NCBI GenBank assembly: GCA_019671135.1
Contig: JAHRHY010000030.1
Location: 112,094-176,093, forward strand
Direction of reading: 5' to 3'
Source: Linnemannia hyalina
Taxonomy: Eukaryota > Mortierellomycota > Mortierellomycetes > Mortierellales > Mortierellaceae
DNA length: 64,000 nucleotides
The position numbers and the translations under genes are program-made. Below, piece after piece: positions 1-64,000 of this stretch. Positions within the stretch are counted from its first letter, which is position 1; every line of letters begins with the position of its first letter. Under the pieces are notes generated by a model that saw only the letters and a program-made list of their open reading frames with translations, ran no database searches and was not told the origin of the DNA.

Positions 1-720
1 GTGTACCGTAGGGTAATCTGAAGTAACAGACATAAAAAATAAAGGATGAATTAATAAGATGAACTTAATATATGAAAGCTCCCAAAATAATCACAATAAT
101 AATAAAGAGTGAAACTGAGTACTGGTAGACTCTACCTGCTTGCAGAGCGTGTTGGGGGAAAGCAACTTGACAGAGGCCTTCGAAGGCGCACTCTGGGCGG
201 CGTAGAGGAGTTCTTGAAGCTTTGGACTCTTCATGATATGGAATGGTAGCTTGCATGCGATCACCGTATCGACAATGAGAGTCTTAAATGTCTGCTCACT
301 CCAAGTTTCGGCAGGCCGTTTTGTCCCCTTGACCATCATCTGATGCAAAGGCCCTTTTCTTGCTTGGTAAAGCTCATTGTAGACTTCGTTGTCTGGATCC
401 ACGAAGTGCATATTGATGAGGTGCTTAGTGATGTTGCCCGTGGAGCCTCCTTTGACTATATACTTGGTGGTGCACCGCGGGAAGGAACAATAGATCGTGA
501 CTGTGTCGACTCCCGAGGGAACTTTCTTAGCCCAATTATTTGTAAAGACTTTGCTCCGGGCCGCACGCGCCATTCCAACCGTGACCGACGAGGAAGATTT
601 GCTGACCGATGAACCGAGCGTGGAGCCAACAGTAGAAGCCATGTCCATATCCATGCTGTTATGAAGAGAGTCCTCATCTGCCAGTTGTTGGCGTTCTATC
701 ATGTCATCGTCGGCGTCATC
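1..720 (-). CDS. hAT transposase, N-terminal part with BED zinc finger (partial)
   Basis: Cut-and-paste transposase of the hAT superfamily; only the N-terminal part lies in the window and the gene continues past position 1. Seen: a BED-type zinc finger with C-x4-C (CSFPRC) followed by H-x4-H (HLINMH), then the block LPFHIMKSPKLQELL, which matches the hAT 'LPF' motif downstream of the BED finger. The reading frame is open from about 720 to 136. A short intron (18-135) then joins it to the exon at 1-17. The first in-frame ATG is at 702, but the frame stays open upstream to an AG acceptor at 721-723 and codes for acidic residues, so an earlier exon probably exists. The catalytic DDE domain is outside the window, so intactness cannot be judged. 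Confidence 0.75.
18..135 (-). other. Predicted spliceosomal intron in the hAT transposase gene
   Basis: Read on the minus strand, the exon ends CAG and the intron begins GTAGAG at 135. It ends in CTTCAG at 18, after an AT-rich, pyrimidine-containing stretch. Removing these 118 bases keeps the reading frame. Without splicing, the frame runs into stops shortly after the junction. The position is inferred from consensus sites only. Confidence 0.5.
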
Positions 721-1159
721 CTAATAAAAAGGTACCAATATAAAAAAATGAAAATTACATTCTTTGCTACACCAGGCAGAGAGACGATTACATTTTCCAA
801 AAGGTTCTTACAATCAAGTGGATGCGTCGTGGCGTCTTTGTGGGTCGTTCAGTCATCAGGAACGGGAAAGAAAAAAGGTAAAGTGGGCCTGTGAAAGGTT
901 GGGGAGTTGATGAGGAGAGCTGACTAGGGAAGTTGAAAGTTGGCAAAGTAGAGTTGTTGCGGAGAGTGAGAGGATGTCCATAGAAAGCCCAGACGGTAGA
1001 ACAGTGGTGTGAAAGGGGGAAGGTAGGGAAAATGAGCGTTGAACGGTAATAATGAAAAAAAGAATGGGTCCGGGAAGTGAGGAGGTGAGAGAAGGAGAAG
1101 GTGATGGCGAGAACACCATACAGCGTCTTATGCAAATAAATTTAAAAGAGCATCAAGGG
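721..1159. other. No recognisable gene
   Basis: Purine-biased, low-complexity sequence (many GAGAGAG and GGAAAG runs on the plus strand). Open frames here are short, compositionally biased and match no family I know. It may hold the 5' exon or promoter of the hAT gene to the left. Confidence 0.5.
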
Positions 1160-1370
1160 GATTGAAAGAAGAGGAGCTGCACATTTGAAAGAAAAAGAGG
1201 CGAGTGCGTATCTGAAAGGAAGAAGAGGAGGGTGCGCATGTGAGAGGAAAGAAAAAGAGGAGTGTGCGCATGTGAGAGGAAAGAAAAAGAGGAGGGTGCG
1301 CATGTGAGAGGAAAGAAGAAGAGGAGTGTGTGCATCTGAGAGGAAAGAAGAAGAGGAGTGTGCGCATCTG
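1160..1370. repeat. 32-bp tandem repeat array
   Basis: The word GCGCATGTGAG (or a one-base variant) recurs at 1,234, 1,266, 1,298, 1,330 and 1,362, exactly 32 bases apart. Each unit is GCGCATGTGAGAGGAAAG followed by an AAGAGGAGTGT-like tail. About six units are present, and the first ones are degenerate. It abuts the next minisatellite. Confidence 0.9.
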
Positions 1371-1850
1371 AACGGATAATGATCCGTTTGACACGGATAA
1401 TGATCCGTCAGCCACGGATGATCTGCTTGACACGGATAATGATCCCTTTGACACGGATAATCTGCTTGACACGGATAATGATCTGCTTGACACGGGTAAT
1501 GATCTGCTTAACACGGATAATGATCTGTTTGATACGGATAATCTGCTTGACACGGATAATAATCCCTTTGACACGGATAATGATCCCTTTGACACGGATA
1601 ATGATCTGTTTGATACGAATAATCTGCTTGACACGGATAATAATCCCTTTGACACGGATAATGATCCCATTGACACGGATAATGATCTGTTTGATACGGA
1701 TAATCTGTTTGACACGGATAATGATCCCTTTGACACGGATAATGATTCCTTTGACACGGATAATGATCCGTCAGGCACGGATGATCTGTTTGACACGGGT
1801 AATGATCCGTTTGACACGGATAATAATGTGTCGGGCATGGGTGATCCGGA
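1371..1850. repeat. Minisatellite of interspersed 18-bp and 21-bp units
   Basis: Tandem units of two sizes: 21 bases (GACACGGATAATGATCCNTT plus T) and 18 bases (GACACGGATAATCTGCTT). They differ by loss of one GAT triplet. More than 20 units lie head to tail. All three frames on both strands stay open because the units are multiples of three, so the long repetitive reading frames here are by-products of the repeat and not genes. Confidence 0.9.
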
Positions 1851-2040
1851 ATGATGAATGTTTTATCCGATCCGATTGCTATCAGATCAGATTGCTTTAC
1901 GGATTCAAGAGTCCACGGATTCGGATGATAACTGTTCATCTGAAATAAAGGACGGATTGGATGCGGATGTCCCTTTATTCGACGGATTGAATACGGATGA
2001 TAGCCATATCCGATCCGTTGATCCGTTGAAGAACCCTACC
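1851..2040. repeat. Degenerate flank of the minisatellite
   Basis: Scattered GATCCG, CGGATGAT and GGATTC words related to the array at 1,371-1,850, without regular spacing. It replaces the lost C-terminal coding part of the adjoining transposase pseudogene. Confidence 0.55.
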
Positions 2041-2863
2041 GTGAAACCAAGTTCACCAAACAAAGCTTCCATCTGCGAACGGAAACTACCAAATGTGGAA
2101 TTGTACGCATTTTCCTCCTCTGTCAAGCTCTGGTTCTTTTTCTTGCGGTATGGATGGGCAAAATTTTGGAGTGTGAGACTGTCAGATTCATCTACAAGTC
2201 TTGGCAAAAACTGTGGATATCCTCCGTCAAGAGCAATACAATCCAACTTGTCTATTCTCTTCTCTATCTTCATCGCCAACATCATGATACCATCGGCGTT
2301 GCTCTTGCAAGCTGCAGATTTAGAAACAACAAGTGCCATTCCATTGCAGTCCATAACAACTTGTGTGCGCAAACCAGATTTCTTTAGCTTGTATAAATAT
2401 CGTTCGGCACTAGTCTCCCCACCATACGTTGCTCTTGTATCATGTCCGTCCAGATGCAAAGTTACATGTCGGAATAAAGGCGGATTCTTCTGCATTGCAG
2501 ACAATAAACGTATCTTTATCGTAGAAAACATGTTTGCAAGACAACTGGTAATAAACTTGTTGTGTGCATTATATTCCGATTTGTAAAACTTGGAGTGGAT
2601 TACATGAAAACTACTTTTTGGAATATGTGGCTCCATATCTTCCATGGACAATCCTTTAACGAGATGGTAGAGAATCACGAGTCCTTTCTCTACTTCTTTG
2701 TATGGACCAGCGTACTTGTTCTTGTACCAGATGACAGTAAGAAAAAAGTACACCGGAATGGCACCAAGTCGTTTATACAGAATTTCTTTTATAAATGCTA
2801 TGCGACCAACCTCTTTACTTACAGTGCGATGGTTATTTGCAGGTGTAATTGTTGGCCATCCAC
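2041..2863 (-). pseudogene. DDE-2 transposase (Harbinger-like), main part, split and C-terminally truncated
   Basis: Homologue of the complete transposase at 27,261-28,517. Visible are the first catalytic region LDGHDTRATY, the second ALDGGYPQF, and the FRSQMEALFGEL block that carries the catalytic glutamate. The gene is broken twice. Its first 21 codons lie at 9,253-9,315, separated by insertion of Ty3-A (target duplication TCCAC). Homology also stops around 2,040, where minisatellite-like sequence begins, so the last roughly 120 residues are missing. Joining both parts across the insertion keeps the reading frame, so Ty3-A entered a frame that was open at that point. Confidence 0.8.
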
Positions 2864-3011
2864 TGAAAAATATAGCGTACCTTGGAGTAAGTGAGAAAGA
2901 AGATGGGGGTTCGTTTATTACTAAGTCTAGGGTTTAAATACTAAGGGACACTGCCCTTAATTATCTCACTGAGTACGCTTCTTGATAATGTACAGTCACG
3001 AAAATGCGACA
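2864..3011 (-). repeat. Ty3-A 3' LTR
   Basis: 148-bp copy nearly identical to 9,105-9,252. On the minus strand it begins TGTCGCATTTTC and ends TATATTTTTCA. Confidence 0.92.
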
Positions 3012-3082
3012 GCTTTCCTCTCCCTTTGAAGAACGAATTATGAGTTCTTGGATTTCAAAGGCATGTAGTGGATGGACATAAT

Positions 3083-4441
3083 TTATGTCTTACTTCGATT
3101 GCGGGTCCGCCTGCGTTTACGCCTTGGCGGCAATAATGATTCTTCTTCTTCATGTTGTTCTTCGTCTTGTTGTTCTTCTTGTTCATCATCAGAATCTGCA
3201 GGGGAATCGGCTGTTATCAGATGATTTGGTTGTTCATTAATGCTTTCTTTATCTTTCCAGTAGGAAGTAAGAGAAGATCGTTCAACAAAGTTCTCTTCTG
3301 GTTCCCAGGTGTTGAGCTTGTTGGAATAGTTTTTCCATTTGACGAAATATTCTTTCTTCGTACTGTCATGTGTATGTTGCCTATGTGCTACCACTTTTTC
3401 CACCTCATAGGTGTCTGATTCATCGGCGTCGTCAAGGACCAGTTTGAGTTGAGATGGTGCGTATGATCTTTCTAAAATAGCGCCAGTTCCATCTTTAAGG
3501 ATATATGCGCCACCCGCGTTGCGGTTGACTACTGTGTATGGTCCTTCATATCTTGGTGATAATTTTTCGCCGAGAATTGGATCAAGTGTCATCACTTTGG
3601 CTCCATCGGGGAACTCGTTGAGTAATACTGTACGATTGAACCTCTCTATCATTCTCTTTTGAGTGTTCTCTGTATTTTCTTTGATTGCTGGAAAGACTGT
3701 TTTGGTCATGTACTCAAGTCGTTCAAGAAGTTTATCTTGTGTTAATGGATTGTTTTTCTCATCACAGAAGTGGCTGAAACCGTTGTTTTGACGTGCAAAG
3801 AAGAGTGAAAATGGAGATGAGTTGTGTAGTGATACAATGCGTGTGTTCATCGATAATTGAATGAAAGGAAGGTGTTCGTCCCACATATGCCCCTCCTCGA
3901 GAACTTGTTTTCTGATCATTTGTACGGCTGTTTTGACATGGTTTTCGGCCACACCATTGCCGCGAGGGTGGTAAGGGGTAATAAGACGATGGTCGATGCA
4001 CATTTTTGTGGTCAAAAGTTTTGTAATTGTATTGACGAATTCTCCACCATTGTCAGATTGAAGTATTTTAGGAAAGCCGATCAAACAGAATAATTCCCAT
4101 AGCGCAGTGGCTACAGTTAGACCTTTTTTGTTTGGCAAGGCGCGCAAGAAAACAAATCGCGTACAAACATCAACAACTACAAGTAGTCGGACGTTTTTGT
4201 TCTTTGTCAACGGAAGCGGACCTGCCAGATCAATGGCTATGTGTTCTCCTGGAAGTTGAGCATTGATGGCTTTCATAGGATGGTATCCTTTTCGTGCAAT
4301 ATTGAATCGTTGACATTCTCGGCATCGTTTGATAAAATCGACACATTCTTGTGACAGATGAGGCCAAGTAAGTCCTTGTTCATGAATAGAATTGACCATT
4401 GCGTTTGCTCCAATATGTCCCATTGCATGGGTTGTAAACAA
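3083..4441 (-). CDS. Ty3-A integrase and chromodomain
   Basis: C-terminal half of the Ty3-A polyprotein. In order: an H2C2 zinc-binding domain (HAMGHIGANAMV to CRECQRF, near residues 6-45), the rve integrase core with AIDLAGPL (first Asp), LQSDNGGEF (second Asp) and NGVAENHVK (Glu), then a C-terminal chromodomain (YEVEKVVAHR to YFVKWKNYSNK and TWEPEENF). The chromodomain is known to direct chromovirus integration to particular chromatin. This frame lies -1 relative to the upstream gag-pol frame and overlaps it by about 170 bases. Either a one-base indel broke one polyprotein or a frameshift is used; I cannot tell which. No independent start is convincing. Confidence 0.85.
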   Translation of the reverse strand: MFTTHAMGHIGANAMVNSIHEQGLTWPHLSQECVDFIKRCRECQRFNIARKGYHPMKAINAQLPGEHIAIDLAGPLPLTKNKNVRLLVVVDVCTRFVFLRALPNKKGLTVATALWELFCLIGFPKILQSDNGGEFVNTITKLLTTKMCIDHRLITPYHPRGNGVAENHVKTAVQMIRKQVLEEGHMWDEHLPFIQLSMNTRIVSLHNSSPFSLFFARQNNGFSHFCDEKNNPLTQDKLLERLEYMTKTVFPAIKENTENTQKRMIERFNRTVLLNEFPDGAKVMTLDPILGEKLSPRYEGPYTVVNRNAGGAYILKDGTGAILERSYAPSQLKLVLDDADESDTYEVEKVVAHRQHTHDSTKKEYFVKWKNYSNKLNTWEPEENFVERSSLTSYWKDKESINEQPNHLITADSPADSDDEQEEQQDEEQHEEEESLLPPRRKRRRTRNRSKT

Positions 4442-7400
4442 TATATTGTTTCTTTAACTGGATCTACTTCTTTGCGTTCAGTTTCTTTATCTTGGATTAG
4501 ATGCATGTAGGAAATAATTTTCTTTTGATCAGCTTTAGCTGTATTTTTATTTGTGATTTCAATTGGATATAGGCGTGATAGGGCATCGGGTAATACGTTA
4601 AGAATGCCTGGGCGATAGTGCACCGTGAAAGTATAGTTTAAGATTGTTTCTTGCCAGTTGGTGAGCATTGAGTTGAGCGCAGGTTGAGTATGGATGTATA
4701 CAAGTGAACGATGATCGGTATATAAGTCAAAGTGTCTTCCCCAGAGGTAGTAGTGAAAACGATTGAGCGCAAAGACAATCGCTAACAATTCTCTATGCGT
4801 TGCTGAATATCTGCGTTCACGATCTTGCAAAGATCGCGACATGAATGATATATAGTTGATAGTGTCTGGGTACTTTGGACCCTTTGGAAGTTGATAGAGT
4901 ACAGCGCCAATCCCGACGTTAGAAGCATCAGTTGCTACATAGAAAGGTTGACTGAAGTCTGGGAAGGACAAGACAGGGGCTATGAGCAAGATATTTCGTA
5001 GTGCATCAAAGGCGCGCTTCTGCTCATCATTCATTACGAAAGAGTCGGTTCGACTGCGAAGTGCATCTAGAGGTGCTGCGACCGTACTGAAGTTTGGAAC
5101 ATATTCACGGAAAAAATTACACGTTCCGAGGTAAGATTGGATTTGTTTGGCGCAAGTGGCATATTCCACCTTGTGCATGTTCACAAGCTTCTTGGTGTCA
5201 ACACTCTTGCCATGGAGACCCACAAGGAATCCAAGGAGTGAGATCTGTGTGCTGAAGAAGTTGCATTTATCGCGGTTGATAATTAATTTTGCCTCGTTGA
5301 GACGTTTAATTACAATCTTTACGTGTTCAGCGTGCTCTTTTCTCGAACGTGAAAATATAACGATGTCATCAATAAAGTTGCACACAAACGGTAGATCACC
5401 GAGGATCCGGTTCATTCCACGCTGAAATAGACTCGACAGAGGCTTCAAACCAAATGGTGCTTTTTTGAACATGTATTGAGCACCCTTATGCATGAATGCC
5501 GTGAGAGGTTGGTCCTCTTCGTGGATTGGTAGTCTGTGGTATGCTTGTGTGAGATCGATCGTGGTGTACACAGCGTTGCCTGATAGGCGGTTGAGAATAT
5601 CTGGTATAAGTGGCAATGGATAATTGTCGTCTGGTAGGTGTTTGTTTAAGGGTCTTGGATCAAGACACACACGCCATAGTGTTTTGTTTCCTTCTGCATC
5701 TTTCTTTGCTGCTAGCGTTAATGAATTGTTATGGACGTTGCCTACAGGGGCTAGTTTGATTACATCGTCATTCTTCCATTTCCTGATTGCTTCATCGAAA
5801 ATAGGAATTTGTTTTTCTGCAAATGGACGCGGTCGTCTAAAAAGCACAGTGCCTTCAGGTACAGGAAGAAATACCTTCATTTCCGGAACGGGACAATGAC
5901 TGGTGACGGGAACTTGTTTATTCTCCTTTAGTACACCTTCAATAGCCTTGAGGAAGGTTTCTTTTTCTTTGATATATTGTTTTGTTTTTTCCTGACTTGG
6001 AATTTTTCCTGGTATGAGTGAAGGTTTGTGGTCCGGATCTGGATCTGGAAGAGTTGTAGCATCCGCTCCTGGGTCAGGTAGTCCGGTTATGCCCAGTCCA
6101 AATCGGTGGAAGAGATCGATTCCAATTGTGAATGGATATTGCTGATCTATGACCTCCAGTGGTGCTGACACATAGTGAATTCCAACCTGTAGTTCGATGT
6201 TATCTGTTCTTCCAGTTCTTGGGATTGTGATTGACTGATCAACGAGCGTGATGACTCCATCGACTGGGTTGATGTTCACTTTGTGTTTTTCTGCTATGTC
6301 CCGACGAATGCAAGAGTCTGTGGCTCCTGTGTCAACTAGTGCTTCGTACTTCTCTCCTTCGAATGTGATGGTAGTGAGAACTCTTTTTTCTCTGTCGGAG
6401 ATGTTGGGTGCTTGTAGTGCTCGCAAAGTGATTGTTTTATTGTTTGTTGTATTGTAGAAGCTAAGCGAATCCATTTTCCCTAGCAGTTCCTGTAAAAGGG
6501 TGTCCTCAAGTCGTATCGCCCGAATGTTATTGTGTAATTGTGTTGATCCTGGTAGAATGGATGATGAGGCGACAGTGATGCTTGGGTTGTTTGTGCTTGC
6601 TTGCTTTGATAGTTGTTGTTGGTTGCGGAGGTGAAGTGCTTGTTTTATTGCAAACTTATGGGCACGCGAAAGAGAAATTAGTTCCGGCTCTTCTTCGGTG
6701 GCTTTGTTGTTTGTTGTATGACTGCTTAATGCAAATTCCTCTTTCTTTGCGTTCTGAATTGATTGACATTCCTTTATTTCTCCCCCCTTTTCAACATCTA
6801 AACGCATATCCAAACAAGGGCTTGGCACTGACACCGTTGTGGCAGGCGTGGGGTTTGTACGTACTCGTTGTATGACAGGAATGCGATTAACACCAGTAGC
6901 ATTATTTTTGATTGTTATGGCACATTGTGTATGTTGTGTATTCAGTTCTATATTGTCTATGTTGTTTATGTTGCTAATGCTATTGTTTATGTTTTTAGTG
7001 TCGAGGGACTCGACCAAGTGGCTCATAATGTCCGTCTTGTCTGCGTGATCATTAGGATTGCTGGTTGCCTGCGGGTTATTTTGCAGAGAGAAGGGTATGT
7101 CAGTGTTATTATTGCTTTGATTAAATGTTAATTCAGCATAATTATTTAGTTTCATTGCATTTATGGTGATGGTAGATTGCTTACCTTGAGTACCGTTCTG
7201 CTGTTGTTCTTGACGCATTCTTGTGCGGCAGTCTGCATAGGTGTGACCCCTGTTGCTGCAGAATGTGCAGAATCGGCAGTCCTTGGTTTCGTGCGAGTTA
7301 TTCCAGCTGCAGCCTTGGCAGAACTTCATGCCTGCTCGAGGAGGTTGCCCGGGTGCTTGCCCAAAAGGGGGCTGACTGTTGCTGCGTCCCATGGGGTTCA

Positions 7401-8826
7401 TTCTCCCTTGTCCTCGGCCTCGGAAAGTTCCTCTGAGTGCTCCGCGAGATGCTCCGCGTGATCCTCGAACTCCATTTGTGAAGGTGTTGTGCCGTGGCCC
7501 AAAAGACTGCTGCTGCTGTTGCAATTGATCCTGAGATCGTCCCACTGCCCGAGGTTGATCGATTGCATCCTCAGGTCCCGTTAATGTGCTCATCAGTGCA
7601 CATAGGGTATTGATCGATTTAAAGGCTGTGGCGTCTGGGTTCTTTATCTGATGCTTAAAGAGCAGGAAATCGTACTCCATCCCCGGGATCGACCTCCCGA
7701 GTTGATGAAGGATGATGTCGTTATCGTCTTGGATTCCATTCACTCGTGCATGCCGAAGGATACGAGCGGAATAACGGTTATACGTCTCGCCCATATTGCG
7801 TCCCATGTCTGCCATGTTCCGCATGTTCTCCAAACGTTCCTCTTTGGTGAGGCAGATGCTGAGGAATACCTTCTCCGCCATGTCCCAACCGATGTTTCCT
7901 TCGATGGCGGCGAATCGACGTTGTAGCTCTTGTTGATAATGGTCGTCGTTAGTGAGGACGATAAGATACCGATGACACTCGTTTTCGAAGGTATCCATGC
8001 CGAAACGTGTTTTGAGATGGGTTGCGAAGCGCTCGAGAAAGACTCTGGTCTCATTGGTTTCATAGGCTGTGGCTGGATTCAACGAGAATCTGGGCATGTC
8101 GGGTGTTGGTTTGATGGCCGCTTGTTGGGTCATTGATGTTGCGACTACCGCCGTTGGGGTGTTGTTGGCAATTGTTGCGGTCGCTGCTGTTGGCGTTAAT
8201 ATGGTGGAGTGTGCTGAGATGGTGGACCCTGGGTGCTTCTTTATCCTGAGCTCATACAGCGATGACTCCAGTTGCTTGATCAATTGTGCATTGTCTTTCT
8301 CCTTGTCTTTGTTGATAGCAATTTGTTGCTGATAGTGTTGGAGCAGGTGCTGAGGTGGTCGTCCTGCCAGAAGGGTCGACATGTACACAATCTGTTCGGA
8401 TAGAGCGATGTTCTCCGCTTTGAGACTGGCTAGCGTGTTGGTTGCGACTTCGCGGAAGTTGGATGGTGGTGTGTCGGGATATAGATCGGTGACACCAGTA
8501 TCCGAGTCGACTTCCATTTCTTGGTCTCCTACATCGGAATCGTTATCCTCGGCGTTCTTGTCCTGCCATGTTGTTCCGACCGGTGCAAGTAATGCATCTG
8601 GCTCAGTGCCGCCAGCGGAAGAGTTGATCGACGTTGTCGGTTCCATGACTTCAGCGGTGGAAGATGTAGCTCCTTCCGTGATGGGGTCGTTAGGCGTTAC
8701 AATAGTGCCGATGGCGATGGCTGCTGCTGTTGGTGCCATGATGGTGGTGGTTCGAGGTCGTTTGCCGTTGCTCTTTGCTATTTTTCCCATAGTTGATTCA
8801 TTTCTGTTTTTTGAATGGGGTAGCAT
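4273..8826 (-). CDS. Ty3-A gag-protease-RT-RNase H polyprotein
   Basis: Fused gag-pol frame. The first in-frame ATG is about 8,826, with a second at 8,790 (MGKIAKSNGK). Gag includes the capsid-like region FSLNPATAYETNETRVFLER and two zinc-knuckle-like CxxC segments (CQGCSWNNSHETKDC and CTFCSNRGHTYADC). Protease shows ALVDTGATDSC (D-T-G-A). Reverse transcriptase shows TTIDLTQAYH and FIDDIVIFS (FIDD in place of YxDD). RNase H shows VATDASNVGIGAVL and LYTDHRSL. The frame ends at 4,273, after diverging from the integrase frame near 4,440. A long glutamine- and asparagine-rich linker lies between gag and protease. Confidence 0.88.
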   Translation of the reverse strand: MLPHSKNRNESTMGKIAKSNGKRPRTTTIMAPTAAAIAIGTIVTPNDPITEGATSSTAEVMEPTTSINSSAGGTEPDALLAPVGTTWQDKNAEDNDSDVGDQEMEVDSDTGVTDLYPDTPPSNFREVATNTLASLKAENIALSEQIVYMSTLLAGRPPQHLLQHYQQQIAINKDKEKDNAQLIKQLESSLYELRIKKHPGSTISAHSTILTPTAATATIANNTPTAVVATSMTQQAAIKPTPDMPRFSLNPATAYETNETRVFLERFATHLKTRFGMDTFENECHRYLIVLTNDDHYQQELQRRFAAIEGNIGWDMAEKVFLSICLTKEERLENMRNMADMGRNMGETYNRYSARILRHARVNGIQDDNDIILHQLGRSIPGMEYDFLLFKHQIKNPDATAFKSINTLCALMSTLTGPEDAIDQPRAVGRSQDQLQQQQQSFGPRHNTFTNGVRGSRGASRGALRGTFRGRGQGRMNPMGRSNSQPPFGQAPGQPPRAGMKFCQGCSWNNSHETKDCRFCTFCSNRGHTYADCRTRMRQEQQQNGTQGKQSTITINAMKLNNYAELTFNQSNNNTDIPFSLQNNPQATSNPNDHADKTDIMSHLVESLDTKNINNSISNINNIDNIELNTQHTQCAITIKNNATGVNRIPVIQRVRTNPTPATTVSVPSPCLDMRLDVEKGGEIKECQSIQNAKKEEFALSSHTTNNKATEEEPELISLSRAHKFAIKQALHLRNQQQLSKQASTNNPSITVASSSILPGSTQLHNNIRAIRLEDTLLQELLGKMDSLSFYNTTNNKTITLRALQAPNISDREKRVLTTITFEGEKYEALVDTGATDSCIRRDIAEKHKVNINPVDGVITLVDQSITIPRTGRTDNIELQVGIHYVSAPLEVIDQQYPFTIGIDLFHRFGLGITGLPDPGADATTLPDPDPDHKPSLIPGKIPSQEKTKQYIKEKETFLKAIEGVLKENKQVPVTSHCPVPEMKVFLPVPEGTVLFRRPRPFAEKQIPIFDEAIRKWKNDDVIKLAPVGNVHNNSLTLAAKKDAEGNKTLWRVCLDPRPLNKHLPDDNYPLPLIPDILNRLSGNAVYTTIDLTQAYHRLPIHEEDQPLTAFMHKGAQYMFKKAPFGLKPLSSLFQRGMNRILGDLPFVCNFIDDIVIFSRSRKEHAEHVKIVIKRLNEAKLIINRDKCNFFSTQISLLGFLVGLHGKSVDTKKLVNMHKVEYATCAKQIQSYLGTCNFFREYVPNFSTVAAPLDALRSRTDSFVMNDEQKRAFDALRNILLIAPVLSFPDFSQPFYVATDASNVGIGAVLYQLPKGPKYPDTINYISFMSRSLQDRERRYSATHRELLAIVFALNRFHYYLWGRHFDLYTDHRSLVYIHTQPALNSMLTNWQETILNYTFTVHYRPGILNVLPDALSRLYPIEITNKNTAKADQKKIISYMHLIQDKETERKEVDPVKETIYCLQPMQWDILEQTQWSILFMNKDLLGLICHKNVSILSNDAENVNDSILHEKDTIL

Positions 8827-9104
8827 AATGAGCAATTAGTCTTTTTTGATTCAAGATCACGTTATGACAATGATCTTTCTTTTGTTCTTCCGATCTCTCT
8901 TGTTATAAATCTGGTCCGTTGGACTCTACTACACTATAATCGTTCGTGTGTTATTCAAGAGAGTGCTTTGGTTCCGTGTTATAGATACCGCGCTTGTTGA
9001 TGGACGTTGTCCTAGCGCTTTGATGGATTGAGTGGTTTGGATGGATGGATGTAATGTGTGATACTTCGAATAAACGATACCCTTGAATCTTCACTTAAAA
9101 AAAA
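8827..9104 (-). other. Ty3-A 5' leader
   Basis: Non-coding stretch between the 5' LTR and gag. It starts with an oligo(T) run followed by AAGTGAAGATTC on the minus strand. No canonical TGG-starting primer-binding site is seen at its beginning, so the element may use a shifted or self-priming mechanism (inference). Confidence 0.5.
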
Positions 9105-9252
9105 TGAAAAATATAGCGTACCTTGGAGTAAGTGAGAAAGAAGATGGGGGTTCGTTTATTACTAAGTCTAGGGTTTAAATACTAAGGGACACTGCCCTTA
9201 ATTATCCCACTGAGTACGCTTCTTGATAATGTACAGTCACGAAAATGCGACA
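9105..9252 (-). repeat. Ty3-A 5' LTR
   Basis: 148-bp repeat matching 2,864-3,011 with one visible substitution. Carries the element's promoter by family analogy. Confidence 0.92.
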
Positions 9253-9315
9253 TCCACTACCTAGAAAACTCCACTGTTCTTCAAGTAATCGGTTGAACTG
9301 TTTTTGTAATGCCAT
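9253..9315 (-). pseudogene. DDE-2 transposase, first 21 codons (split off by Ty3-A)
   Basis: From the ATG at 9,315 this reads MALQKQFNRLLEEQWSFLGS, which aligns with the start of the complete gene at 28,517 (MALTKHFKQLLDDHWTFLDA). It continues in frame at 2,858 once Ty3-A and one TCCAC copy are removed. Confidence 0.85.
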
Positions 9316-9521
9316 GATTGTACGTGTATTGCAGATATATTGTAAATCGCTGATAATATCACAATTTTAAGATTTGTGTCGGCGCTCGACGACGGAAATG
9401 TAACAACGATAGTCGTATTGGCGTTTGGTTACGATACGCATAAGTAAACGACAAATACAATACGTCAAGCAGAAATGCCACAACGAAAGTTGTAATGGCA
9501 ACTGCAATACTTGTCTCTATG
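9316..9521. other. Upstream region of the split DDE-2 gene
   Basis: AT-rich, with several short palindromes (for example ACAACGAAAGTTGT). Probably the promoter side of the DDE-2 copy. No gene seen. Confidence 0.4.
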
Positions 9522-9523
9522 TA

Positions 9524-9732
9524 AAGTGCTCAACAAAACTGATCAACCAAAACGCGTTTTTGACTTTTTTTTTGCATGGCTCATTCATCTTCTTTGTAAT
9601 CAACTTCAGAATCTCTCTCAAACATTCTTATACGACTTGTGCATGGTTTATACTTGTTCTTGACCCATTCTGGGAATGACGTCATCATAAAAAATTTATT
9701 GCATTCTGCTTAGTTGGTTGATCAGTTTTGTT
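9524..9732. repeat. Tc1-like element, left inverted repeat
   Basis: Begins AAGTGCTCAACAAAACTGAT and ends GTTGATCAGTTTTGTT. It is the reverse complement of 16,500-16,708 with few differences. Confidence 0.9.
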
Positions 9733-9775
9733 ACAAATTCGTAATGAACAAGATCATCAGTTCTACTACAGCCTT

Positions 9776-10643
9776 TCAATAGTCTATTTGGCCACCTTTG
9801 CTCTGAAGCAATGCCCTCATGCGTTCAGGCATGCTTTCATACAAGTTTTGAAGAAACTGCAAAGGTAAAGTCGTCCATACATCCTGTACGCGCTCCCACA
9901 ACTCGTCCAAGCTTTGTGGCACCCGCCTATAGTTGGCAAGTCGTTGTTTCATATAGCGCCAAACGTGCTCAATGATGTTGAGGTCCGGGGAGTTGGCTGG
10001 CCACCTTAGAACAGTGAACTCCTGCTGGGCAAACCACTCCTGCACTATGTTGGCTGTATGCACTCGAGAGCTGTCCTGCTGGAAAATGGATGTTGCCGGA
10101 TCCATGTCATAGTACTCGAAGGAGGCGACAACATAATCGTTGAGAGTGTTGAGGTAGAGATCTGAATTGAGTGTGCCATGGATTCGACAAAGGTCTCCTG
10201 GGCCGAAAAAAGTAATGCATCCCCAGATCATCATTTTTCCTCCTGCCGCTTGTGGAGTTGGACGGACCTGATTAGGCAACAGACGCTTGTGCTCGCAATC
10301 GCTGTAGTAGTACTTCCTGCCGAAGGACCCGACGCGACTGATGATGCTCTCATCGGAGAACATCACACGTTTCCAGTCATCTACCGTCCAGTGGATGTGC
10401 TCTTGGGCGAATGCAAGTCGATCCCGCACATGATTCGGTTTGAGATCTGGCCTCTTTTGTTGGACGTAGGCTCTGACTCCTTCCTCTCGCAGATGGCGCC
10501 AGACCGTCTGAGCATGGACCTGCACTCCATCCGTCTCTTGAATGAACCGTTGGCCATCGAGGGGTGTATTCATCTGGCCCGTCTTGAATAGGCGAACGAG
10601 AACCTCCTTTGTCCTAGGGGAGATCTTGTTTGGTCTACCTCCT
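9776..10643 (-). pseudogene. Tc1-type transposase, C-terminal 5/6 (DD34E)
   Basis: Catalytic part of a Tc1/mariner transposase. First Asp in MFSDESIISRVG; second Asp in IFQQDSSRVHTAN; Glu in NSPDLNIIEHVW, with 34 residues between the second Asp and the Glu, so DD34E. The usual NARxH after the second Asp is SSRVH. The first part of the gene is at 16,206-16,395. Ty3-B copy 1 interrupts it with duplication CTCCT. The two parts without one CTCCT total 1,053 bases (350 codons plus stop) in one open frame, so the gene had no other visible damage when it was hit. Confidence 0.9.
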
Positions 10644-10850
10644 TGCAACATATTAGGTTTATCATTGCTCTCTAGTTAGTCATTCCTTGTCACTCTCTAT
10701 CATCTCTGACTCACTATGACACTACACCTAGAAACCTAGTTGACGACTTTGTATATATATTTAGTTGTACCATAGTAATAACATCAATCATCACTGCTTC
10801 AACTCTCGTCCCCGTTCTATACTTCTCTGTCCCAGTCTTCGCCTGTTGCA
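10644..10850 (+). repeat. Ty3-B copy 1 5' LTR
   Basis: 207 bp, TGCAACATATTAGG at the start and GCCTGTTGCA at the end. The terminal six bases form an inverted repeat (TGCAAC/GTTGCA). Confidence 0.95.
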
Positions 10851-10862
10851 TGGTAGCAAAGG
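10851..10862 (+). other. Ty3-B copy 1 primer-binding site
   Basis: TGGTAGCAAAGG begins at the first base after the LTR. TGGTAGCA is complementary to the CCA end of initiator-Met-type tRNAs in many eukaryotes; the exact tRNA cannot be confirmed without the host genome. Confidence 0.6.
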
Positions 10863-11054
10863 TTCCCTCGTTCCACCGATCTCTTGATTTTTCCCTCCTC
10901 GTTTTCACTGCCCGCGTTTTACTTTAATTTTCCCTCGTTCCAGCTCTCTCTGCACACCAGCCCTGAATTTCATTCCCTGCCCCTATTTTCCTTCGTACCC
11001 TCTTACACTCTGGACATTTTTGACCTCTCCGCACTTCTATCTGCACTACCAGTC

Positions 11055-12056
11055 ATGGTTACCCCTGCCCGCCTTAACCCCCCTCCTGTCTTTACAGGCG
11101 CCCGCGACGGTTTCTCTGCCTTGGCCTGGCTCGTTGCGGTTAACCGCTACTTCAACCTTGCTAAGATAAGTGAGACTGAACGAACACCCCACGCTCTCTC
11201 GTACTTGGGCACGCCTGGCCCTGCCCGATGGTTTGATGGATGTGGGCTCCCTGATACTTGCAACTTCGAGACCGAGTTTACTCCTGCTTTTAAGCTAGAG
11301 TACATTCCCAACAACTTTGCGGGCTCCTGTCGACGACACCTCACCAATCTTCGCATGACCACCAACTTTTCGACCTACTTATCTACATTCAAGGAACTTT
11401 TGGGCGCCCTCCTTGGTTATGCCTCCACCGACGCTGCCAAGACCACGGTCAACGAGTTCGCCCAAACATCCTTTATCGACAACTGCCCCTTGGTTCTTCA
11501 ACAGATGATCGAAGGACACATTATTCAAAACCCCAATATCACCCTCATTCAGATCTTTCAATACGCCCAAGAGATGGACCGCATTTACTCCTTCAAACCC
11601 GACACCGGCCCCAAGACCAACTCGCTCGCCATCGCCTCCGCCCCCATTATTTCTTCCTTCACCTCTTCCTCCGCTCTCTCTCAAGCCACCCCCATGGAAA
11701 TCGATAACATCCAGATCGCCCTCAACAATATCACCCAACGATTTAATCGCCTAGAGAGAAACATGGGTCATAACAATAACTACAACCGCAACAACAATAA
11801 CGACAACGGCCCCCGAAACAACAACAACAACGGTAATCCCCCTTCCCTGACCCCTCAGGAACGCGAATGGTGTAAAAACAACAATGCTTGCCGTCGCTGT
11901 CGCCAACCTGGACATTATGCAAAGGAGTGCCCCATCTACGGCGACAACAACAACACCAACCGTGGCAACAACAACAACCGCCAAGGACGATGGGTTTATC
12001 AAGTAGCCGTGGGTGATTCCCCCGAGTCGGGAAAAGCCTCCGACGATCAGGCTTAG
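11055..12056 (+). CDS. gag: Ty3-B copy 1 Gag
   Basis: Structural protein of 333 aa that forms the retrotransposon particle. I chose the ATG at 11,055 (MVTPARLNPPPVF) because it is the first ATG after the leader; the frame is open further upstream but without an ATG. Seen: a retrotransposon Gag capsid region (PARWFDG to SCRRHLTNLRM) and a CCHC zinc knuckle CRRCRQPGHYAKEC near the C-terminus, flanked by asparagine-rich runs from imperfect AAC repeats. It ends SGKASDDQA at a TAG that lies in the loop of the frameshift hairpin, so most ribosomes should make Gag and a minority Gag-Pol. Confidence 0.9.
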   Translation: MVTPARLNPPPVFTGARDGFSALAWLVAVNRYFNLAKISETERTPHALSYLGTPGPARWFDGCGLPDTCNFETEFTPAFKLEYIPNNFAGSCRRHLTNLRMTTNFSTYLSTFKELLGALLGYASTDAAKTTVNEFAQTSFIDNCPLVLQQMIEGHIIQNPNITLIQIFQYAQEMDRIYSFKPDTGPKTNSLAIASAPIISSFTSSSALSQATPMEIDNIQIALNNITQRFNRLERNMGHNNNYNRNNNNDNGPRNNNNNGNPPSLTPQEREWCKNNNACRRCRQPGHYAKECPIYGDNNNTNRGNNNNRQGRWVYQVAVGDSPESGKASDDQA

Positions 12057-12074
12057 TCCAGGACTTGATCGTCG
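12029..12074 (+). promoter_or_regulatory. Predicted -1 programmed ribosomal frameshift signal between gag and pol
   Basis: The slippery heptamer G GGA AAA stands in the gag frame at 12,029-12,035. A 5-base spacer GCCTC follows, then a stem CGACGATCA (12,041-12,049) pairing with TGATCGTCG (12,066-12,074), with an inner AGTCC/GGACT stem. The gag stop is inside the hairpin. Pol lies in the -1 frame, open from 12,017. The same signal is present in copies 2 and 3. Confidence 0.85.
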
Positions 12075-15000
12075 ACGTTCCCTCCCTTTCTCCTCTGGAC
12101 AAAGGGAGTGTTTCCTTACCAGAGTTAAGTTACAGTTCCAAGAATAAAAATTCTGCTATCAAAAACACTCCCCCCTCTGTATCCATTATTCGCACTACCA
12201 CATCCGCACCTCGTAGCCTACACAAACTCTCCTTCTCTCCTCCTCCACTCTCCCTTTTTCCCTCATCCATCCCTGCCTCGCCTCGTACTCCCTCCTCAAT
12301 TGCCATCGACTCGACCACCACTGCCCCCAACACTCACTCCACCACGGTACCCTTTGACGATGAGTTACAACTCACCGACGACGTATCTGATACCTCGTCT
12401 GTTGGTCTTAGCCCATCAGAAGAAGTGGACCTGGACGCACTCTCCTCTCCTGCTGCTTTAGACCAACCCATGTCCAAGCGCAGGACCAAACGCTTGCGAC
12501 ACAAATCCGTCCGCCTGCACGCTTTTACGGCCGAGAAAGCCTCCCGTACGCTCTTGTCGTTTATTGGTAATGTGGCTGGTGCCCCTGCGCGTATTTTAAT
12601 CGATTGCGGTGCGGAAGGGAACGTCATCAGTTCTTCTTTTTGCAAACAACACTCCCTCACTCGCACTCCTGGCCCCTCCATCCCCATCATCCTTCCAAAC
12701 GGTTCCTCTTCCATTTCATCATCCACCTCCACCTTTACCATTGACCGCGACCACTACTCCGACAAACTGGAAGCACTCGTTTACCCCCTCTCCAACTACG
12801 ACCTCATCCTTGGAAACCCCTGGCTAACGACCATCAACCCTTTCATCAACTGGCGAAACAACGACCTTCACTTCACCCACAATGGACACACTGTTCTCTG
12901 GCGCTGTCGTGGTGCCAACGCCAACTCCATCTCCGCTCGCACACAAGGGAAACTCCTCTCTCACCTTCACTTTCACTCCCTTGCTACCCAACCTGGAAAC
13001 GCTGTCTACCTCGCCCTCGTCAAAATCGCTAAAAAGACCAACGACAACAACAGTAACGACAACAAGCCGACCTCCCCTCCACTCTCACCCGACATTCACA
13101 ACATCGTCCACAACGAGTTCCCCGACGTTTTCCCTTCCTCCCTCCCCTCTGGCCTTCCCCCTGACAGAGGCGATGCAATGAAGATCGAAACTGATCCGAG
13201 CGCTGATCCCCCCTTTCGCCCTGTTATACGTCTCTCGATTGCTGAATTGGATGAACTAAGGAAGCAACTCGACGACCTACTTGGCAAAGGCTTTATCAAA
13301 CCCTCTACCTCCCCTTATGGTGCCCCTGTGTTGTTTGTAAAAAAGAAGGATGGTTCCTTGCGTATGTGTGTTGATTACAGAGGGTTAAACCGGATTACAA
13401 AAAAGAACAGACACCCCCTTCCCCGCATTGATGAACTTATCGACCGTTTCCGCGGGGCACGCTACTTTACCAAACTTGACCTCCTCTCCGGTTACCATCA
13501 GCAACGTATAGCAGAAGAGGACACACACAAGACAGCCTTCCGTTGCCGCTACGGCCATTTCGAATTTAATGTGGTCCCTTTCGGGTTAACGAATGCACCG
13601 GCGTCCTTCTCCAATATGATGCTACGAGTATTAGACCCTGTTCTCGACAAGTGGGTTGTTGTTTACCTCGACGACATTCTTATCTACTCGCGCACCGAGG
13701 CCGAACATCTACAACATCTCCGATCCGTCCTTACGCTCCTCCGCAAGTACGGTCTCTACGCCAAGTTGAGCAAGTGCTCCTTTATGCAGGAAGAGACCGA
13801 GTTCCTCGGCCACGTCATCTCCAAGGACGGTATCCACACGAGCGGCGGTCTCGTTCGTGCCATCCGTGAATGGCCCCGTCCCCAGAAGCAGAAAGATGTT
13901 CAGCAGTTTGTTGGTCTTGCACAGTTCTATCATCAGTACATCGCTAACTTTGCCTCGATCGCCCTACCATTGACCGCTCTCTTAGGTGAAGGCGTTCCTT
14001 TCTCTTGGTCTCAGGAGCAGGAAGTAGCGTTTACGACTCTGAAGGAGGCCATCAGTAAAGCACCTGTTCTACGTATCTTCGACCCCGACCTTCTAACAAC
14101 CGTCGAAACCGATGCCTCCGGCTTTGCTCTCGGTGCCGTTCTCTTTCAGACCGATGAGCATGGCGAGTCGCGCCCCGTCGCCTTCACCTCCCGCAAGCTG
14201 AACTCTGCCGAACGCAACTACCCAACACATGAACAGGAACTGTTGGCTGTTGTACATGCATTGAAGACATGGCGCTACTATCTGGACGGATCCCACTTCA
14301 TCGTATACACCGACCATGCCACCCTCCAACACTTCCCCACTCAACCCAAACTCACCCGCCGTCAGGCCCCCTGGATGGAACTGTTGCAGGAATACAACTT
14401 CACCTTCAAGTACAAGAAAGGAGCCGACAACATTGTCCCAGATGCCCTGTCTCGCCGACCGGACCATAGAGAGATTAACACACTCTCAGTACAGCTCGAC
14501 CCCAGGCTCCGGCAGCGCCTGATGGATGGTTACAAAGAGGATCACCGCCTCAAACCGATCTATGAAAGCTGCCTCCAGGGAAGTCCACCGTCTAATTACT
14601 CTCTTGTTGATGGTGTTCTTTGCATTCAACGTAATGATCTTTTACTTGTTTGTATCCCCTCGAACTCTGACCTTCGGCTTTCTCTTCTTCACGATGCACA
14701 CGACTCCGCTATAGCTGGTCACTTCGGTTTCGAGAAGACGTACGGTCATCTCCACTCGCGGTTCTTCTGGCCATCTATGGCGAAGGACACCCGGCTGTAT
14801 GTGCAGACCTGTGAGTCGTGCCAAAGGACTAAGCCCAGCAACCAACCACCTGCTGGCCTCCTCCAGCCCCTACCCATTCCCGATCGACCCTGGCAAACGG
14901 TGACAATGGACTTTGTCGGCCCCCTACCCAAGACCCCACGCGGCTTTGACTCCATTACGGTCTTTGTTGACAAACTCACAAAGCAAGTGCACTTTGCCCC

Positions 15001-15973
15001 CTGCCACACCACCGACTCCGCCTCGCAAGTTGCACGCATTTTTTTCGACCATGTTTTCCGCTTGCACGGCATGCCGACCACTATTGTCTCCGACCGCGAT
15101 ACCAAGTTCACGAGCCGCTTTTGGAAAGAATTGAGCCGTCTGATGGACGTCCACCTTGCCATGTCGACTGCCTTCCACCCTCAGACCGATGGCCAGACCG
15201 AGCGTGCCAACCGCACCCTTATTACCATGCTCCGTAACTTTGTCGACCAACGGCAGTCTAACTGGGACCTCTTACTTTCCGCCGCCGAATTTGCCACAAA
15301 CAACGCCACCAATGCCTCCACTGGAGTCTCCCCGTTCTTCTTGAACTCCGGAGCCCATCCCAACATGCCCATGTCATTGTTGACCCCTACTCCCGGCCCC
15401 AACCCATCGGTTAACGAGTTCGTGCAATCTCGAAGCGAAGCCCTCACCCTCGCTAAGGAGTCCCTTGCTGCCGCCCAAGAACGTCAAGCAGCCAACGCCG
15501 ACATCCGTCGGCGAGAGCATGATTTCAAGGTTGGTGACCACGTTCTCCTTAACCTTGAAAATATCACCTTACCCTCGGACCGCACCCGCACGTCGCAGAA
15601 ACTCTTGGCTCGCTTTGCCGGCCCCCACACCATTGTTGAACAGCTGTCCCCGGTCTCCTTCCGCCTTGATCTTCCACCGTCCATGAAGATTCACCCCGTC
15701 TTCCACGTCGACCGATTCCGACGCTACCAACCATCACCTGCGACGCTAGGACCAAGAACACCAGCACGGCCACCACCGGTTATCGTTGAAGATGAGGAAG
15801 AGTATGAGGTCGAGGCCATTGCAGATCATAGGAAGGTTAACAACAACATGGAGTACCTTCTACAATGGCAAGGATACCCGCGCGAGGACTGGACATGGGA
15901 ACCAGAGAGTGAACTGGCACACTGTAAGGACATCCTCAACAAGTACAAGCGCGACCATGGCCTTAGGACTTAG
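12065..15973 (+). CDS. pol: Ty3-B copy 1 Pol (protease, RT, RNase H, integrase, chromodomain)
   Basis: About 1,302 aa, expressed by -1 frameshift from gag (frame open from 12,017; no ATG at the beginning). Domain order: protease with LIDCGAEGNVIS near residue 180 (Cys in place of the usual Ser/Thr after Asp); reverse transcriptase with FTKLDLLSGYHQ and VVYLDDILIYS near 534; RNase H with ETDASGFALGAV near 683 and VYTDHATL; H2C2 zinc region (HFGFEKTYGH to CESCQRTK); integrase core with TMDFVGPLP near 949, VSDRDTKFTS and PQTDGQTERANR; and a chromodomain from about 1,246 (YEVEAIADHR, YLLQWQGYPRED, TWEPESEL). All catalytic residues are present and no stop is seen. Confidence 0.93.
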   Translation: MIVDVPSLSPLDKGSVSLPELSYSSKNKNSAIKNTPPSVSIIRTTTSAPRSLHKLSFSPPPLSLFPSSIPASPRTPSSIAIDSTTTAPNTHSTTVPFDDELQLTDDVSDTSSVGLSPSEEVDLDALSSPAALDQPMSKRRTKRLRHKSVRLHAFTAEKASRTLLSFIGNVAGAPARILIDCGAEGNVISSSFCKQHSLTRTPGPSIPIILPNGSSSISSSTSTFTIDRDHYSDKLEALVYPLSNYDLILGNPWLTTINPFINWRNNDLHFTHNGHTVLWRCRGANANSISARTQGKLLSHLHFHSLATQPGNAVYLALVKIAKKTNDNNSNDNKPTSPPLSPDIHNIVHNEFPDVFPSSLPSGLPPDRGDAMKIETDPSADPPFRPVIRLSIAELDELRKQLDDLLGKGFIKPSTSPYGAPVLFVKKKDGSLRMCVDYRGLNRITKKNRHPLPRIDELIDRFRGARYFTKLDLLSGYHQQRIAEEDTHKTAFRCRYGHFEFNVVPFGLTNAPASFSNMMLRVLDPVLDKWVVVYLDDILIYSRTEAEHLQHLRSVLTLLRKYGLYAKLSKCSFMQEETEFLGHVISKDGIHTSGGLVRAIREWPRPQKQKDVQQFVGLAQFYHQYIANFASIALPLTALLGEGVPFSWSQEQEVAFTTLKEAISKAPVLRIFDPDLLTTVETDASGFALGAVLFQTDEHGESRPVAFTSRKLNSAERNYPTHEQELLAVVHALKTWRYYLDGSHFIVYTDHATLQHFPTQPKLTRRQAPWMELLQEYNFTFKYKKGADNIVPDALSRRPDHREINTLSVQLDPRLRQRLMDGYKEDHRLKPIYESCLQGSPPSNYSLVDGVLCIQRNDLLLVCIPSNSDLRLSLLHDAHDSAIAGHFGFEKTYGHLHSRFFWPSMAKDTRLYVQTCESCQRTKPSNQPPAGLLQPLPIPDRPWQTVTMDFVGPLPKTPRGFDSITVFVDKLTKQVHFAPCHTTDSASQVARIFFDHVFRLHGMPTTIVSDRDTKFTSRFWKELSRLMDVHLAMSTAFHPQTDGQTERANRTLITMLRNFVDQRQSNWDLLLSAAEFATNNATNASTGVSPFFLNSGAHPNMPMSLLTPTPGPNPSVNEFVQSRSEALTLAKESLAAAQERQAANADIRRREHDFKVGDHVLLNLENITLPSDRTRTSQKLLARFAGPHTIVEQLSPVSFRLDLPPSMKIHPVFHVDRFRRYQPSPATLGPRTPARPPPVIVEDEEEYEVEAIADHRKVNNNMEYLLQWQGYPREDWTWEPESELAHCKDILNKYKRDHGLRT

Positions 15974-15985
15974 CGGATTTTTTTT

Positions 15986-15998
15986 TAAGAGGGGAAGG
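15986..15998 (+). other. Ty3-B copy 1 polypurine tract
   Basis: AAGAGGGGAAGG directly before the 3' LTR, preceded by a T run. Expected plus-strand primer. Confidence 0.75.
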
Positions 15999-16205
15999 TG
16001 CAACATATTAGGTTTATCATTGCTCTCTAGTTAGTCATTCCTTGTCACTCTCTATCATCTCTGACTCACTATGACACTACACCTAGAAACCTAGTTGACG
16101 ACTTTGTATATATATTTAGTTGTACCATAGTAATAACATCAATCATCACTGCTTCAACTCTCGTCCCCGTTCTATACTTCTCTGTCCCAGTCTTCGCCTG
16201 TTGCA
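15999..16205 (+). repeat. Ty3-B copy 1 3' LTR
   Basis: 207 bp, no difference from the 5' LTR noticed by eye. Followed by the second CTCCT. Confidence 0.95.
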
Positions 16206-16395
16206 CTCCTGTTGATGGTGGAATATTCTCTTTGTTCTTGTTCCTGATGTTGATTACAGATCCGATCGAGATCCCGAGTGATGTCGCCACTTGCCTGACG
16301 GATTGACCCAGAATTAGCAGTTGAGTTGCGTCAATGACTTTTGTTGGTGGAGTTGGCGTGTTTTTTCCTTTAGGATTGTTTCCTTTTGGTGGCAT
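16206..16395 (-). pseudogene. Tc1-type transposase, N-terminal part
   Basis: ATG at 16,395, MPPKGNNPKGKNTPTPP. It carries the helix-turn-helix DNA-binding region ILGQSVRQVATSLGISIGSV typical of Tc1 transposases. The frame continues at 10,638 after removal of Ty3-B copy 1. Confidence 0.88.
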
Positions 16396-16499
16396 CGTGT
16401 TTGGTGGAGGGAGGACTAAAGGAAAATAAAGATGATGAAGGAAGTAGGTTGGAGGAAAATAGATGAAAGAGAGGATGATCTTGGTGATCGTCTTATTAT

Positions 16500-16708
16500 A
16501 ACAAAACTGATCAACCAACTAAGCAGAATGCAATAAAATTTTTATGATGACGTCATTCCCAGAATGGGTCAAGAACAAGTATAAACCATGCACAAGTCGT
16601 ATAAGAATGTTTGAGAGAGATTCTGAAGTTGATTACAAAGAAGATGAATGAGCCATGCAAAAAAAAAGTCAAAAACGCGTTTTGGTTGATCAGTTTTGTT
16701 GAGCACTT
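16500..16708. repeat. Tc1-like element, right inverted repeat
   Basis: Reverse complement of 9,524-9,732, ending GTTTTGTTGAGCACTT before the TA duplication. Confidence 0.9.
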
Positions 16709-17966
16709 TATCTTAAACGAGAGCGGCATTGCTTTACATGACATAGACTTTGCCTATGATTGCAAGTATATTACCACACGGTTGCACGTAAAGAGATTGC
16801 TCAAAGAAGGCAATACAACAGTAATTTTGGATAATTTAGGAAAAGTTGGACATCATTGCATTTCATGGAGAGGTCTACAAGGGGATACAAAGAATATCCG
16901 ATATAAGGTGTATAACAAATTTGTCCAGATTCTGGAAAGTGCCGAGGTGCGAAAGAGCCTTGGTTCACGCTTGGAGGATTTGGTGGAAAAAGAAACAGCA
17001 TTTGGACGACGAGTTGAAAAGTATAAAAATCATGGTTATAGTCGTATCGAGCTGACGTTTGAAGGTTCATCTTTGAGATCTCTTCAGTCATATCAAGACG
17101 AAATTGACAATACAAAGAATCTCTTAAAGGAGTGTAAAACATTTAAATGTTCCTTTGAGACGCAGTGGGAGGAACGTGCAAAATGCATTACCTCAATGGC
17201 GGCTGTATATTTTCCAGACGAGAAACTGTTCGCTTATTGTCACTGGTGGAATTCGGTGACCTCTAAGAAGTATGGATATATATGGCAAAACTGTAAGGAC
17301 CCCAAGCTTATACCACTTTTGCTTGCTAACTTTTCCTTTAACGATAGACCTATATACTTTGCAGAAGGACATGCAGATGGAAGGGATATAATTTTGGGTG
17401 AAATAAGGACATTTATGCGCGAGCCTGGATGTACTGCCATCACACTAGTTGCTGGCTCGCAAAAAGGAATGTTTCCTTCAAGGGATGCAGCTGATCGCTC
17501 ATCTCCTAATGGCATTTGTAAATTTAGCGAAGTTGGAATTGTGGAAGTTGACAACATCTTTATTGCCTGGCCGAAACGTGTTCATAGCAAGAATAGTGCC
17601 CCGCTAGCAGATATCTTCGAATATGATGAAGATACAGTAGATACAAATGTGTTACATCTGAAAACTATTCATGTTTCGATGTATACAGCAGCCCACAAAA
17701 TTCTAAAGCCTGGTGAAGAGTATACCATTGCGGCGGCTGGTCTCAAAGTATATCGTCATAATCCACGTTGGCATTTTATTACAGAGTGTGGCATAAAGGT
17801 GCGCGCAGGAAAATCTATGGCAAAGATCTGCAGAAAATGGCGTGTAGATCATCTTGAAGGTCCACAGAAAATCGGCAGTGTCAAAGGTGTACCGTGGATG
17901 ACGTTTCGTGCAGTAAGAAAGGTTCGTTCTCATGGCGAATATAATATGAAGTGCGAGCGTGTTTGA
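16709..17966 (+). pseudogene. Family L copy a: Rep-like protein, N-terminally truncated
   Basis: Corresponds to about residues 151-567 of the complete protein at 44,676-46,379, from NESGIALHDIDFAYDC to the stop at 17,966. All downstream motifs are present (YKVYNKFVQ, YSRIELTFEG, AITLVAGSQKGMF) and the frame has no internal stop. The first about 150 residues are absent: homology starts just after the TA at the Tc1 right end, and the sequence to the left of Tc1 is unrelated, so the truncation predates the Tc1 insertion. A few inserted residues near AADRSSPNG distinguish this copy. Confidence 0.82.
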
Positions 17967-18001
17967 GAGGTTTTTAAAAACTTTGGAAAGACTTCTGTTA
18001 T

Positions 18002-19285
18002 TTATACACTGGTATTATCATCTTCGTTGTTTGACATGTGTTCATCATCATCTTTGTTTGACATTTGTTCATCATCATCATCATCTGAAGCAACATTCAA
18101 GCCTACTAAGTTCTCTTGCAACCTTTGTAACTCCAGACCATTCTCCAGTTTGTTTTGCACTGTAATGGTTTGTGTTAACTCTGGAATAAGTTGCCTTTCT
18201 CGTGGATAATCTACTCCTTCTTCCATCCATGCACGATGATGTGGTAGCTCTTGGATGTCCACTGCTTTGACAAACTTGCGAACATTTAGCAAGAGAAGAC
18301 AAAGGCGGAATGTTAGATTAAACTCCTTTTTGGATCCAACTCGTACAATCTCCTTATTATTAAACTTGGCGAATGTTTTCATGAGATCACCAAAGACAGC
18401 CTCTGATGTAGATCGAAATCCACCTAACATAGCATTAAAGTTGGATTCCTCTTCGTGCAGTTGCTGTAGTCGTTTCTTGCGGATAGGAAAACAGAAGTTA
18501 CGCTCGTCCAACTTTTCTTTTTCCACAATATCGCCAATGTATTGTGTATATCCTCCATCAAGAGCAATACAGTCCATGCTATCGATCTTCTTACCAATGC
18601 CCATCTCTTGTAGCATTTTCCCATCGTTGTTATCACGACATGATGCTGATTTGGATACAAAGAGAACCATTCCATTAGCATCGATGGCTACTTGCGTTCT
18701 CAAACCTGATTTCTTTAACTTGTAAGAATACATTGCTGCTTTATCTTCCCCATATGTTGCTCGAGAGTCATGACCATCCAAGTAGAGAGTTACATGCTTG
18801 AACATTGGGGGATTTTTCCAATTGGCTGTTCGAATGCGAATTTCCAAGGAAGAAAACATGGTTGCAAAACAGCGTGTAATCTCCTTCTCAAATAATGCGC
18901 GTTCTACCTTGACGAATGTGCTGTATATCAAATGGAATGTGGACTTTGGCATATACTGTGCCATGGAATCCATAGTCTCTCCAGCAACGAAAAAGTACAG
19001 GAATGCAATTCCTTTCTCAAGTGCATTGTATGGACCAGGAAAATAGTGTTTACTCCAAATGGTAGATAGAAAGAAAAACACTGGGATGGGTCCAAGTCGC
19101 CTCATCAACACCTTTTTCATATCCTGTATTCTTGCGATTGGCTTTAGCTCTGAACGATGAAATGTCTTGACTTTTGGACACATTGGCCAAGGTTTATCAA
19201 GAAATCCCCATTCGTTCTCCAATAGATTATCAAGCAGCCGTGCAAGTTTCTTTGGCGTAGGGTTTTCAGCAGTCTCAGTCTCCAT
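18002..19285 (-). CDS. Family L copy a: DDE-1 transposase (Harbinger-like)
   Basis: 427-aa protein from the ATG at 19,285 (METETAENPTPKK). Catalytic candidates as in the other copies: LDGHDSRATY, ALDGGYTQYI and FRSTSEAVFGDL. It ends in acidic DDDDDEQMSNK-type repeats. Convergent with the Rep-like gene, with stops 35 bases apart across a TTTTTAAAAA palindrome. This is the most diverged copy (METETAEN in place of METDTVVN) and has an open frame. Confidence 0.85.
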   Translation of the reverse strand: METETAENPTPKKLARLLDNLLENEWGFLDKPWPMCPKVKTFHRSELKPIARIQDMKKVLMRRLGPIPVFFFLSTIWSKHYFPGPYNALEKGIAFLYFFVAGETMDSMAQYMPKSTFHLIYSTFVKVERALFEKEITRCFATMFSSLEIRIRTANWKNPPMFKHVTLYLDGHDSRATYGEDKAAMYSYKLKKSGLRTQVAIDANGMVLFVSKSASCRDNNDGKMLQEMGIGKKIDSMDCIALDGGYTQYIGDIVEKEKLDERNFCFPIRKKRLQQLHEEESNFNAMLGGFRSTSEAVFGDLMKTFAKFNNKEIVRVGSKKEFNLTFRLCLLLLNVRKFVKAVDIQELPHHRAWMEEGVDYPRERQLIPELTQTITVQNKLENGLELQRLQENLVGLNVASDDDDDEQMSNKDDDEHMSNNEDDNTSV

Positions 19286-19366
19286 ATTGTCGTTTTCTGC
19301 AAAAAATGGGAGTATATACATGTAATTATGTCAATTATTCCCTATAATTCCCCTGATATGTAATAA

Positions 19367-19684
19367 GAAATGGTGGGCATAGCTTAACAAACCTCGAGAT
19401 AATGGGGGTAAGGCCCTCGACCAAACAAAAGCTTCACCCCCCTTTTTTCTCCTCGATTACCGATATGTAAAATACGTTCATGTTGCTCCTCTCTCACCAC
19501 GTTTTGTTTTTCTAATACTCCTAAATATCTACATCTATATTGGACATTATGCTTCCATATATCTACCCTTTGTAATTGTATTGGTGATCTTTTTAAAACC
19601 TCATTCCACCATTGCCTTAACCTATCCTTACAACTTCCTTTGGTATCCCTTGACATATACCTATTGGAATCCAAGACGACTCCC
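19367..19684. repeat. Family L copy a: right terminal inverted repeat
   Basis: Diverged version of the L terminal repeat, from AATGGTGGGCATAGCTTAAC to the tip GACGACTCCC. It is joined at 19,685 to ACTGCCAAATGG, the interior of an older Rep-like gene, so the element inserted into another L copy. Confidence 0.75.
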
Positions 19685-19783
19685 ACTGCCAAATGGTGCT
19701 GACTGTAGATTACCCACATTTGACAGCAAATGGGAGACTTCGTTGATGGCTTTGTTTATCAGAGATTCTTTTGTTGGCGACAT
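19685..19783 (-). pseudogene. Family L fragment b: first codons of a Rep-like gene
   Basis: From the ATG at 19,783 this matches residues 1-33 of the Rep-like protein (MSPTKESL to SAPFGS). It is cut at 19,684 by the tip of copy a. Confidence 0.8.
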
Positions 19784-19828
19784 AATAAAAGGTATACTTA
19801 GGTTTTAAAAAGTCTATGATTTAGGTCG

Positions 19829-20101
19829 TCATTTTTTTCTAAGCATATATTCACCAGCGTCTTTCTCGGTAAGTAATCCATCTGCACGTATTTTTTCACG
19901 TAGGAGTTGATAAGATGCCTCTAATAACTTTTTTATGCCGTTAGTGCCAAATATAGTGGCATCTTGTGGAAAGAGGTTACGATGATGATCTAAAAATTCA
20001 TCCAAATAGACAAACATACACAATTCCAGATTCTTCTCATAAATAAAATCTGCAACAACTTCCTGCTGGCGTGCTTTGGTTAAACGTGTAGGCCTGGCCA
20101 T
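19829..20101 (-). CDS. Family L fragment b: 90-aa helical protein
   Basis: Open frame with ATG at 20,101 (MARPTRLTKARQQEVV), 90 aa, nearly identical to 44,358-44,630. The product is basic at both ends with a leucine- and phenylalanine-rich helical centre. No family recognised. It lies just upstream of the Rep-like gene on the same strand in every L copy. Its own downstream gene here is destroyed. Confidence 0.7.
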   Translation of the reverse strand: MARPTRLTKARQQEVVADFIYEKNLELCMFVYLDEFLDHHRNLFPQDATIFGTNGIKKLLEASYQLLREKIRADGLLTEKDAGEYMLRKK

Positions 20102-20288
20102 GATATATTTGCGGCGATAAGACGTCTAGATGCTCATCCCGCTATGTACTTATTTGTCAATTACTCCCTTGAATAGATACAACTTGACATTTATAGTAGA
20201 TATTGTTGTGTATGCCCTCAAATACAAACATTGAGAGAAATATTCCCGGGAAAAAACATGGTATATCAAGTATCAAGAGAACACCATT
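20102..20288. promoter_or_regulatory. Family L fragment b: promoter side of the 90-aa gene
   Basis: Matches the 130-aa/90-aa intergenic region of the complete copy up to the word CACCATT at 20,282-20,288. There the tip of copy c (GGGAAATG) is joined. The mirror image of this junction occurs at 62,481/62,482. Confidence 0.6.
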
Positions 20289-20608
20289 GGGAAATGTCTT
20301 GGGTCGAATTAGTTACGTATGTTATGGAATACCAATGGAAGTTGCATGAATTTGTACAGAGGATTATGAAAGGAGTTTTTAAAAAGACAACAGATATATC
20401 TATAAAGAATACATATACAAAAGCAAAAGAATCCAAATGGACATAGTTATCTAGCAGTATTACAAGAGCAAAACGTAAGGAAAGAGTATCAACATAAACA
20501 TATTTTACATATCGGTAATCGAGGAATAGAATTGGGGGAGAGCGCTTTTTTTTGGTCGAGGGAGTACACCATTTTTCTCGCCTTTTGTTAAGCTATGCCC
20601 ACCATTTC
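20289..20608. repeat. Family L copy c: left terminal inverted repeat
   Basis: Starts GGGAAATGTCTTGGGTCG and ends AAGCTATGCCCACCATTT. It contains a short frame ending TKAKESKWT that recurs in other L ends. Confidence 0.8.
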
Positions 20609-20692
20609 TTAATATGACATATCTGGGGAATTCTAGGGAATAATTGACATAATTACGTGTGTATAATCCCTATTTTTGCAGAAAACGACATT

Positions 20693-21984
20693 ATGGAGAC
20701 TGATACCATCGTAAACCCTACGCCAACGAAACTTGCACGGCTGCTTGATAATCTGTTGGAGAACGAATGGGATTTCTTGATGAACCGTGGCCAATGTGCC
20801 CAAAGGTCAAGACATTTCATCGTTCAGAGTTGAAACCAATTGCAAGAATACAGGATATGAAAAAGGTGTTGATGAAGAGACTTGGAGCCATACCAGTGTT
20901 TTTCTTTCTATCTACCATCTGGAGTAAACACTATTTCCCTGTTCCATATAACGTTCCATATAACGCACTTGAGAAAGGAATTGCATTTCTGTACTTTTTC
21001 GTCGCTGGAGAGACTATGGATTCCATGGCACAGTATATGCCAAAGTCCACATTCCATTTGATATACAGCACATTCGTCAAGGTGGAACGTGCATTATTTG
21101 AGAAGGAGATTACACGCTGTTTTGCATCTATGTTCTCTTCGTTGGAAATTCGTATTCGAACAGCCAATTGGAAAAATCCCCCAATGTTCAAGCATGTAAC
21201 TCTCTACTTGGATGGTCATGACTCTCGAGCAACATATGGGGAAGATAAAGCAGCAATGTATTCTTATAAGTTAAAGAAATCAGGTTTGAGAACACAAGTG
21301 GCCATCGATGCCAATGGAATGGTTCTCTTTGTATCCAAATCAGCGTCATGTCGTGATAACAACGATGGGAAAATGTTACAAGAGATGGGCATTGGTAAGA
21401 AGATCGATAGCATGGACTGTATTGCTCTCGATGGAGGATATACACAACACATTAGCGATATTGTGGAAAAAGAAAAGTTGGACGAGCGTAACTTCTGTTT
21501 TCCCATTTGTAAGAAACGACTACGGCAACTCCACGAAGAGGAATCCAACTTTAATGCTATGTTAGGTGGATTTCGATCTACATCAGAGGCTGTCTTTGGT
21601 GATCTCATGAAAACATTCGCCAAGTTTAATAATAAGGAGATTGTACGAGTTGGATCCAAAAAGGAGTTTAATCTTACATTCCGCCTTTGTCTTCTCTTGC
21701 TAAATGTTCGCAACTTTGTCAAAGCAGTGGATATCCAAGAGCTGCCACATTATCGTGCATGGATGGAAGAAGGAGTAGATTATCCACGAGAAAGGCAACT
21801 TGTCCCAGAGTTAACTCAAACCGCTACAGTACAAAACAAACTGGAAAATGGTCTTGAGTTACAAAGGATGCAAGAGAAATTTGTAGGAATAGATGTTGCT
21901 TCAGATGATGATGATGAACAAACGTCAAATAAGGATGATGACGAGGAAATGTCAAACCACGAAGATGATAATACCAGTCTATAA
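20693..21984 (+). pseudogene. Family L copy c: DDE-1 transposase, frameshifted
   Basis: ATG at 20,693, but one G is missing in GAATGGGATTTC (intact copies have GAATGGGGATTTC) near 20,770, so the first 26 codons are out of frame with the rest. A 12-base tandem duplication at about 20,941-20,965 inserts VPYN after FPVPYN. The rest, with catalytic LDGHD, ALDGGY and SEAVFGDL, is open to 21,984. Confidence 0.85.
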
Positions 21985-22019
21985 TTAACAAAAGTCTTTC
22001 CAAAGTTTTTAAAAACCTC

Positions 22020-23723
22020 TCAAATGCGCTCGCATTTCATATCGTCCTCGCCATGAATACGAACCTTTTTTACTGCACGAAATGTCATCAACGGTACACC
22101 TTGCACACTACCAATTCTCTGTAGACCTTGAAGATGCTCCACACGCCATGGTCTCCAAATCTTTGCCAACGATTTTCCTGCGCGCACCTTTATGCCACAT
22201 GCTGAAATAAAATGCCAACGACGTTCAGAACGAAATTCTTTAAGACCGGCCGCCACAATGGTATACTCTTCATCAGACTCTAAAATTTGGTCGGCTGCAG
22301 TATACATCGAAACATGAATAGTTTTCAGATGTAACACATTTGTGTCTACTGTATCTTCATCATATTCGAAGATATCTGCCAGCGGGGCACTATCCTTGTT
22401 ATGAACGCGCTTTGGCCATGCAATAGAGATGTTGTCAACTTCCACAATTCCAACGTGCCTAAATTTACGAATGACGTTAGAAGATGCATCCCTCGAAGGA
22501 AACATTCCTTTTTGCGAACCAGCAACTAGTGTAATGGCAGTACATCCAGGCTCGCGCTTAAATGTCCTTATTTCGCCCAAGATAACTTCATCTTTCCCAT
22601 TTACCTCTTCTACATGTCCTTCCACAAAATATATAGGTCTATTGTTAAAGGAAAAGTTAGCCAGCAAAAGTGGAATAAGTTCGGGCTTCTTAAACTCTTT
22701 CCACATATATCCATATTTCTTGGAGGACACGGAATTCCACCAATGGCAGTAAGCGAAGACTTTCTCTTCTGGAAAATATACAGCCGCCATTGAGGTAATG
22801 CATTTTGCTCGCTCCTGCCATTGCGTCTCGAATGAACATTTAAATGTTTTACACTCCTTTAAGAATTTTTTTGTCTTATCCATTTCATCTTGATATGACT
22901 GAAGAGATGTCAAAGATGAACCTTCAAACGTCAGCTCGATACGACTATAACCATGCTTTTTATATTTTTTAACTCGTCGTCCAAATGCTGTTTCTTTTTC
23001 CACCAAATCCTCCAAACGTGAACCAAGGCGCTTTCGCACCTCGGCACTTTCCAAAATCTGGACAAATTTGTTATACACCTTATATCGGATATTCTTTCTA
23101 TCCTCTTCTAAACTTCTCCATGAAATGCAATGATGTCCAACTTTTCCTACATCATCTACAATTTCCGTATTATTACCTTCTTTTAGTAATTTCTCTACAT
23201 AAAACCGTGTGGTAATATACTTACAATCATAGGCGAAGTCTATATCATGTAAAACAATGCCGCTCTCGTTCAAGGTAGGCAACATGTTCGCTAAAATTGG
23301 CACAACTCTCTTTGCACGGGAAAAATCTAAAGAAACCTTGATGGCAATAAAACCCTGTTGGTATTCTTTTCCAACAAACAACTTTCTATGGCGTTTGACC
23401 ATGCGCGTAGAGAAATACTTATCATCCATTTGAACTTATCTAGCATCCAAAAACTTTATGGATTCTACATCTAAATCCGTGTGGTTAAATGCATCCCGGA
23501 GTTCAGCAATGTATTTTCCAATTGCTGTACCTTTAGTGGTATCGTCAGCAAAGTTATATATACCCCAAAAGATAATGGAGTCGCAGAAGAGTTTGGAGAA
23601 TTTGGTGAATCCCTTCCTCTCAACACTTCCTGGTGGAGCAGACTTTAGATTACCCACATTTGACAGCAAGTGGGAAACTTGGTTGAATGCTTTGTTCATC
23701 AGAGATTCTTTTGTTGGTGACAT
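22020..23723 (-). pseudogene. Family L copy c: Rep-like protein with one nonsense codon
   Basis: Full 568-codon length from the ATG at 23,723 to the stop at 22,020, interrupted by a single TAA at 23,436-23,438 where the intact gene has CAG (after VDAR). All core motifs (HDIDFAYDC, YKVYNKFVQ, YSRIELTFEG) follow the stop. A single substitution event separates this copy from an open frame, so it decayed recently or could be read through; the first is likelier. Confidence 0.87.
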
Positions 23724-23769
23724 AATAAAAGGTATACTTAGGGTTTTAAAAAGTCTATAATTTAGAGCG

Positions 23770-23893
23770 TCACTTTTTTCTAAGCATATATTCACCAGCG
23801 TCTTTCTCGGTAAGTAATCCATCTGCACGTATTTTGTCACGTAGAAGTTGATAAGACGCCTCTAATAACTTCCTTATGCCGTTAGTGCCAAAT
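23770..23893 (-). pseudogene. Family L copy c: 90-aa protein, C-terminal part
   Basis: FGTNGIRKLLEASYQLLRDK to the stop at 23,770. The N-terminal half is displaced by Ty3-B copy 2, whose LTR begins at 23,894 after CAAAT (its presumed 5-bp duplication; the partner is not in the window). Confidence 0.8.
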
Positions 23894-23902
23894 TGCAACA
23901 TA

Positions 23903-24398
23903 GCGGCCCCTTCATGTGCAGAGGATATAAAAAAGCATATAAAAAATATCCAAAGCCCAAGGAACGGAGTGTTGACTTCCATAGCTGATATATCTCTTCA
24001 CAGTCGGCAACAGAACATAGGATAAAATAGCAACAGATAGCACAATTTTTTTTTAAAATGTAATCTCTCCCCTGTATTTCACGACAAAGATACAGTTGAG
24101 AGTGCAAGTGCTTTAGATGATCACATACAAGAACTACTCAGGCGAATCTTGCAGTGATGGGTACAGTTTAATAGTAGATGAACACATTCAAGATATTGGT
24201 GAGCGAAAAATAAGAAGACTTTGTTGTTTGGAGAATAGGTTGGTGTTTAGTAGGATAGTTAAACAAAAAATGTTACAATGGTTGTCTTATATGCTTGGTA
24301 TCATACATACACTCTCCTCTAATGGACGCGGTGGATATCGTCAAGATCTGCAGAGATGTAACAAACACCATATGATAATTTGGACTTGAAAGGCCTCC
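23903..24398 (+). repeat. Family H terminal direct repeat R1
   Basis: 496 bp. It starts GCGGCCCCTTCATGTGCAG, has two TATA-like words (GATATAAAAAAG, CATATAAAAAAT) within the first 50 bases and a 90-codon frame, and ends CTTGAAAGGCCTCC. Other copies are 28,689-29,184, 54,222-54,716, 59,568-60,062, solo 50,653-51,147 and solo 32,817-38,877 (minus, split). Confidence 0.9.
24117..24389 (+). CDS. Small 90-aa protein encoded in the H terminal repeat (R1)
   Basis: ATG at 24,117 (MITYKNYSGESCSDGYSLIV), 90 aa, ending NKHHMIIWT 9 bases before the repeat end. The frame is open in five of six repeat copies, including the diverged pair R3/R4 where about 15% of residues differ without any stop, which suggests selection or recent spread. 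Basic, cysteine-containing; no family recognised. An upstream TATA-like tract could drive it. It might be a short regulatory protein, or the frame may be open by chance. Confidence 0.45.
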   Translation: MITYKNYSGESCSDGYSLIVDEHIQDIGERKIRRLCCLENRLVFSRIVKQKMLQWLSYMLGIIHTLSSNGRGGYRQDLQRCNKHHMIIWT

Positions 24399-24521
24399 TA
24401 GGTGGAAGTGTCGAAGACATGTTACATTTTTAAAAAGTTCATGCTATATATACAACCACAAATGCCAACTGTTGACAATTGGATAGTTTTTAAAATATCT
24501 ACTCTTCATCTGTCTCAACAA

Positions 24522-26540
24522 CTACCAAAACTTTACATCTGGAGAGTACAATTTAGGCAATTCCTCGATCGTGAACCCCATGGCAATTAACTTCTGCTTT
24601 TGTTTGTTGTTGGTAAATTTGTCTCGACTATAGTTACTGTCACCGTTTGCAGGTATCTTATACAGCAGTCCAACAATAATGTCCTCTTCGTACCTCTTGA
24701 GCAGATGACATCCGTCGAAAAGGTAGTTGGTTGCATATTCATGCTTCTTGTCAAACGAACATGTTGTCCATTTAATTTCGTCTTTATCTATGACGATTAT
24801 ACCCGAGGAGCTTTTATCTTTAGGGTACCTTTTCCACATAACATCCTCAGCATCTTTATCATCCTCAGCATCTTTATCATCTTCAGCATCGTTATCACCC
24901 TCAGCATCTTTGTCATCCTCAGCATCGTTATCACCCTCAGCATCTTTGTCATCTTCAGCATCTTTATCACCCACCGCATCTTTGTCATCCTCAGCATCTT
25001 TATCGCCCTCAGCATCTTTATCATCCTCACATGTGCTCTCATCTTTCTGTGGCAAGCTTTGCTTATGCTCATGCGGTTTAAATCCCATAGCAAACAACTT
25101 CTCTTTTTCCTTCTGGCTAAGAGAATGACACTCTACATTCTCTGCAGCAATATGGTCATCAGTCATCAAGCCGATTACAGTGTCTTTTTTGCGCATCTTG
25201 AGAATGTGCATTCCATTTACAAGTACATTCTCGGAATATTCCAAGTACTTGTTAAGTTTTTTCCATATCACCTTGGATTTATCTGTTGGTCCTTCTACTG
25301 GTACTTCTTCTTCTACTTCGATCTCCTCGTTGAAAAGCGTCTTTCTCTCTTCATCAGACAATGGTCGAAGTTTCATCTTGCTAAGCATGGAGCGTTCCAA
25401 GATATCCAACTCTGGAACATCACCGACACCGCGCAGAGCATCAAGCGTAAACAGGCCAACGTATGTATTCTTTCCAGATAGCCTGACAATGTACTTGCCA
25501 TTCATCGTAAACTTAGTTGCATACTCAAGCATGTCGTTATTAGGATGAATCATCCATCCTCTGTCCTTCGCACGTGCTATGTCTTTCTCTGATCTAATGT
25601 TATGCACCGTTGTGGCCAGTGCAAATGTATGTTCATCTTTTCCATCCTTAGAAACGTCTACATTAGAAGATGGCTCTGCATTTTTGGGCATCTTTGAAGG
25701 CCTTTTCTTTCGAAGAGTCTTCTTCTTATCATCAGCAGAAGACTCTTCTATTTTTTCTACATCTGCAGGAGTTGCCTCTTGGAGTCCCATCTTTTGTAAT
25801 ATACGTGCCTCTTTTTCAGATATTTCCGGTACAGGAAGATTTTTGCCCATGAGCTCAGGTGGACACAATACAATGTAGAGATCCTTTTCCTTCAGCTTAA
25901 TAATGTACTTGCCATTTACAGTAAAGTTCTTTGCATACAGAAAAGCTGGATTAGTTGAATAACGCATCCATATGCCTGTATTAGCGAGTGGTACATTTTT
26001 CTTGGACGTTATGTCAACTACCTTTGGACTCAACGGAAAGGAGACGGCAATTTTATCTTCTTCATCATCATCGTCGGACGGCTCTTCATCCTCGGAAGTC
26101 ATATCGTCATCAGATGATACAAACTTAGAAGTATGTGTCTTCTTTAAAGCCTTGGAAGACTTGGGACGCGTAACGACAGGTGCATTCTTGTTACCACGTT
26201 TTATATGACCTCTATCTTGATCTTGATGACGCCCACAGTATGTTTGACCAATTTTGGCTACACTACCACAATTAGCGCCCTTAATGGTTGTGCCTTGACA
26301 CTTGCGCGCAGGATCGTGGACATAACAATGCATGCCTTCATCGTCAACTTCCTTCATGCATTTACGCTTGGACTTGACGCACTTTGCTCCACAAAAGTAG
26401 TATCTCTCCACTTCCTTATCCCCATCAAGCGCCTTAAAGATCTTATTTGCATCTTTCTTGGTAAACTCCACTCCCTTCTTAGAAGAAAATGTCTCGAAGG
26501 CCTTGGTGATGAGCTCGATTGTAAGCTGAACGTACTGCAT
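24522..26540 (-). CDS. Family H accessory protein: zinc-binding domains plus four repeats (672 aa)
   Basis: Begins MQYVQLTIELITKAFETF at 26,540. Two zinc-binding candidates: C50-x3-C-x6-C-x10-C-x2-H75 and C81-x9-C-x10-C-x2-H105 (core CQGTTIKGANC, YCGRH), a short motif also seen in many viral and mobile-element proteins. Acidic linker 143-162. Four degenerate repeats of about 65 residues follow (190-253, 328-391, 425-487, 590-656), each with a W or hydrophobic start, a pattern like EYATKFTMNGKYIVRL, and an end like KMGL or AMGF. Repeats 3 and 4 are separated by an acidic hexapeptide array (DKDAED, 504-566). Function unknown. It holds the position of the DNA-binding partner protein in Harbinger elements, but no Myb domain is seen. 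The paired transposase is at 27,261-28,517. Confidence 0.75.
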   Translation of the reverse strand: MQYVQLTIELITKAFETFSSKKGVEFTKKDANKIFKALDGDKEVERYYFCGAKCVKSKRKCMKEVDDEGMHCYVHDPARKCQGTTIKGANCGSVAKIGQTYCGRHQDQDRGHIKRGNKNAPVVTRPKSSKALKKTHTSKFVSSDDDMTSEDEEPSDDDDEEDKIAVSFPLSPKVVDITSKKNVPLANTGIWMRYSTNPAFLYAKNFTVNGKYIIKLKEKDLYIVLCPPELMGKNLPVPEISEKEARILQKMGLQEATPADVEKIEESSADDKKKTLRKKRPSKMPKNAEPSSNVDVSKDGKDEHTFALATTVHNIRSEKDIARAKDRGWMIHPNNDMLEYATKFTMNGKYIVRLSGKNTYVGLFTLDALRGVGDVPELDILERSMLSKMKLRPLSDEERKTLFNEEIEVEEEVPVEGPTDKSKVIWKKLNKYLEYSENVLVNGMHILKMRKKDTVIGLMTDDHIAAENVECHSLSQKEKEKLFAMGFKPHEHKQSLPQKDESTCEDDKDAEGDKDAEDDKDAVGDKDAEDDKDAEGDNDAEDDKDAEGDNDAEDDKDAEDDKDAEDVMWKRYPKDKSSSGIIVIDKDEIKWTTCSFDKKHEYATNYLFDGCHLLKRYEEDIIVGLLYKIPANGDSNYSRDKFTNNKQKQKLIAMGFTIEELPKLYSPDVKFW
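24838..25030 (-). repeat. 18-bp coding tandem repeat (DKDAED array)
   Basis: About ten units of GCTGAGGATGATAAAGAT or close variants inside the 672-aa gene, coding for an acidic hexapeptide repeat. Absent from the H2 copy, where a different C-terminus is found. Confidence 0.88.
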
Positions 26541-27260
26541 GTTTTTGGATATGAACGATATAGATTGTACTTGTGGTATGGTGGGTGTGAATGACTTTTC
26601 AGTTTATGTGTGGTAGATTGCAGCTGCTTAGTACACTGATATAAAGAATTGCAATAAAAGATGGTTGTATAGGTATGGATGGTTGTATAGATATGGATAA
26701 TGGTTGGTTGGTTACTAGATAAGATAAAGATTAAGCAAGAGGGAAGTGGAGTCCTTTATTTATACTAATTCATGGGACACTGCCACATTGGATATTAATA
26801 GCGCTTGCTTATTAACACTGCTTGGCGCTTAGTAACAAAAGAGTTTTAAAAAGGCATCTAAGTGGTTAATAACGTAGTGTTCCTCGTATGACGTAGATCT
26901 TGCTTATTAAGACTGCTTGGCGTTAAAGACGGTGTTTAAAAATGGTTAAGAATGTAGTATTCTTTTATGACGTAGGTTTGTACATGTGTTTATGTATTCT
27001 TTTATGACGTAGGTTTGTACATGTGTTTATCCTCTTTGTTAAATAAAAAGGAATGTTGTAGAATAGCATAGAATAGCATCCGATCTACTACAATAATACC
27101 ATGACTTTTAATAATAGATACCGGTGCATATTAGCGTCTAGGCAGTTAATACCGTATCTCAACGCTGACTAAATAGGCTATGTATGTCTATTCTTTTAAA
27201 AACCTGCAATAAGTCTACAAATTACCATTAACATCTATTTGTCGCTTCGTACTACGTACC
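26541..27260. other. Intergenic region of H1 between the 672-aa gene and DDE-2
   Basis: No gene. It contains an imperfect duplication of about 85 bp (two blocks sharing TTGCTTATTAA, CTGCTTGGCG and GTATGACGTAG-like words) and an exact 35-base tandem duplication around 26,957-27,030 (TTTTATGACGTAGGTTTGTA core), present once in H2. TGACGT words recur four times. Likely the 672-aa gene promoter plus the 3' end of DDE-2, which is marked by TTTTAAAAA near 27,196. Confidence 0.55.
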
Positions 27261-28517
27261 TCAAAGCGCAATGGAAAGGCCGGGTTGCAGTATTACTGGT
27301 GGATCCATTGGTGTGTCCTCATCAGAGTACTGGTCCTCATCAACATTATCATGAAGTTCAAGACCAAGAAATTCGTTCTGGAGTTGTGCCATTGTATTTC
27401 CATCCTCCACTAGTGCACCAACATCAACATATCCCATTGGTTGCTCAACATCGTTCTCTGTCGTCGGATACTCGAATCCTTCGCGGAGCCAAGCTGTATG
27501 AATTGGTTCTGCAGGAATCTTTAACAAAGCAACCATCTTTTTCATGTTTAAGAGTAACAAAGATAACTTCAACTGCAAATTATATGTTTGTTTCTTATCC
27601 ACCAATACAGGAGTACGATTGTTGTGTTTCTCAAATGTGGAACCAAGATCTGCAAACAGAGATTCCATCTGTGAGCGGAAACTACCAAAGGTGGTATTGT
27701 ATAACGCTTCTTCCTCTGTAAGTTCCTTGTTCTTCTTTTTACGGTATGGATGAGCGAAATTTTGGAATTTAAGAGTATCAGACTCATCTACAAGCCTCCT
27801 TAAGAACTGTGGATACCCTCCATCGAGAGCTATGCAATCCATCTCATGCACTCTCTTGTCCAACTTCATCGTCAGCAGCATTGTTCCATCAGCATTGTTC
27901 TTGCAAGATGCAGATTTGGAGACAAATAAAGCCATGCCATTACAATCCATTGCTACCTGTGTGCGTAATCCTGACTTTTTCAGCTTGTAAGAATACATAT
28001 CAGCACTGCTCTCACCTTTGTATGTTGCTCTTGTATCATGACCATCAAGATGCAATGTGACATGCTTAAATAATACAGGATTCTTTTCCTTTGCAGACAA
28101 TAGGCGTATTTTAATTGTGGAGAACATTGTTGCAATACAGTTGGTGATGTACTTATTGTGCAAAGTATATTCTTTCTTATAAAACACAGAGTGCATTGCA
28201 TGAAAACTACTTTTTGGCATGTGTGGTTCCATTGCTTCCATAGACAGTCCTTTGACAAGATGATAGAGCATTAAAAGACCTTTCTCCACTTCTTTGTATG
28301 GCCCAGGATACTTGACTTTTGGCCAGATATCAACAAGAAAGAAGTACACTGGAATAGGTCCAAGGCGTCGATTCAGAGTCTCTTTTATTTGTGGCATAAA
28401 CCCAATTTCCTTGCTTACAGTACGATGGTTATTACGTGGTGTAACTGTTGGCCATCCAGCGTCAAGGAAAGTCCAATGGTCATCAAGCAGTTGTTTGAAA
28501 TGTTTTGTTAGAGCCAT
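27261..28517 (-). CDS. DDE-2 transposase of H1 (DDE_Tnp_4/Harbinger-like)
   Basis: 418 aa from the ATG at 28,517 (MALTKHFKQLL), chosen because the split copy at 9,315 starts at the same residue; the frame is open further upstream. Catalytic candidates: D158 in LDGHDTRATY, D232 in ALDGGYPQF and E285 in FRSQMESLFADL. The block YKLKKSGLRTQVAMDCNG followed by NNADGTML matches the order of conserved blocks in HARBI1-type transposases (DGthi ... K..y.v.v..d..G ... D ... GY ... R..vE..fg.lK). About half identical to DDE-1 of family L. Intact frame. It should cut and join DNA at the H ends with 3-bp duplications. Confidence 0.82.
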   Translation of the reverse strand: MALTKHFKQLLDDHWTFLDAGWPTVTPRNNHRTVSKEIGFMPQIKETLNRRLGPIPVYFFLVDIWPKVKYPGPYKEVEKGLLMLYHLVKGLSMEAMEPHMPKSSFHAMHSVFYKKEYTLHNKYITNCIATMFSTIKIRLLSAKEKNPVLFKHVTLHLDGHDTRATYKGESSADMYSYKLKKSGLRTQVAMDCNGMALFVSKSASCKNNADGTMLLTMKLDKRVHEMDCIALDGGYPQFLRRLVDESDTLKFQNFAHPYRKKKNKELTEEEALYNTTFGSFRSQMESLFADLGSTFEKHNNRTPVLVDKKQTYNLQLKLSLLLLNMKKMVALLKIPAEPIHTAWLREGFEYPTTENDVEQPMGYVDVGALVEDGNTMAQLQNEFLGLELHDNVDEDQYSDEDTPMDPPVILQPGLSIAL

Positions 28518-28688
28518 AATAATATTTATGTATTGGATTGTCATGACGTTGACCAACAATAACAATTTTTTAAAAATGCTCATACTTTACTGCATACACA
28601 AGAGCATGTAGGATGGTATCTATCAACTGTATCTCACAGCAAGCACATAGTTGAGAATACAAATATACGTTTATATTTTTTTTCGGTA

Positions 28689-29184
28689 GCGGCCCCTTCA
28701 TGTGCAGAGGATATAAAAAAGCATATAAAAAATATCCAAAGCCCAAGGAACGGAGTGTTGACTTCCATAGCTGATATATCTCTTCACAGTCGGCAACAGA
28801 ACATAGGATAAAATAGCAACAGATAGCACAATTTTTTTTTAAAATGTAATCTCTCCCCTGTATTTCACGACAAAGATACAGTTGAGAGTGCAAGTGCTTT
28901 AGATGATCACATACAAGAACTACTCAGGCGAATCTTACAGTGATGGGTACAGTTTAATAGTAGATGAACACATTCAAGATATTGGTGAGCGAAAAATAAG
29001 AAGACTTTGTTGTTTGGAGAATAGGTTGGTGTTTAGTAGGATAGTTAAACAAAAAATGTTACAATGGTTGTCTTATATGCTTGGTATCATACATACACTC
29101 TCCTCTAATGGACGCGGTGGATATCGTCAAGATCTGCAGAGATGTAACAAACACCATATGATAATTTGGACTTGAAAGGCCTCC
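28689..29184 (+). repeat. Family H terminal direct repeat R2
   Basis: 496 bp, same orientation as R1 and nearly identical (one substitution noted in the small frame, TTGCAG/TTACAG). Preceded by TTCGGTA and followed by the duplicated ATA. Confidence 0.9.
28903..29175 (+). CDS. Small 90-aa protein of the H terminal repeat (R2)
   Basis: Same product as 24,117-24,389 with one residue changed (C12 to Y). Open frame. Confidence 0.45.
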   Translation: MITYKNYSGESYSDGYSLIVDEHIQDIGERKIRRLCCLENRLVFSRIVKQKMLQWLSYMLGIIHTLSSNGRGGYRQDLQRCNKHHMIIWT

Positions 29185-29385
29185 ATATTAGGTTTATCAT
29201 TGCTCTCTAGTTAGTCATTCCTTGTCACTCTCTATCATCTCTGACTCACTATGACACTACACCTAGAAACCTAGTTGGCGACTTTGTATATATATTTAGT
29301 TGTACCATAGTAATAACAGGAATCATCACTGCTTCAACTCTCGTCCCCGTTCTATACTTCTCTGTCCCAGTCTTCGCCTGTTGCA
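29185..29385 (+). repeat. Ty3-B copy 2 5' LTR, remainder after H1
   Basis: Starts with the duplicated ATA; 29,188-29,385 plus 23,894-23,902 restores 207 bp. Differs from copy 1 at two places noted (TTGGCGAC, AACAGGAATC). The primer site TGGTAGCAAAGG follows. Confidence 0.9.
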
Positions 29386-29589
29386 TGGTAGCAAAGGTTC
29401 CCTCGTTCCACCGATCTCTTGATTTTTCCCTCCTCGTTTTCACTGCCCGCGTTTTACTTTAATTTTCCCTCGCCCCAGCTCTCTCTGTACACCAGCCCTG
29501 AATTTCATTCCCTGCCCCTATTTTCCTTCGTACCCTCTTACACTCTGGACATTTTTGACCTCTCCGCACTTCTATCTGCACTACCAGTC

Positions 29590-30591
29590 ATGGTTACCCC
29601 TGCCCGCCTTAACCCCCCTCCTGTCTTTACAGGCGCCCGCGACGGTTTCTCTGCCTTGGCCTGGCTCGTTGCGGTTAACCGCTACTTCAACCTTGCTAAG
29701 ATAAGTGAGACTGAACGAACACCCCACGCTCTCTCGTACTTGGGCACGCCTGGCCCTGCCCGATGGTTTGATGGATGTGGGCTCCCTGATACTTGCAACT
29801 TCGAGACCGAGTTTACTCCTGCTTTTAAGCTAGAGTACATTCCCAACAACTTTGCGGGCTCCTGTCGACGACACCTCACCAATCTTCGCATGACCACCAA
29901 CTTTTCGACCTACTTATCTACATTCAAGGAACTTTTGGGCGCCCTCCTTGGTTATGCCTCCACCGACGCTGCCAAGACCACGGTCAACGAGTTCGCCCAA
30001 ACATCCTTTATCGACAACTGCCCCTTGGTTCTTCAACAGATGATCGAAGGACACATTATTCAAAACCCCAATATCACCCTCATTCAGATCTTTCAATACG
30101 CCCAAGAGATAGACCGCATTTACTCCTTCAAACCCGACACCGGCCCCAAGACCAACTCGCTCGCCATCGCCTCCGCCCCCATTATTTCTTCCTTCACCTC
30201 TTCCTCCGCTCTCTCTCAAGCCACCCCCATGGAAATCGACAACATCCAGATCGCCCTCAACAATATCACCCAACGATTTAATCGCCTAGAGAGAAACATG
30301 GCTCATAACAATAACTACAACCGCAACAACAATAACAACAACGGCCCCCGAAACAACAACAACAATGGTAATCCCCCTTCCCTGACCCCTCAGGAACGCG
30401 AATGGTGTAAAAACAACAATGCTTGCCGTCGCTGTCGCCAACCTGGACATTATGCAAAGGAGTGCCCCATCTACGGCGACAACAACAACACCAACCGTGG
30501 CAACAACAACAACCGCCAAGGACGATGGGTTTATCAAGTAGCCGTGGGTGATTCCCCCGAGTCGGGAAAAGCCTCCGACGATCAGGCTTAG
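29590..30591 (+). CDS. gag: Ty3-B copy 2 Gag
   Basis: 333 aa from the ATG at 29,590, same length as copy 1 with few substitutions (for example EIDRIYSF in place of EMDRIYSF). The CCHC zinc knuckle CRRCRQPGHYAKEC is intact. Followed by the conserved frameshift signal. Confidence 0.9.
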   Translation: MVTPARLNPPPVFTGARDGFSALAWLVAVNRYFNLAKISETERTPHALSYLGTPGPARWFDGCGLPDTCNFETEFTPAFKLEYIPNNFAGSCRRHLTNLRMTTNFSTYLSTFKELLGALLGYASTDAAKTTVNEFAQTSFIDNCPLVLQQMIEGHIIQNPNITLIQIFQYAQEIDRIYSFKPDTGPKTNSLAIASAPIISSFTSSSALSQATPMEIDNIQIALNNITQRFNRLERNMAHNNNYNRNNNNNNGPRNNNNNGNPPSLTPQEREWCKNNNACRRCRQPGHYAKECPIYGDNNNTNRGNNNNRQGRWVYQVAVGDSPESGKASDDQA

Positions 30592-30609
30592 TCCAGGACT
30601 TGATCGTCG
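30564..30609 (+). promoter_or_regulatory. Frameshift signal of Ty3-B copy 2
   Basis: GGGAAAA at 30,564-30,570, spacer GCCTC, stem CGACGATCA/TGATCGTCG. Unchanged from copy 1. Confidence 0.83.
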
Positions 30610-32816
30610 ACGTTCCCTCCCTTTCTCCTCTGAACAAAGGGAGTGTTTCCTTACCAGAGTTAAGTTACAGTTCCAAGAATAAAAATTCTGCTATCAAAAA
30701 CACTCCCCCCTCTGTATCCATTATTCGCACTACCACATCCGCACCTCGTAGCCTACACAAACTCTCCTTCTCTCCTCCTCCACTCTCCCTTTTTCCCTCA
30801 TCCATCCCTGCCTCGCCTCGTACTCCCTCCTCAATTGCCATCGACTCGACCACCACTGCCCCCAACACTCACTCCACCACGGTACCCTTTGACAATGAGT
30901 TACAACTCACCGACGACGTATCTGATACCTCGTCTGTTGGTTTTAGCCCATCAGAAGAAGTGGACCTGGACGCACTCTCCTCTCCTGCTGCTTTAGACCA
31001 ACCCATGTCCAAGCGCAGGACCAAACGCTTGCGACACAAATCCGTCCGTCTGCACGCTTTCACGGCCGAGAAAGCCTCCCGTACGCTCTTGTCATTTATT
31101 GGTAATGTGGCTGGTGCCCCTGCGCGTATTTTAATCGATTGCGGTGCGGAAGGGAACGTCATCAGTTCTTCTTTTTGCAAACAACACTCCCTCACTCGCA
31201 CTCCTGGCCCCTCCATCCCCATCATCCTTCCAAACGGTTCCTCTTCCATTTCATCATCCACCTCCACCTTTACCATTGACCGCGACCACTACTCCGACAA
31301 ACTGGAAGCACTCGTTTACCCCCTCTCCAACTACGACCTCATCTTTGGAAACCCCTGGCTAACGACCATCAACCCTTTCATCAACTGGCGAAACAACGAC
31401 CTTCACTTCACCCACAATGGACACACTGTTCTCTGGCGCTGTCGTGGTGCCAACGCCAACTCCATCTCCGCTCGCATACAAGGGAAACTCCTCTCTCACC
31501 TTCACTTTCACTCCCTTGCTACCCAATCTGGAAACGCTGTCTACCTCGCCCTCGTCAAAATCGCTAAAAAGACCAACGACAACAACAGTAACGACAACAA
31601 GCCGACCTCCCCTCCACTCTCACCCGACATTCACAACATCGTCCACAACGAGTTCCCCGACGTTTTCCCTTCCTCCCTCCCCTCTGGCCTTCCCCCTGAC
31701 AGAGGCGATGCAATGAAGATCGAAACTGATCCGAGCGCTGATCCCCCCTTTCGCCCTGTTATACGTCTCTCGATTGCTGAATTGGATGAACTAAGGAAGC
31801 AACTCGACGACCTACTTGGCAAAGGCTTTATCAAACCCTCTACCTCCCCTTATGGTGCCCCTGTGTTGTTTGTGAAAAAGAAGGATGGTTCCTTGCGTAT
31901 GTGTGTTGATTACAGAGGGTTAAACCGGATTACAAAAAAGAACAGACACCCCCTTCCCCGCATTGATGAACTTATCGACCGTTTCCGCGGGGCACGCTAC
32001 TTTACCAAACTTGACCTCCTCTCCGGTTACCATCAGCAACGTATAGCAGAAGAGGACACACACAAGACAGCCTTCCGTTGCCGCTACGGCCATTTCGAAT
32101 TTAATGTGGTCCCTTTCGGGTTAACGAATGCACCGGCGTCCTTCTCCAATATGATGCTACGAGTATTAGACCCTGTTCTCGACAAGTGGGTTGTTGTTTA
32201 CCTCGACGACATCCTTATCTACTCGCGCACTGAGGCCGAACATCTACAACATCTCCGATCCGTCCTCACGCTCCTCCGCAAGTACGGTCTCTACGCCAAG
32301 TTGAGCAAGTGCTCCTTTATGCAGGAAGAGACCGAGTTCCTCGGCCACGTCATCTCCAAGGACGGTATCCACACGAGCGGCGGTCTCGTTCGTGCCATCC
32401 GTGAATGGCCCCGTCCCCAGAAGCAGAAAGATGTTCAGCTGTTTGTTGGTCTTGCACAGTTCTATCATCGGTACATCGCTAACTTTGCCTCGATCGCCCT
32501 ACCGTTGACCGCTCTCTTAGGTGAAGGCGTTCCTTTCTCTTGGTCTCAGGAGCAGGAAGTAGCGTTTACGACTCTGAAGGAGGCCATCAGTAAAGCACCT
32601 GTTCTACGTATCTTCGACCCCGACCTTCTAACAACCGTCGAAACCGATGCCTCCGGCTTTGCTCTCGGTGCCGTTCTCTTTCAGACCGATGAGCATGGCG
32701 AGTCGCGCCCCGTCGCCTTCACCTCCCGCAAGCTGAACTCTGCCGAACGCAACTACCCAACACACGAACAGGAACTGTTGGCTGTTGTACATGCATTGAA
32801 GACATGGCGCTACTAT
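30600..32816 (+). pseudogene. Ty3-B copy 2 Pol, truncated in RNase H
   Basis: Protease (IDCGAEGNVIS), reverse transcriptase (YLDDILIYS) and most of RNase H (ETDASGFALGAV) are present with an open frame. Coding homology ends at KTWRYY (32,816), where a minus-strand family-H repeat begins, and the frame then runs 17 codons into that repeat. Integrase and chromodomain are gone, so the copy is not autonomous. Confidence 0.9.
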
Positions 32817-33257
32817 GGAGGCCTTTCAGGTCCAAGTTATCATATGGTGTTTGTTACATCTCTGTAGATCTCGACAATATCCATAGCGACTATGGGATGA
32901 GAATGTATATATGATACCAAGCATATAAGACAACCATTGTAACATTTTTTGTTTAACTATCCTACTAAACACCAACCTATTCTCCAAACAACAAAGTCTT
33001 CTTATTTTTCGCACACCACACTCTTGAATGTGTCCATCTACTATTAACCTGTAACCCTCACTGCAAGATTCGCCAGAGTAGTTCTTGTATGTGATCATCT
33101 AAAGCACTTGTACTCTCAACTGTATCTTTGGGGCGAAATACAGGGGAGAGATTACATTTTAAAAATTCTTGTACTGTCTACTGCTATTTTATTCTGTGTT
33201 CTGTTGCCCACTATGAAGAGATATGCCAGTTATGGAAGTCAACACTCCGTTCCTTGG
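32817..33257 (-). repeat. Solo H repeat Rs2, first part (minus orientation)
   Basis: Right-end part of a family-H repeat (GGAGGCCTTTCAGG at its edge), including the 90-codon frame at 32,826-33,098 on the minus strand. Split by Ty3-B copy 3; the remaining 54 bases are at 38,824-38,877 (495 bp together). The two outer flanks are TAT (32,814-32,816) and TAA (38,878-38,880), which do not match. Confidence 0.88.
32826..33098 (-). CDS. Small 90-aa protein of H repeat Rs2
   Basis: Variant closest to the R3/R4 type (SEGYRLIVDGHIQE, YTFSSHSRYGYCRD) with an open frame. Function unknown. Confidence 0.4.
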   Translation of the reverse strand: MITYKNYSGESCSEGYRLIVDGHIQECGVRKIRRLCCLENRLVFSRIVKQKMLQWLSYMLGIIYTFSSHSRYGYCRDLQRCNKHHMITWT

Positions 33258-33464
33258 TGCAACAGGCGAAGACTGGGACAGAGAAGTATAGAACGGGGAC
33301 GAGAGTTGAAGCAGTGATGATTGATGTTATTACTATGGTACAACTAAATATATATACAAAGTCGCCAACTAGGTTTCTAGGTGTAGTGTCATAGTGAGTC
33401 AGAGATGATAGAGAGTGACAAGGAATGACTAACTAGAGAGCAATGATAAACCTAATATGTTGCA
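33258..33464 (-). repeat. Ty3-B copy 3 3' LTR
   Basis: 207 bp, TGCAACAGGCGAAG at the left edge and ATATGTTGCA at the right edge. Confidence 0.94.
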
Positions 33465-33488
33465 CCTTCCCCCTCTTAAAAAAATCCG

Positions 33489-36400
33489 CTAGGTCCTAAG
33501 GCCATGGTCGCGCTTGTACTTGTTGAGGATGTCCTTACAGTGTGCCAGTTCACTCTCTGGTTCCCATGTCCAGTCCTCGCGCGGGTATCCTTGCCATTGT
33601 AGAAGGTACTCCATGTTGTTGTTAACCTTCCTATGATCTGCAATGGCCTCGACCTCATACTCTTCCTCGTCTTCAACGATAACCGGTGGTGGCCGTGCTG
33701 GTGTTCTTGGTCCTAGCGTCGCAGGTGATGGTTGGTAGCGTCGGAATCGGTCGACGTGGAAGACGGGGTGAATCTTCATGGACGGTGGAAGATCAAGGCG
33801 GAAGGAGACCGGGGACAGCTGTTCAACAATGGTGTGGGGGCCGGCAAAGCGAGCCAAGAGTTTCTGCGACGTGCGGGTGCGGTCCGAGGGTAAGGTGATA
33901 TTCTCAAGGTTAAGGAGAACGTGGTCACCAACCTTGAAATCATGCTCTCGCCGATGGATGTCGGCGTTGGCTGCTTGACGTTCTTGGGCGGCAGCAAGGG
34001 ACTCCTTAGCGAGGGTGAGGGCTTCGCTTCGAGATTGCACGAACTCGTTAACCGATGGGTTGGGGCCGGGAGTAGGGGTCAACAATGACATGGGCATGTT
34101 GGGATGGGCTCCGGAGTTCAAGAAGAACGGGGAGACTCCAGTGGAGGCATTGGTGGCGTTGTTTGTGGCAAATTCGGCGGCGGAAAGTAAGAGGTCCCAG
34201 TTAGACTGCCGTTGGTCGACAAAGTTACGGAGCATGGTAATAAGGGTGCGGTTGGCACGCTCGGTCTGGCCATCGGTCTGAGGGTGGAAGGCAGTCGACA
34301 TGGCAAGGTGGACGTCCATCAGACGGCTCAATTCTTTCCAAAAGCGGCTCGTGAACTTGGTATCGCGGTCGGAGACAATAGTGGTCGGCATGCCGTGCAA
34401 GCGGAAAACATGGTCGAAAAAAATGCGTGCAACTTGCGAGGCGGAGTCGGTGGTGTGGCAGGGGGCAAAGTGCACTTGCTTTGTGAGTTTGTCAACAAAG
34501 ACCGTAATGGAGTCAAAGCCGCGTGGGGTCTTGGGTAGGGGGCCGACAAAGTCCATTGTCACCGTTTGCCAGGGTCGATCGGGAATGGGTAGGGGCTGGA
34601 GGAGGCCAGCAGGTGGTTGGTTGCTGGGCTTAGTCCTTTGGCACGACTCACAGGTCTGCACATACAGCCGGGTGTCCTTCGCCATAGATGGCCAGAAGAA
34701 CCGCGAGTGGAGATGACCGTACGTCTTCTCGAAACCGAAGTGACCAGCTATAGCGGAGTCGTGTGCATCGTGAAGAAGAGAAAGCCGAAGGTCAGAGTTC
34801 GAGGGGATACAAACAAGTAAAAGATCATTACGTTGAATGCAAAGAACACCATCAACAAGAGAGTAATTAGACGGTGGACTTCCCTGGAGGCAGCTTTCAT
34901 AGATCGGTTTGAGGCGGTGATCCTCTTTGTAACCATCCATCAGGCGCTGCCGGAGCCTGGGGTCGAGCTGTACTGAGAGTGTGTTAATCTCTCTATGGTC
35001 CGGTCGGCGAGACAGGGCATCTGGGACAATGTTGTCGGCTCCTTTCTTGTACTTGAAGGTGAAGTTGTATTCCTGCAACAGTTCCATCCAGGGGGCCTGA
35101 CGGCGGGTGAGTTTGGGTTGAGTGGGGAAGTGTTGGAGGGTGGCATGGTCGGTGTATACGATGAAGTGGGATCCGTCCAGATAGTAGCGTCATGTCTTCA
35201 ATGCATGTACAACAACCAACAGTTCCTGTTCATGTGTTGGGTAGTTGCGTTCGGCAGAGTTCAGCTTGCGGGAGGTGAAGGCGACGGGGCGCGACTCGCC
35301 ATGCTCATCGGTCTGAAAGAGAACGGCACCGAGAGCAAAGCCGGAGGCATCGGTTTCGACGGTTGTTAGAAGGTCGGGGTCGAAGATACGTAGAACAGGT
35401 GCTTTACTGATGGCCTCCTTCAGAGTCGTAAACGCTACTTCCTGCTCCTGAGACCAAGAGAAAGGAACGCCTTCACCTAAGAGAGCGGTCAACGGTAGGG
35501 CGATCGAGGCAAAGTTAGCGATGTACCGATGATAGAACTGTGCAAGACCAACAAACAGCTGAACATCTTTCTGCTTCTGGGGACGGGGCCATTCACGGAT
35601 GGCACGAACGAGACCGCCGCTCGTGTGGATACCGTCCTTGGAGATGACGTGGCCGAGGAACTCGGTCTCTTCCTGCATAAAGGAGCACTTGCTCAACTTG
35701 GCGTAGAGACCGTACTTGCGGAGGAGCGTGAGGACGGATCGGAGATGTTGTAGATGTTCGGCCTCAGTGCGCGAGTAGATAAGGATGTCGTCGAGGTAAA
35801 CAACAACCCACTTGTCGAGAACAGGGTCTAATACTCGTAGCATCATATTGGAGAAGGACGCCGGTGCATTCGTTAACCCGAAAGGGACCACATTAAATTC
35901 GAAATGGCCGTAGCGGCAACGGAAGGCTGTCTTGTGTGTGTCCTCTTCTGCTATACGTTGCTGATGGTAACCGGAGAGGAGGTCAAGTTTGGTAAAGTAG
36001 CGTGCCCCGCGGAAACGGTCGATAAGTTCATCAATGCGGGGAAGGGGGTGTCTGTTCTTTTTTGTAATCCGGTTTAACCCTCTGTAATCAACACACATAC
36101 GCAAGGAACCATCCTTCTTTTTCACAAACAACACAGGGGCACCATAAGGGGAGGTAGAGGGTTTGATAAAGCCTTTGCCAAGTAGGTCGTCGAGTTGCTT
36201 CCTTAGTTCATCCAATTCAGCAATCGAGAGACGTATAACAGGGCGAAAGGGGGGATCAGCGCTCGGATCAGTTTCGATCTTCATTGCATCGCCTCTGTCA
36301 GGGGGAAGGCCAGAGGGGAGGGAGGAAGGGAAAACGTCGGGGAACTCGTTGTGGACGATGTTGTGAATGTCGGGTGAGAGTGGAGGGGAGGTCGGCTTGT

Positions 36401-37397
36401 TGTCGTTACTGTTGTTGTCGTTGGTCTTTTTAGCGATTTTGACGAGGGCGAGGTAGACAGCGTTTCCAGATTGGGTAGCAAGGGAGTGAAAGTGAAGGTG
36501 AGAGAGGAGTTTCCCTTGTGTGCGAGCGGAGATGGAGTTGGCGTTGGCACCACGACAGCGCCAGAGAACAGTGTGTCCATTGTGGGTGAAGTGAAGGTCG
36601 TTGTTTCGCCAGTTGATGAAAGGGTTGATGGTCGTTAGCCAGGGGTTTCCAAGGATGAGGTCGTAGTTGGAGAGGGGGTAAACGAGTGCTTCCAGTTTGT
36701 CGGAGTAGTGGTCGCGGTCAATGGTAAAGGTGGAGGTGGATGATGAAATGGAAGAGGAACCGTTTGGAAGGATGATGGGGATGGAGGGGCCAGGAGTGCG
36801 AGTGAGGGAGTGTTGTTTGCAAAAAGAAGAACTGATGACGTTCCCTTCCGCACCGCAATCGATTAAAATACGCGCAGGGGCACCAGCCACATTACCAATA
36901 AATGACAAGAGCGTACGGGAGGCTTTCTCGGCCGTGAAAGCGTGCAGACGGACGGATTTGTGTCGCAAGCGTTTGGTCCTGCGCTTGGACATGGGTTGGT
37001 CTAAAGCAGCAGGAGAGGAGAGTGCGTCCAGGTCCACTTCTTCTGATGGGCTAAAACCAACAGACGAGGTATCAGATACGTCGTCGGTGAGTTGTAACTC
37101 ATCGTCAAAGGGTACCGTGGTGGAGTGAGTGTTGGGGGCAGTGGTGGTCGAGTCGATGGCAATTGAGGAGGGAGTACGAGGCGAGGCAGGGATGGATGAG
37201 GGAAAAAGGGAGAGTGGAGGAGGAGAGAAGGAGAGTTTGTGTAGGCTACGAGGTGCGGATGTGGTAGTGCGAATAATGGATACAGAGGGGGGAGTGTTTT
37301 TGATAGCAGAATTTTTATTCTTGGAACTGTAACTTAACTCTGGTAAGGAAACACTCCCTTTGTTCAGAGGAGAAAGGGAGGGAACGTCGACGATCAA
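33489..37397 (-). pseudogene. Ty3-B copy 3 Pol with a premature stop in RNase H
   Basis: Same 3,909-base length as copy 1. A TGA at 35,190-35,192 replaces the TGG of KTWRYY, in the RNase H domain. Everything else is open: protease, YLDD reverse transcriptase, integrase (TMDFVGPLP, VSDRDTKFTS, PQTDGQTERANR) and chromodomain. One substitution after insertion (the LTRs still match) probably inactivated it, although low-level readthrough of TGA cannot be excluded. Confidence 0.9.
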
Positions 37398-37443
37398 GTC
37401 CTGGACTAAGCCTGATCGTCGGAGGCTTTTCCCGACTCGGGGG
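37398..37443 (-). promoter_or_regulatory. Frameshift signal of Ty3-B copy 3
   Basis: The heptamer GGGAAAA reads on the minus strand at 37,443-37,437, with the same spacer and CGACGATCA/TGATCGTCG stem as in the other copies. Confidence 0.83.
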
Positions 37444-38407
37444 AATCACCCACGGCTACTTGATAAACCCATCGTCCTTGGCGGTTGTTGTTGTTGCCAC
37501 GGTTGGTGTTGTTGTTGTCGCCGTAGATGGGGCACTCCTTTGCATAATGTCCAGGTTGGCGACAGCGACGGCAAGCATTGTTGTTTTTACACCATTCGCG
37601 TTCCTGAGGGGTCAGGGAAGGGGGATTACCATTGTTGTTGTTGTTTCGGGGGCCGTTGTTGTTATTGTTGTTGCGGTTGTAGTTATTGTTATGAGCCATG
37701 TTTCTCTCTAGGCGATTAAATCGTTGGGTGATATTGTTGAGGGCGATCTGGATGTTGTCGATTTCCATGGGGGTGGCTTGAGAGAGAGCGGAGGAAGAGG
37801 TGAAGGAAGAAATAATGGGGGCGGAGGCGATGGCGAGCGAGTTGGTCTTGGGGCCGGTGTCGGGTTTGAAGGAGTAAATGCGGTCTATCTCTTGGGCGTA
37901 TTGAAAGATCTGAATGAGGGTGATATTGGGGTTTTGAATAATGTGTCCTTCGATCATCTGTTGAAGAACCAAGGGGCAGTTGTCGATAAAGGATGTTTGG
38001 GCGAACTCGTTGACCGTGGTCTTGGCAGCGTCGGTGGAGGCATAACCAAGGAGGGCGCCCAAAAGTTCCTTGAATGTAGATAAGTAGGTCGAAAAGTTGG
38101 TGGTCATGCGAAGATTGGTGAGGTGTCGTCGACAGGAGCCCGCAAAGTTGTTGGGAATGTACTCTAGCTTAAAAGCAGGAGTAAACTCGGTCTCGAAGTT
38201 GCAAGTATCAGGGAGCCCACATCCATCAAACCATCGGGCAGGGCCAGGCGTGCCCAAGTACGAGAGAGCGTGGGGTGTTCGTTCAGTCTCACTTATCTTA
38301 GCAAGGTTGAAGTAGCGGTTAACCGCAACGAGCCAGGCCAAGGCAGAGAAACCGTCGCGGGCGCCTGTAAAGACAGGAAGGGGGTTAAGGCGGGCAGGGG
38401 TAACCAT
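37406..38407 (-). CDS. gag: Ty3-B copy 3 Gag
   Basis: 333 aa from the ATG at 38,407, with an intact zinc knuckle CRRCRQPGHYAKEC. One visible change is RLNPLPVF in place of RLNPPPVF near the start. Confidence 0.9.
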   Translation of the reverse strand: MVTPARLNPLPVFTGARDGFSALAWLVAVNRYFNLAKISETERTPHALSYLGTPGPARWFDGCGLPDTCNFETEFTPAFKLEYIPNNFAGSCRRHLTNLRMTTNFSTYLSTFKELLGALLGYASTDAAKTTVNEFAQTSFIDNCPLVLQQMIEGHIIQNPNITLIQIFQYAQEIDRIYSFKPDTGPKTNSLAIASAPIISSFTSSSALSQATPMEIDNIQIALNNITQRFNRLERNMAHNNNYNRNNNNNNGPRNNNNNGNPPSLTPQEREWCKNNNACRRCRQPGHYAKECPIYGDNNNTNRGNNNNRQGRWVYQVAVGDSPESGKASDDQA

Positions 38408-38611
38408 GACTGGTAGTGCAGATAGAAGTGCGGAGAGGTCAAAAATGTCCAGAGTGTAAGAGGGTACGAAGGAAAATAGGGGCAGGGAATGAAATTCAGG
38501 GCTGGTGTGCAGAGAGAGCTGGGACGAGGGAAAATTAAAGTAAAACGCGGGCAGTGAAAACGGGGAGGGAAAAATCAAGAGATCGGTGGAACGAGGGAAC
38601 CTTTGCTACCA

Positions 38612-38818
38612 TGCAACAGGCGAAGACTGGGACAGAGAAGTATAGAACGGGGACGAGAGTTGAAGCAGTGATGATTGATGTTATTACTATGGTACAACTA
38701 AATATATATACAAAGTCGCCAACTAGGTTTCTAGGTGTAGTGTCATAGTGAGTCAGAGATGATAGAGAGTGACAAGGAATGACTAACTAGAGAGCAATGA
38801 TAAACCTAATATGTTGCA
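38612..38818 (-). repeat. Ty3-B copy 3 5' LTR
   Basis: 207 bp, indistinguishable from 33,258-33,464 by eye. The primer site (TGGTAGCAAAGG on the minus strand) lies at 38,611-38,600. Confidence 0.94.
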
Positions 38819-38823
38819 CTTGG

Positions 38824-38877
38824 GCTTTGGATATTTTTTATATGCCTTTTTATATCCTCTGCACATGAAGGGGCCGC
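38824..38877 (-). repeat. Solo H repeat Rs2, second part
   Basis: The TATA-bearing end of the repeat (edge GAAGGGGCCGC) after the copy 3 duplication CTTGG. Followed by TAAGCTATGCCCACC of an L terminal repeat. Confidence 0.88.
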
Positions 38878-38981
38878 TAAGCTATGCCCACCATTTCTTA
38901 ATATGACATATCAGGGGAATTCTAGGGAATAATTGACATAATTACGTGTGTATACTCCCTATTTTTGCAGAAAACGACATT

Positions 38982-40262
38982 ATGGAGACTGATACCGTCG
39001 TAAACCCTACGCCAAAGAAACTTGCACGGCTGCTTGATAATCTGTTGGAGAACGAATGGGGATTTCTTGATGAACCGTGGCCAATGTGCCCAAAGGTCAA
39101 GACATTTCATCGTTCAGAGTTGAAACCAATCGCAAGAATACAGGATATGAAAAAGGTGTTGATGAAGAGACTTGGAGCCATACCAGTGTTTTTCTTTCTA
39201 TCTACCATCTGGAGTAAACACTATTTCCCTGGTCCATATAACGCACTTGAGAAAGGAATTGCATTTCTGTACTTTTTCGTCGCTGGAGAGACTATGGATT
39301 CCATGGCACAGTATATGCCAAAGTCCACATTCCATTTGATATACAGCACATTCGTCAAGGTGGAACGTGCATTATTTGAGAAGGAGATTACACGCTGTTT
39401 TGCATCTATGTTCTCTTCGCTGGAAATTCGTATTCGAACAGCCAATTGGAAAAATCCCCCAATGTTCAAGCATGTAACTCTCTACTTGGATGGTCATGAC
39501 TCTCGAGCAACATATGGGGAAGATAAAGCAGCAATGTATTCTTATAAGTTAAAGAAATCGGGTTTGAGAACGCAAGTGGCCATCGATGCCAATGGAATGG
39601 TTCTCTTTGTATCCAAATCAGCGTCATGTCGTGATAACAACGATGGGAAAATGTTACAAGAGATGGGCATTGGTAAGAAGATCAACAACATGGACTGTAT
39701 TGCTCTCGATGGAGGATATACACAATACATTGGCGATATTGTGGAAAAAGAAAAGTTGGACGAGCGTAACTTCTGTTTTCCCATTCGTAAGAAACGACTA
39801 CAGCAACTCCACGAAGAGGAATCCAACTTTAATGCTATGTTTGGTGGATTTCGATCTACGTCAGAGGCTGTCTTTGGTGATCTCATGAAAACATTCGTCA
39901 AGTTTAACAATAAGGAGATTGTAAGAGTTGGATCCAAAAAGGAGTTTAATCTTACATTCCGCCTTTGTCTTCTCTTGCTAAATGTTCGCAACTTTGTTAA
40001 AGCAGTGGACATCGAAGAGCAGCCACATCATCGTGGATGGATGGAAGAAGGAGTAGATTATCCACGAGAAAGGCAACTTGTCCCAGAGTTAACACAAACC
40101 GTTACAGTACAAAACAAACTGGAAAATGGTCTTGAGTTACAAAGAATGCAGGAGAAATTTGTAGGAATAGATGTTGCTTCAGATGATGATGATGAACAAA
40201 CGTCAAATAAGGATGATGACGAGGAAATGTCAAACCACGAAGACGATAATACCAGTCTATAA
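38982..40262 (+). CDS. Family L copy d: DDE-1 transposase
   Basis: 426 aa from the ATG at 38,982 (METDTVVNPTPKK), open to the stop at 40,262. Catalytic candidates D170 (LDGHD), D243 (ALDGGY) and E295 (SEAVFGDL). C-terminal acidic tail DDDDEQTSNKDDDEEMSN. Differs from the complete copy at a few residues (KKINNMDC, TFVKFNN). In front of the ATG an ATTTTTGCAG looks like a splice acceptor, so a 5' intron is possible. Confidence 0.87.
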   Translation: METDTVVNPTPKKLARLLDNLLENEWGFLDEPWPMCPKVKTFHRSELKPIARIQDMKKVLMKRLGAIPVFFFLSTIWSKHYFPGPYNALEKGIAFLYFFVAGETMDSMAQYMPKSTFHLIYSTFVKVERALFEKEITRCFASMFSSLEIRIRTANWKNPPMFKHVTLYLDGHDSRATYGEDKAAMYSYKLKKSGLRTQVAIDANGMVLFVSKSASCRDNNDGKMLQEMGIGKKINNMDCIALDGGYTQYIGDIVEKEKLDERNFCFPIRKKRLQQLHEEESNFNAMFGGFRSTSEAVFGDLMKTFVKFNNKEIVRVGSKKEFNLTFRLCLLLLNVRNFVKAVDIEEQPHHRGWMEEGVDYPRERQLVPELTQTVTVQNKLENGLELQRMQEKFVGIDVASDDDDEQTSNKDDDEEMSNHEDDNTSL

Positions 40263-40297
40263 TTAACAAAAGTCTTTCCAAAGTTTTTAAAAACCTC

Positions 40298-40560
40298 TCA
40301 AACGCGCTCGCACTTCATATCAAGTATATTATGTGAATTAACCACTCTAATCGCTCGAAATGTCATGAACGGCACACCTTTCACACTACCAATTCTCTGT
40401 AGACCTTGAAGATGCTCCACACGCCATGGTCTCCAAATCTTTGCCAACGATTTTCCTTCGCGCACCTTTATGCCACATGCTGTAATAAAATGCCAACGAC
40501 GTTCAGAACGAAATTCTTTGAGACCGGCCGCCACAATGGTATACTCTTCATCAGGCTCTA
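40298..40560 (-). pseudogene. Family L copy d: Rep-like protein, C-terminal remnant
   Basis: EPDEEYTIVAAGLKEF to the stop at 40,298 (MKCERV end). Cut at 40,560 by the neighbouring element. It shares the variant ending RAIRVVNSHNILDMKCERV with copies f and g. Confidence 0.82.
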
Positions 40561-40728
40561 TTGCGCCTTTCATAAATTTTTATTGTGCTCTTGACGAGGA
40601 GCTGTCGTCACTTCACCAAGTGTCAAAAATTAAAGTGTCACAATGCACCAGTGAAGTGTCACTTTGCACCAGGTGAAGTTTTTTTTTTTAGTGTGTGTTG
40701 TTTTCTACTTTTTTTTTATTATCCCTTA

Positions 40729-41952
40729 ATGTCTTCCTCACCATCTCCCTCAACTTCCTCTCGTCGGTCAGCCAGCCCAACGGCGAGAGCGACTACCACC
40801 TCGACCTCTTCATCTCATGGCTCTTCTTCATCAGTTACAGTTGTGACCGTGACCTCTTCATCTCCATCCGCCGCGACAGCCTCTTCCTCCACAGTGAATG
40901 TTGAGTCCATCTCTTCATCTTCCGGATCCAGGTCCACCGTTCGCACCTCAACAACTTCGCAGGATGATACAGCTGATAACGAGGGTCCCTCTTCCTCAGG
41001 TACAGATACAGTTGATGATGGGGCTCCCTCCTCTTCAACAGCCCCTGCACCAGCAGCCTCACGACCATTACGAACGGCGCCACTTGTACCCCAACCCGCC
41101 TATCGGTTTATATTACACTTTCGAAAAGGTGTGCGAGGCAACTACAAGCGCAAGTCTGTCAATAGCATTCCTTCCACTGCCGAGTGGGCTTTCGAGAGTG
41201 CACACTCTTTCGGCGTCCTACTCGGTCTTATCAGAGCATATTCTGTCGTACACGCACCATTAGTCTGGCCTCAAGACGATCTTCCCGATATCATCCCATC
41301 ACCAAGTAAAGGCGCAAGACTGCAAGCCGCTGTGACCCTAAACGAGGACAACTTTCTGCAGATAATCGACAACTCATGGAGAGCATGGACAAGGTCAGGA
41401 AAGCACAGTGGGGCTCTTCAATTGATTATCTACATGACCGAGCCTGTCGCCCTTGGTGCCTCTTCTTCCTCCAGCAACAATATACTCCACCGATCAACTG
41501 CCGGAAGAATTGCGGAGGTCAGCCGACGTCTTAACGAACAAGAGGATGCGGATGAGCTCGGAGATATGGAGCGAGCCTACCATGTGCACTATCTGTCCAA
41601 ACGAGCGATGCCTCCGCCGGGAAATAGTTTCGTCCTTCCAAACAACAACACGTCTCGACAAGCCCATGACTTGGATAATGCTGCGCGTCGGGTGCGTGAG
41701 AAGAGAAGAGCGGAGGAAGTCGAGGGTTTGGAGGACGACGAGTTCGTCCCAGTTCGAGTCAAGGTGGATCTGGAGATCACAGTTAAAATGTCTAGACAGG
41801 ACTTGGCAAAGGCACTTGGTTTGCCTTCTGGGTTCAACCTTTCTTCCTTCAACTTTTTTGGTCAAAATCATGCAGGAAACCAACCCCCCGATGCCCCTGA
41901 AGAAGACATCCCTGATAGAGACCATATGACTGATGATGATGACAATGAATAA
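40729..41952 (+). CDS. Serine-rich 407-aa protein of the IS630-type element
   Basis: ATG at 40,729 (MSSSPSPSTSSRRSASPTAR), 407 aa. Residues 1-115 are almost only Ser, Thr, Ala and Pro and probably disordered. A globular middle follows (RFILHFRKGVRGNYKRKS, NNFLQIIDNSWRAW-like, LQLIIYMTEPVAL). Then comes a charged helical stretch (RRVREKRRAEEVEGLEDDEF) and an acidic tail (MTDDDDNE). No family recognised. Its stop is 6 bases from the transposase stop on the other strand, so the two genes converge. Either a partner of the transposase or a captured host gene. Confidence 0.7.
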   Translation: MSSSPSPSTSSRRSASPTARATTTSTSSSHGSSSSVTVVTVTSSSPSAATASSSTVNVESISSSSGSRSTVRTSTTSQDDTADNEGPSSSGTDTVDDGAPSSSTAPAPAASRPLRTAPLVPQPAYRFILHFRKGVRGNYKRKSVNSIPSTAEWAFESAHSFGVLLGLIRAYSVVHAPLVWPQDDLPDIIPSPSKGARLQAAVTLNEDNFLQIIDNSWRAWTRSGKHSGALQLIIYMTEPVALGASSSSSNNILHRSTAGRIAEVSRRLNEQEDADELGDMERAYHVHYLSKRAMPPPGNSFVLPNNNTSRQAHDLDNAARRVREKRRAEEVEGLEDDEFVPVRVKVDLEITVKMSRQDLAKALGLPSGFNLSSFNFFGQNHAGNQPPDAPEEDIPDRDHMTDDDDNE

Positions 41953-41957
41953 GCATT

Positions 41958-43044
41958 TTATTTTTTTTCTTTTTGTATGAACATTTCATCTCGAAGTACT
42001 CCTTTCTGCTCGTACCCACAATGAGAAAAAAGGTTGACAGCAGTGGTCTCCCCTTTAGTGCAGGCTAACAAGGCAACATCAAGCACCTTCTCTGGCTGCT
42101 GGGGGAAAACTAAATTGGCATATCGTTCCAACCATCTCTTCAATTGTGAGAAACCGACCTCGATGGGGTTGAGCTGTGGTGAGTAAGGCGGAAGATAGAA
42201 TAGTAAAGCGCCTCGAGTAGCAATAGCCTCTTCCAATTGACTGTACATATGGATTCTGGCATTATCCATAATAACAATCGAATTGGGCAAAGGGTAAGGG
42301 TTAAGAAGAGGGAGGATGTTTTGAACAAAAGCTTGGTGGAAGGAGGTACGAGTAAAAGTGCCAGAAGTGGTCGACCAGCCTTGAAAGCCGGTCTTGTCCA
42401 TCGCAGCTAATAGAGAGACTCGCTTGCCACGGGAAAATGGAAGGGTGACAATGGCTGGCTCTCCTTTTTTGGACCAGGCATATCGACGAAGAGCCGCTCT
42501 GCCATCCTTGCTTGACTCATCAATGAAAACCAGCTGCTCGGGATAGTTATAGAAGACTTGAAGGCGTTGTTGGTAATCAACCAACTCTTGTGGAGCAGCT
42601 TCACGAGCTCTCTTCTGGAGTACCTTTCTAGTAAGACCCAAATCATGGCGGAGCGCTCGACAGATGGTAGGGAGAGAGGTGTTCGTCAAGGTTGGAAACG
42701 ACGCTCGAAGGTGGTCTCGCAGTTCCTCCATCAAAAAGCAAGGGTGTTCCTTCACATAGTCGCGGACAAATTCGTTCACAATGGGTGGCCAACGAGAACG
42801 GATATTGCGAACTTGGACTTTCATTACGACCCCGTCTTCATTGAAGAGCTCTACCAAAAACACAAGTGAGTTAGCAAAGGTATCAAAGGTGTCAAGTCTG
42901 ATTTAGTAGCCGAGACGAATACATACTTGTCCAAACCGAAATAGTTGGTGGTGACACTCCCATGAGATAGGCAACGTATTCTTTCTCATATCCTTGGAAG
43001 CAATAAAGATTGATAGCAGCCCAGCGTAGGTCTTCGGAATACAT
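41958..43044 (-). CDS. DDE_3 (IS630-like, DD34E) transposase, two exons
   Basis: Exon 1 (43,044-42,927) starts MYSEDLRWAAINLYCFQGYE and carries a helix-turn-helix (EYVAYLMGVSPPTISVW). The intron 42,926-42,851 has GTATGT, a CTAAC branch site and a TTTTTGGTAG acceptor. Exon 2 (42,850-41,958) continues in frame (KLFNEDGVVMKVQVRN). Together 336 codons plus stop. Catalytic residues: VFIDESSKDGR (first Asp), IVIMDNARIHM (second Asp) and YSPQLNPIEVGFSQLK (Glu), 34 residues between the last two. The frame looks intact. Splicing is required to add the DNA-binding exon. Confidence 0.88.
42851..42926 (-). other. Spliceosomal intron in the DDE_3 transposase gene
   Basis: 76 bases, GTATGT donor, CTAAC branch point 21 bases from the acceptor TAG. 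Removal joins codon ACA A|AG and fuses the helix-turn-helix exon to the catalytic exon. Good match to fungal introns. Confidence 0.82.
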
Positions 43045-43273
43045 TGAAGGGACGGAGGAGGGAGGAGGAGGAGGGGAGGGATGAGGGAGGAAGTGAAAGA
43101 GAGAAAAAGAAGTTTTTCACTGGACCTTTCCTCGGCCCTCATGATTAGAATAACACGTCAATACTACACTTAACGAAGCACTACTGGTTTTTACACTTTC
43201 ACAAGTATAAAAACCAGTAAGATCTTCAGCAAAGAGGTGTCATTGTTTGGTGAAGTGCTGGTTTGTAGCGTAA
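43045..43273. other. Right end of the IS630-type element
   Basis: Purine/pyrimidine-biased leader of the transposase. Then a perfect hairpin ACTGGTTTTTA/TAAAAACCAGT near 43,186-43,222, then the candidate inverted repeat TTGGTGAAGTG. No gene. Confidence 0.5.
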
Positions 43274-43593
43274 GGGAAATGTCTTGGGTCGAAATAGTTA
43301 AATATGTTATGGAATACCAATGGAAGTTGCAAGAATTTGTACAGACGATTATGGAAGGAGTTTTTAAAAAGACAACAGATATATCTATAAAGAATACATA
43401 TACAAAAGCAAAAGAATCCAAATGGACATAGTTATCTAGCAGTATTACAAGAGCAAAACGTAAGGAAAGAGTATCAACATAAACATATTTTACATATCGG
43501 TAATCGAGGAATAGAATTGGGGGAGTGCGCTTTTTTTTGGGCGAGGGAGTACACCTGTTTTCTCGTCTTTTGTTAAGCTATGCCCACCATTTT
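43274..43593. repeat. Family L copy e: left terminal inverted repeat
   Basis: About 320 bp, tip GGGAAATGTC, inner edge AAGCTATGCCCACCATTTT. It contains a frame MSWVEIVKYVMEYQWKLQEF ending KAKESKWT (50 codons) that is partly conserved in other ends but loses its ATG in the GGGAATCGTC variant, so its coding value is doubtful. Confidence 0.82.
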
Positions 43594-43768
43594 AAATCAC
43601 CTACGTTCATATAACATATATAGCATTTATACATGTGTCAACGGTGAATCTCATGCATATACATCATGATGATAATGGTACCAGCTTGGTTGACAGTACA
43701 TGAATTCCCTGGGAATAATTCCCATAATACTACTTATGGAAGGTATATATATTGCACATTTTAAAAGA

Positions 43769-44161
43769 TTATTCCGATAGCTCAACAACATTGGCTGTAT
43801 CTAATTCTTCCTCTTGATTTACCATGATACCACTGGCAAATCCTTTGATCAAGGCATTTATTATATAAATCTCCTTCTTCTGCTGGGAAATAATTTGGTT
43901 CATCTTATCCATTCCTTTCTCCAATTTTCTGACACGTTTCTTCAACTTCTTATTCTCATACCGTAAATCATCATCGGATTGTTGTACATCCTCGTCTTTC
44001 TTAGATCTCCCAGATTTCACATGATTTCCACCATTCTTTTTTGCCTGATAGCTCTCCTTGGAAGACTTTATCTTGCATTCCTTACATGTATTTCTGGAAT
44101 CATCGTAGAAATCATATAAAGGCTTCTTTTTGTCACACCTGTTGCAAATCCTTTTTGGCAT
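43769..44161 (-). CDS. Family L copy e: zinc-ribbon/coiled-coil protein (130 aa)
   Basis: ATG at 44,161, MPKRICNRCDKKKPLYDFYD. Four cysteines C6-x2-C9 and C26-x2-C29 make a zinc ribbon. A charged linker follows, then a coiled coil at about residues 66-105 (YENKKLKKRVRKLEKGM, MNQIISQQKKEIY). Small zinc-ribbon plus coiled-coil proteins of this build are common in large DNA viruses and in mobile elements; I cannot name a family. Divergent from the 90-aa gene across a 196-base intergenic region, with TTTTAAAA just past its stop. Confidence 0.8.
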   Translation of the reverse strand: MPKRICNRCDKKKPLYDFYDDSRNTCKECKIKSSKESYQAKKNGGNHVKSGRSKKDEDVQQSDDDLRYENKKLKKRVRKLEKGMDKMNQIISQQKKEIYIINALIKGFASGIMVNQEEELDTANVVELSE

Positions 44162-44357
44162 ATTAGGCGGAATGGTGATCTCTTGATAGTTGATATACCA
44201 CGTTTTTTCCCGGGAATATTTCTCTCAATGTTTGTGTTTGAGGGCATACACAACAATATCTAATATAGATGTCAAGTTGTATCTATTCAAGGGAGTAATT
44301 GACAAATAGGTATATAGGGGGATGAGCATTTAGACGTTTTATCGCCGCAAATATATT
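44162..44357. promoter_or_regulatory. Bidirectional promoter region of family L
   Basis: Sits between the divergent 130-aa and 90-aa genes and is highly conserved at 52,704-52,899, 62,482-62,668 and 20,102-20,288. It contains a CCCGGGAATATTTCTC palindromic area and TATA-like ATAGGTATATAG. Promoter role inferred from position and conservation. Confidence 0.5.
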
Positions 44358-44630
44358 ATGCCCAGGCCTACACGTTTAACCAAAGCACGCCAGCAGGAAG
44401 TTGTTGCAGATTTTATTTATGAGAAGAATCTGGAATTGTGTATGTTTGTCTATTTGGATGAATTTTTAGATCATCATCGTAACCTCTTTCCACAAGATGC
44501 CACTATATTTGGCACTAACGGCATAAAAAAGTTATTAGAGGCATCTTATCAACTCCTACGTGACAAAATACGTGCAGATGGATTACTTACCGAGAAAGAC
44601 GCTGGTGAATATATGCTTAGAAAAAAATGA
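44358..44630 (+). CDS. Family L copy e: 90-aa helical protein
   Basis: MPRPTRLTKARQQEVVADFI, 90 aa, ending AGEYMLRKK. Predicted mostly helical with a hydrophobic, leucine-rich middle (LELCMFVYLDEFLDHH) and basic ends. It precedes the Rep-like gene by 45 bases on the same strand, so the two may share a transcript. Five copies in the window, three of them open. No family recognised. Confidence 0.72.
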   Translation: MPRPTRLTKARQQEVVADFIYEKNLELCMFVYLDEFLDHHRNLFPQDATIFGTNGIKKLLEASYQLLRDKIRADGLLTEKDAGEYMLRKK

Positions 44631-44675
44631 CGACCTAAATTATAGACTTTTTAAAACCTAAGTATACCTTTTATT

Positions 44676-46379
44676 ATGTCGCCAACAAAAGAATCTCTGA
44701 TAAACAAAGCCATCAACGAAATTTCCCATTTGCTGTCAAATGTGGGTAATCTACAGTCAGCACCATTTGGCAGTGTGGAGAGAAAAGGATTCACCAAATT
44801 CTCCAAACTCTTTTGCGATTCCATCATCTTTTGGGGTATATATAACTTTGCTGACGATACCACTAAAGGTACAGCAATTGGAAAGTACATTGCTGAACTG
44901 CGCGATGCATTTAACCACACCGATTTAATTGTGGAATCTGTAAAGTTGGTCGATGCTAGGCAGGTTAAAATGGATGATAACTATTTTTCTCCGCGCATGG
45001 TCAAACGCCATAGAAAGTTGTTTGTTGGAAAAGAATACCAACAGGGTTTTATTGCCATCAAGGTTTCTTTAGATTTTTCCCGTGCAAAGATTGTTGTGCC
45101 AATTTTGGCGAACATGTTGTCTAGCTTGAACGAGAGCGGCATTGCTTTACATGACATAGACTTTGCCTATGATTGTACGCGTATTACCACACGACTGCAC
45201 GTGGAGAGATTGCTAAAACAAACGAAAACTACAAAAATTGTCGATGATGTGGGAAGAGTAGGACATCATTGTATTTCATGGAGAGGTCGAAAAGGGGATA
45301 CAAAGAATATCCGATATAAGGTGTATAACAAATTTGTTCAGATTTTGGAAAGTGCCGAGGTGCGAAAGAGCCTTGGTTCACGTTTGGAGGATTTGGTGGA
45401 GAAAGAAACAGCATTTGGACGACGAGTTAAAAAATATAAAAAGCATGGTTATAGTCGTATCGAGCTGACGTTTGAAGGTTCATCTTTGAGATCTCTTCAG
45501 TCATATCAAGACGAAATGGACAAGACAAAGAATCTCTTGAAGAAATGTAAAACATTTAAATGTTCCTTTGAGATGCAGTGGGAGGAACGTGCAAAATGCA
45601 TTACCTCGATGGTGGCTGTACATTTTCCACATGAGAAACTGTTTGCTTATTGTCACTGGTGGAATTCGGTAACCTCTAAGAAGTATGGATATATGTGGCA
45701 AAACTTTAAGAACCCCGAGCTTATTACACTTTTGCTGGCTAACTATTCCTTTAACGATAGACCTATATACTTTGTGGAAGGACATGTAAAAGAGGTAAAT
45801 GGGAAAGAGAAAGTTATTTTGGGCGAAATAAGGACATTTAAGCGCGAGCCTGGATGTACTGCCATCACACTAGTTGCTGGCTCGCAAAAAGGAATGTTTC
45901 CTTCGAGGGATGCATCTTCTAACGTCATTCGTAAATTTAGCAAAGTTGGAATTGTGGAAGTTGACAACATCTCTATTGCCTGGCCAAAGCGTGTTCATAA
46001 CAGATATAGTGCCCCACTTGCAGATATCTTCGAATATGATGAAGATACAGTAGATACAAATGTATTACATCTGAAAACTATTCATGTTTCGATGTATACT
46101 GCAGCCGACCGAATTCTAAAGCCTGATGAAGAGTATACCATTGTGGCGGCCGGTCTCAAAGAATTTCGTTCTGAACATCGTTGGCATTTTATTACAGCAT
46201 GTGGCATAAAGGTGCGCGCAGGAAAATCGTTGGCAAAGATTTGGACACCATGGCGTGTGGAGCATCTTCAAGGTCTACAGAGAATTGGCAGAGTCGAAGG
46301 TGTACCGTTGATGACATTTCGTGCAGTAAAAAAGGTTCGTATTCATGGCGAGGACGATATGAAGTGCGAGCGTGTTTGA
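44676..46379 (+). CDS. Family L copy e: Rep-like protein (candidate rolling-circle initiator, 567 aa)
   Basis: Begins MSPTKESLINKAINEISHLL. The central part carries, in order, HDIDFAYDC (159-167), HHCISW (197-202), IRYKVYNKFVQ (212-222) and GYSRIELTFEG (258-268). The spacing and order D-x-D, R-x-YNK, R-x-E-L resemble the Rep_trans/pT181-type plasmid replication initiators, where these residues build the nicking domain. That is a judgement by eye and is not proven. The C-terminal half (AITLVAGSQKGMFPSR, HWWNSV, PLADIFEYDEDTVDTN) is unfamiliar. Seven other copies occur in the window, all next to a convergent DDE-1 gene or fragmentary. Alternatives: an unrelated endonuclease or a novel family. 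Confidence 0.7.
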   Translation: MSPTKESLINKAINEISHLLSNVGNLQSAPFGSVERKGFTKFSKLFCDSIIFWGIYNFADDTTKGTAIGKYIAELRDAFNHTDLIVESVKLVDARQVKMDDNYFSPRMVKRHRKLFVGKEYQQGFIAIKVSLDFSRAKIVVPILANMLSSLNESGIALHDIDFAYDCTRITTRLHVERLLKQTKTTKIVDDVGRVGHHCISWRGRKGDTKNIRYKVYNKFVQILESAEVRKSLGSRLEDLVEKETAFGRRVKKYKKHGYSRIELTFEGSSLRSLQSYQDEMDKTKNLLKKCKTFKCSFEMQWEERAKCITSMVAVHFPHEKLFAYCHWWNSVTSKKYGYMWQNFKNPELITLLLANYSFNDRPIYFVEGHVKEVNGKEKVILGEIRTFKREPGCTAITLVAGSQKGMFPSRDASSNVIRKFSKVGIVEVDNISIAWPKRVHNRYSAPLADIFEYDEDTVDTNVLHLKTIHVSMYTAADRILKPDEEYTIVAAGLKEFRSEHRWHFITACGIKVRAGKSLAKIWTPWRVEHLQGLQRIGRVEGVPLMTFRAVKKVRIHGEDDMKCERV

Positions 46380-46414
46380 GAGGTTTTTAAAAACTTTGGA
46401 AAGACTTTTGTTAA
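46380..46414. terminator. Shared 3' end of the convergent Rep-like and DDE-1 genes
   Basis: 35 bases between the two stops, centred on the palindrome GGTTTTTAAAAAC. Conserved at 17,967-18,001, 21,985-22,019, 40,263-40,297, 49,740-49,774 and 60,766-60,800. A bidirectional 3'-end signal is inferred. Confidence 0.5.
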
Positions 46415-47695
46415 TTATAGACTGGTATTATCATCTTCGTGGTTTGACATTTCCTCGTCATCATCCTTATTTGACGTTTGTTCATCATCATCATCTGAAG
46501 CAACATCTATTCCTACAAATTTCTCTTGCATCCTTTGTAACTCAAGACCATTCTCCAGTTTGTTTTGTACTGTAATGGTTTGTGTTAACTCTGGAATAAG
46601 TTGCCTTTCTCGTGGATAATCCACTCCTTCTTCCATCCATCCACGATGATGTGGCAGCTCTTCGATGTCGACTGCTTTGACAAAGTTGCGAACATTTAGC
46701 AAGAGAAGACAAAGGCGGAATGTAAGATTAAACTCCTTTTTGGATCCAACTCTTACAATCTCCTTATTATTAAACTTGGCGAATGTTTTCATAAGATCAC
46801 CAAAGACTGCTTCTGACGTAGATCGAAAACCACCAAACATAGCATTAAAGTTGGATTCCTCTTCGTGGAGTTGCTGTAGTCGTTTCTTACGAATGGGAAA
46901 ACAGAAGTTACGCTCGTCCAACTTTTCTTTTTCCACAATATCGCCAATGTATTGTGTATATCCTCCATCGAGAGCAATACAGTCCATGCTGTCGATCTTC
47001 TTGCCAATGCCCATCTCTTGTAGCATTTTCCCATCGTTGTTATCACGACATGATGCTGATTTGGATACAAGGAGAACCATTCCATTAGCATCGATGGCCA
47101 CTTGCGTTCTCAAACCCGATTTCTTTAACTTATAAGAATACATTGCTGCTTTATCTTCCCCATATGTTGCTCGAGAGTCATGACCATCCAAGTAGAGAGT
47201 TACATGCTTGAACATTGGGGGATTTTTCCAATTGGCTGTTCGAATACGAATTTCCAAAGAGGAGAACATAGATACAAAACAGCGTGTAATCTCCTTCTCA
47301 AATAATGCACGTTCCACCTTGACAAATGTGCTGTATATCAAATGGAATGTGGACTTTGGCATATACTGTGCCATGGAATCCATAGTCTCTCCAGCGACGA
47401 AAAAGTACAGAAATGCAATTCCTTTCTCAAGTGCGTTATATGGACCAGGGAAATAGTGTTTACTCCAGATGGTAGATAGAAAGAAAAACACCGGTATGGC
47501 TCCAAGTCGCTTCATCAACACCTTTTTCATATCCTGTATTCTTGCGATTGGTTTCAACTCTGAACGATGAAATGTCTTGACCTTTGGGCACATTGGCCAC
47601 GGTTCATCAAGAAATCCCCATTCGTTCTCCAACAGATTATCAAGCAGCCGTGCAAGTTTCTTTGGCGTAGGGTTTACGACGGTATCAGTCTCCAT
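46415..47695 (-). CDS. Family L copy e: DDE-1 transposase (DDE_Tnp_4/Harbinger-like)
   Basis: 426 aa from the ATG at 47,695 (METDTVVNPTPKK). The ATG is common to all copies, and the frame upstream is less conserved. Candidate catalytic residues D170 in LYLDGHDSRATY, D243 in IALDGGYTQYI and E295 in FRSTSEAVFGDL, with YKLKKSGLRTQVAIDANG and NNDGKML between, in the block order of HARBI1-like transposases. The N-terminal half (PKSTFHLIYSTFVKVE) may hold the helical DNA-binding part. The C-terminus is acidic with two DDD(D/E)E(Q/E)(T/M)SN repeats. Intact. It would act on the L terminal repeats. Confidence 0.84.
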   Translation of the reverse strand: METDTVVNPTPKKLARLLDNLLENEWGFLDEPWPMCPKVKTFHRSELKPIARIQDMKKVLMKRLGAIPVFFFLSTIWSKHYFPGPYNALEKGIAFLYFFVAGETMDSMAQYMPKSTFHLIYSTFVKVERALFEKEITRCFVSMFSSLEIRIRTANWKNPPMFKHVTLYLDGHDSRATYGEDKAAMYSYKLKKSGLRTQVAIDANGMVLLVSKSASCRDNNDGKMLQEMGIGKKIDSMDCIALDGGYTQYIGDIVEKEKLDERNFCFPIRKKRLQQLHEEESNFNAMFGGFRSTSEAVFGDLMKTFAKFNNKEIVRVGSKKEFNLTFRLCLLLLNVRNFVKAVDIEELPHHRGWMEEGVDYPRERQLIPELTQTITVQNKLENGLELQRMQEKFVGIDVASDDDDEQTSNKDDDEEMSNHEDDNTSL

Positions 47696-47779
47696 AATGT
47701 CGTTTTCTGCAAAAATAGGGATTATACACACGTAATTATGTCAATTATTCCCTAGAATTCCCCAGATATGTCATATTAA

Positions 47780-48054
47780 GAAATGGTGGGCATAGCTTAA
47801 CAAAAGACGAGAAAACAGGTGTACTCCCTCGCCCAAAAAAAAGCGCACTCCCCCAATTCTATTCCTCGATTACCGATATGTAAAATATGTTTATGTTGAT
47901 ACTCTTTCCTTACGTTTTGCTCTTGTAATACTGCTAGATAACTATGTCCATTTGGATTCTTTTGCTTTTGTATATGTATTCTTTATAGATATATCTGTTG
48001 TCTTTTTAAAAACTCCTTCCATAATCGTCTGTACAAATTCTTGCAACTTCCAAT
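47780..48054. repeat. Family L copy e: right terminal inverted repeat (tip missing)
   Basis: Inverted copy of 43,274-43,593, from AAATGGTGGGCATAGCTTAA to TTGCAACTTCCA. Copy f's tip begins at 48,055 and the last roughly 50 bases of this end are not found at the other side of f. Confidence 0.8.
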
Positions 48055-48374
48055 GGGAATCGTCTTGGGTCGAAATAGATGAATATGTTATGGAATACCA
48101 ATGGAGGTTGCAAGAATTTGTACAGACAATTATGGAAGGAGTTTTTAAAAAGATAACAAATACATCTATAAAGAGTACATATACAAAAGCAAAAGAATCC
48201 AAATGGACATAGTTATCTAGCAGTATTACAAGAGCAAAACGTAAGGAGAGAGTATCAACATAAACATATTTTACATATCGGTAATCGGGCAGGACAAAAA
48301 GGTTGGAGCGCTTTTTTTTGGGCGAGGGAGTACACCTATTTTCTCGTCTTTTGTTAAGCTATGCCCACCATTTC
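48055..48374. repeat. Family L copy f: left terminal inverted repeat
   Basis: Forms a large head-to-head palindrome with the right end of copy e (47,780-48,054), about 300 bases per arm with almost no spacer. Confidence 0.85.
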
Positions 48375-48458
48375 TTAATATGACATATCTGGGGAATTCT
48401 AGGGAATAATTGACATAATTACGTGTGTATACTCCCTATTTTTGCAGAAAACGACATT

Positions 48459-49739
48459 ATGGAGACTGATACCGTCGTAAACCCTACGCCAAAGAAACTT
48501 GCACGGCTGCTTGATAATCTGTTGGAGAACGAATGGGGATTTCTTGATGAACCGTGGCCAATGTGCCCAAAGGTCAAGACATTTCATCGTTCAGAGTTGA
48601 AACCAATTGCAAGAATACAGGATATGAAAAAGGTGTTGATGAAGAGACTTGGAGCCATACCAGTGTTTTTCTTTCTATCTACCATCTGGAGTAAACACTA
48701 TTTCCCTGGTCCATATAACGCACTTGAGAAAGGAATTGCATTTCTGTACTTTTTCGTCGCTGGAGAGACTATGGATTCCATGGCACAGTATATGCCAAAG
48801 TCCACATTCCATTTGATATACAGCACATTCGTCAAGGTGGAACGTGCATTATTTGAGAAGGAGATTACACGCTGTTTTGCATCTATGTTCTCTTCGCTGG
48901 AAATTCGTATTCGAACAGCCAATTGGAAAAATCCCCCAATGTTCAAGCACGTAACTCTCTACTTGGATGGTCATGACTCTCGAGCAACATATGGGGAAGA
49001 TAAAGCAGCAATGTATTCTTATAAGCTAAAGAAATCGGGTTTGAGAACGCAAGTGGCCATCGATGCCAATGGAATGGTTCTCTTTGTATCCAAATCAGCG
49101 TCATGTCGTGATAACAACGATGGGAAAATGTTACAAGAGATGGGCATTGGCAAGAAGATCGACAGCATGGACTGTATTGCTCTCGATGGAGGATATACAC
49201 AATACATTGGCGATATTGTGGAAAAAGAAAAGTTGGACGAGCGTAACTTCTGTTTTCCCATTCGTAAGAAACGACTACAGCAACTCCACGAAGAGGAATC
49301 CAACTTTAATGCTATGTTTGGTGGATTTCGATCTACGTCAGAGGCTGTCTTTGGTGATCTCATGAAAACATTCGCCAAGTTTAATAACAAGGAGATTGTA
49401 AGAGTTGGATCCAAAAAGGAGTTTAATCTTACATTCCGCCTTTGTCTTTTGTTGCTAAATATTCGCAACTTTGTTAAAGCAGTGGACATCGAAGAGCAGC
49501 CACATCATCGTGGATGGATGGAAGAAGGAGTAGATTATCCACGAGAAAGGCAACTTGTCCCAGAGTTAACACAAACCATTACAGTACAAAACAAACTGGA
49601 AAACGGTCTTGAGTTACAAAGAATGCAAGAGAAATTTGTAGGAATAGATGTTGCTTCAGATGATGATGATGAACAAACGTCAAATAAGGATGATGACGAG
49701 GAAATGTCAAACCACGAAGACGATAATACCAGTCTATAA
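48459..49739 (+). CDS. Family L copy f: DDE-1 transposase
   Basis: 426 aa from the ATG at 48,459, with an open frame and all catalytic blocks (LDGHD, ALDGGY, SEAVFGDL). Near-identical to copies d and e; noted differences include LLLLNIRNF and EEQPHHRGW. Confidence 0.88.
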   Translation: METDTVVNPTPKKLARLLDNLLENEWGFLDEPWPMCPKVKTFHRSELKPIARIQDMKKVLMKRLGAIPVFFFLSTIWSKHYFPGPYNALEKGIAFLYFFVAGETMDSMAQYMPKSTFHLIYSTFVKVERALFEKEITRCFASMFSSLEIRIRTANWKNPPMFKHVTLYLDGHDSRATYGEDKAAMYSYKLKKSGLRTQVAIDANGMVLFVSKSASCRDNNDGKMLQEMGIGKKIDSMDCIALDGGYTQYIGDIVEKEKLDERNFCFPIRKKRLQQLHEEESNFNAMFGGFRSTSEAVFGDLMKTFAKFNNKEIVRVGSKKEFNLTFRLCLLLLNIRNFVKAVDIEEQPHHRGWMEEGVDYPRERQLVPELTQTITVQNKLENGLELQRMQEKFVGIDVASDDDDEQTSNKDDDEEMSNHEDDNTSL

Positions 49740-49774
49740 TTAACAAAAGTCTTTCCAAAGTTTTTAAAAACCTC

Positions 49775-50652
49775 TCAAACGCGCTCGCACTTCATATCAA
49801 GTATATTATGTGAATTAACCACTCTAATCGCTCGAAATGTCATGAACGGCACACCTTTCACACTACCAATTCTCTGTAGACCTTGAAGATGCTCCACACG
49901 CCATGGTCTCCAAATCTTTGCCAACGATTTTCCTTCGCGCACCTTTATGCCACATGCTGTAATAAAATGCCAACGACGTTCAGAACGAAATTCTTTGAGA
50001 CCGGCCGCCACAATGGTATACTCTTCATCAGGCTCTAAAATTTGGTGGGCTGCAGTATACATCGAAACATGAATAGTTTTCAGATGTAATACATTTGTGT
50101 CTACTGTATCTTCATCATATTCGAAGATATCTGCAAGTGGGGCACTATACCTGTTATGAACACGCTTTGGCCAGGCAATAGAGATGTTGTCAACTTCCAC
50201 AATTCCAACTTTGCTAAATTTACGAATGACATTAGGAGATGCATCCCTTGAAGGAAACATTCCTTTTTGCGAGCCAGCAACTAGTGTGATGGCAGTACAT
50301 CCAGGCTCGCGCTTAAATGTCCTTATTTCGCCCAAAATAACTTTCTCTTTCCCATTTACCTCTTTTACATGTCCTTCCACAAAGTATATAGGTCTATCGT
50401 TAAAGGAATAGTTAGCCAGCAAAAGTGTAATAAGCTCGGGGTTCTTAAAGTTTTGCCACATATATCCATACTTCTTAGAGGTTACCGAATTCCACCAGTG
50501 ACAATAAGCAAACAGTTTCTCATGTGGAAAATGTACAGCCACCATCGAGGTAATGCATTTTGCACGTTCCTCCCACTGCATCTCAAAGGAACATTTAAAT
50601 GTTTTACATTTCTTCAAGAGATTCTTTGTCTTGTCCATTTCGTCTTGATATG
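49775..50652 (-). pseudogene. Family L copy f: Rep-like protein, C-terminal half
   Basis: From YQDEMDKTKNLLKKC to the stop at 49,775. Separated from the upstream part (51,151-51,815) by the solo H repeat with its ATG duplication. Otherwise an open frame. Confidence 0.85.
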
Positions 50653-51147
50653 GCGGCCCCTTCATGTGCAGAGGATATAAAAAGGCATATAAAAAATATC
50701 CAAAGTCCAAGGAACGGAGTGTTGACTTCCATAACTGGCATATCTCTTCATAGTGGGCAACAGAACACAGAATAAAATAGCAATAGACAGTACAAGAATT
50801 TTTAAAATGTAATCTCTCCCCTGTATTTCACGACAAAGATACAGTTGAGAATACAAGTGCTTTAGATGATCACATACAAGAACTACTCTGTCGAATCTTG
50901 CAGTGAGGGTTACAGGTTAATAGTAGATGGACATATTCAAGAGTTTGGTGTGCGAAAAATAAGAAGACTTTGTTGTTTGGAGAATGTAGTTGTGTTTAGT
51001 AGGATAATCGCGCAAGGAATGTTACAGTGGTTGTTTTAAATGGTTGATATCATACATACACTCTCCTCTAATGGACGCGGTGGATATCGTCAAGATCTGC
51101 AGAGATGTAACAAACACCATATGATAATTTGGACTTGAAAGGCCTCC
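50653..51147 (+). repeat. Solo family H repeat Rs1 with 3-bp target duplication
   Basis: 495 bp, GCGGCCCCTTC to AAGGCCTCC, bounded by ATG at 50,650-50,652 and 51,148-51,150. Removing it and one ATG restores the Rep-like frame. Its small internal frame carries a stop (after MLQWLF), unlike the other copies. Confidence 0.92.
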
Positions 51148-51815
51148 ATGACTGAAGAGATCTCAAAGATGAACCTTCAAACGTCAGCTCGATACGACTA
51201 TAACCATGCTTTTTATATTTTTTAACTCGTCGTCCAAATGCTGTTTCTTTCTCCACCAAATCCTCCAAACGTGAACCAAGGCTCTTTCGCACCTCGGCAC
51301 TTTCCAAAATCTGAACAAATTTGTTATACACCTTATATCGGATATTCTTTCTATCATCTTCTAAACTTCTCCATGAAATGCAATGATGTCCAACTCTTCC
51401 TAAATCATCTACAATTTCCGTATTATTACCTTCTTTTAGTAATTTCTCTACATAAAACCGTGTGGTAATACGCGTACAATCATAGGCGAAGTCTATGTCA
51501 TGTAAAGCAATGCCACTCTCGTTCAAGATAGGCAACATGCCGTCCAAAATTGGCACAACAATCTTAGCTCGTGAAAAATCTAGAGAAACCTTAATGGTAA
51601 TAAAGCCATGCTGGTATTCCTTTCCAACAAACAGCCTTCTATGGCGTTTGACCATGCGTGCAGAAAAATAGTTGTCATCCATTTTAACAGCCCTAGCATC
51701 CAAAAACTTTACGGATTCCACATCTAAATCCATGTGGTTAAATGCATCGCGCAGTTCCGCAATGTACTTTCCAATTGCCGTACCTTTAGTGGAATTGTCA
51801 GCAAAATTATATATA
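51148..51815 (-). pseudogene. Family L copy f: Rep-like protein, middle part
   Basis: From about YNFADNSTKGTAIGKY (upstream codons lost at 51,815) to LRSLQS. It carries HDIDFAYDC, YNKFVQ and YSRIELTFEG. It reads on into copy g's tip at its 5' side, which is not original coding. Confidence 0.82.
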
Positions 51816-52134
51816 GGGAATCGTCTTGGGTCGAAATAGATGAATATGTTATGGAATACCAATGGAGGTTGCAAGAATTTGTACAGACAATTATGGAAGG
51901 AGTTTTTAAAAAGATAACAAATACATCTATAAAGAGTACATATACAAAAGCAAAAGAATCCAAATGGACATAGTTATCTAGCAGTATTACAAGAGCAAAA
52001 CGTAAGGAGAGAGTATCAACATAAACATATTTTACATATCGGTAATCGGGCAGGACAAAAAGGTTGGAGCGCTTTTTTTTGGGCGAGGGAGTACACCTGT
52101 TTTCTCGTCTTTTGTTAAGCTATGCCCACCATTT
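51816..52134. repeat. Family L copy g: left terminal inverted repeat
   Basis: Tip GGGAATCGTCTTGGG, inner edge GCTATGCCCACCATTTT. Inverted partner 62,164-62,481. Confidence 0.83.
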
Positions 52135-52310
52135 TAAAACACCTACGTTCATATAACATATATAGCATTTATACGTGTGTCCCCGGTGAATCTCATGCAT
52201 ATACATCATGATGATAATGGTACCAGCTTGGTTGACAGTACATGAATTCCCTGGGAATAATTCCCATAATACTACTTATGGAAGGTATATATATTGCACA
52301 TTTTAAAAGT

Positions 52311-52703
52311 TTATTCCGATAGCTCAACAACATTGGCTGTATCTAATTCTTCCTCTTGATTTACCATGAGACCACTGGCAAATCCTTTGATCAAGGCATT
52401 TATTATATAAATCTCCCTCTTCTGCTGGGAAATAATTTGGTTCATCTTATCCATTTCTTTCTCCAATTTTCTGACACGTTTCTTTAACTTCTTATTCTCA
52501 TACTGTAAATCATCATCGGATTGTTGCACATCCTCATCTTTCTTACATCTCCCAGATTTCACATGCTTTCCACCATTCTTTTTTGCCTGATAGCTCTCCT
52601 TGGAAGACTTTATCTTGCATTCCTTACATGTATTTCTGGAATCATCGTAGAAATCATATGAAGGCTTCTTTTGGTCACACCTGTTGCAAATCCTTTTTGG
52701 CAT
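52311..52703 (-). CDS. Family L copy g: zinc-ribbon/coiled-coil protein (130 aa)
   Basis: MPKRICNRCDQKKPSYDFYD. Same four cysteines and coiled coil as 43,769-44,161, with about ten substitutions, all keeping the cysteines and the heptad character. Open frame. Confidence 0.8.
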   Translation of the reverse strand: MPKRICNRCDQKKPSYDFYDDSRNTCKECKIKSSKESYQAKKNGGKHVKSGRCKKDEDVQQSDDDLQYENKKLKKRVRKLEKEMDKMNQIISQQKREIYIINALIKGFASGLMVNQEEELDTANVVELSE

Positions 52704-52899
52704 ATTAGGCGGAATGGTGATCTCTTGATAGTTGATATACCACGTTTTTTCCCGGGAATATTTCTCTCAATGTTTGTGTTTGAGGGCATACACAACAATA
52801 TCTAATATAGATGTCAAGTTGTATCTATTCAAGGGAGTAATTGACAAATAGGTATATAGGGGGATGACCATTTAGACGTCTTATCGCCGCAAATATATT

Positions 52900-53172
52900 A
52901 TGCCCAGGCCTACACGTTTAACCAAAGCACGCCAGCAGGAAGTTGTTGCAGATTTTATTTATGAGAAGAATCTGGAATTGTGTATGTTTGTCTATTTGGA
53001 TGAATTTTTAGATCATCATCGTAACCTCTTTCCACAAGATGCCACTATATTTGGCACTAACGGCATAAAAAAGTTATTAGAGGCATCTTATCAACTCCTA
53101 CGTGACAAAATACGTGCAGATGGATTACTTACCGAGAAAGACGCTGGTGAATATATGCTTAGAAAAAAATGA
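52900..53172 (+). CDS. Family L copy g: 90-aa helical protein
   Basis: Identical product to 44,358-44,630. It lies 45 bases before the Rep-like start. Confidence 0.72.
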   Translation: MPRPTRLTKARQQEVVADFIYEKNLELCMFVYLDEFLDHHRNLFPQDATIFGTNGIKKLLEASYQLLRDKIRADGLLTEKDAGEYMLRKK

Positions 53173-53217
53173 CGACCTAAATTATAGACTTTTTAAAACC
53201 TAAGTATACCTTTTATT

Positions 53218-54221
53218 ATGTCGCCAACAAAAGAATCTCTGATAAACAAAGCCATCAACGAAATTTCCCATTTGCTGTCAAATGTGGGTAATCTACAGTC
53301 AGCACCATTTGGCAGTGTGGAGAGAAAAGGATTCACCAAATTCTCCAAACTCTTTTGCGATTCCATCATCTTTTGGGGTATATATAACTTTGCTGACGAT
53401 ACCACTAAAGGTACAGCAATTGGAAAGTACATTGCTGAACTGCGCGATGCATTTAACCACACCGATTTAAATGTGGAATCTGTAAAGTTGGTCGATGCTA
53501 GGCAGGTTAAAATGGATGATAACTATTTTTCTCCGCGCATGGTCAAACGCCATAGAAAGTTGTTTGTTGGAAAAGAATACCAACAGGGATTTATTGCCAT
53601 CAAGGTTTCTTTAGATTTTTCCCGCGCAAAGATTGTTGTGCCAATTTTGACGAACATGTTGTCTAGCTTGAACGAGAGCGGCATTGCTTTACATGACATA
53701 GACTTTGCCTATGATTGTACACGTATTACCACACGACTGCACGTGGAGAGATTGCTAAAACAAACGAAAACTACAAAAATTGTCGATGATGTGGGAAGAG
53801 TAGGACATCATTGTATTTCATGGAGAGGTCGAAAAGGGGATACAAAGAATATCCGATATAAGGTGTATAACAAATTTGTCCAGATTTTGGAAAGTGCCGA
53901 GGTGCGAAAGAGCCTTGGTTCACGTTTGGAGGATTTGGTGGAGAAAGAAACAGCATTTGGACGACGAGTTAAAAAATATAAAAAGCATGGTTATAGTCGT
54001 ATCGAGCTGACGTTTGAAGGTTCATCTTTGAGATCTCTTCAGTCATATCAAGACGAAATGGACAAGACAAAGAATCTCTTGAAGAAATGTAAAACATTTA
54101 AATGTTCCTTTGAGATGCAGTGGGAGGAACGTGCAAAATGCATTACCTCGATGGTGGCTGTACATTTTCCACATGAGAAACTGTTTGCTTATTGTCACTG
54201 GTGGAATTCGGTAACCTCTAA
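53218..54221 (+). pseudogene. Family L copy g: Rep-like protein, N-terminal part (split by H2)
   Basis: Residues 1 to about 334 (HWWNSVTS). H2 is inserted at TAA (54,219-54,221). The rest is at 60,066-60,765; together exactly 568 codons without any other break, so H2 is the only visible damage. The core motifs HDIDFAYDC, YNKFVQ and RIELTFEG are all in this part. Confidence 0.88.
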
Positions 54222-54716
54222 GCGGCCCCTTCATGTGCAGAGGATATAAAAAGGCATATAAAAAATATCCAAAGCCCAAGGAACGGAGTGTTTACTTCCA
54301 TAACTGACATATCTCTTCATAGTGGGCAACAGAACACAGAATAAAATAGCAATAGACAGCACATGTTTTTTTAAAATGTAATCTCTCCCCTGTATTTCGC
54401 CCCAAAGATACAGTTGAGAGTACAAGTGCTTTAGATGATGACATACAAGAACTACTCTGGCGAATCTTGCAGTGAGGGTTACAGGTTAATAGTAGATGGA
54501 CATATTCAAGAGTGTGGTGTGCGAAAAATAAGAAGACTTTGTTGTTTGGAGAATAGGTTGGTGTTTAGTAGGATAGTTAAACAAAAAATGTTACAATGGT
54601 TGTCTTATATGCTTGGTATCATATATACATTCTCATCCCATAGTCGCTATGGATATTGTCGAGATCTACAGAGATGTAACAAACACCATATGATAACTTG
54701 GACGTGAAAGGCCTCC
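54222..54716 (+). repeat. Family H terminal direct repeat R3
   Basis: 495 bp with the 90-codon frame at 54,435-54,707 (MMTYKNYSGESCSEGYRLIV). Same orientation as R4. Confidence 0.92.
54435..54707 (+). CDS. Small 90-aa protein of the H terminal repeat (R3)
   Basis: Open frame. Differs from the R1 product at about 15 residues (EGYRLIVDGHIQECGV; YTFSSHSRYGYCRD). Function unknown. Confidence 0.42.
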   Translation: MMTYKNYSGESCSEGYRLIVDGHIQECGVRKIRRLCCLENRLVFSRIVKQKMLQWLSYMLGIIYTFSSHSRYGYCRDLQRCNKHHMITWT

Positions 54717-55189
54717 TAGGTGAATGTTTTAAAAAAATATGGGTAATGCAATAATGGTGAGGGTGCATGCATTGTGGAACGTCTCAGATGAAGTTATCGT
54801 GGTTTTTATAATGTTTGATGTAACATACTTTGTAGGAAGTTACGATTGTTATAATATTTGTTGATATGCGGCCTCCTATACAGATCGTTGGTAAATATGC
54901 CAATGGTGAAAAAATAAATGTCATAAAGAGTGCATGCATTGTAGAACATATTAGATATAGTTATTGTAATTTTCGTAATGTTAAATATAAGTAGATTGTG
55001 GATAAACACCACTGTGATCAAGAAAGAAATATTGTAAATTGTGCAAAGGATGGTGGAAGTTTTTAAAAAGATGGGTAATATATCTGGTGAATCTCATTGG
55101 AAGGGACGAGGATAATATTACATGTGTATTCCATATATAAAAGCTTTATTTGTGCAAGTGGTATATCTACAGTTTTTAAAATTCTTGAT
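54717..55189. other. H2-specific AT-rich segment downstream of the accessory gene
   Basis: About 470 bases, in place of only 123 bases in H1. No gene seen. Two related blocks contain TGCATGCATTGT(G/A)GAAC and a TTTTTAAAAAGATGGGTAAT word, suggesting an internal duplication. TTTTTAAAATTC stands just after the accessory gene stop. Confidence 0.45.
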
Positions 55190-57485
55190 CTACTCTTCTG
55201 CGGTCTCAAATGTTACTTCAAGAGGCTTCTTTTCTTCCATCGTACTTTTCTCTTTGGCTTGAATACTATCTAATACACTTTGCACTATGGTTTTTCTGTT
55301 GTTAGATCCTTCTTTTGCAAACTTACATAATATATCGGAATGTGGTTCGCGGGAACCAAACTTATCCATGTGCCATGTTTCGTAGTTGGAATAATCTTTC
55401 TCCAACAAACCTAGGTGAAAAATTAGTTCTTTTTCTTCTGCATTACCATCTGCCGAAACGTATTCCTCGCGGAGTTCTTCTTCGATAGCTGTTATTTTGC
55501 TATATACTTCTCCCATTGCCTTCAGAAAATCATGATGGTCTTTTGTAGTGTAAACACTTGAGGCATTCACATTTTCGCTTTCCATAGGTCCACCATCTTC
55601 TAGAGTTTTCTTAACATCCGACTCTTGCACCTCATCATCTACTTTTTCTACAAGTTCATCTAAAGTTTCCTTAATATTCGACTCTTGCACCTCATCATCT
55701 ATTTTTTCTACCGGTTCACCTTTCTCTGTCGACCTATCCTTAGACCATTGTGGCTTAAAGCCCATAGCGAAGATCTTTTCTTTTTCCTTTTGGTTAAGAT
55801 TATCATAGTCGACATTCTCTGCACTAATGTGGTCATCAGTCACCAAGCCAACTACAATGTTTTGCTTGCGGATCTTGAGAATGTGCTTTCCATTTACAAG
55901 TACATTCTTGGAATACTCCAATTGCTGCTTGTGAAACCTTTTCCATTTCATCTTGGATATATCTGTCGGTCCTTCCACTGGTAGTTCCTCTTCTACTTCG
56001 ACCTCCTCGTTGAAAAGCATCTTTCTCTCTTCATCAGACATTTCTTGAAGTTTCATCTTGCTAAGCATGGAGCGTTCCAAGATATCCATCTCTGGAACAT
56101 CACCACCGCCACGCAGATGATCAAGCGTAAACAGGCCAACGTATGTATTCTTTCCACATAGCTTGACAATGTACTTAGCCTTCATCGTAAAGTTAGTTGC
56201 ATACTCAAGCATGTCGTTATTAGGATGAACCATCCATCCTCCATCCTTTGCAAGTGGTATGTCTTTCTCTGATCTAATGTTACGCACCGTTGTGGCCAGT
56301 GCAAATGTGTGTTCATCTTTTTCATCCTTAGAAACATCTACATTAGAAGATGGCTCTGCATTTTTGGGCATCTCTGAATGCCTTTTCTTTCGAGAAGTCT
56401 TCTTCTCATCATCCTTAGATGGCTTTTTATGAGATAGTTTTTCATCAGGGTTATCCTTAGAGGTATCATCTCCAGATTCTACATCAGGTCTGTTATTGGA
56501 CTTGCCATCATCAGAGTCTTTATCTTTAGAGGAATCATCCGTCAGAGTCAGCATTATCAGACGTATCACCATCATCTGTATCATCGTCAGAATTCTCATC
56601 AGCAGAAGACTCTTCTATTTTTTCTACATCTGCTGAAGTTGCCTCTTGAAGACCCATCTTGGCCAATATGCGTGCCTCTTTCTCAGATATTTCTGGCGCA
56701 GGGAGATTCTTGCCCATGAGCTTAGGTGGACACAATGCAATGTAGAGATTCTTTTCCTTTAGCCTAATAATGTACTTGCCATTTACAAGTAAAGCTTTTT
56801 GCATACAGGAAAGCTGGATTAGTTGCATAACGCGTCCCATATACATGTATTAGCGAGTGGTACATTTTTCTTGGACGTTATGTCCAACTACCTTTAGACT
56901 CAACGGAAAGGAGCACGGCAATTATATTCTTCTCATACATCATGCATCGGGACGGTCTCTTCATCCGGAGTGAACTCCTGCTTGTTTCTCCTGTTCGCTT
57001 CCTTTGGTTCTTCATCCCGCGGAAGTCATATCACGTGTACATCGGAAGACCACAAATACTTAGAAGTATGTGTATCTTTCTTTAAAGCCTTGGAAGGACT
57101 TGGTGACGGCTGTCGAACAGGGGGCGTTGTTGTGTACTAAGTATCTTAGATAACCTCTATCTTGATCTTGATGACGTCCACAGTATGTTTGACCAAGTTT
57201 GGCTACACTACCACAATTAGCACCCTTAATAGTTGTGCCTTGACACTTGCGCGCAGGATCGTGGACATAACAATGCATGCCTTCATCATCAACTTCCTTC
57301 ATGCATTTGCGCTTGGACTTGGTGCACTTTTCTCCACAAAAGTAGTATCTCTCTACTTCCTCATCCTCATCAAGCGCCTTAAAGATCTTATTTGCATCTT
57401 TCTTGTTAAACTCCACTCCCTTCTTAGAGGAGAATGTCTCAAAGGCCTTGGTGATGAGCTCGATTGTAAGCTGAACGTACTTCAT
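55190..57485 (-). pseudogene. Family H2 accessory zinc-binding repeat protein, frameshifted, with a different C-terminus
   Basis: Start MKYVQLTIELITKAFETF at 57,485. Both zinc-binding motifs are conserved (CGEKCTKSKRKC; CQGTTIKGANC, YCGRHQ). Between 57,060 and 56,850 many small indels break the frame relative to H1. The repeats then continue in two overlapping frames (56,846-56,535 and 56,599-55,190). Repeats 2 and 3 are preserved. The acidic hexapeptide array and repeat 4 of H1 are replaced by an unrelated charged tail with helical coiled-coil character (FLKAMGEVYSKITAIEEELR). Confidence 0.75.
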
Positions 57486-58187
57486 GTTTTTGGATATGAA
57501 TAATATGGATTGTACTTGTGGTATGGTGGGTGTGAATGAGTTTTCAGTTTATGTGTGGTAGATTGCAGCTGCTTAGTACACTGATATAAAGAATTGCAAT
57601 AAAAGATGGTTGTATAGGTATGGATGGTTGTATAGATATGGATAATTGTTGGTTGGTTACTAGATAAAGATTAAGCAAGAGGGAAGTGGACTCCTTTATT
57701 TATACTAATTCAGGAACACTGCCACAATGGACATTAATAGCGCTTGCTTATTAGCACTGCTTGGCGCTTAGTAACAAAAGAGTTTTAAAAAGGCATCTAA
57801 GTGGTTAATAATGTAGTGTTCCTCGTATGACGTAGATCTTGCTTATTAAGACTGCTTGGCATTAAAGACGGGGTTTAAAAATGGTTAAGAATGTAGTATT
57901 ATTTTATGACGTAGGTTTGTACATGTGTTTATCCTCTTTGTTAAATAAAAAGGAATGCTGTAGAATAGCATAGAATAGCATCCGATCTACTACAATAATA
58001 CCATGGCTTTTAATAATAGATACCGGTGCATATTAGCGTCTTGGCAGTTAATACCGTATCTTAAAGCTGACTAAATAGGCCATGTATGTCTATTCTTTTA
58101 AAAACCTGCAATAAGTCTACAGATTACCATTAACATCCATTTGTCGCTTCGTACCTCCAAGCTCAATGGAAAGACCGGGTTGCATTA
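57486..58187. other. Intergenic region of H2
   Basis: Counterpart of 26,541-27,260 with the same TGACGTAG words and the same imperfect duplication, but one copy of the 35-base tandem unit in place of two. No gene. Confidence 0.55.
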
Positions 58188-59406
58188 TTACTGCTTGATC
58201 CATTGGTGTGTCCTCATCAACATTAACATCAACATCACCATGAGATTAATACCAAGAAATTTGTTCTGGAGTTGTGCCATTGTATTTCCATCCTCCACTA
58301 GCGCACCAACATCAACATATCCCATTGGTTGCTCAACGTCGTTCTCTGTCGTCGGATACTCGAATCCTTCGCGAAGCCAAGCTGTATGAATTGGTTCTGC
58401 AGAAATCTTCAACAAAGCAACCATCTTTTTCATGTTTAAGAGTAACAAAGATAACTTCAACTGCAAATTATATGTTTGTTTCTTATCCACCAACACAGGA
58501 GTACGGTTGTTGTGTTTCTCAAATGTGGAACCAAGGTCTGCAAACAGAGATTCCATCTGCGAGCGGAAACTACCAAAGGTGGTATTGTATAACGCTTCTT
58601 CCTGTGTAAGTTCCTTGTTCTTCTGTTTACGGTATGGATGAGCGAAATTTTGGACTTTAAGAGTATCAGACTCATCTATAAGCCTCCTTAAGAACTGTGG
58701 ATACCCTCCATCGAGAGCAATGCAATCCATCTCATGCACTCTCTTGTCCAACTTCATCGTTAGCAGCATTGTTCCATCAGCATTGTTCTTGCAAGATGCA
58801 GATTTGGAGACAAATAAGGCCATGCCATTACAATCCATTGCTACCTGTGTGCGTAACCCTGACTTTTTCAGCTTGTAAGAGTACATATCAGCACTGCTCT
58901 CACCTTTGTATGTTGCTCTTGTATCATGACCATCAAGATGCAATGTAACATGCTTAAATAATGGAGGATTCTTTTCCTTTGCAGACAATAGGCGTATTTT
59001 AATTGTGGAGAACATTGTTGCAATACAGTTGGTGATGTACTTGTTGTGCAAAGTATATTCTTTCTTATAAAAACACAGAGTGCATTGCATGAAAACTACT
59101 TTTTGGCATGTGTGGTTCCATTGCTTCCATAGACAGTCCTTTGACAAGATGATAGAGCATTAAAAGACCTTTCTCCACTTCTTTGTATGGACCAGGATAC
59201 TTAACCTTTGGCCAGATGTCAACAAGAAAGAAGTACACTGGAATAGGACCAAGGCGTCGATTTAGGGTTTCTTTTATTTCTGGCATATACCCAATTTCCT
59301 TGCTTACAGTACGATGATTATTACGTGGTGTAATTGTTGGCCATCCAGCGTTGAGGAAAGTCCAATGGTCATCAAGCAGTTGTTGGAAGTGTTTTGTTAG
59401 ATCCAT
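58188..59406 (-). pseudogene. Family H2 DDE-2 transposase, frameshifted
   Basis: ATG at 59,406 (MDLTKHFQQLLDDHWTFLNA). One extra A in an A run near 59,072 shifts the frame after about 110 residues. The remainder with LDGHDTRATY, ALDGGYPQF and FRSQMESLFADL is open in the other frame. The C-terminus also differs from H1 after LQNKFLG. Otherwise very similar to 27,261-28,517. Confidence 0.85.
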
Positions 59407-59567
59407 AATAATATTTATGTATTGGATTGTCATGACGTTAACCAACAATAACAATTTTTTAAAAAGGCTTATACTTAACTGCATACACAACAGCATGTAG
59501 GATGGTATCTATCATATAGCAAGCACATAGTTGAGAATACAAATATATTTTTATATTTTTTTCGGTA

Positions 59568-60062
59568 GCGGCCCCTTCATGTGCAGAGGATATAAAAAGG
59601 CATATAAAAAATATCCAAAGCCCAAGGAACGGAGTGTTTACTTCCATAACTGACATATCTCTTCATAGTGGGCAACAGAACACAGAATAAAATAGCAATA
59701 GACAGCACATGTTTTTTTAAAATGTAATCTCTCCCCTGTATTTCGCCCCAAAGATACAGTTGAGAGTACAAGTGCTTTAGATGATGACATACAAGAACTA
59801 CTCTGGCGAATCTTGCAGTGAGGGTTACAGGTTAATAGTAGATGGACATATTCAAGAGTGTGGTGTGCGAAAAATAAGAAGACTTTGTTGTTTGGAGAAT
59901 AGGTTGGTGTTTAGTAGGATAGTTAAACAAAAAATGTTACAATGGTTGTCTTATATGCTTGGTATCATATATACATTCTCATCCCATAGTCGCTATGGAT
60001 ATTGTCGAGATCTACAGAGATGTAACAAACACCATATGATAACTTGGACGTGAAAGGCCTCC
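59568..60062 (+). repeat. Family H terminal direct repeat R4
   Basis: 495 bp, no difference from R3 seen in the small frame (59,781-60,053). Followed by the duplicated TAA. Confidence 0.92.
59781..60053 (+). CDS. Small 90-aa protein of the H terminal repeat (R4)
   Basis: Identical product to 54,435-54,707. Confidence 0.42.
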   Translation: MMTYKNYSGESCSEGYRLIVDGHIQECGVRKIRRLCCLENRLVFSRIVKQKMLQWLSYMLGIIYTFSSHSRYGYCRDLQRCNKHHMITWT

Positions 60063-60765
60063 TAAGAAGTATGGATATATGTGGCAAAACTTTAAGAACC
60101 CCGAGCTTATTACACTTTTGCTGGCTAACTATTCCTTTAACGATAGACCTATATATTTTGTGGAAGGACATGTAGAAGAGGTAAATGGGAAAGATGAAGT
60201 TATTTTGGGCGAAATAAGGACATTTAAGCGCGAGCCTGGATGTACTGCCATCACGCTAGTTGCTGGCTCGCAAAAAGGAATGTTTCCTTCGAGGGATGCA
60301 TCTTCTAACGTCATTCGTAAATTTAGCAAAGTTGGAATTGTGGAAGTTGACAACATCTCTATTGCCTGGCCAAAGCGTGTTCATAACAGGTATAGTGCCC
60401 CACTTGCAGATATCTTCGAATATGATGAAGATACAGTAGATACAAATGTATTACATCTGAAAACTATTCATGTTTCGATGTATACTGCAGCCGACCGAAT
60501 TCTAAAGCCTGATGAGGAGTATACCATTGTAGCGGCCGGTCTCAAAGAATTTCGTTCTGAACATCGTTGGCATTTTATTACAGCATGTGGCATAAAGGTG
60601 CGCGCAGGAAAATCGTTGGCAAAGATTTGGACACCATGGCGTGTGGAGCATCTTCAAGGTCTACAGAGAATTGGTAGTGTGAAAGGTGTGCCGTTCATGA
60701 CATTTCGAGCGATTAGAGTGGTTAATTCACATAATATACTTGATATGAAGTGCGAGCGCGTTTGA
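60063..60765 (+). pseudogene. Family L copy g: Rep-like protein, C-terminal part
   Basis: Resumes with the duplicated TAA, then KKYGYMWQNFKNPEL to MKCERV. The ending RAIRVVNSHNILDMK differs from copy e (RAVKKVRIHGEDDMK), as in copies d and f, so two 3'-end variants of this gene circulate. Confidence 0.88.
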
Positions 60766-60800
60766 GAGGTTTTTAAAAACTTTGGAAAGACTTTTGTTAA

Positions 60801-62079
60801 TTATAGACTGGTATTATCATCTTCGTGGTTTGACATTTCCTCGTCATCATCCTTATTTGACGTTTGTTCATCATCATCATCTGAAGCAACATCTATTCCT
60901 ACAAATTTCTCTTGCATTCTTTGTAACTCAAGACCATTTTCCAGTTTGTTTTGTACTGTAACGGTTTGAGTTAACTCTGGGACAAGTTGCCTTTCTCGTG
61001 GATAATCTACTCCTTCTTCCATCCATCCACGATGATGTGGCTGCTCTTCGATGTCCACTGCTTTAACAAAGTTGCGAATATTTAGCAACAGAAGACAAAG
61101 GCGGAATGTAAGATTAAACTCCTTTTTGGATCCAACTCTTACAATCTCCTTGTTATTAAACTTGGCGAATGTTTTCATGAGATCACCAAAGACAGCCTCT
61201 GACGTAGATCGAAATCCACCAAACATAGCATTAAAGTTGGATTCCTCTTCGTGGAGTTGCTGTAGTCGTTTCTTACGGATGGGAAAACAGAAGTTACGCT
61301 CGTCCACTTTTCTTTTTCCACAATATCGCCAATGTATTGTGTATATCCTCCATCGAGAGCAATACAGTCCATGCTGTCCATCTTCTTGCCAATGCCCATC
61401 TCTTGTAACATTTTCCCATCGTTGTTATCACGACATGACGCTGATTTGGATACAAAGAGAACCATTCCATTGGCATCGATGGCCACTTGCGTTCTCAAAC
61501 CCGATTTCTTTAACTTATAAGAATACATTGCTGCTTTATCTTCCCCATATGTTGCTCGAGAGTCATGACCATCCAAGTAGAGAGTTACATGCTTGAACAT
61601 TGGGGGATTTTTCCAATTGGCTGTTCGAATACGAATTTCCAACGAAGAGAACATAGATGCAAAACAGCGTGTAATCTCCTTCTCAAATAATGCACGTTCC
61701 ACCTTGACGAATGTGCTGTATATCAAATGGAATGTGGACTTTGGCATATACTGTGCCATGGAATCCATAGTCTCTCCAGCGACGAAAAAGTACAAGAATG
61801 CAATTCCTTTCTCAAGTGCGTTATATGGACCAGGGAAATAGTGTTTACTCCAGATGGTAGATAGAAAGAAAACACTGGTATGGCTCCAAGTCTCTTCATC
61901 AACACCTTTTTCATATCCTGTATTCTTGCAATTGGTTTCAACTCTGAACGATGAAATGTCTTGACCTTTGGGCACATTGGCCACGGTTCATCAAGAAATC
62001 CCCATTCGTTCTCCAACAGATTATCAAGCAGCCGTGCAAGTTTCTTTGGCGTAGGGTTTACGATGGTATCAGTCTCCAT
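60801..62079 (-). pseudogene. Family L copy g: DDE-1 transposase with two single-base deletions
   Basis: ATG at 62,079. One A is missing near 61,870 (GAAAGAAAACAC, intact GAAAGAAAAACAC) and one base near 61,307 (CGTCCACTTTT, intact CGTCCAACTTTT). Both lie in or beside short homopolymers. All catalytic blocks are otherwise present. These could be sequencing errors (see findings). Confidence 0.85.
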
Positions 62080-62163
62080 AATGTCGTTTTCTGCAAAAAT
62101 AGGGATTATACACACGTAATTATGTCAATTATTCCTAGAATTCCCCAGATATGTCATATTAAG

Positions 62164-62481
62164 ACATGGTGGGCATAGCTTAACAAAAGACGAGAAAACA
62201 GGTGTACCCCTCGCCCAAAAAAAAGCGCTCCAACCTTTTTGTCCTGCCCGATTACCGATATGTAAAATATGTTTATGTTGATACTCTCTCCTTACGTTTT
62301 GCTCTTGTAATACTGCTAGATAACTATGTCCATTTGGATTCTTTTGCTTTTGTATATGTACTCTTTATAGATGTATTTGTTATCTTTTTAAAAACTCCTT
62401 CCATAATTGTCTGTACAAATTCTTGCAACCTCCATTGGTATTCCATAACATATTCATCTATTTCGACCCAAGACGATTCCC
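62164..62481. repeat. Family L copy g: right terminal inverted repeat
   Basis: Inverted copy of 51,816-52,134, ending CCCAAGACGATTCCC at 62,481. Confidence 0.83.
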
Positions 62482-62668
62482 AATGGTGATCTCTTGATAC
62501 TTGATATACCACGTTTTTTTCCGGGAATATTTCTCTCAATGTTTGTGTTTGAGGGTATACACAACAATATCTAATATAGATGTCAAGTTGTATCTATTCA
62601 AGGGAGTAATTGACAAATAAGTATATAGCGGGATGAGCATCTGGACGTCTTATCGCCGCAAATATATC

Positions 62669-62940
62669 ATGCCCAGGCCTACACGTTTAACCAAAGCACG
62701 CCAGCAGGAAGTTGTTGCAGATTTTATTTATGAGAAGAATCTGGAATTGTGTATGTTTGTCTATTTGGATGAATTTTAGATTATCATCGTAACCTCTTTC
62801 CACAAGATGCCACTATATTTGGCACTAACGGCATAAAAAAGTTATTAGAGGCATCTTATCAACTCCTACGTGACAAAATACGTGCAGATGGATTACTTAC
62901 CAAGAAAGACGCTGGTGAATATATGCTTAGAAAAAAATGA
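62669..62940 (+). pseudogene. Family L copy h: 90-aa protein with a frameshift
   Basis: ATG at 62,669. One T is missing near 62,777 (GAATTTTAGATTATC, intact GAATTTTTAGATCATC), which creates an early stop. The rest matches the intact gene. Confidence 0.8.
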
Positions 62941-62985
62941 CGACCTAAATTATAGACTTTTTAAAACCTAAGTATACCTTTTATT

Positions 62986-64000
62986 ATGTCGCCAAAAAAG
63001 AATCTCTGATAAACAAAGCCATCAACGAAGTTTCCCACTTGCTGTCAAATGTGGGTAATCTACAGTCAGCACCATTTGGCAGTGTGGAGAGAAAAGGATT
63101 CACCAAATTCTCGAAACTCTTTTGCGATTCCATCATCTTTTGGGGTATATATAACTTTGCTGACGATACCACTAAAGGTACAGCAATTGGAAAATACATT
63201 GCTGAACTGCGCGATGCATTTAACCCACCGATTTAAATGTGGAATCTGTAAAGTTGGTCGATGCTAGGCAGGTTAAAATGGATGATAACTATTTTCTCCG
63301 CGCATGGTCAAACGCCATAGAAAGTTGTTTGTTGGAAAGAATACCAACAGGGATTTATTGCCATCAAGGTTTCTTTAGATTTTTCCCGTGCAAAGATTGT
63401 TGTGCCAATTTTGGCGAACATGTTGTCTAGCTTGAACGAGAGCGGCATTGCTTTACATGACATAGACTTTGCCTATGATTGTACGCGTATTACCACACGA
63501 CTGCACGTGGAGAGATTGCTAAAACAAACGAAAACTACAAAAATTGTCGATGATGTGGGAAGAGTAGGACATCATTGTATTTCATGGAGAGGTCGAAAAG
63601 GGGATACAAAGAATATCCGATATAAGGTGTATAACAAATTTGTCCAGATTTTGGAAAGTGCCGAGGTGCGAAAGAGCCTTGGTTCACGTTTGGAGGATTT
63701 GGTGGAGAAAGAAACAGCATTTGGACGACGAGTTAAAAAATATAAAAAGCATGGTTATAGTCGTATCGAGCTGACGTTTGAAGGTTCATCTTTGAGATCT
63801 CTTCAGTCATATCAAGACGAAATGGACAAGACAAAGAATCTCTTGAAGAAATGTAAAACATTTAAATGTTCCTTTGAGATGCGTGGGAGGAACGTGCAAA
63901 TGCATTACCTCGATGGTGGCTGTACATTTTCCACATGAGAAACTGTTTGCTTATTGTCACTGGTGGAATTCGGTAACCTCTAAGAAGTATGGATATATGT
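62986..64000 (+). pseudogene. Family L copy h: Rep-like protein, multiply frameshifted, partial
   Basis: ATG at 62,986. Small deletions relative to copy e are visible at about 62,994, 63,225, 63,293, 63,337, 63,883 and 63,899, most in short homopolymers. Between them the protein is almost identical to copy e, including HDIDFAYDC, YNKFVQ and RIELTFEG. Confidence 0.82.

Follow-up and report, generated by a model that had tools for sequence, protein, structure and literature searches.

How an element that encodes a DDE transposase comes to carry two long terminal direct repeats that agree with each other and differ from those of its relatives is the question raised by the H family in a 64,000-nucleotide stretch of the Linnemannia hyalina genome (hereafter the window). 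H1 (23903-29184) consists of a cargo between two direct repeats (R) of 496 bp, which differ by one mismatch at repeat position 249, and the whole unit lies within a 3-bp duplication of ATA. H2 follows a similar R-cargo-R plan, with R copies that match each other fully and share 91.8% identity with those of H1. Both findings bear out the initial annotation, which had described near-identical repeats at the ends of H1, and repeats in H2 that match each other and differ from those of H1. The features are arranged in the window as follows:

23900..23902, target duplication ATA to the left of H1, 3 bp (the empty site in four LTR copies holds one ATA)
23903..24398, plus strand, R1, left terminal direct repeat of H1, 496 bp
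24399..28688, plus strand, H1 cargo (INT), which starts TAGGTG and finishes TCGGTA
28689..29184, plus strand, R2, terminal direct repeat at the right end of H1, differing from R1 at one base
29185..29187, target duplication ATA to the right of H1, 3 bp
32817..33257, minus strand, larger piece of a solo R that a Ty3-type element interrupts; outer flanks TTA and ATA, mismatched
38819..38877, minus strand, smaller piece of that interrupted R, with the same mismatched outer flanks TTA and ATA
50653..51147, plus strand, solo R, flanks ATG/ATG
54219..54221, target duplication TAA to the left of H2, 3 bp
54222..54716, plus strand, left terminal repeat of H2, 495 bp
54717..59567, plus strand, H2 cargo, transposase frame broken
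59568..60062, plus strand, right terminal repeat of H2, equal to the left repeat exactly
60063..60065, target duplication TAA to the right of H2, 3 bp

The ends of R, read in H1 and H2, are GC...CC, and 10 of their 15 end bases match in inverted orientation, a level reached by 0.2% of random internal 15-mer pairs. The inner junctions between R and cargo, TAG and GTA, are common to 32 of the 33 repeat pairs sampled across the genome. Rfam gave no match within the window. The proteins encoded by H are the following:

27261..28586, minus strand, DDE_Tnp_4 transposase of H1, 441 aa from stop to stop
24522..26603, minus strand, second H1 protein, 693 aa from stop to stop, first ATG near 26537, N-terminal part rich in Cys and His
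58188-59159 and 59065-59508, minus strand, overlapping pieces of the H2 transposase, reading frame broken

The H1 transposase passes the Pfam cut-off for DDE_Tnp_4 (E 6.9e-08), and its residues D181, D184, D255 and E308 are invariant across 18 aligned homologues, giving a complete triad. These acidic residues are carried by strand 178-185, strand 252-254 and helix 291-317 of the predicted secondary structure. Nothing reached E 0.001 in a fold search with the transposase, where Tn5 transposase ranked second at E 0.2, and a sequence search of solved structures returned two weak, unrelated matches only. The second H1 protein has no Pfam family above the cut-off and no Myb, and its model (mean pLDDT 56.7) found no match in the fold search. 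In the two H1 ORFs and three H2 ORFs, Pfam detected neither a reverse transcriptase nor a His-Me finger nuclease, and no integrase or gag was detected in the ORFs scanned; the earlier reading of a Harbinger-like transposase without reverse transcriptase thus stands. A single scan for viral relatives, in which records close to the window's own genome may be omitted, covered 21 pattern stretches and confirmed none. Among the best 95 of 312 candidate transposase places, 94 copies are open, and the H family is young and abundant.

Insertion of whole units is reflected in their flanks. The empty H1 target, with a single ATA, is found in four Ty3-type LTRs of the window, and that of H2, with a single TAA, recurs elsewhere in the window at 45660, 63964 and 50478 (the last on the minus strand). 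Equal 3-bp outer flanks occur in 28 of the 30 units read genome-wide, a count in which the flanks of the inverted-R unit were entered by hand and C35 is included though it duplicates the C10 locus; 20,000 shuffles gave a mean of 3.6 and a maximum of 12, which rules out chance as their source. The unit at C47:2567282 has identical R yet unequal outer flanks, ATT/AAG. PIF/Harbinger elements prefer TWA as target; by comparison, the H duplications are TAA or TTA in only 6 of 28, and the commonest are TAT (7) and ATA (4).

The R left end has 434 matches in the genome at up to three mismatches, against none for the control. From the 95 listed transposase places (of 312 candidates) we completed 33 repeat pairs, four left ends (L054, L062, L063 and L064) having been dropped for want of a usable R; the sample is not random, because left ends were partly taken from a list ranked by likeness to H1. 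Leaving aside the inner pairs of two tandem arrays, 31 pairs remain, and R is identical in 22 of them, as compared with a mean of 1.6 and a maximum of 8 in within-element shuffles from which C35 and the composite units C48 and C6 were not removed. When the comparison is confined to elements with near-identical cargo, R is identical in 15 of the 20 pairs (shuffled mean 4.1, P < 1/50,000), and the mean R distance within an element is 0.31%. The 23 identical pairs represent 17 haplotypes, 10 of which are confined to one element; these are 10 of 45 sampled haplotypes that occur at both ends of a single element and nowhere else in the sample. Moreover, 5 of 31 pairs (6 of 33 with composite C48) carry in both R a change that is unique among the 89 sampled R. 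Large groups of elements have a single R type at both ends (h1 with 12 copies, h2 with 9). Concordance within elements and difference between them is therefore confirmed genome-wide.

This concordance is not universal. The two R of C10 differ at 19 sites between equal outer flanks, as do those of C35, a duplicate of that locus, and further discordant pairs are C33:78673 (9 sites), C8:37326 (3), the composite C48 unit (16) and the C6 tandem (8 columns). Only about five units are clearly discordant. The R haplotypes are built in mosaic fashion from a small set of block types, and the block changes occupy matching positions in both R of pairs. With the C35 duplicate and three rows of interrupted cargo removed, R differs by at least 3% in 49 of the 117 element pairs whose cargo differs by up to 0.5% (about 2 kb); the uncoupling of R from cargo is only partial, because the two distances still correlate (Spearman 0.50). 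Block 337-414 is altered in the left R only of C10 and in both R of C11, the cargo of which is 3 changes apart (2 kb).

Rearranged forms of the element are also present. Six of eight solo R candidates have their own 3-bp duplication, indicating that R can occupy a site alone; accordingly, the cases named initially as able to refute the LTR-like reading, discordant pairs and short elements inserted independently, do in part occur. Tandem (R-cargo)n-R arrays on C8 and C12, both fully read, have one outer duplication each, and one C33 element has inverted R that are equally concordant. Two exact patterns for INT-INT junctions, as would be left by the R excision known from KolobokP, matched 0 places in the genome (the first pattern had one control match per strand), and such excision was rejected on this count.

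Taken together, we consider it somewhat probable that H is a composite-like DNA transposon whose R pairs are reset by homologous recombination among R copies, without reverse transcription, and R-by-R gene conversion and crossover is the source of reset that we favour. The transposase works on the outer ends of R-cargo-R and generates the 3-bp duplication, as the flanks and empty sites show. As R holds both ends and a short imperfect inverted repeat, it is probably mobile alone, to judge from the solo R with their own duplications. Crossover within the R pair of an element, or between R of neighbouring elements, would give solo R and tandem (R-cargo)n-R, both of which are seen as products. R copies swap blocks among themselves, which is visible in the mosaics, and the R pair of an element would be returned to one sequence by gene conversion or crossover between its members. 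LTR-like concordance may thus be a by-product of ordinary recombination among several hundred R copies. C10, with the altered block in one R, and C11, with it in both, are the expected before and after of conversion, and the concordant inverted-R C33 element favours conversion because a direct-repeat circle disallows inverted R. Any such reset has to be fast, given how many pairs are identical (22 of 31) and how few units are clearly discordant (about five). Against conversion counts the sole same-locus duplicate found, C10/C35 (from 100 listed left-end matches, five C10 rows left out), in which R has not changed since duplication, so that no conversion is seen over time at a known insertion. 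The unequal flanks of C47:2567282 are unaccounted for by the recombination model unless there was further change.

The initial annotation had read the concordance as the signature of LTRs. The pattern itself is upheld; LTR-style copying is undemonstrated by it, because homologous recombination among R accounts for the same data and the inverted-R element is equally concordant. Recombination between R copies is needed in any case, because they are block mosaics. A clock test, which set shared and unshared R changes against cargo singletons, gave no discrimination between conversion and copying at insertion.

Copying at insertion might nevertheless proceed through an intermediate with one R, a possibility that we regard as doubtful. 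Two R would recombine into a circle that has a single R beside a single cargo; opposite-strand nicks made by the transposase at the ends of this R would leave 496-nt single-stranded ends that join the target, and gap filling would yield double-stranded R at both ends, the twins of each insertion deriving from one duplex. This chemistry is our own proposal. It would account for tandem arrays and solo R, and for the identical pairs with single-element haplotypes (10 of 17 haplotypes in 23 identical pairs). The C33 pair had no third exact R copy among 40 scored of 492 candidate places. It cannot yield an inverted-R element such as that of C33, and alone it leaves R types uncoupled from cargo unaccounted for. 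If a DDE transposon did renew both long direct repeats from one template at each insertion, which we think unlikely, it would have the lifestyle of an LTR element without reverse transcription.

Capture of cargo by resident repeats appears improbable; the KolobokP authors draw a related route, a circle into a solo repeat (PMC9587614). A cargo circle with a broken R would be repaired from a resident solo R by ends-in recombination, whereby both R adopt the sequence of the resident copy; the 3-bp duplication would be the one left by that older solo R. Such capture would explain R types uncoupled from cargo. C27b, with a cargo of H1 type (12 changes in 4,494 bp from C1b), offers a candidate: the R nearest to its own include five places with no transposase nearby among the 95 listed (of 312), C44:44236, C26:112348, C8:635743, C9:1193500 and C12:3772595. 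However, solo R could just as well be what is left of full elements, and the C27b exchange did not end exactly at the R edge, because two cargo changes 19-20 bp from the right R match another cargo type. Capture also predicts reciprocal-hybrid R unless the whole R is replaced, whereas most pairs are identical.

That a few master elements moved whole, R pairs being inherited by subfamily without reset, is hardly credible: the large groups with one R type at both ends (h1, h2) and the correlation of R and cargo distances are in its favour, but the identity that survives shuffling within near-identical-cargo groups (15/20 versus 4.1) rules out such inheritance, and the changes unique to both R of 5 of 31 pairs (6 of 33 with composite C48) and the block changes at matching positions also argue against it. 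Overwriting of one R by the other during polishing is very improbable as well, for although the assembly was made from PacBio Sequel reads with HGAP4 and misplaced reads could in principle create single-base twin changes, the two R of a pair have blocks in common that set them apart from other elements by 19-48 differences, polishing should pull towards the genome-wide majority rather than a partner 5 kb off, and discordant pairs are still present.

Our comparison with known systems indicates that H, a fungal element with a Harbinger-like transposase, has the published plan of KolobokP, a group of the Kolobok superfamily from seven animal phyla (Kojima and Bao 2022, PMC9587614). KolobokP is described there as unique among DNA transposons for its long terminal direct repeats. 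Both systems place the transposase region between such repeats (about 450 or 660 bp in KolobokP, 495-496 in H), which bear their own short inverted repeats, and both have solo repeats, tandem (repeat-INT)n-repeat arrays and outer duplications. By comparison, H has a DDE_Tnp_4 transposase without C/DxxH between the second D and E (D255 and E308), as judged by eye in the alignment rather than with a Kolobok profile; it has no His-Me nuclease by Pfam, and none of the INT-INT junctions of KolobokP for the two exact patterns. The Kolobok termini are RR...YY and those of H GC...CC; it is the termini that depart from the Kolobok definition, because the 3-bp H duplications fall in the KolobokP range (3-4 or 4-5 bp). 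Twin identity and repeat-cargo uncoupling are not treated in the passages of that paper used for this comparison.

Like PIF/Harbinger elements as described in PMC2836001, H combines DDE_Tnp_4 and a complete triad with 3-bp duplications, a second element-encoded protein and short related elements, its solo R resembling MITEs; the long direct terminal repeats and the mostly non-TWA duplications set it apart. Pfam detects no Myb-like domain in the second protein. With LTR retrotransposons it shares twin direct repeats, solo repeats and one short outer duplication, but the ORFs scanned hold no reverse transcriptase, integrase or gag, the repeats end in GC...CC rather than TG...CA and have their own inverted ends, and one copy has inverted repeats. 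As in bacterial composite transposons, each end repeat is possibly a mobile unit, whereas the transposase gene is central rather than inside the end repeats. A one-repeat circle could also enter beside a resident repeat, as in the IS26-type targeted integration discussed in PMC9587614.

That a fungus has a KolobokP-like plan combined with a Harbinger-like transposase suggests more than one origin of the plan, and it must therefore confer an advantage or be easily reached. Reset of end repeats is usually taken to prove reverse transcription; an LTR retrotransposon cannot be diagnosed from twin direct repeats and a single short duplication alone. Because the H family is young and abundant, the reset is directly testable in isolates.

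The related family G, the arms of which are inverted, served as a control; in the window (n=2), its arms likewise agree within an element (99%) and differ between elements (92%).

The H family comprises DNA transposons in which a cargo is bounded by two terminal direct repeats of ~496 bp (R). H copies and related features in the window are as follows.

2041-2862, relative of the H transposase gene, 76% identical and not part of any H copy
23903-29184, element H1
24839-25045, 9- and 18-bp coding repeats within the second protein of H1
43274-48061, element G1 of the related family G
51816-62486, element G2 of family G
54222-60062, element H2, nested inside G2

The direct repeats of H1 have the place, the length (496 bp) and the single mismatch reported in the initial annotation, and the ATA duplication flanks the element as described there. 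H2 is likewise the same kind of element; its two 495-bp repeats are identical to each other and 91.8% identical to those of H1. Empty sites are readable inside the window for both insertions, in four LTR copies for H1 and, for H2, in three further copies of the element that it entered. R starts with GCGGCCCCTTC and terminates with GGCCTCC; read as inverted repeats, the two termini agree at 10 of 15 bases. The cargo starts with TAG and ends with GTA in 32 of 33 pairs of R.

One cargo gene encodes a DDE_Tnp_4 transposase (Pfam), in which D181/D184, D255 and E308 are invariant in the 18 homologues aligned; the reading frame is broken in H2. Its named relatives, a minority among 120 listed of 225 proteins, belong mostly to Mortierellaceae and in some cases to Apophysomyces. 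The second protein, with 12 relatives found, has a Cys/His-rich N-terminal part. By membership tests, which included a comparison with PIF/Harbinger elements (PMC2836001), H is Harbinger-like and is not a Kolobok. Harbinger elements have a second protein with a Myb-like domain; that of H matches no Pfam family above the cut-off. H does not share the TWA target preference of Harbinger elements. KolobokP, a published group with long terminal direct repeats, has the same plan as H but a different transposase (PMC9587614). Among the open-licence papers listed by literature searches, none showed a further DNA transposon built in this way.

We searched 51,506,068 bases in 50 contigs; the published assembly of strain SCG-10, from PacBio Sequel reads, has 51,558,230 bases in 52 contigs (N50 2,317,658). 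The H transposase occurs at at least 95 places, and 94 of the 95 listed lack internal stops. The first 25 bases of R match 434 places at ≤3 mismatches (control, 0). On contigs C1 to C9, a listed transposase is linkable to 43 of the 95 left ends of R listed there and not to 52, and solo or otherwise incomplete R are therefore common.

From 89 complete R copies sampled (45 haplotypes), 33 pairs were formed, or 31 when each of two tandem arrays contributes a single pair. Twins within elements and differences between elements, the LTR-like rule proposed initially, hold to a large extent: the two R are identical in 22 of the 31 pairs, as compared with 1.6 expected by shuffling (maximum 8 in 20,000 shuffles), and the mean difference inside a pair is 2.5 columns versus 23.5 when shuffled. 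The concordance persists within groups of near-identical cargo. In the 33-pair set, 23 identical pairs carry 17 haplotypes, ten of which are each confined, in this sample, to the R pair of a single element. Among 40 scored places of 492 candidates in the genome, exact matches of the C33 pair are its own two ends alone; C27b is the opposite case, three places elsewhere being nearer to its right R than the partner R is.

Discordant pairs, named beforehand as the case against the rule, do occur. C10 and its duplicate locus C35, whose outer flanks are equal, show 19 differences, all within R positions 337-414; C8:37326 shows 3, C33:78673 shows 9, and the composite C48 unit shows 16. The right R of C48 joins a first part resembling haplotype h1 to a last part with left-R states, which would fit nesting of one insertion in another and subsequent deletion between R copies. 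Outer flanks are unequal at C33:78673 and C47:2567282, the R of the latter being identical nonetheless.

R type and cargo are partly uncoupled. H1 and C50:55475 differ at 4 sites in ~2 kb of cargo beside the right R, yet at 30 R columns; for C27b and C50:55475 the values are 6 and 48. Among 117 element pairs with close cargo, R are ≥3% apart in 49 and ≤0.5% apart in 54; overall, the two distances are correlated (Spearman 0.50). Full alignment of C27b with H1 reveals that both R differ over a common stretch from 134 to about 396 (19 and 20 differences), and R haplotypes are mosaics built from few block types.

Rearranged forms are also found. A single element at C33:86185-91825 carries identical R in inverted orientation (flanks TAT/TAT), the tandem arrays on C8 and C12 each have one common outer duplication, and solo R with their own duplications interrupt the cargo of further H elements (C47:1658015, TTA; C48:2437389, CTA). 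Two pattern searches of the genome found no direct cargo-cargo joins.

Outer flanks and empty sites show insertion of the whole unit or of R alone. Recombination between R copies is shown by the mosaics, by C10/C11 and by the existence of tandem and solo forms. We prefer recombination among R, whether at insertion or later, as the source of the twins, because it is required anyway and permits the inverted-R element. An intermediate with one R, copied at insertion, is an unlikely source of the twins, and capture of cargo by a resident R is a slightly less likely one.

Additional R copies recur every ~8.35 kb on one strand at C44:2824946, 2833300, 2841643 and 2850000, probably as a large tandem array near the contig end. 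At C35:15171 and C35:21509, two R have like right flanks (55/55 bases) and unlike block types, and inverted partial R adjoin.

Family G is a related DDE_Tnp_4 element with inverted arms of 281-319 bp, 99% identical within G1 and within G2 and 92% identical between them; their cargoes are 96-98% alike. The annotated gene model P0122 fuses a G-type transposase to the H second protein, probably as a result of nested insertion. G-arm pieces of 279 bp recur in a satellite-like manner every ~413 bp at C12:1870310-1872240 and at places on C11, C19 and C20.
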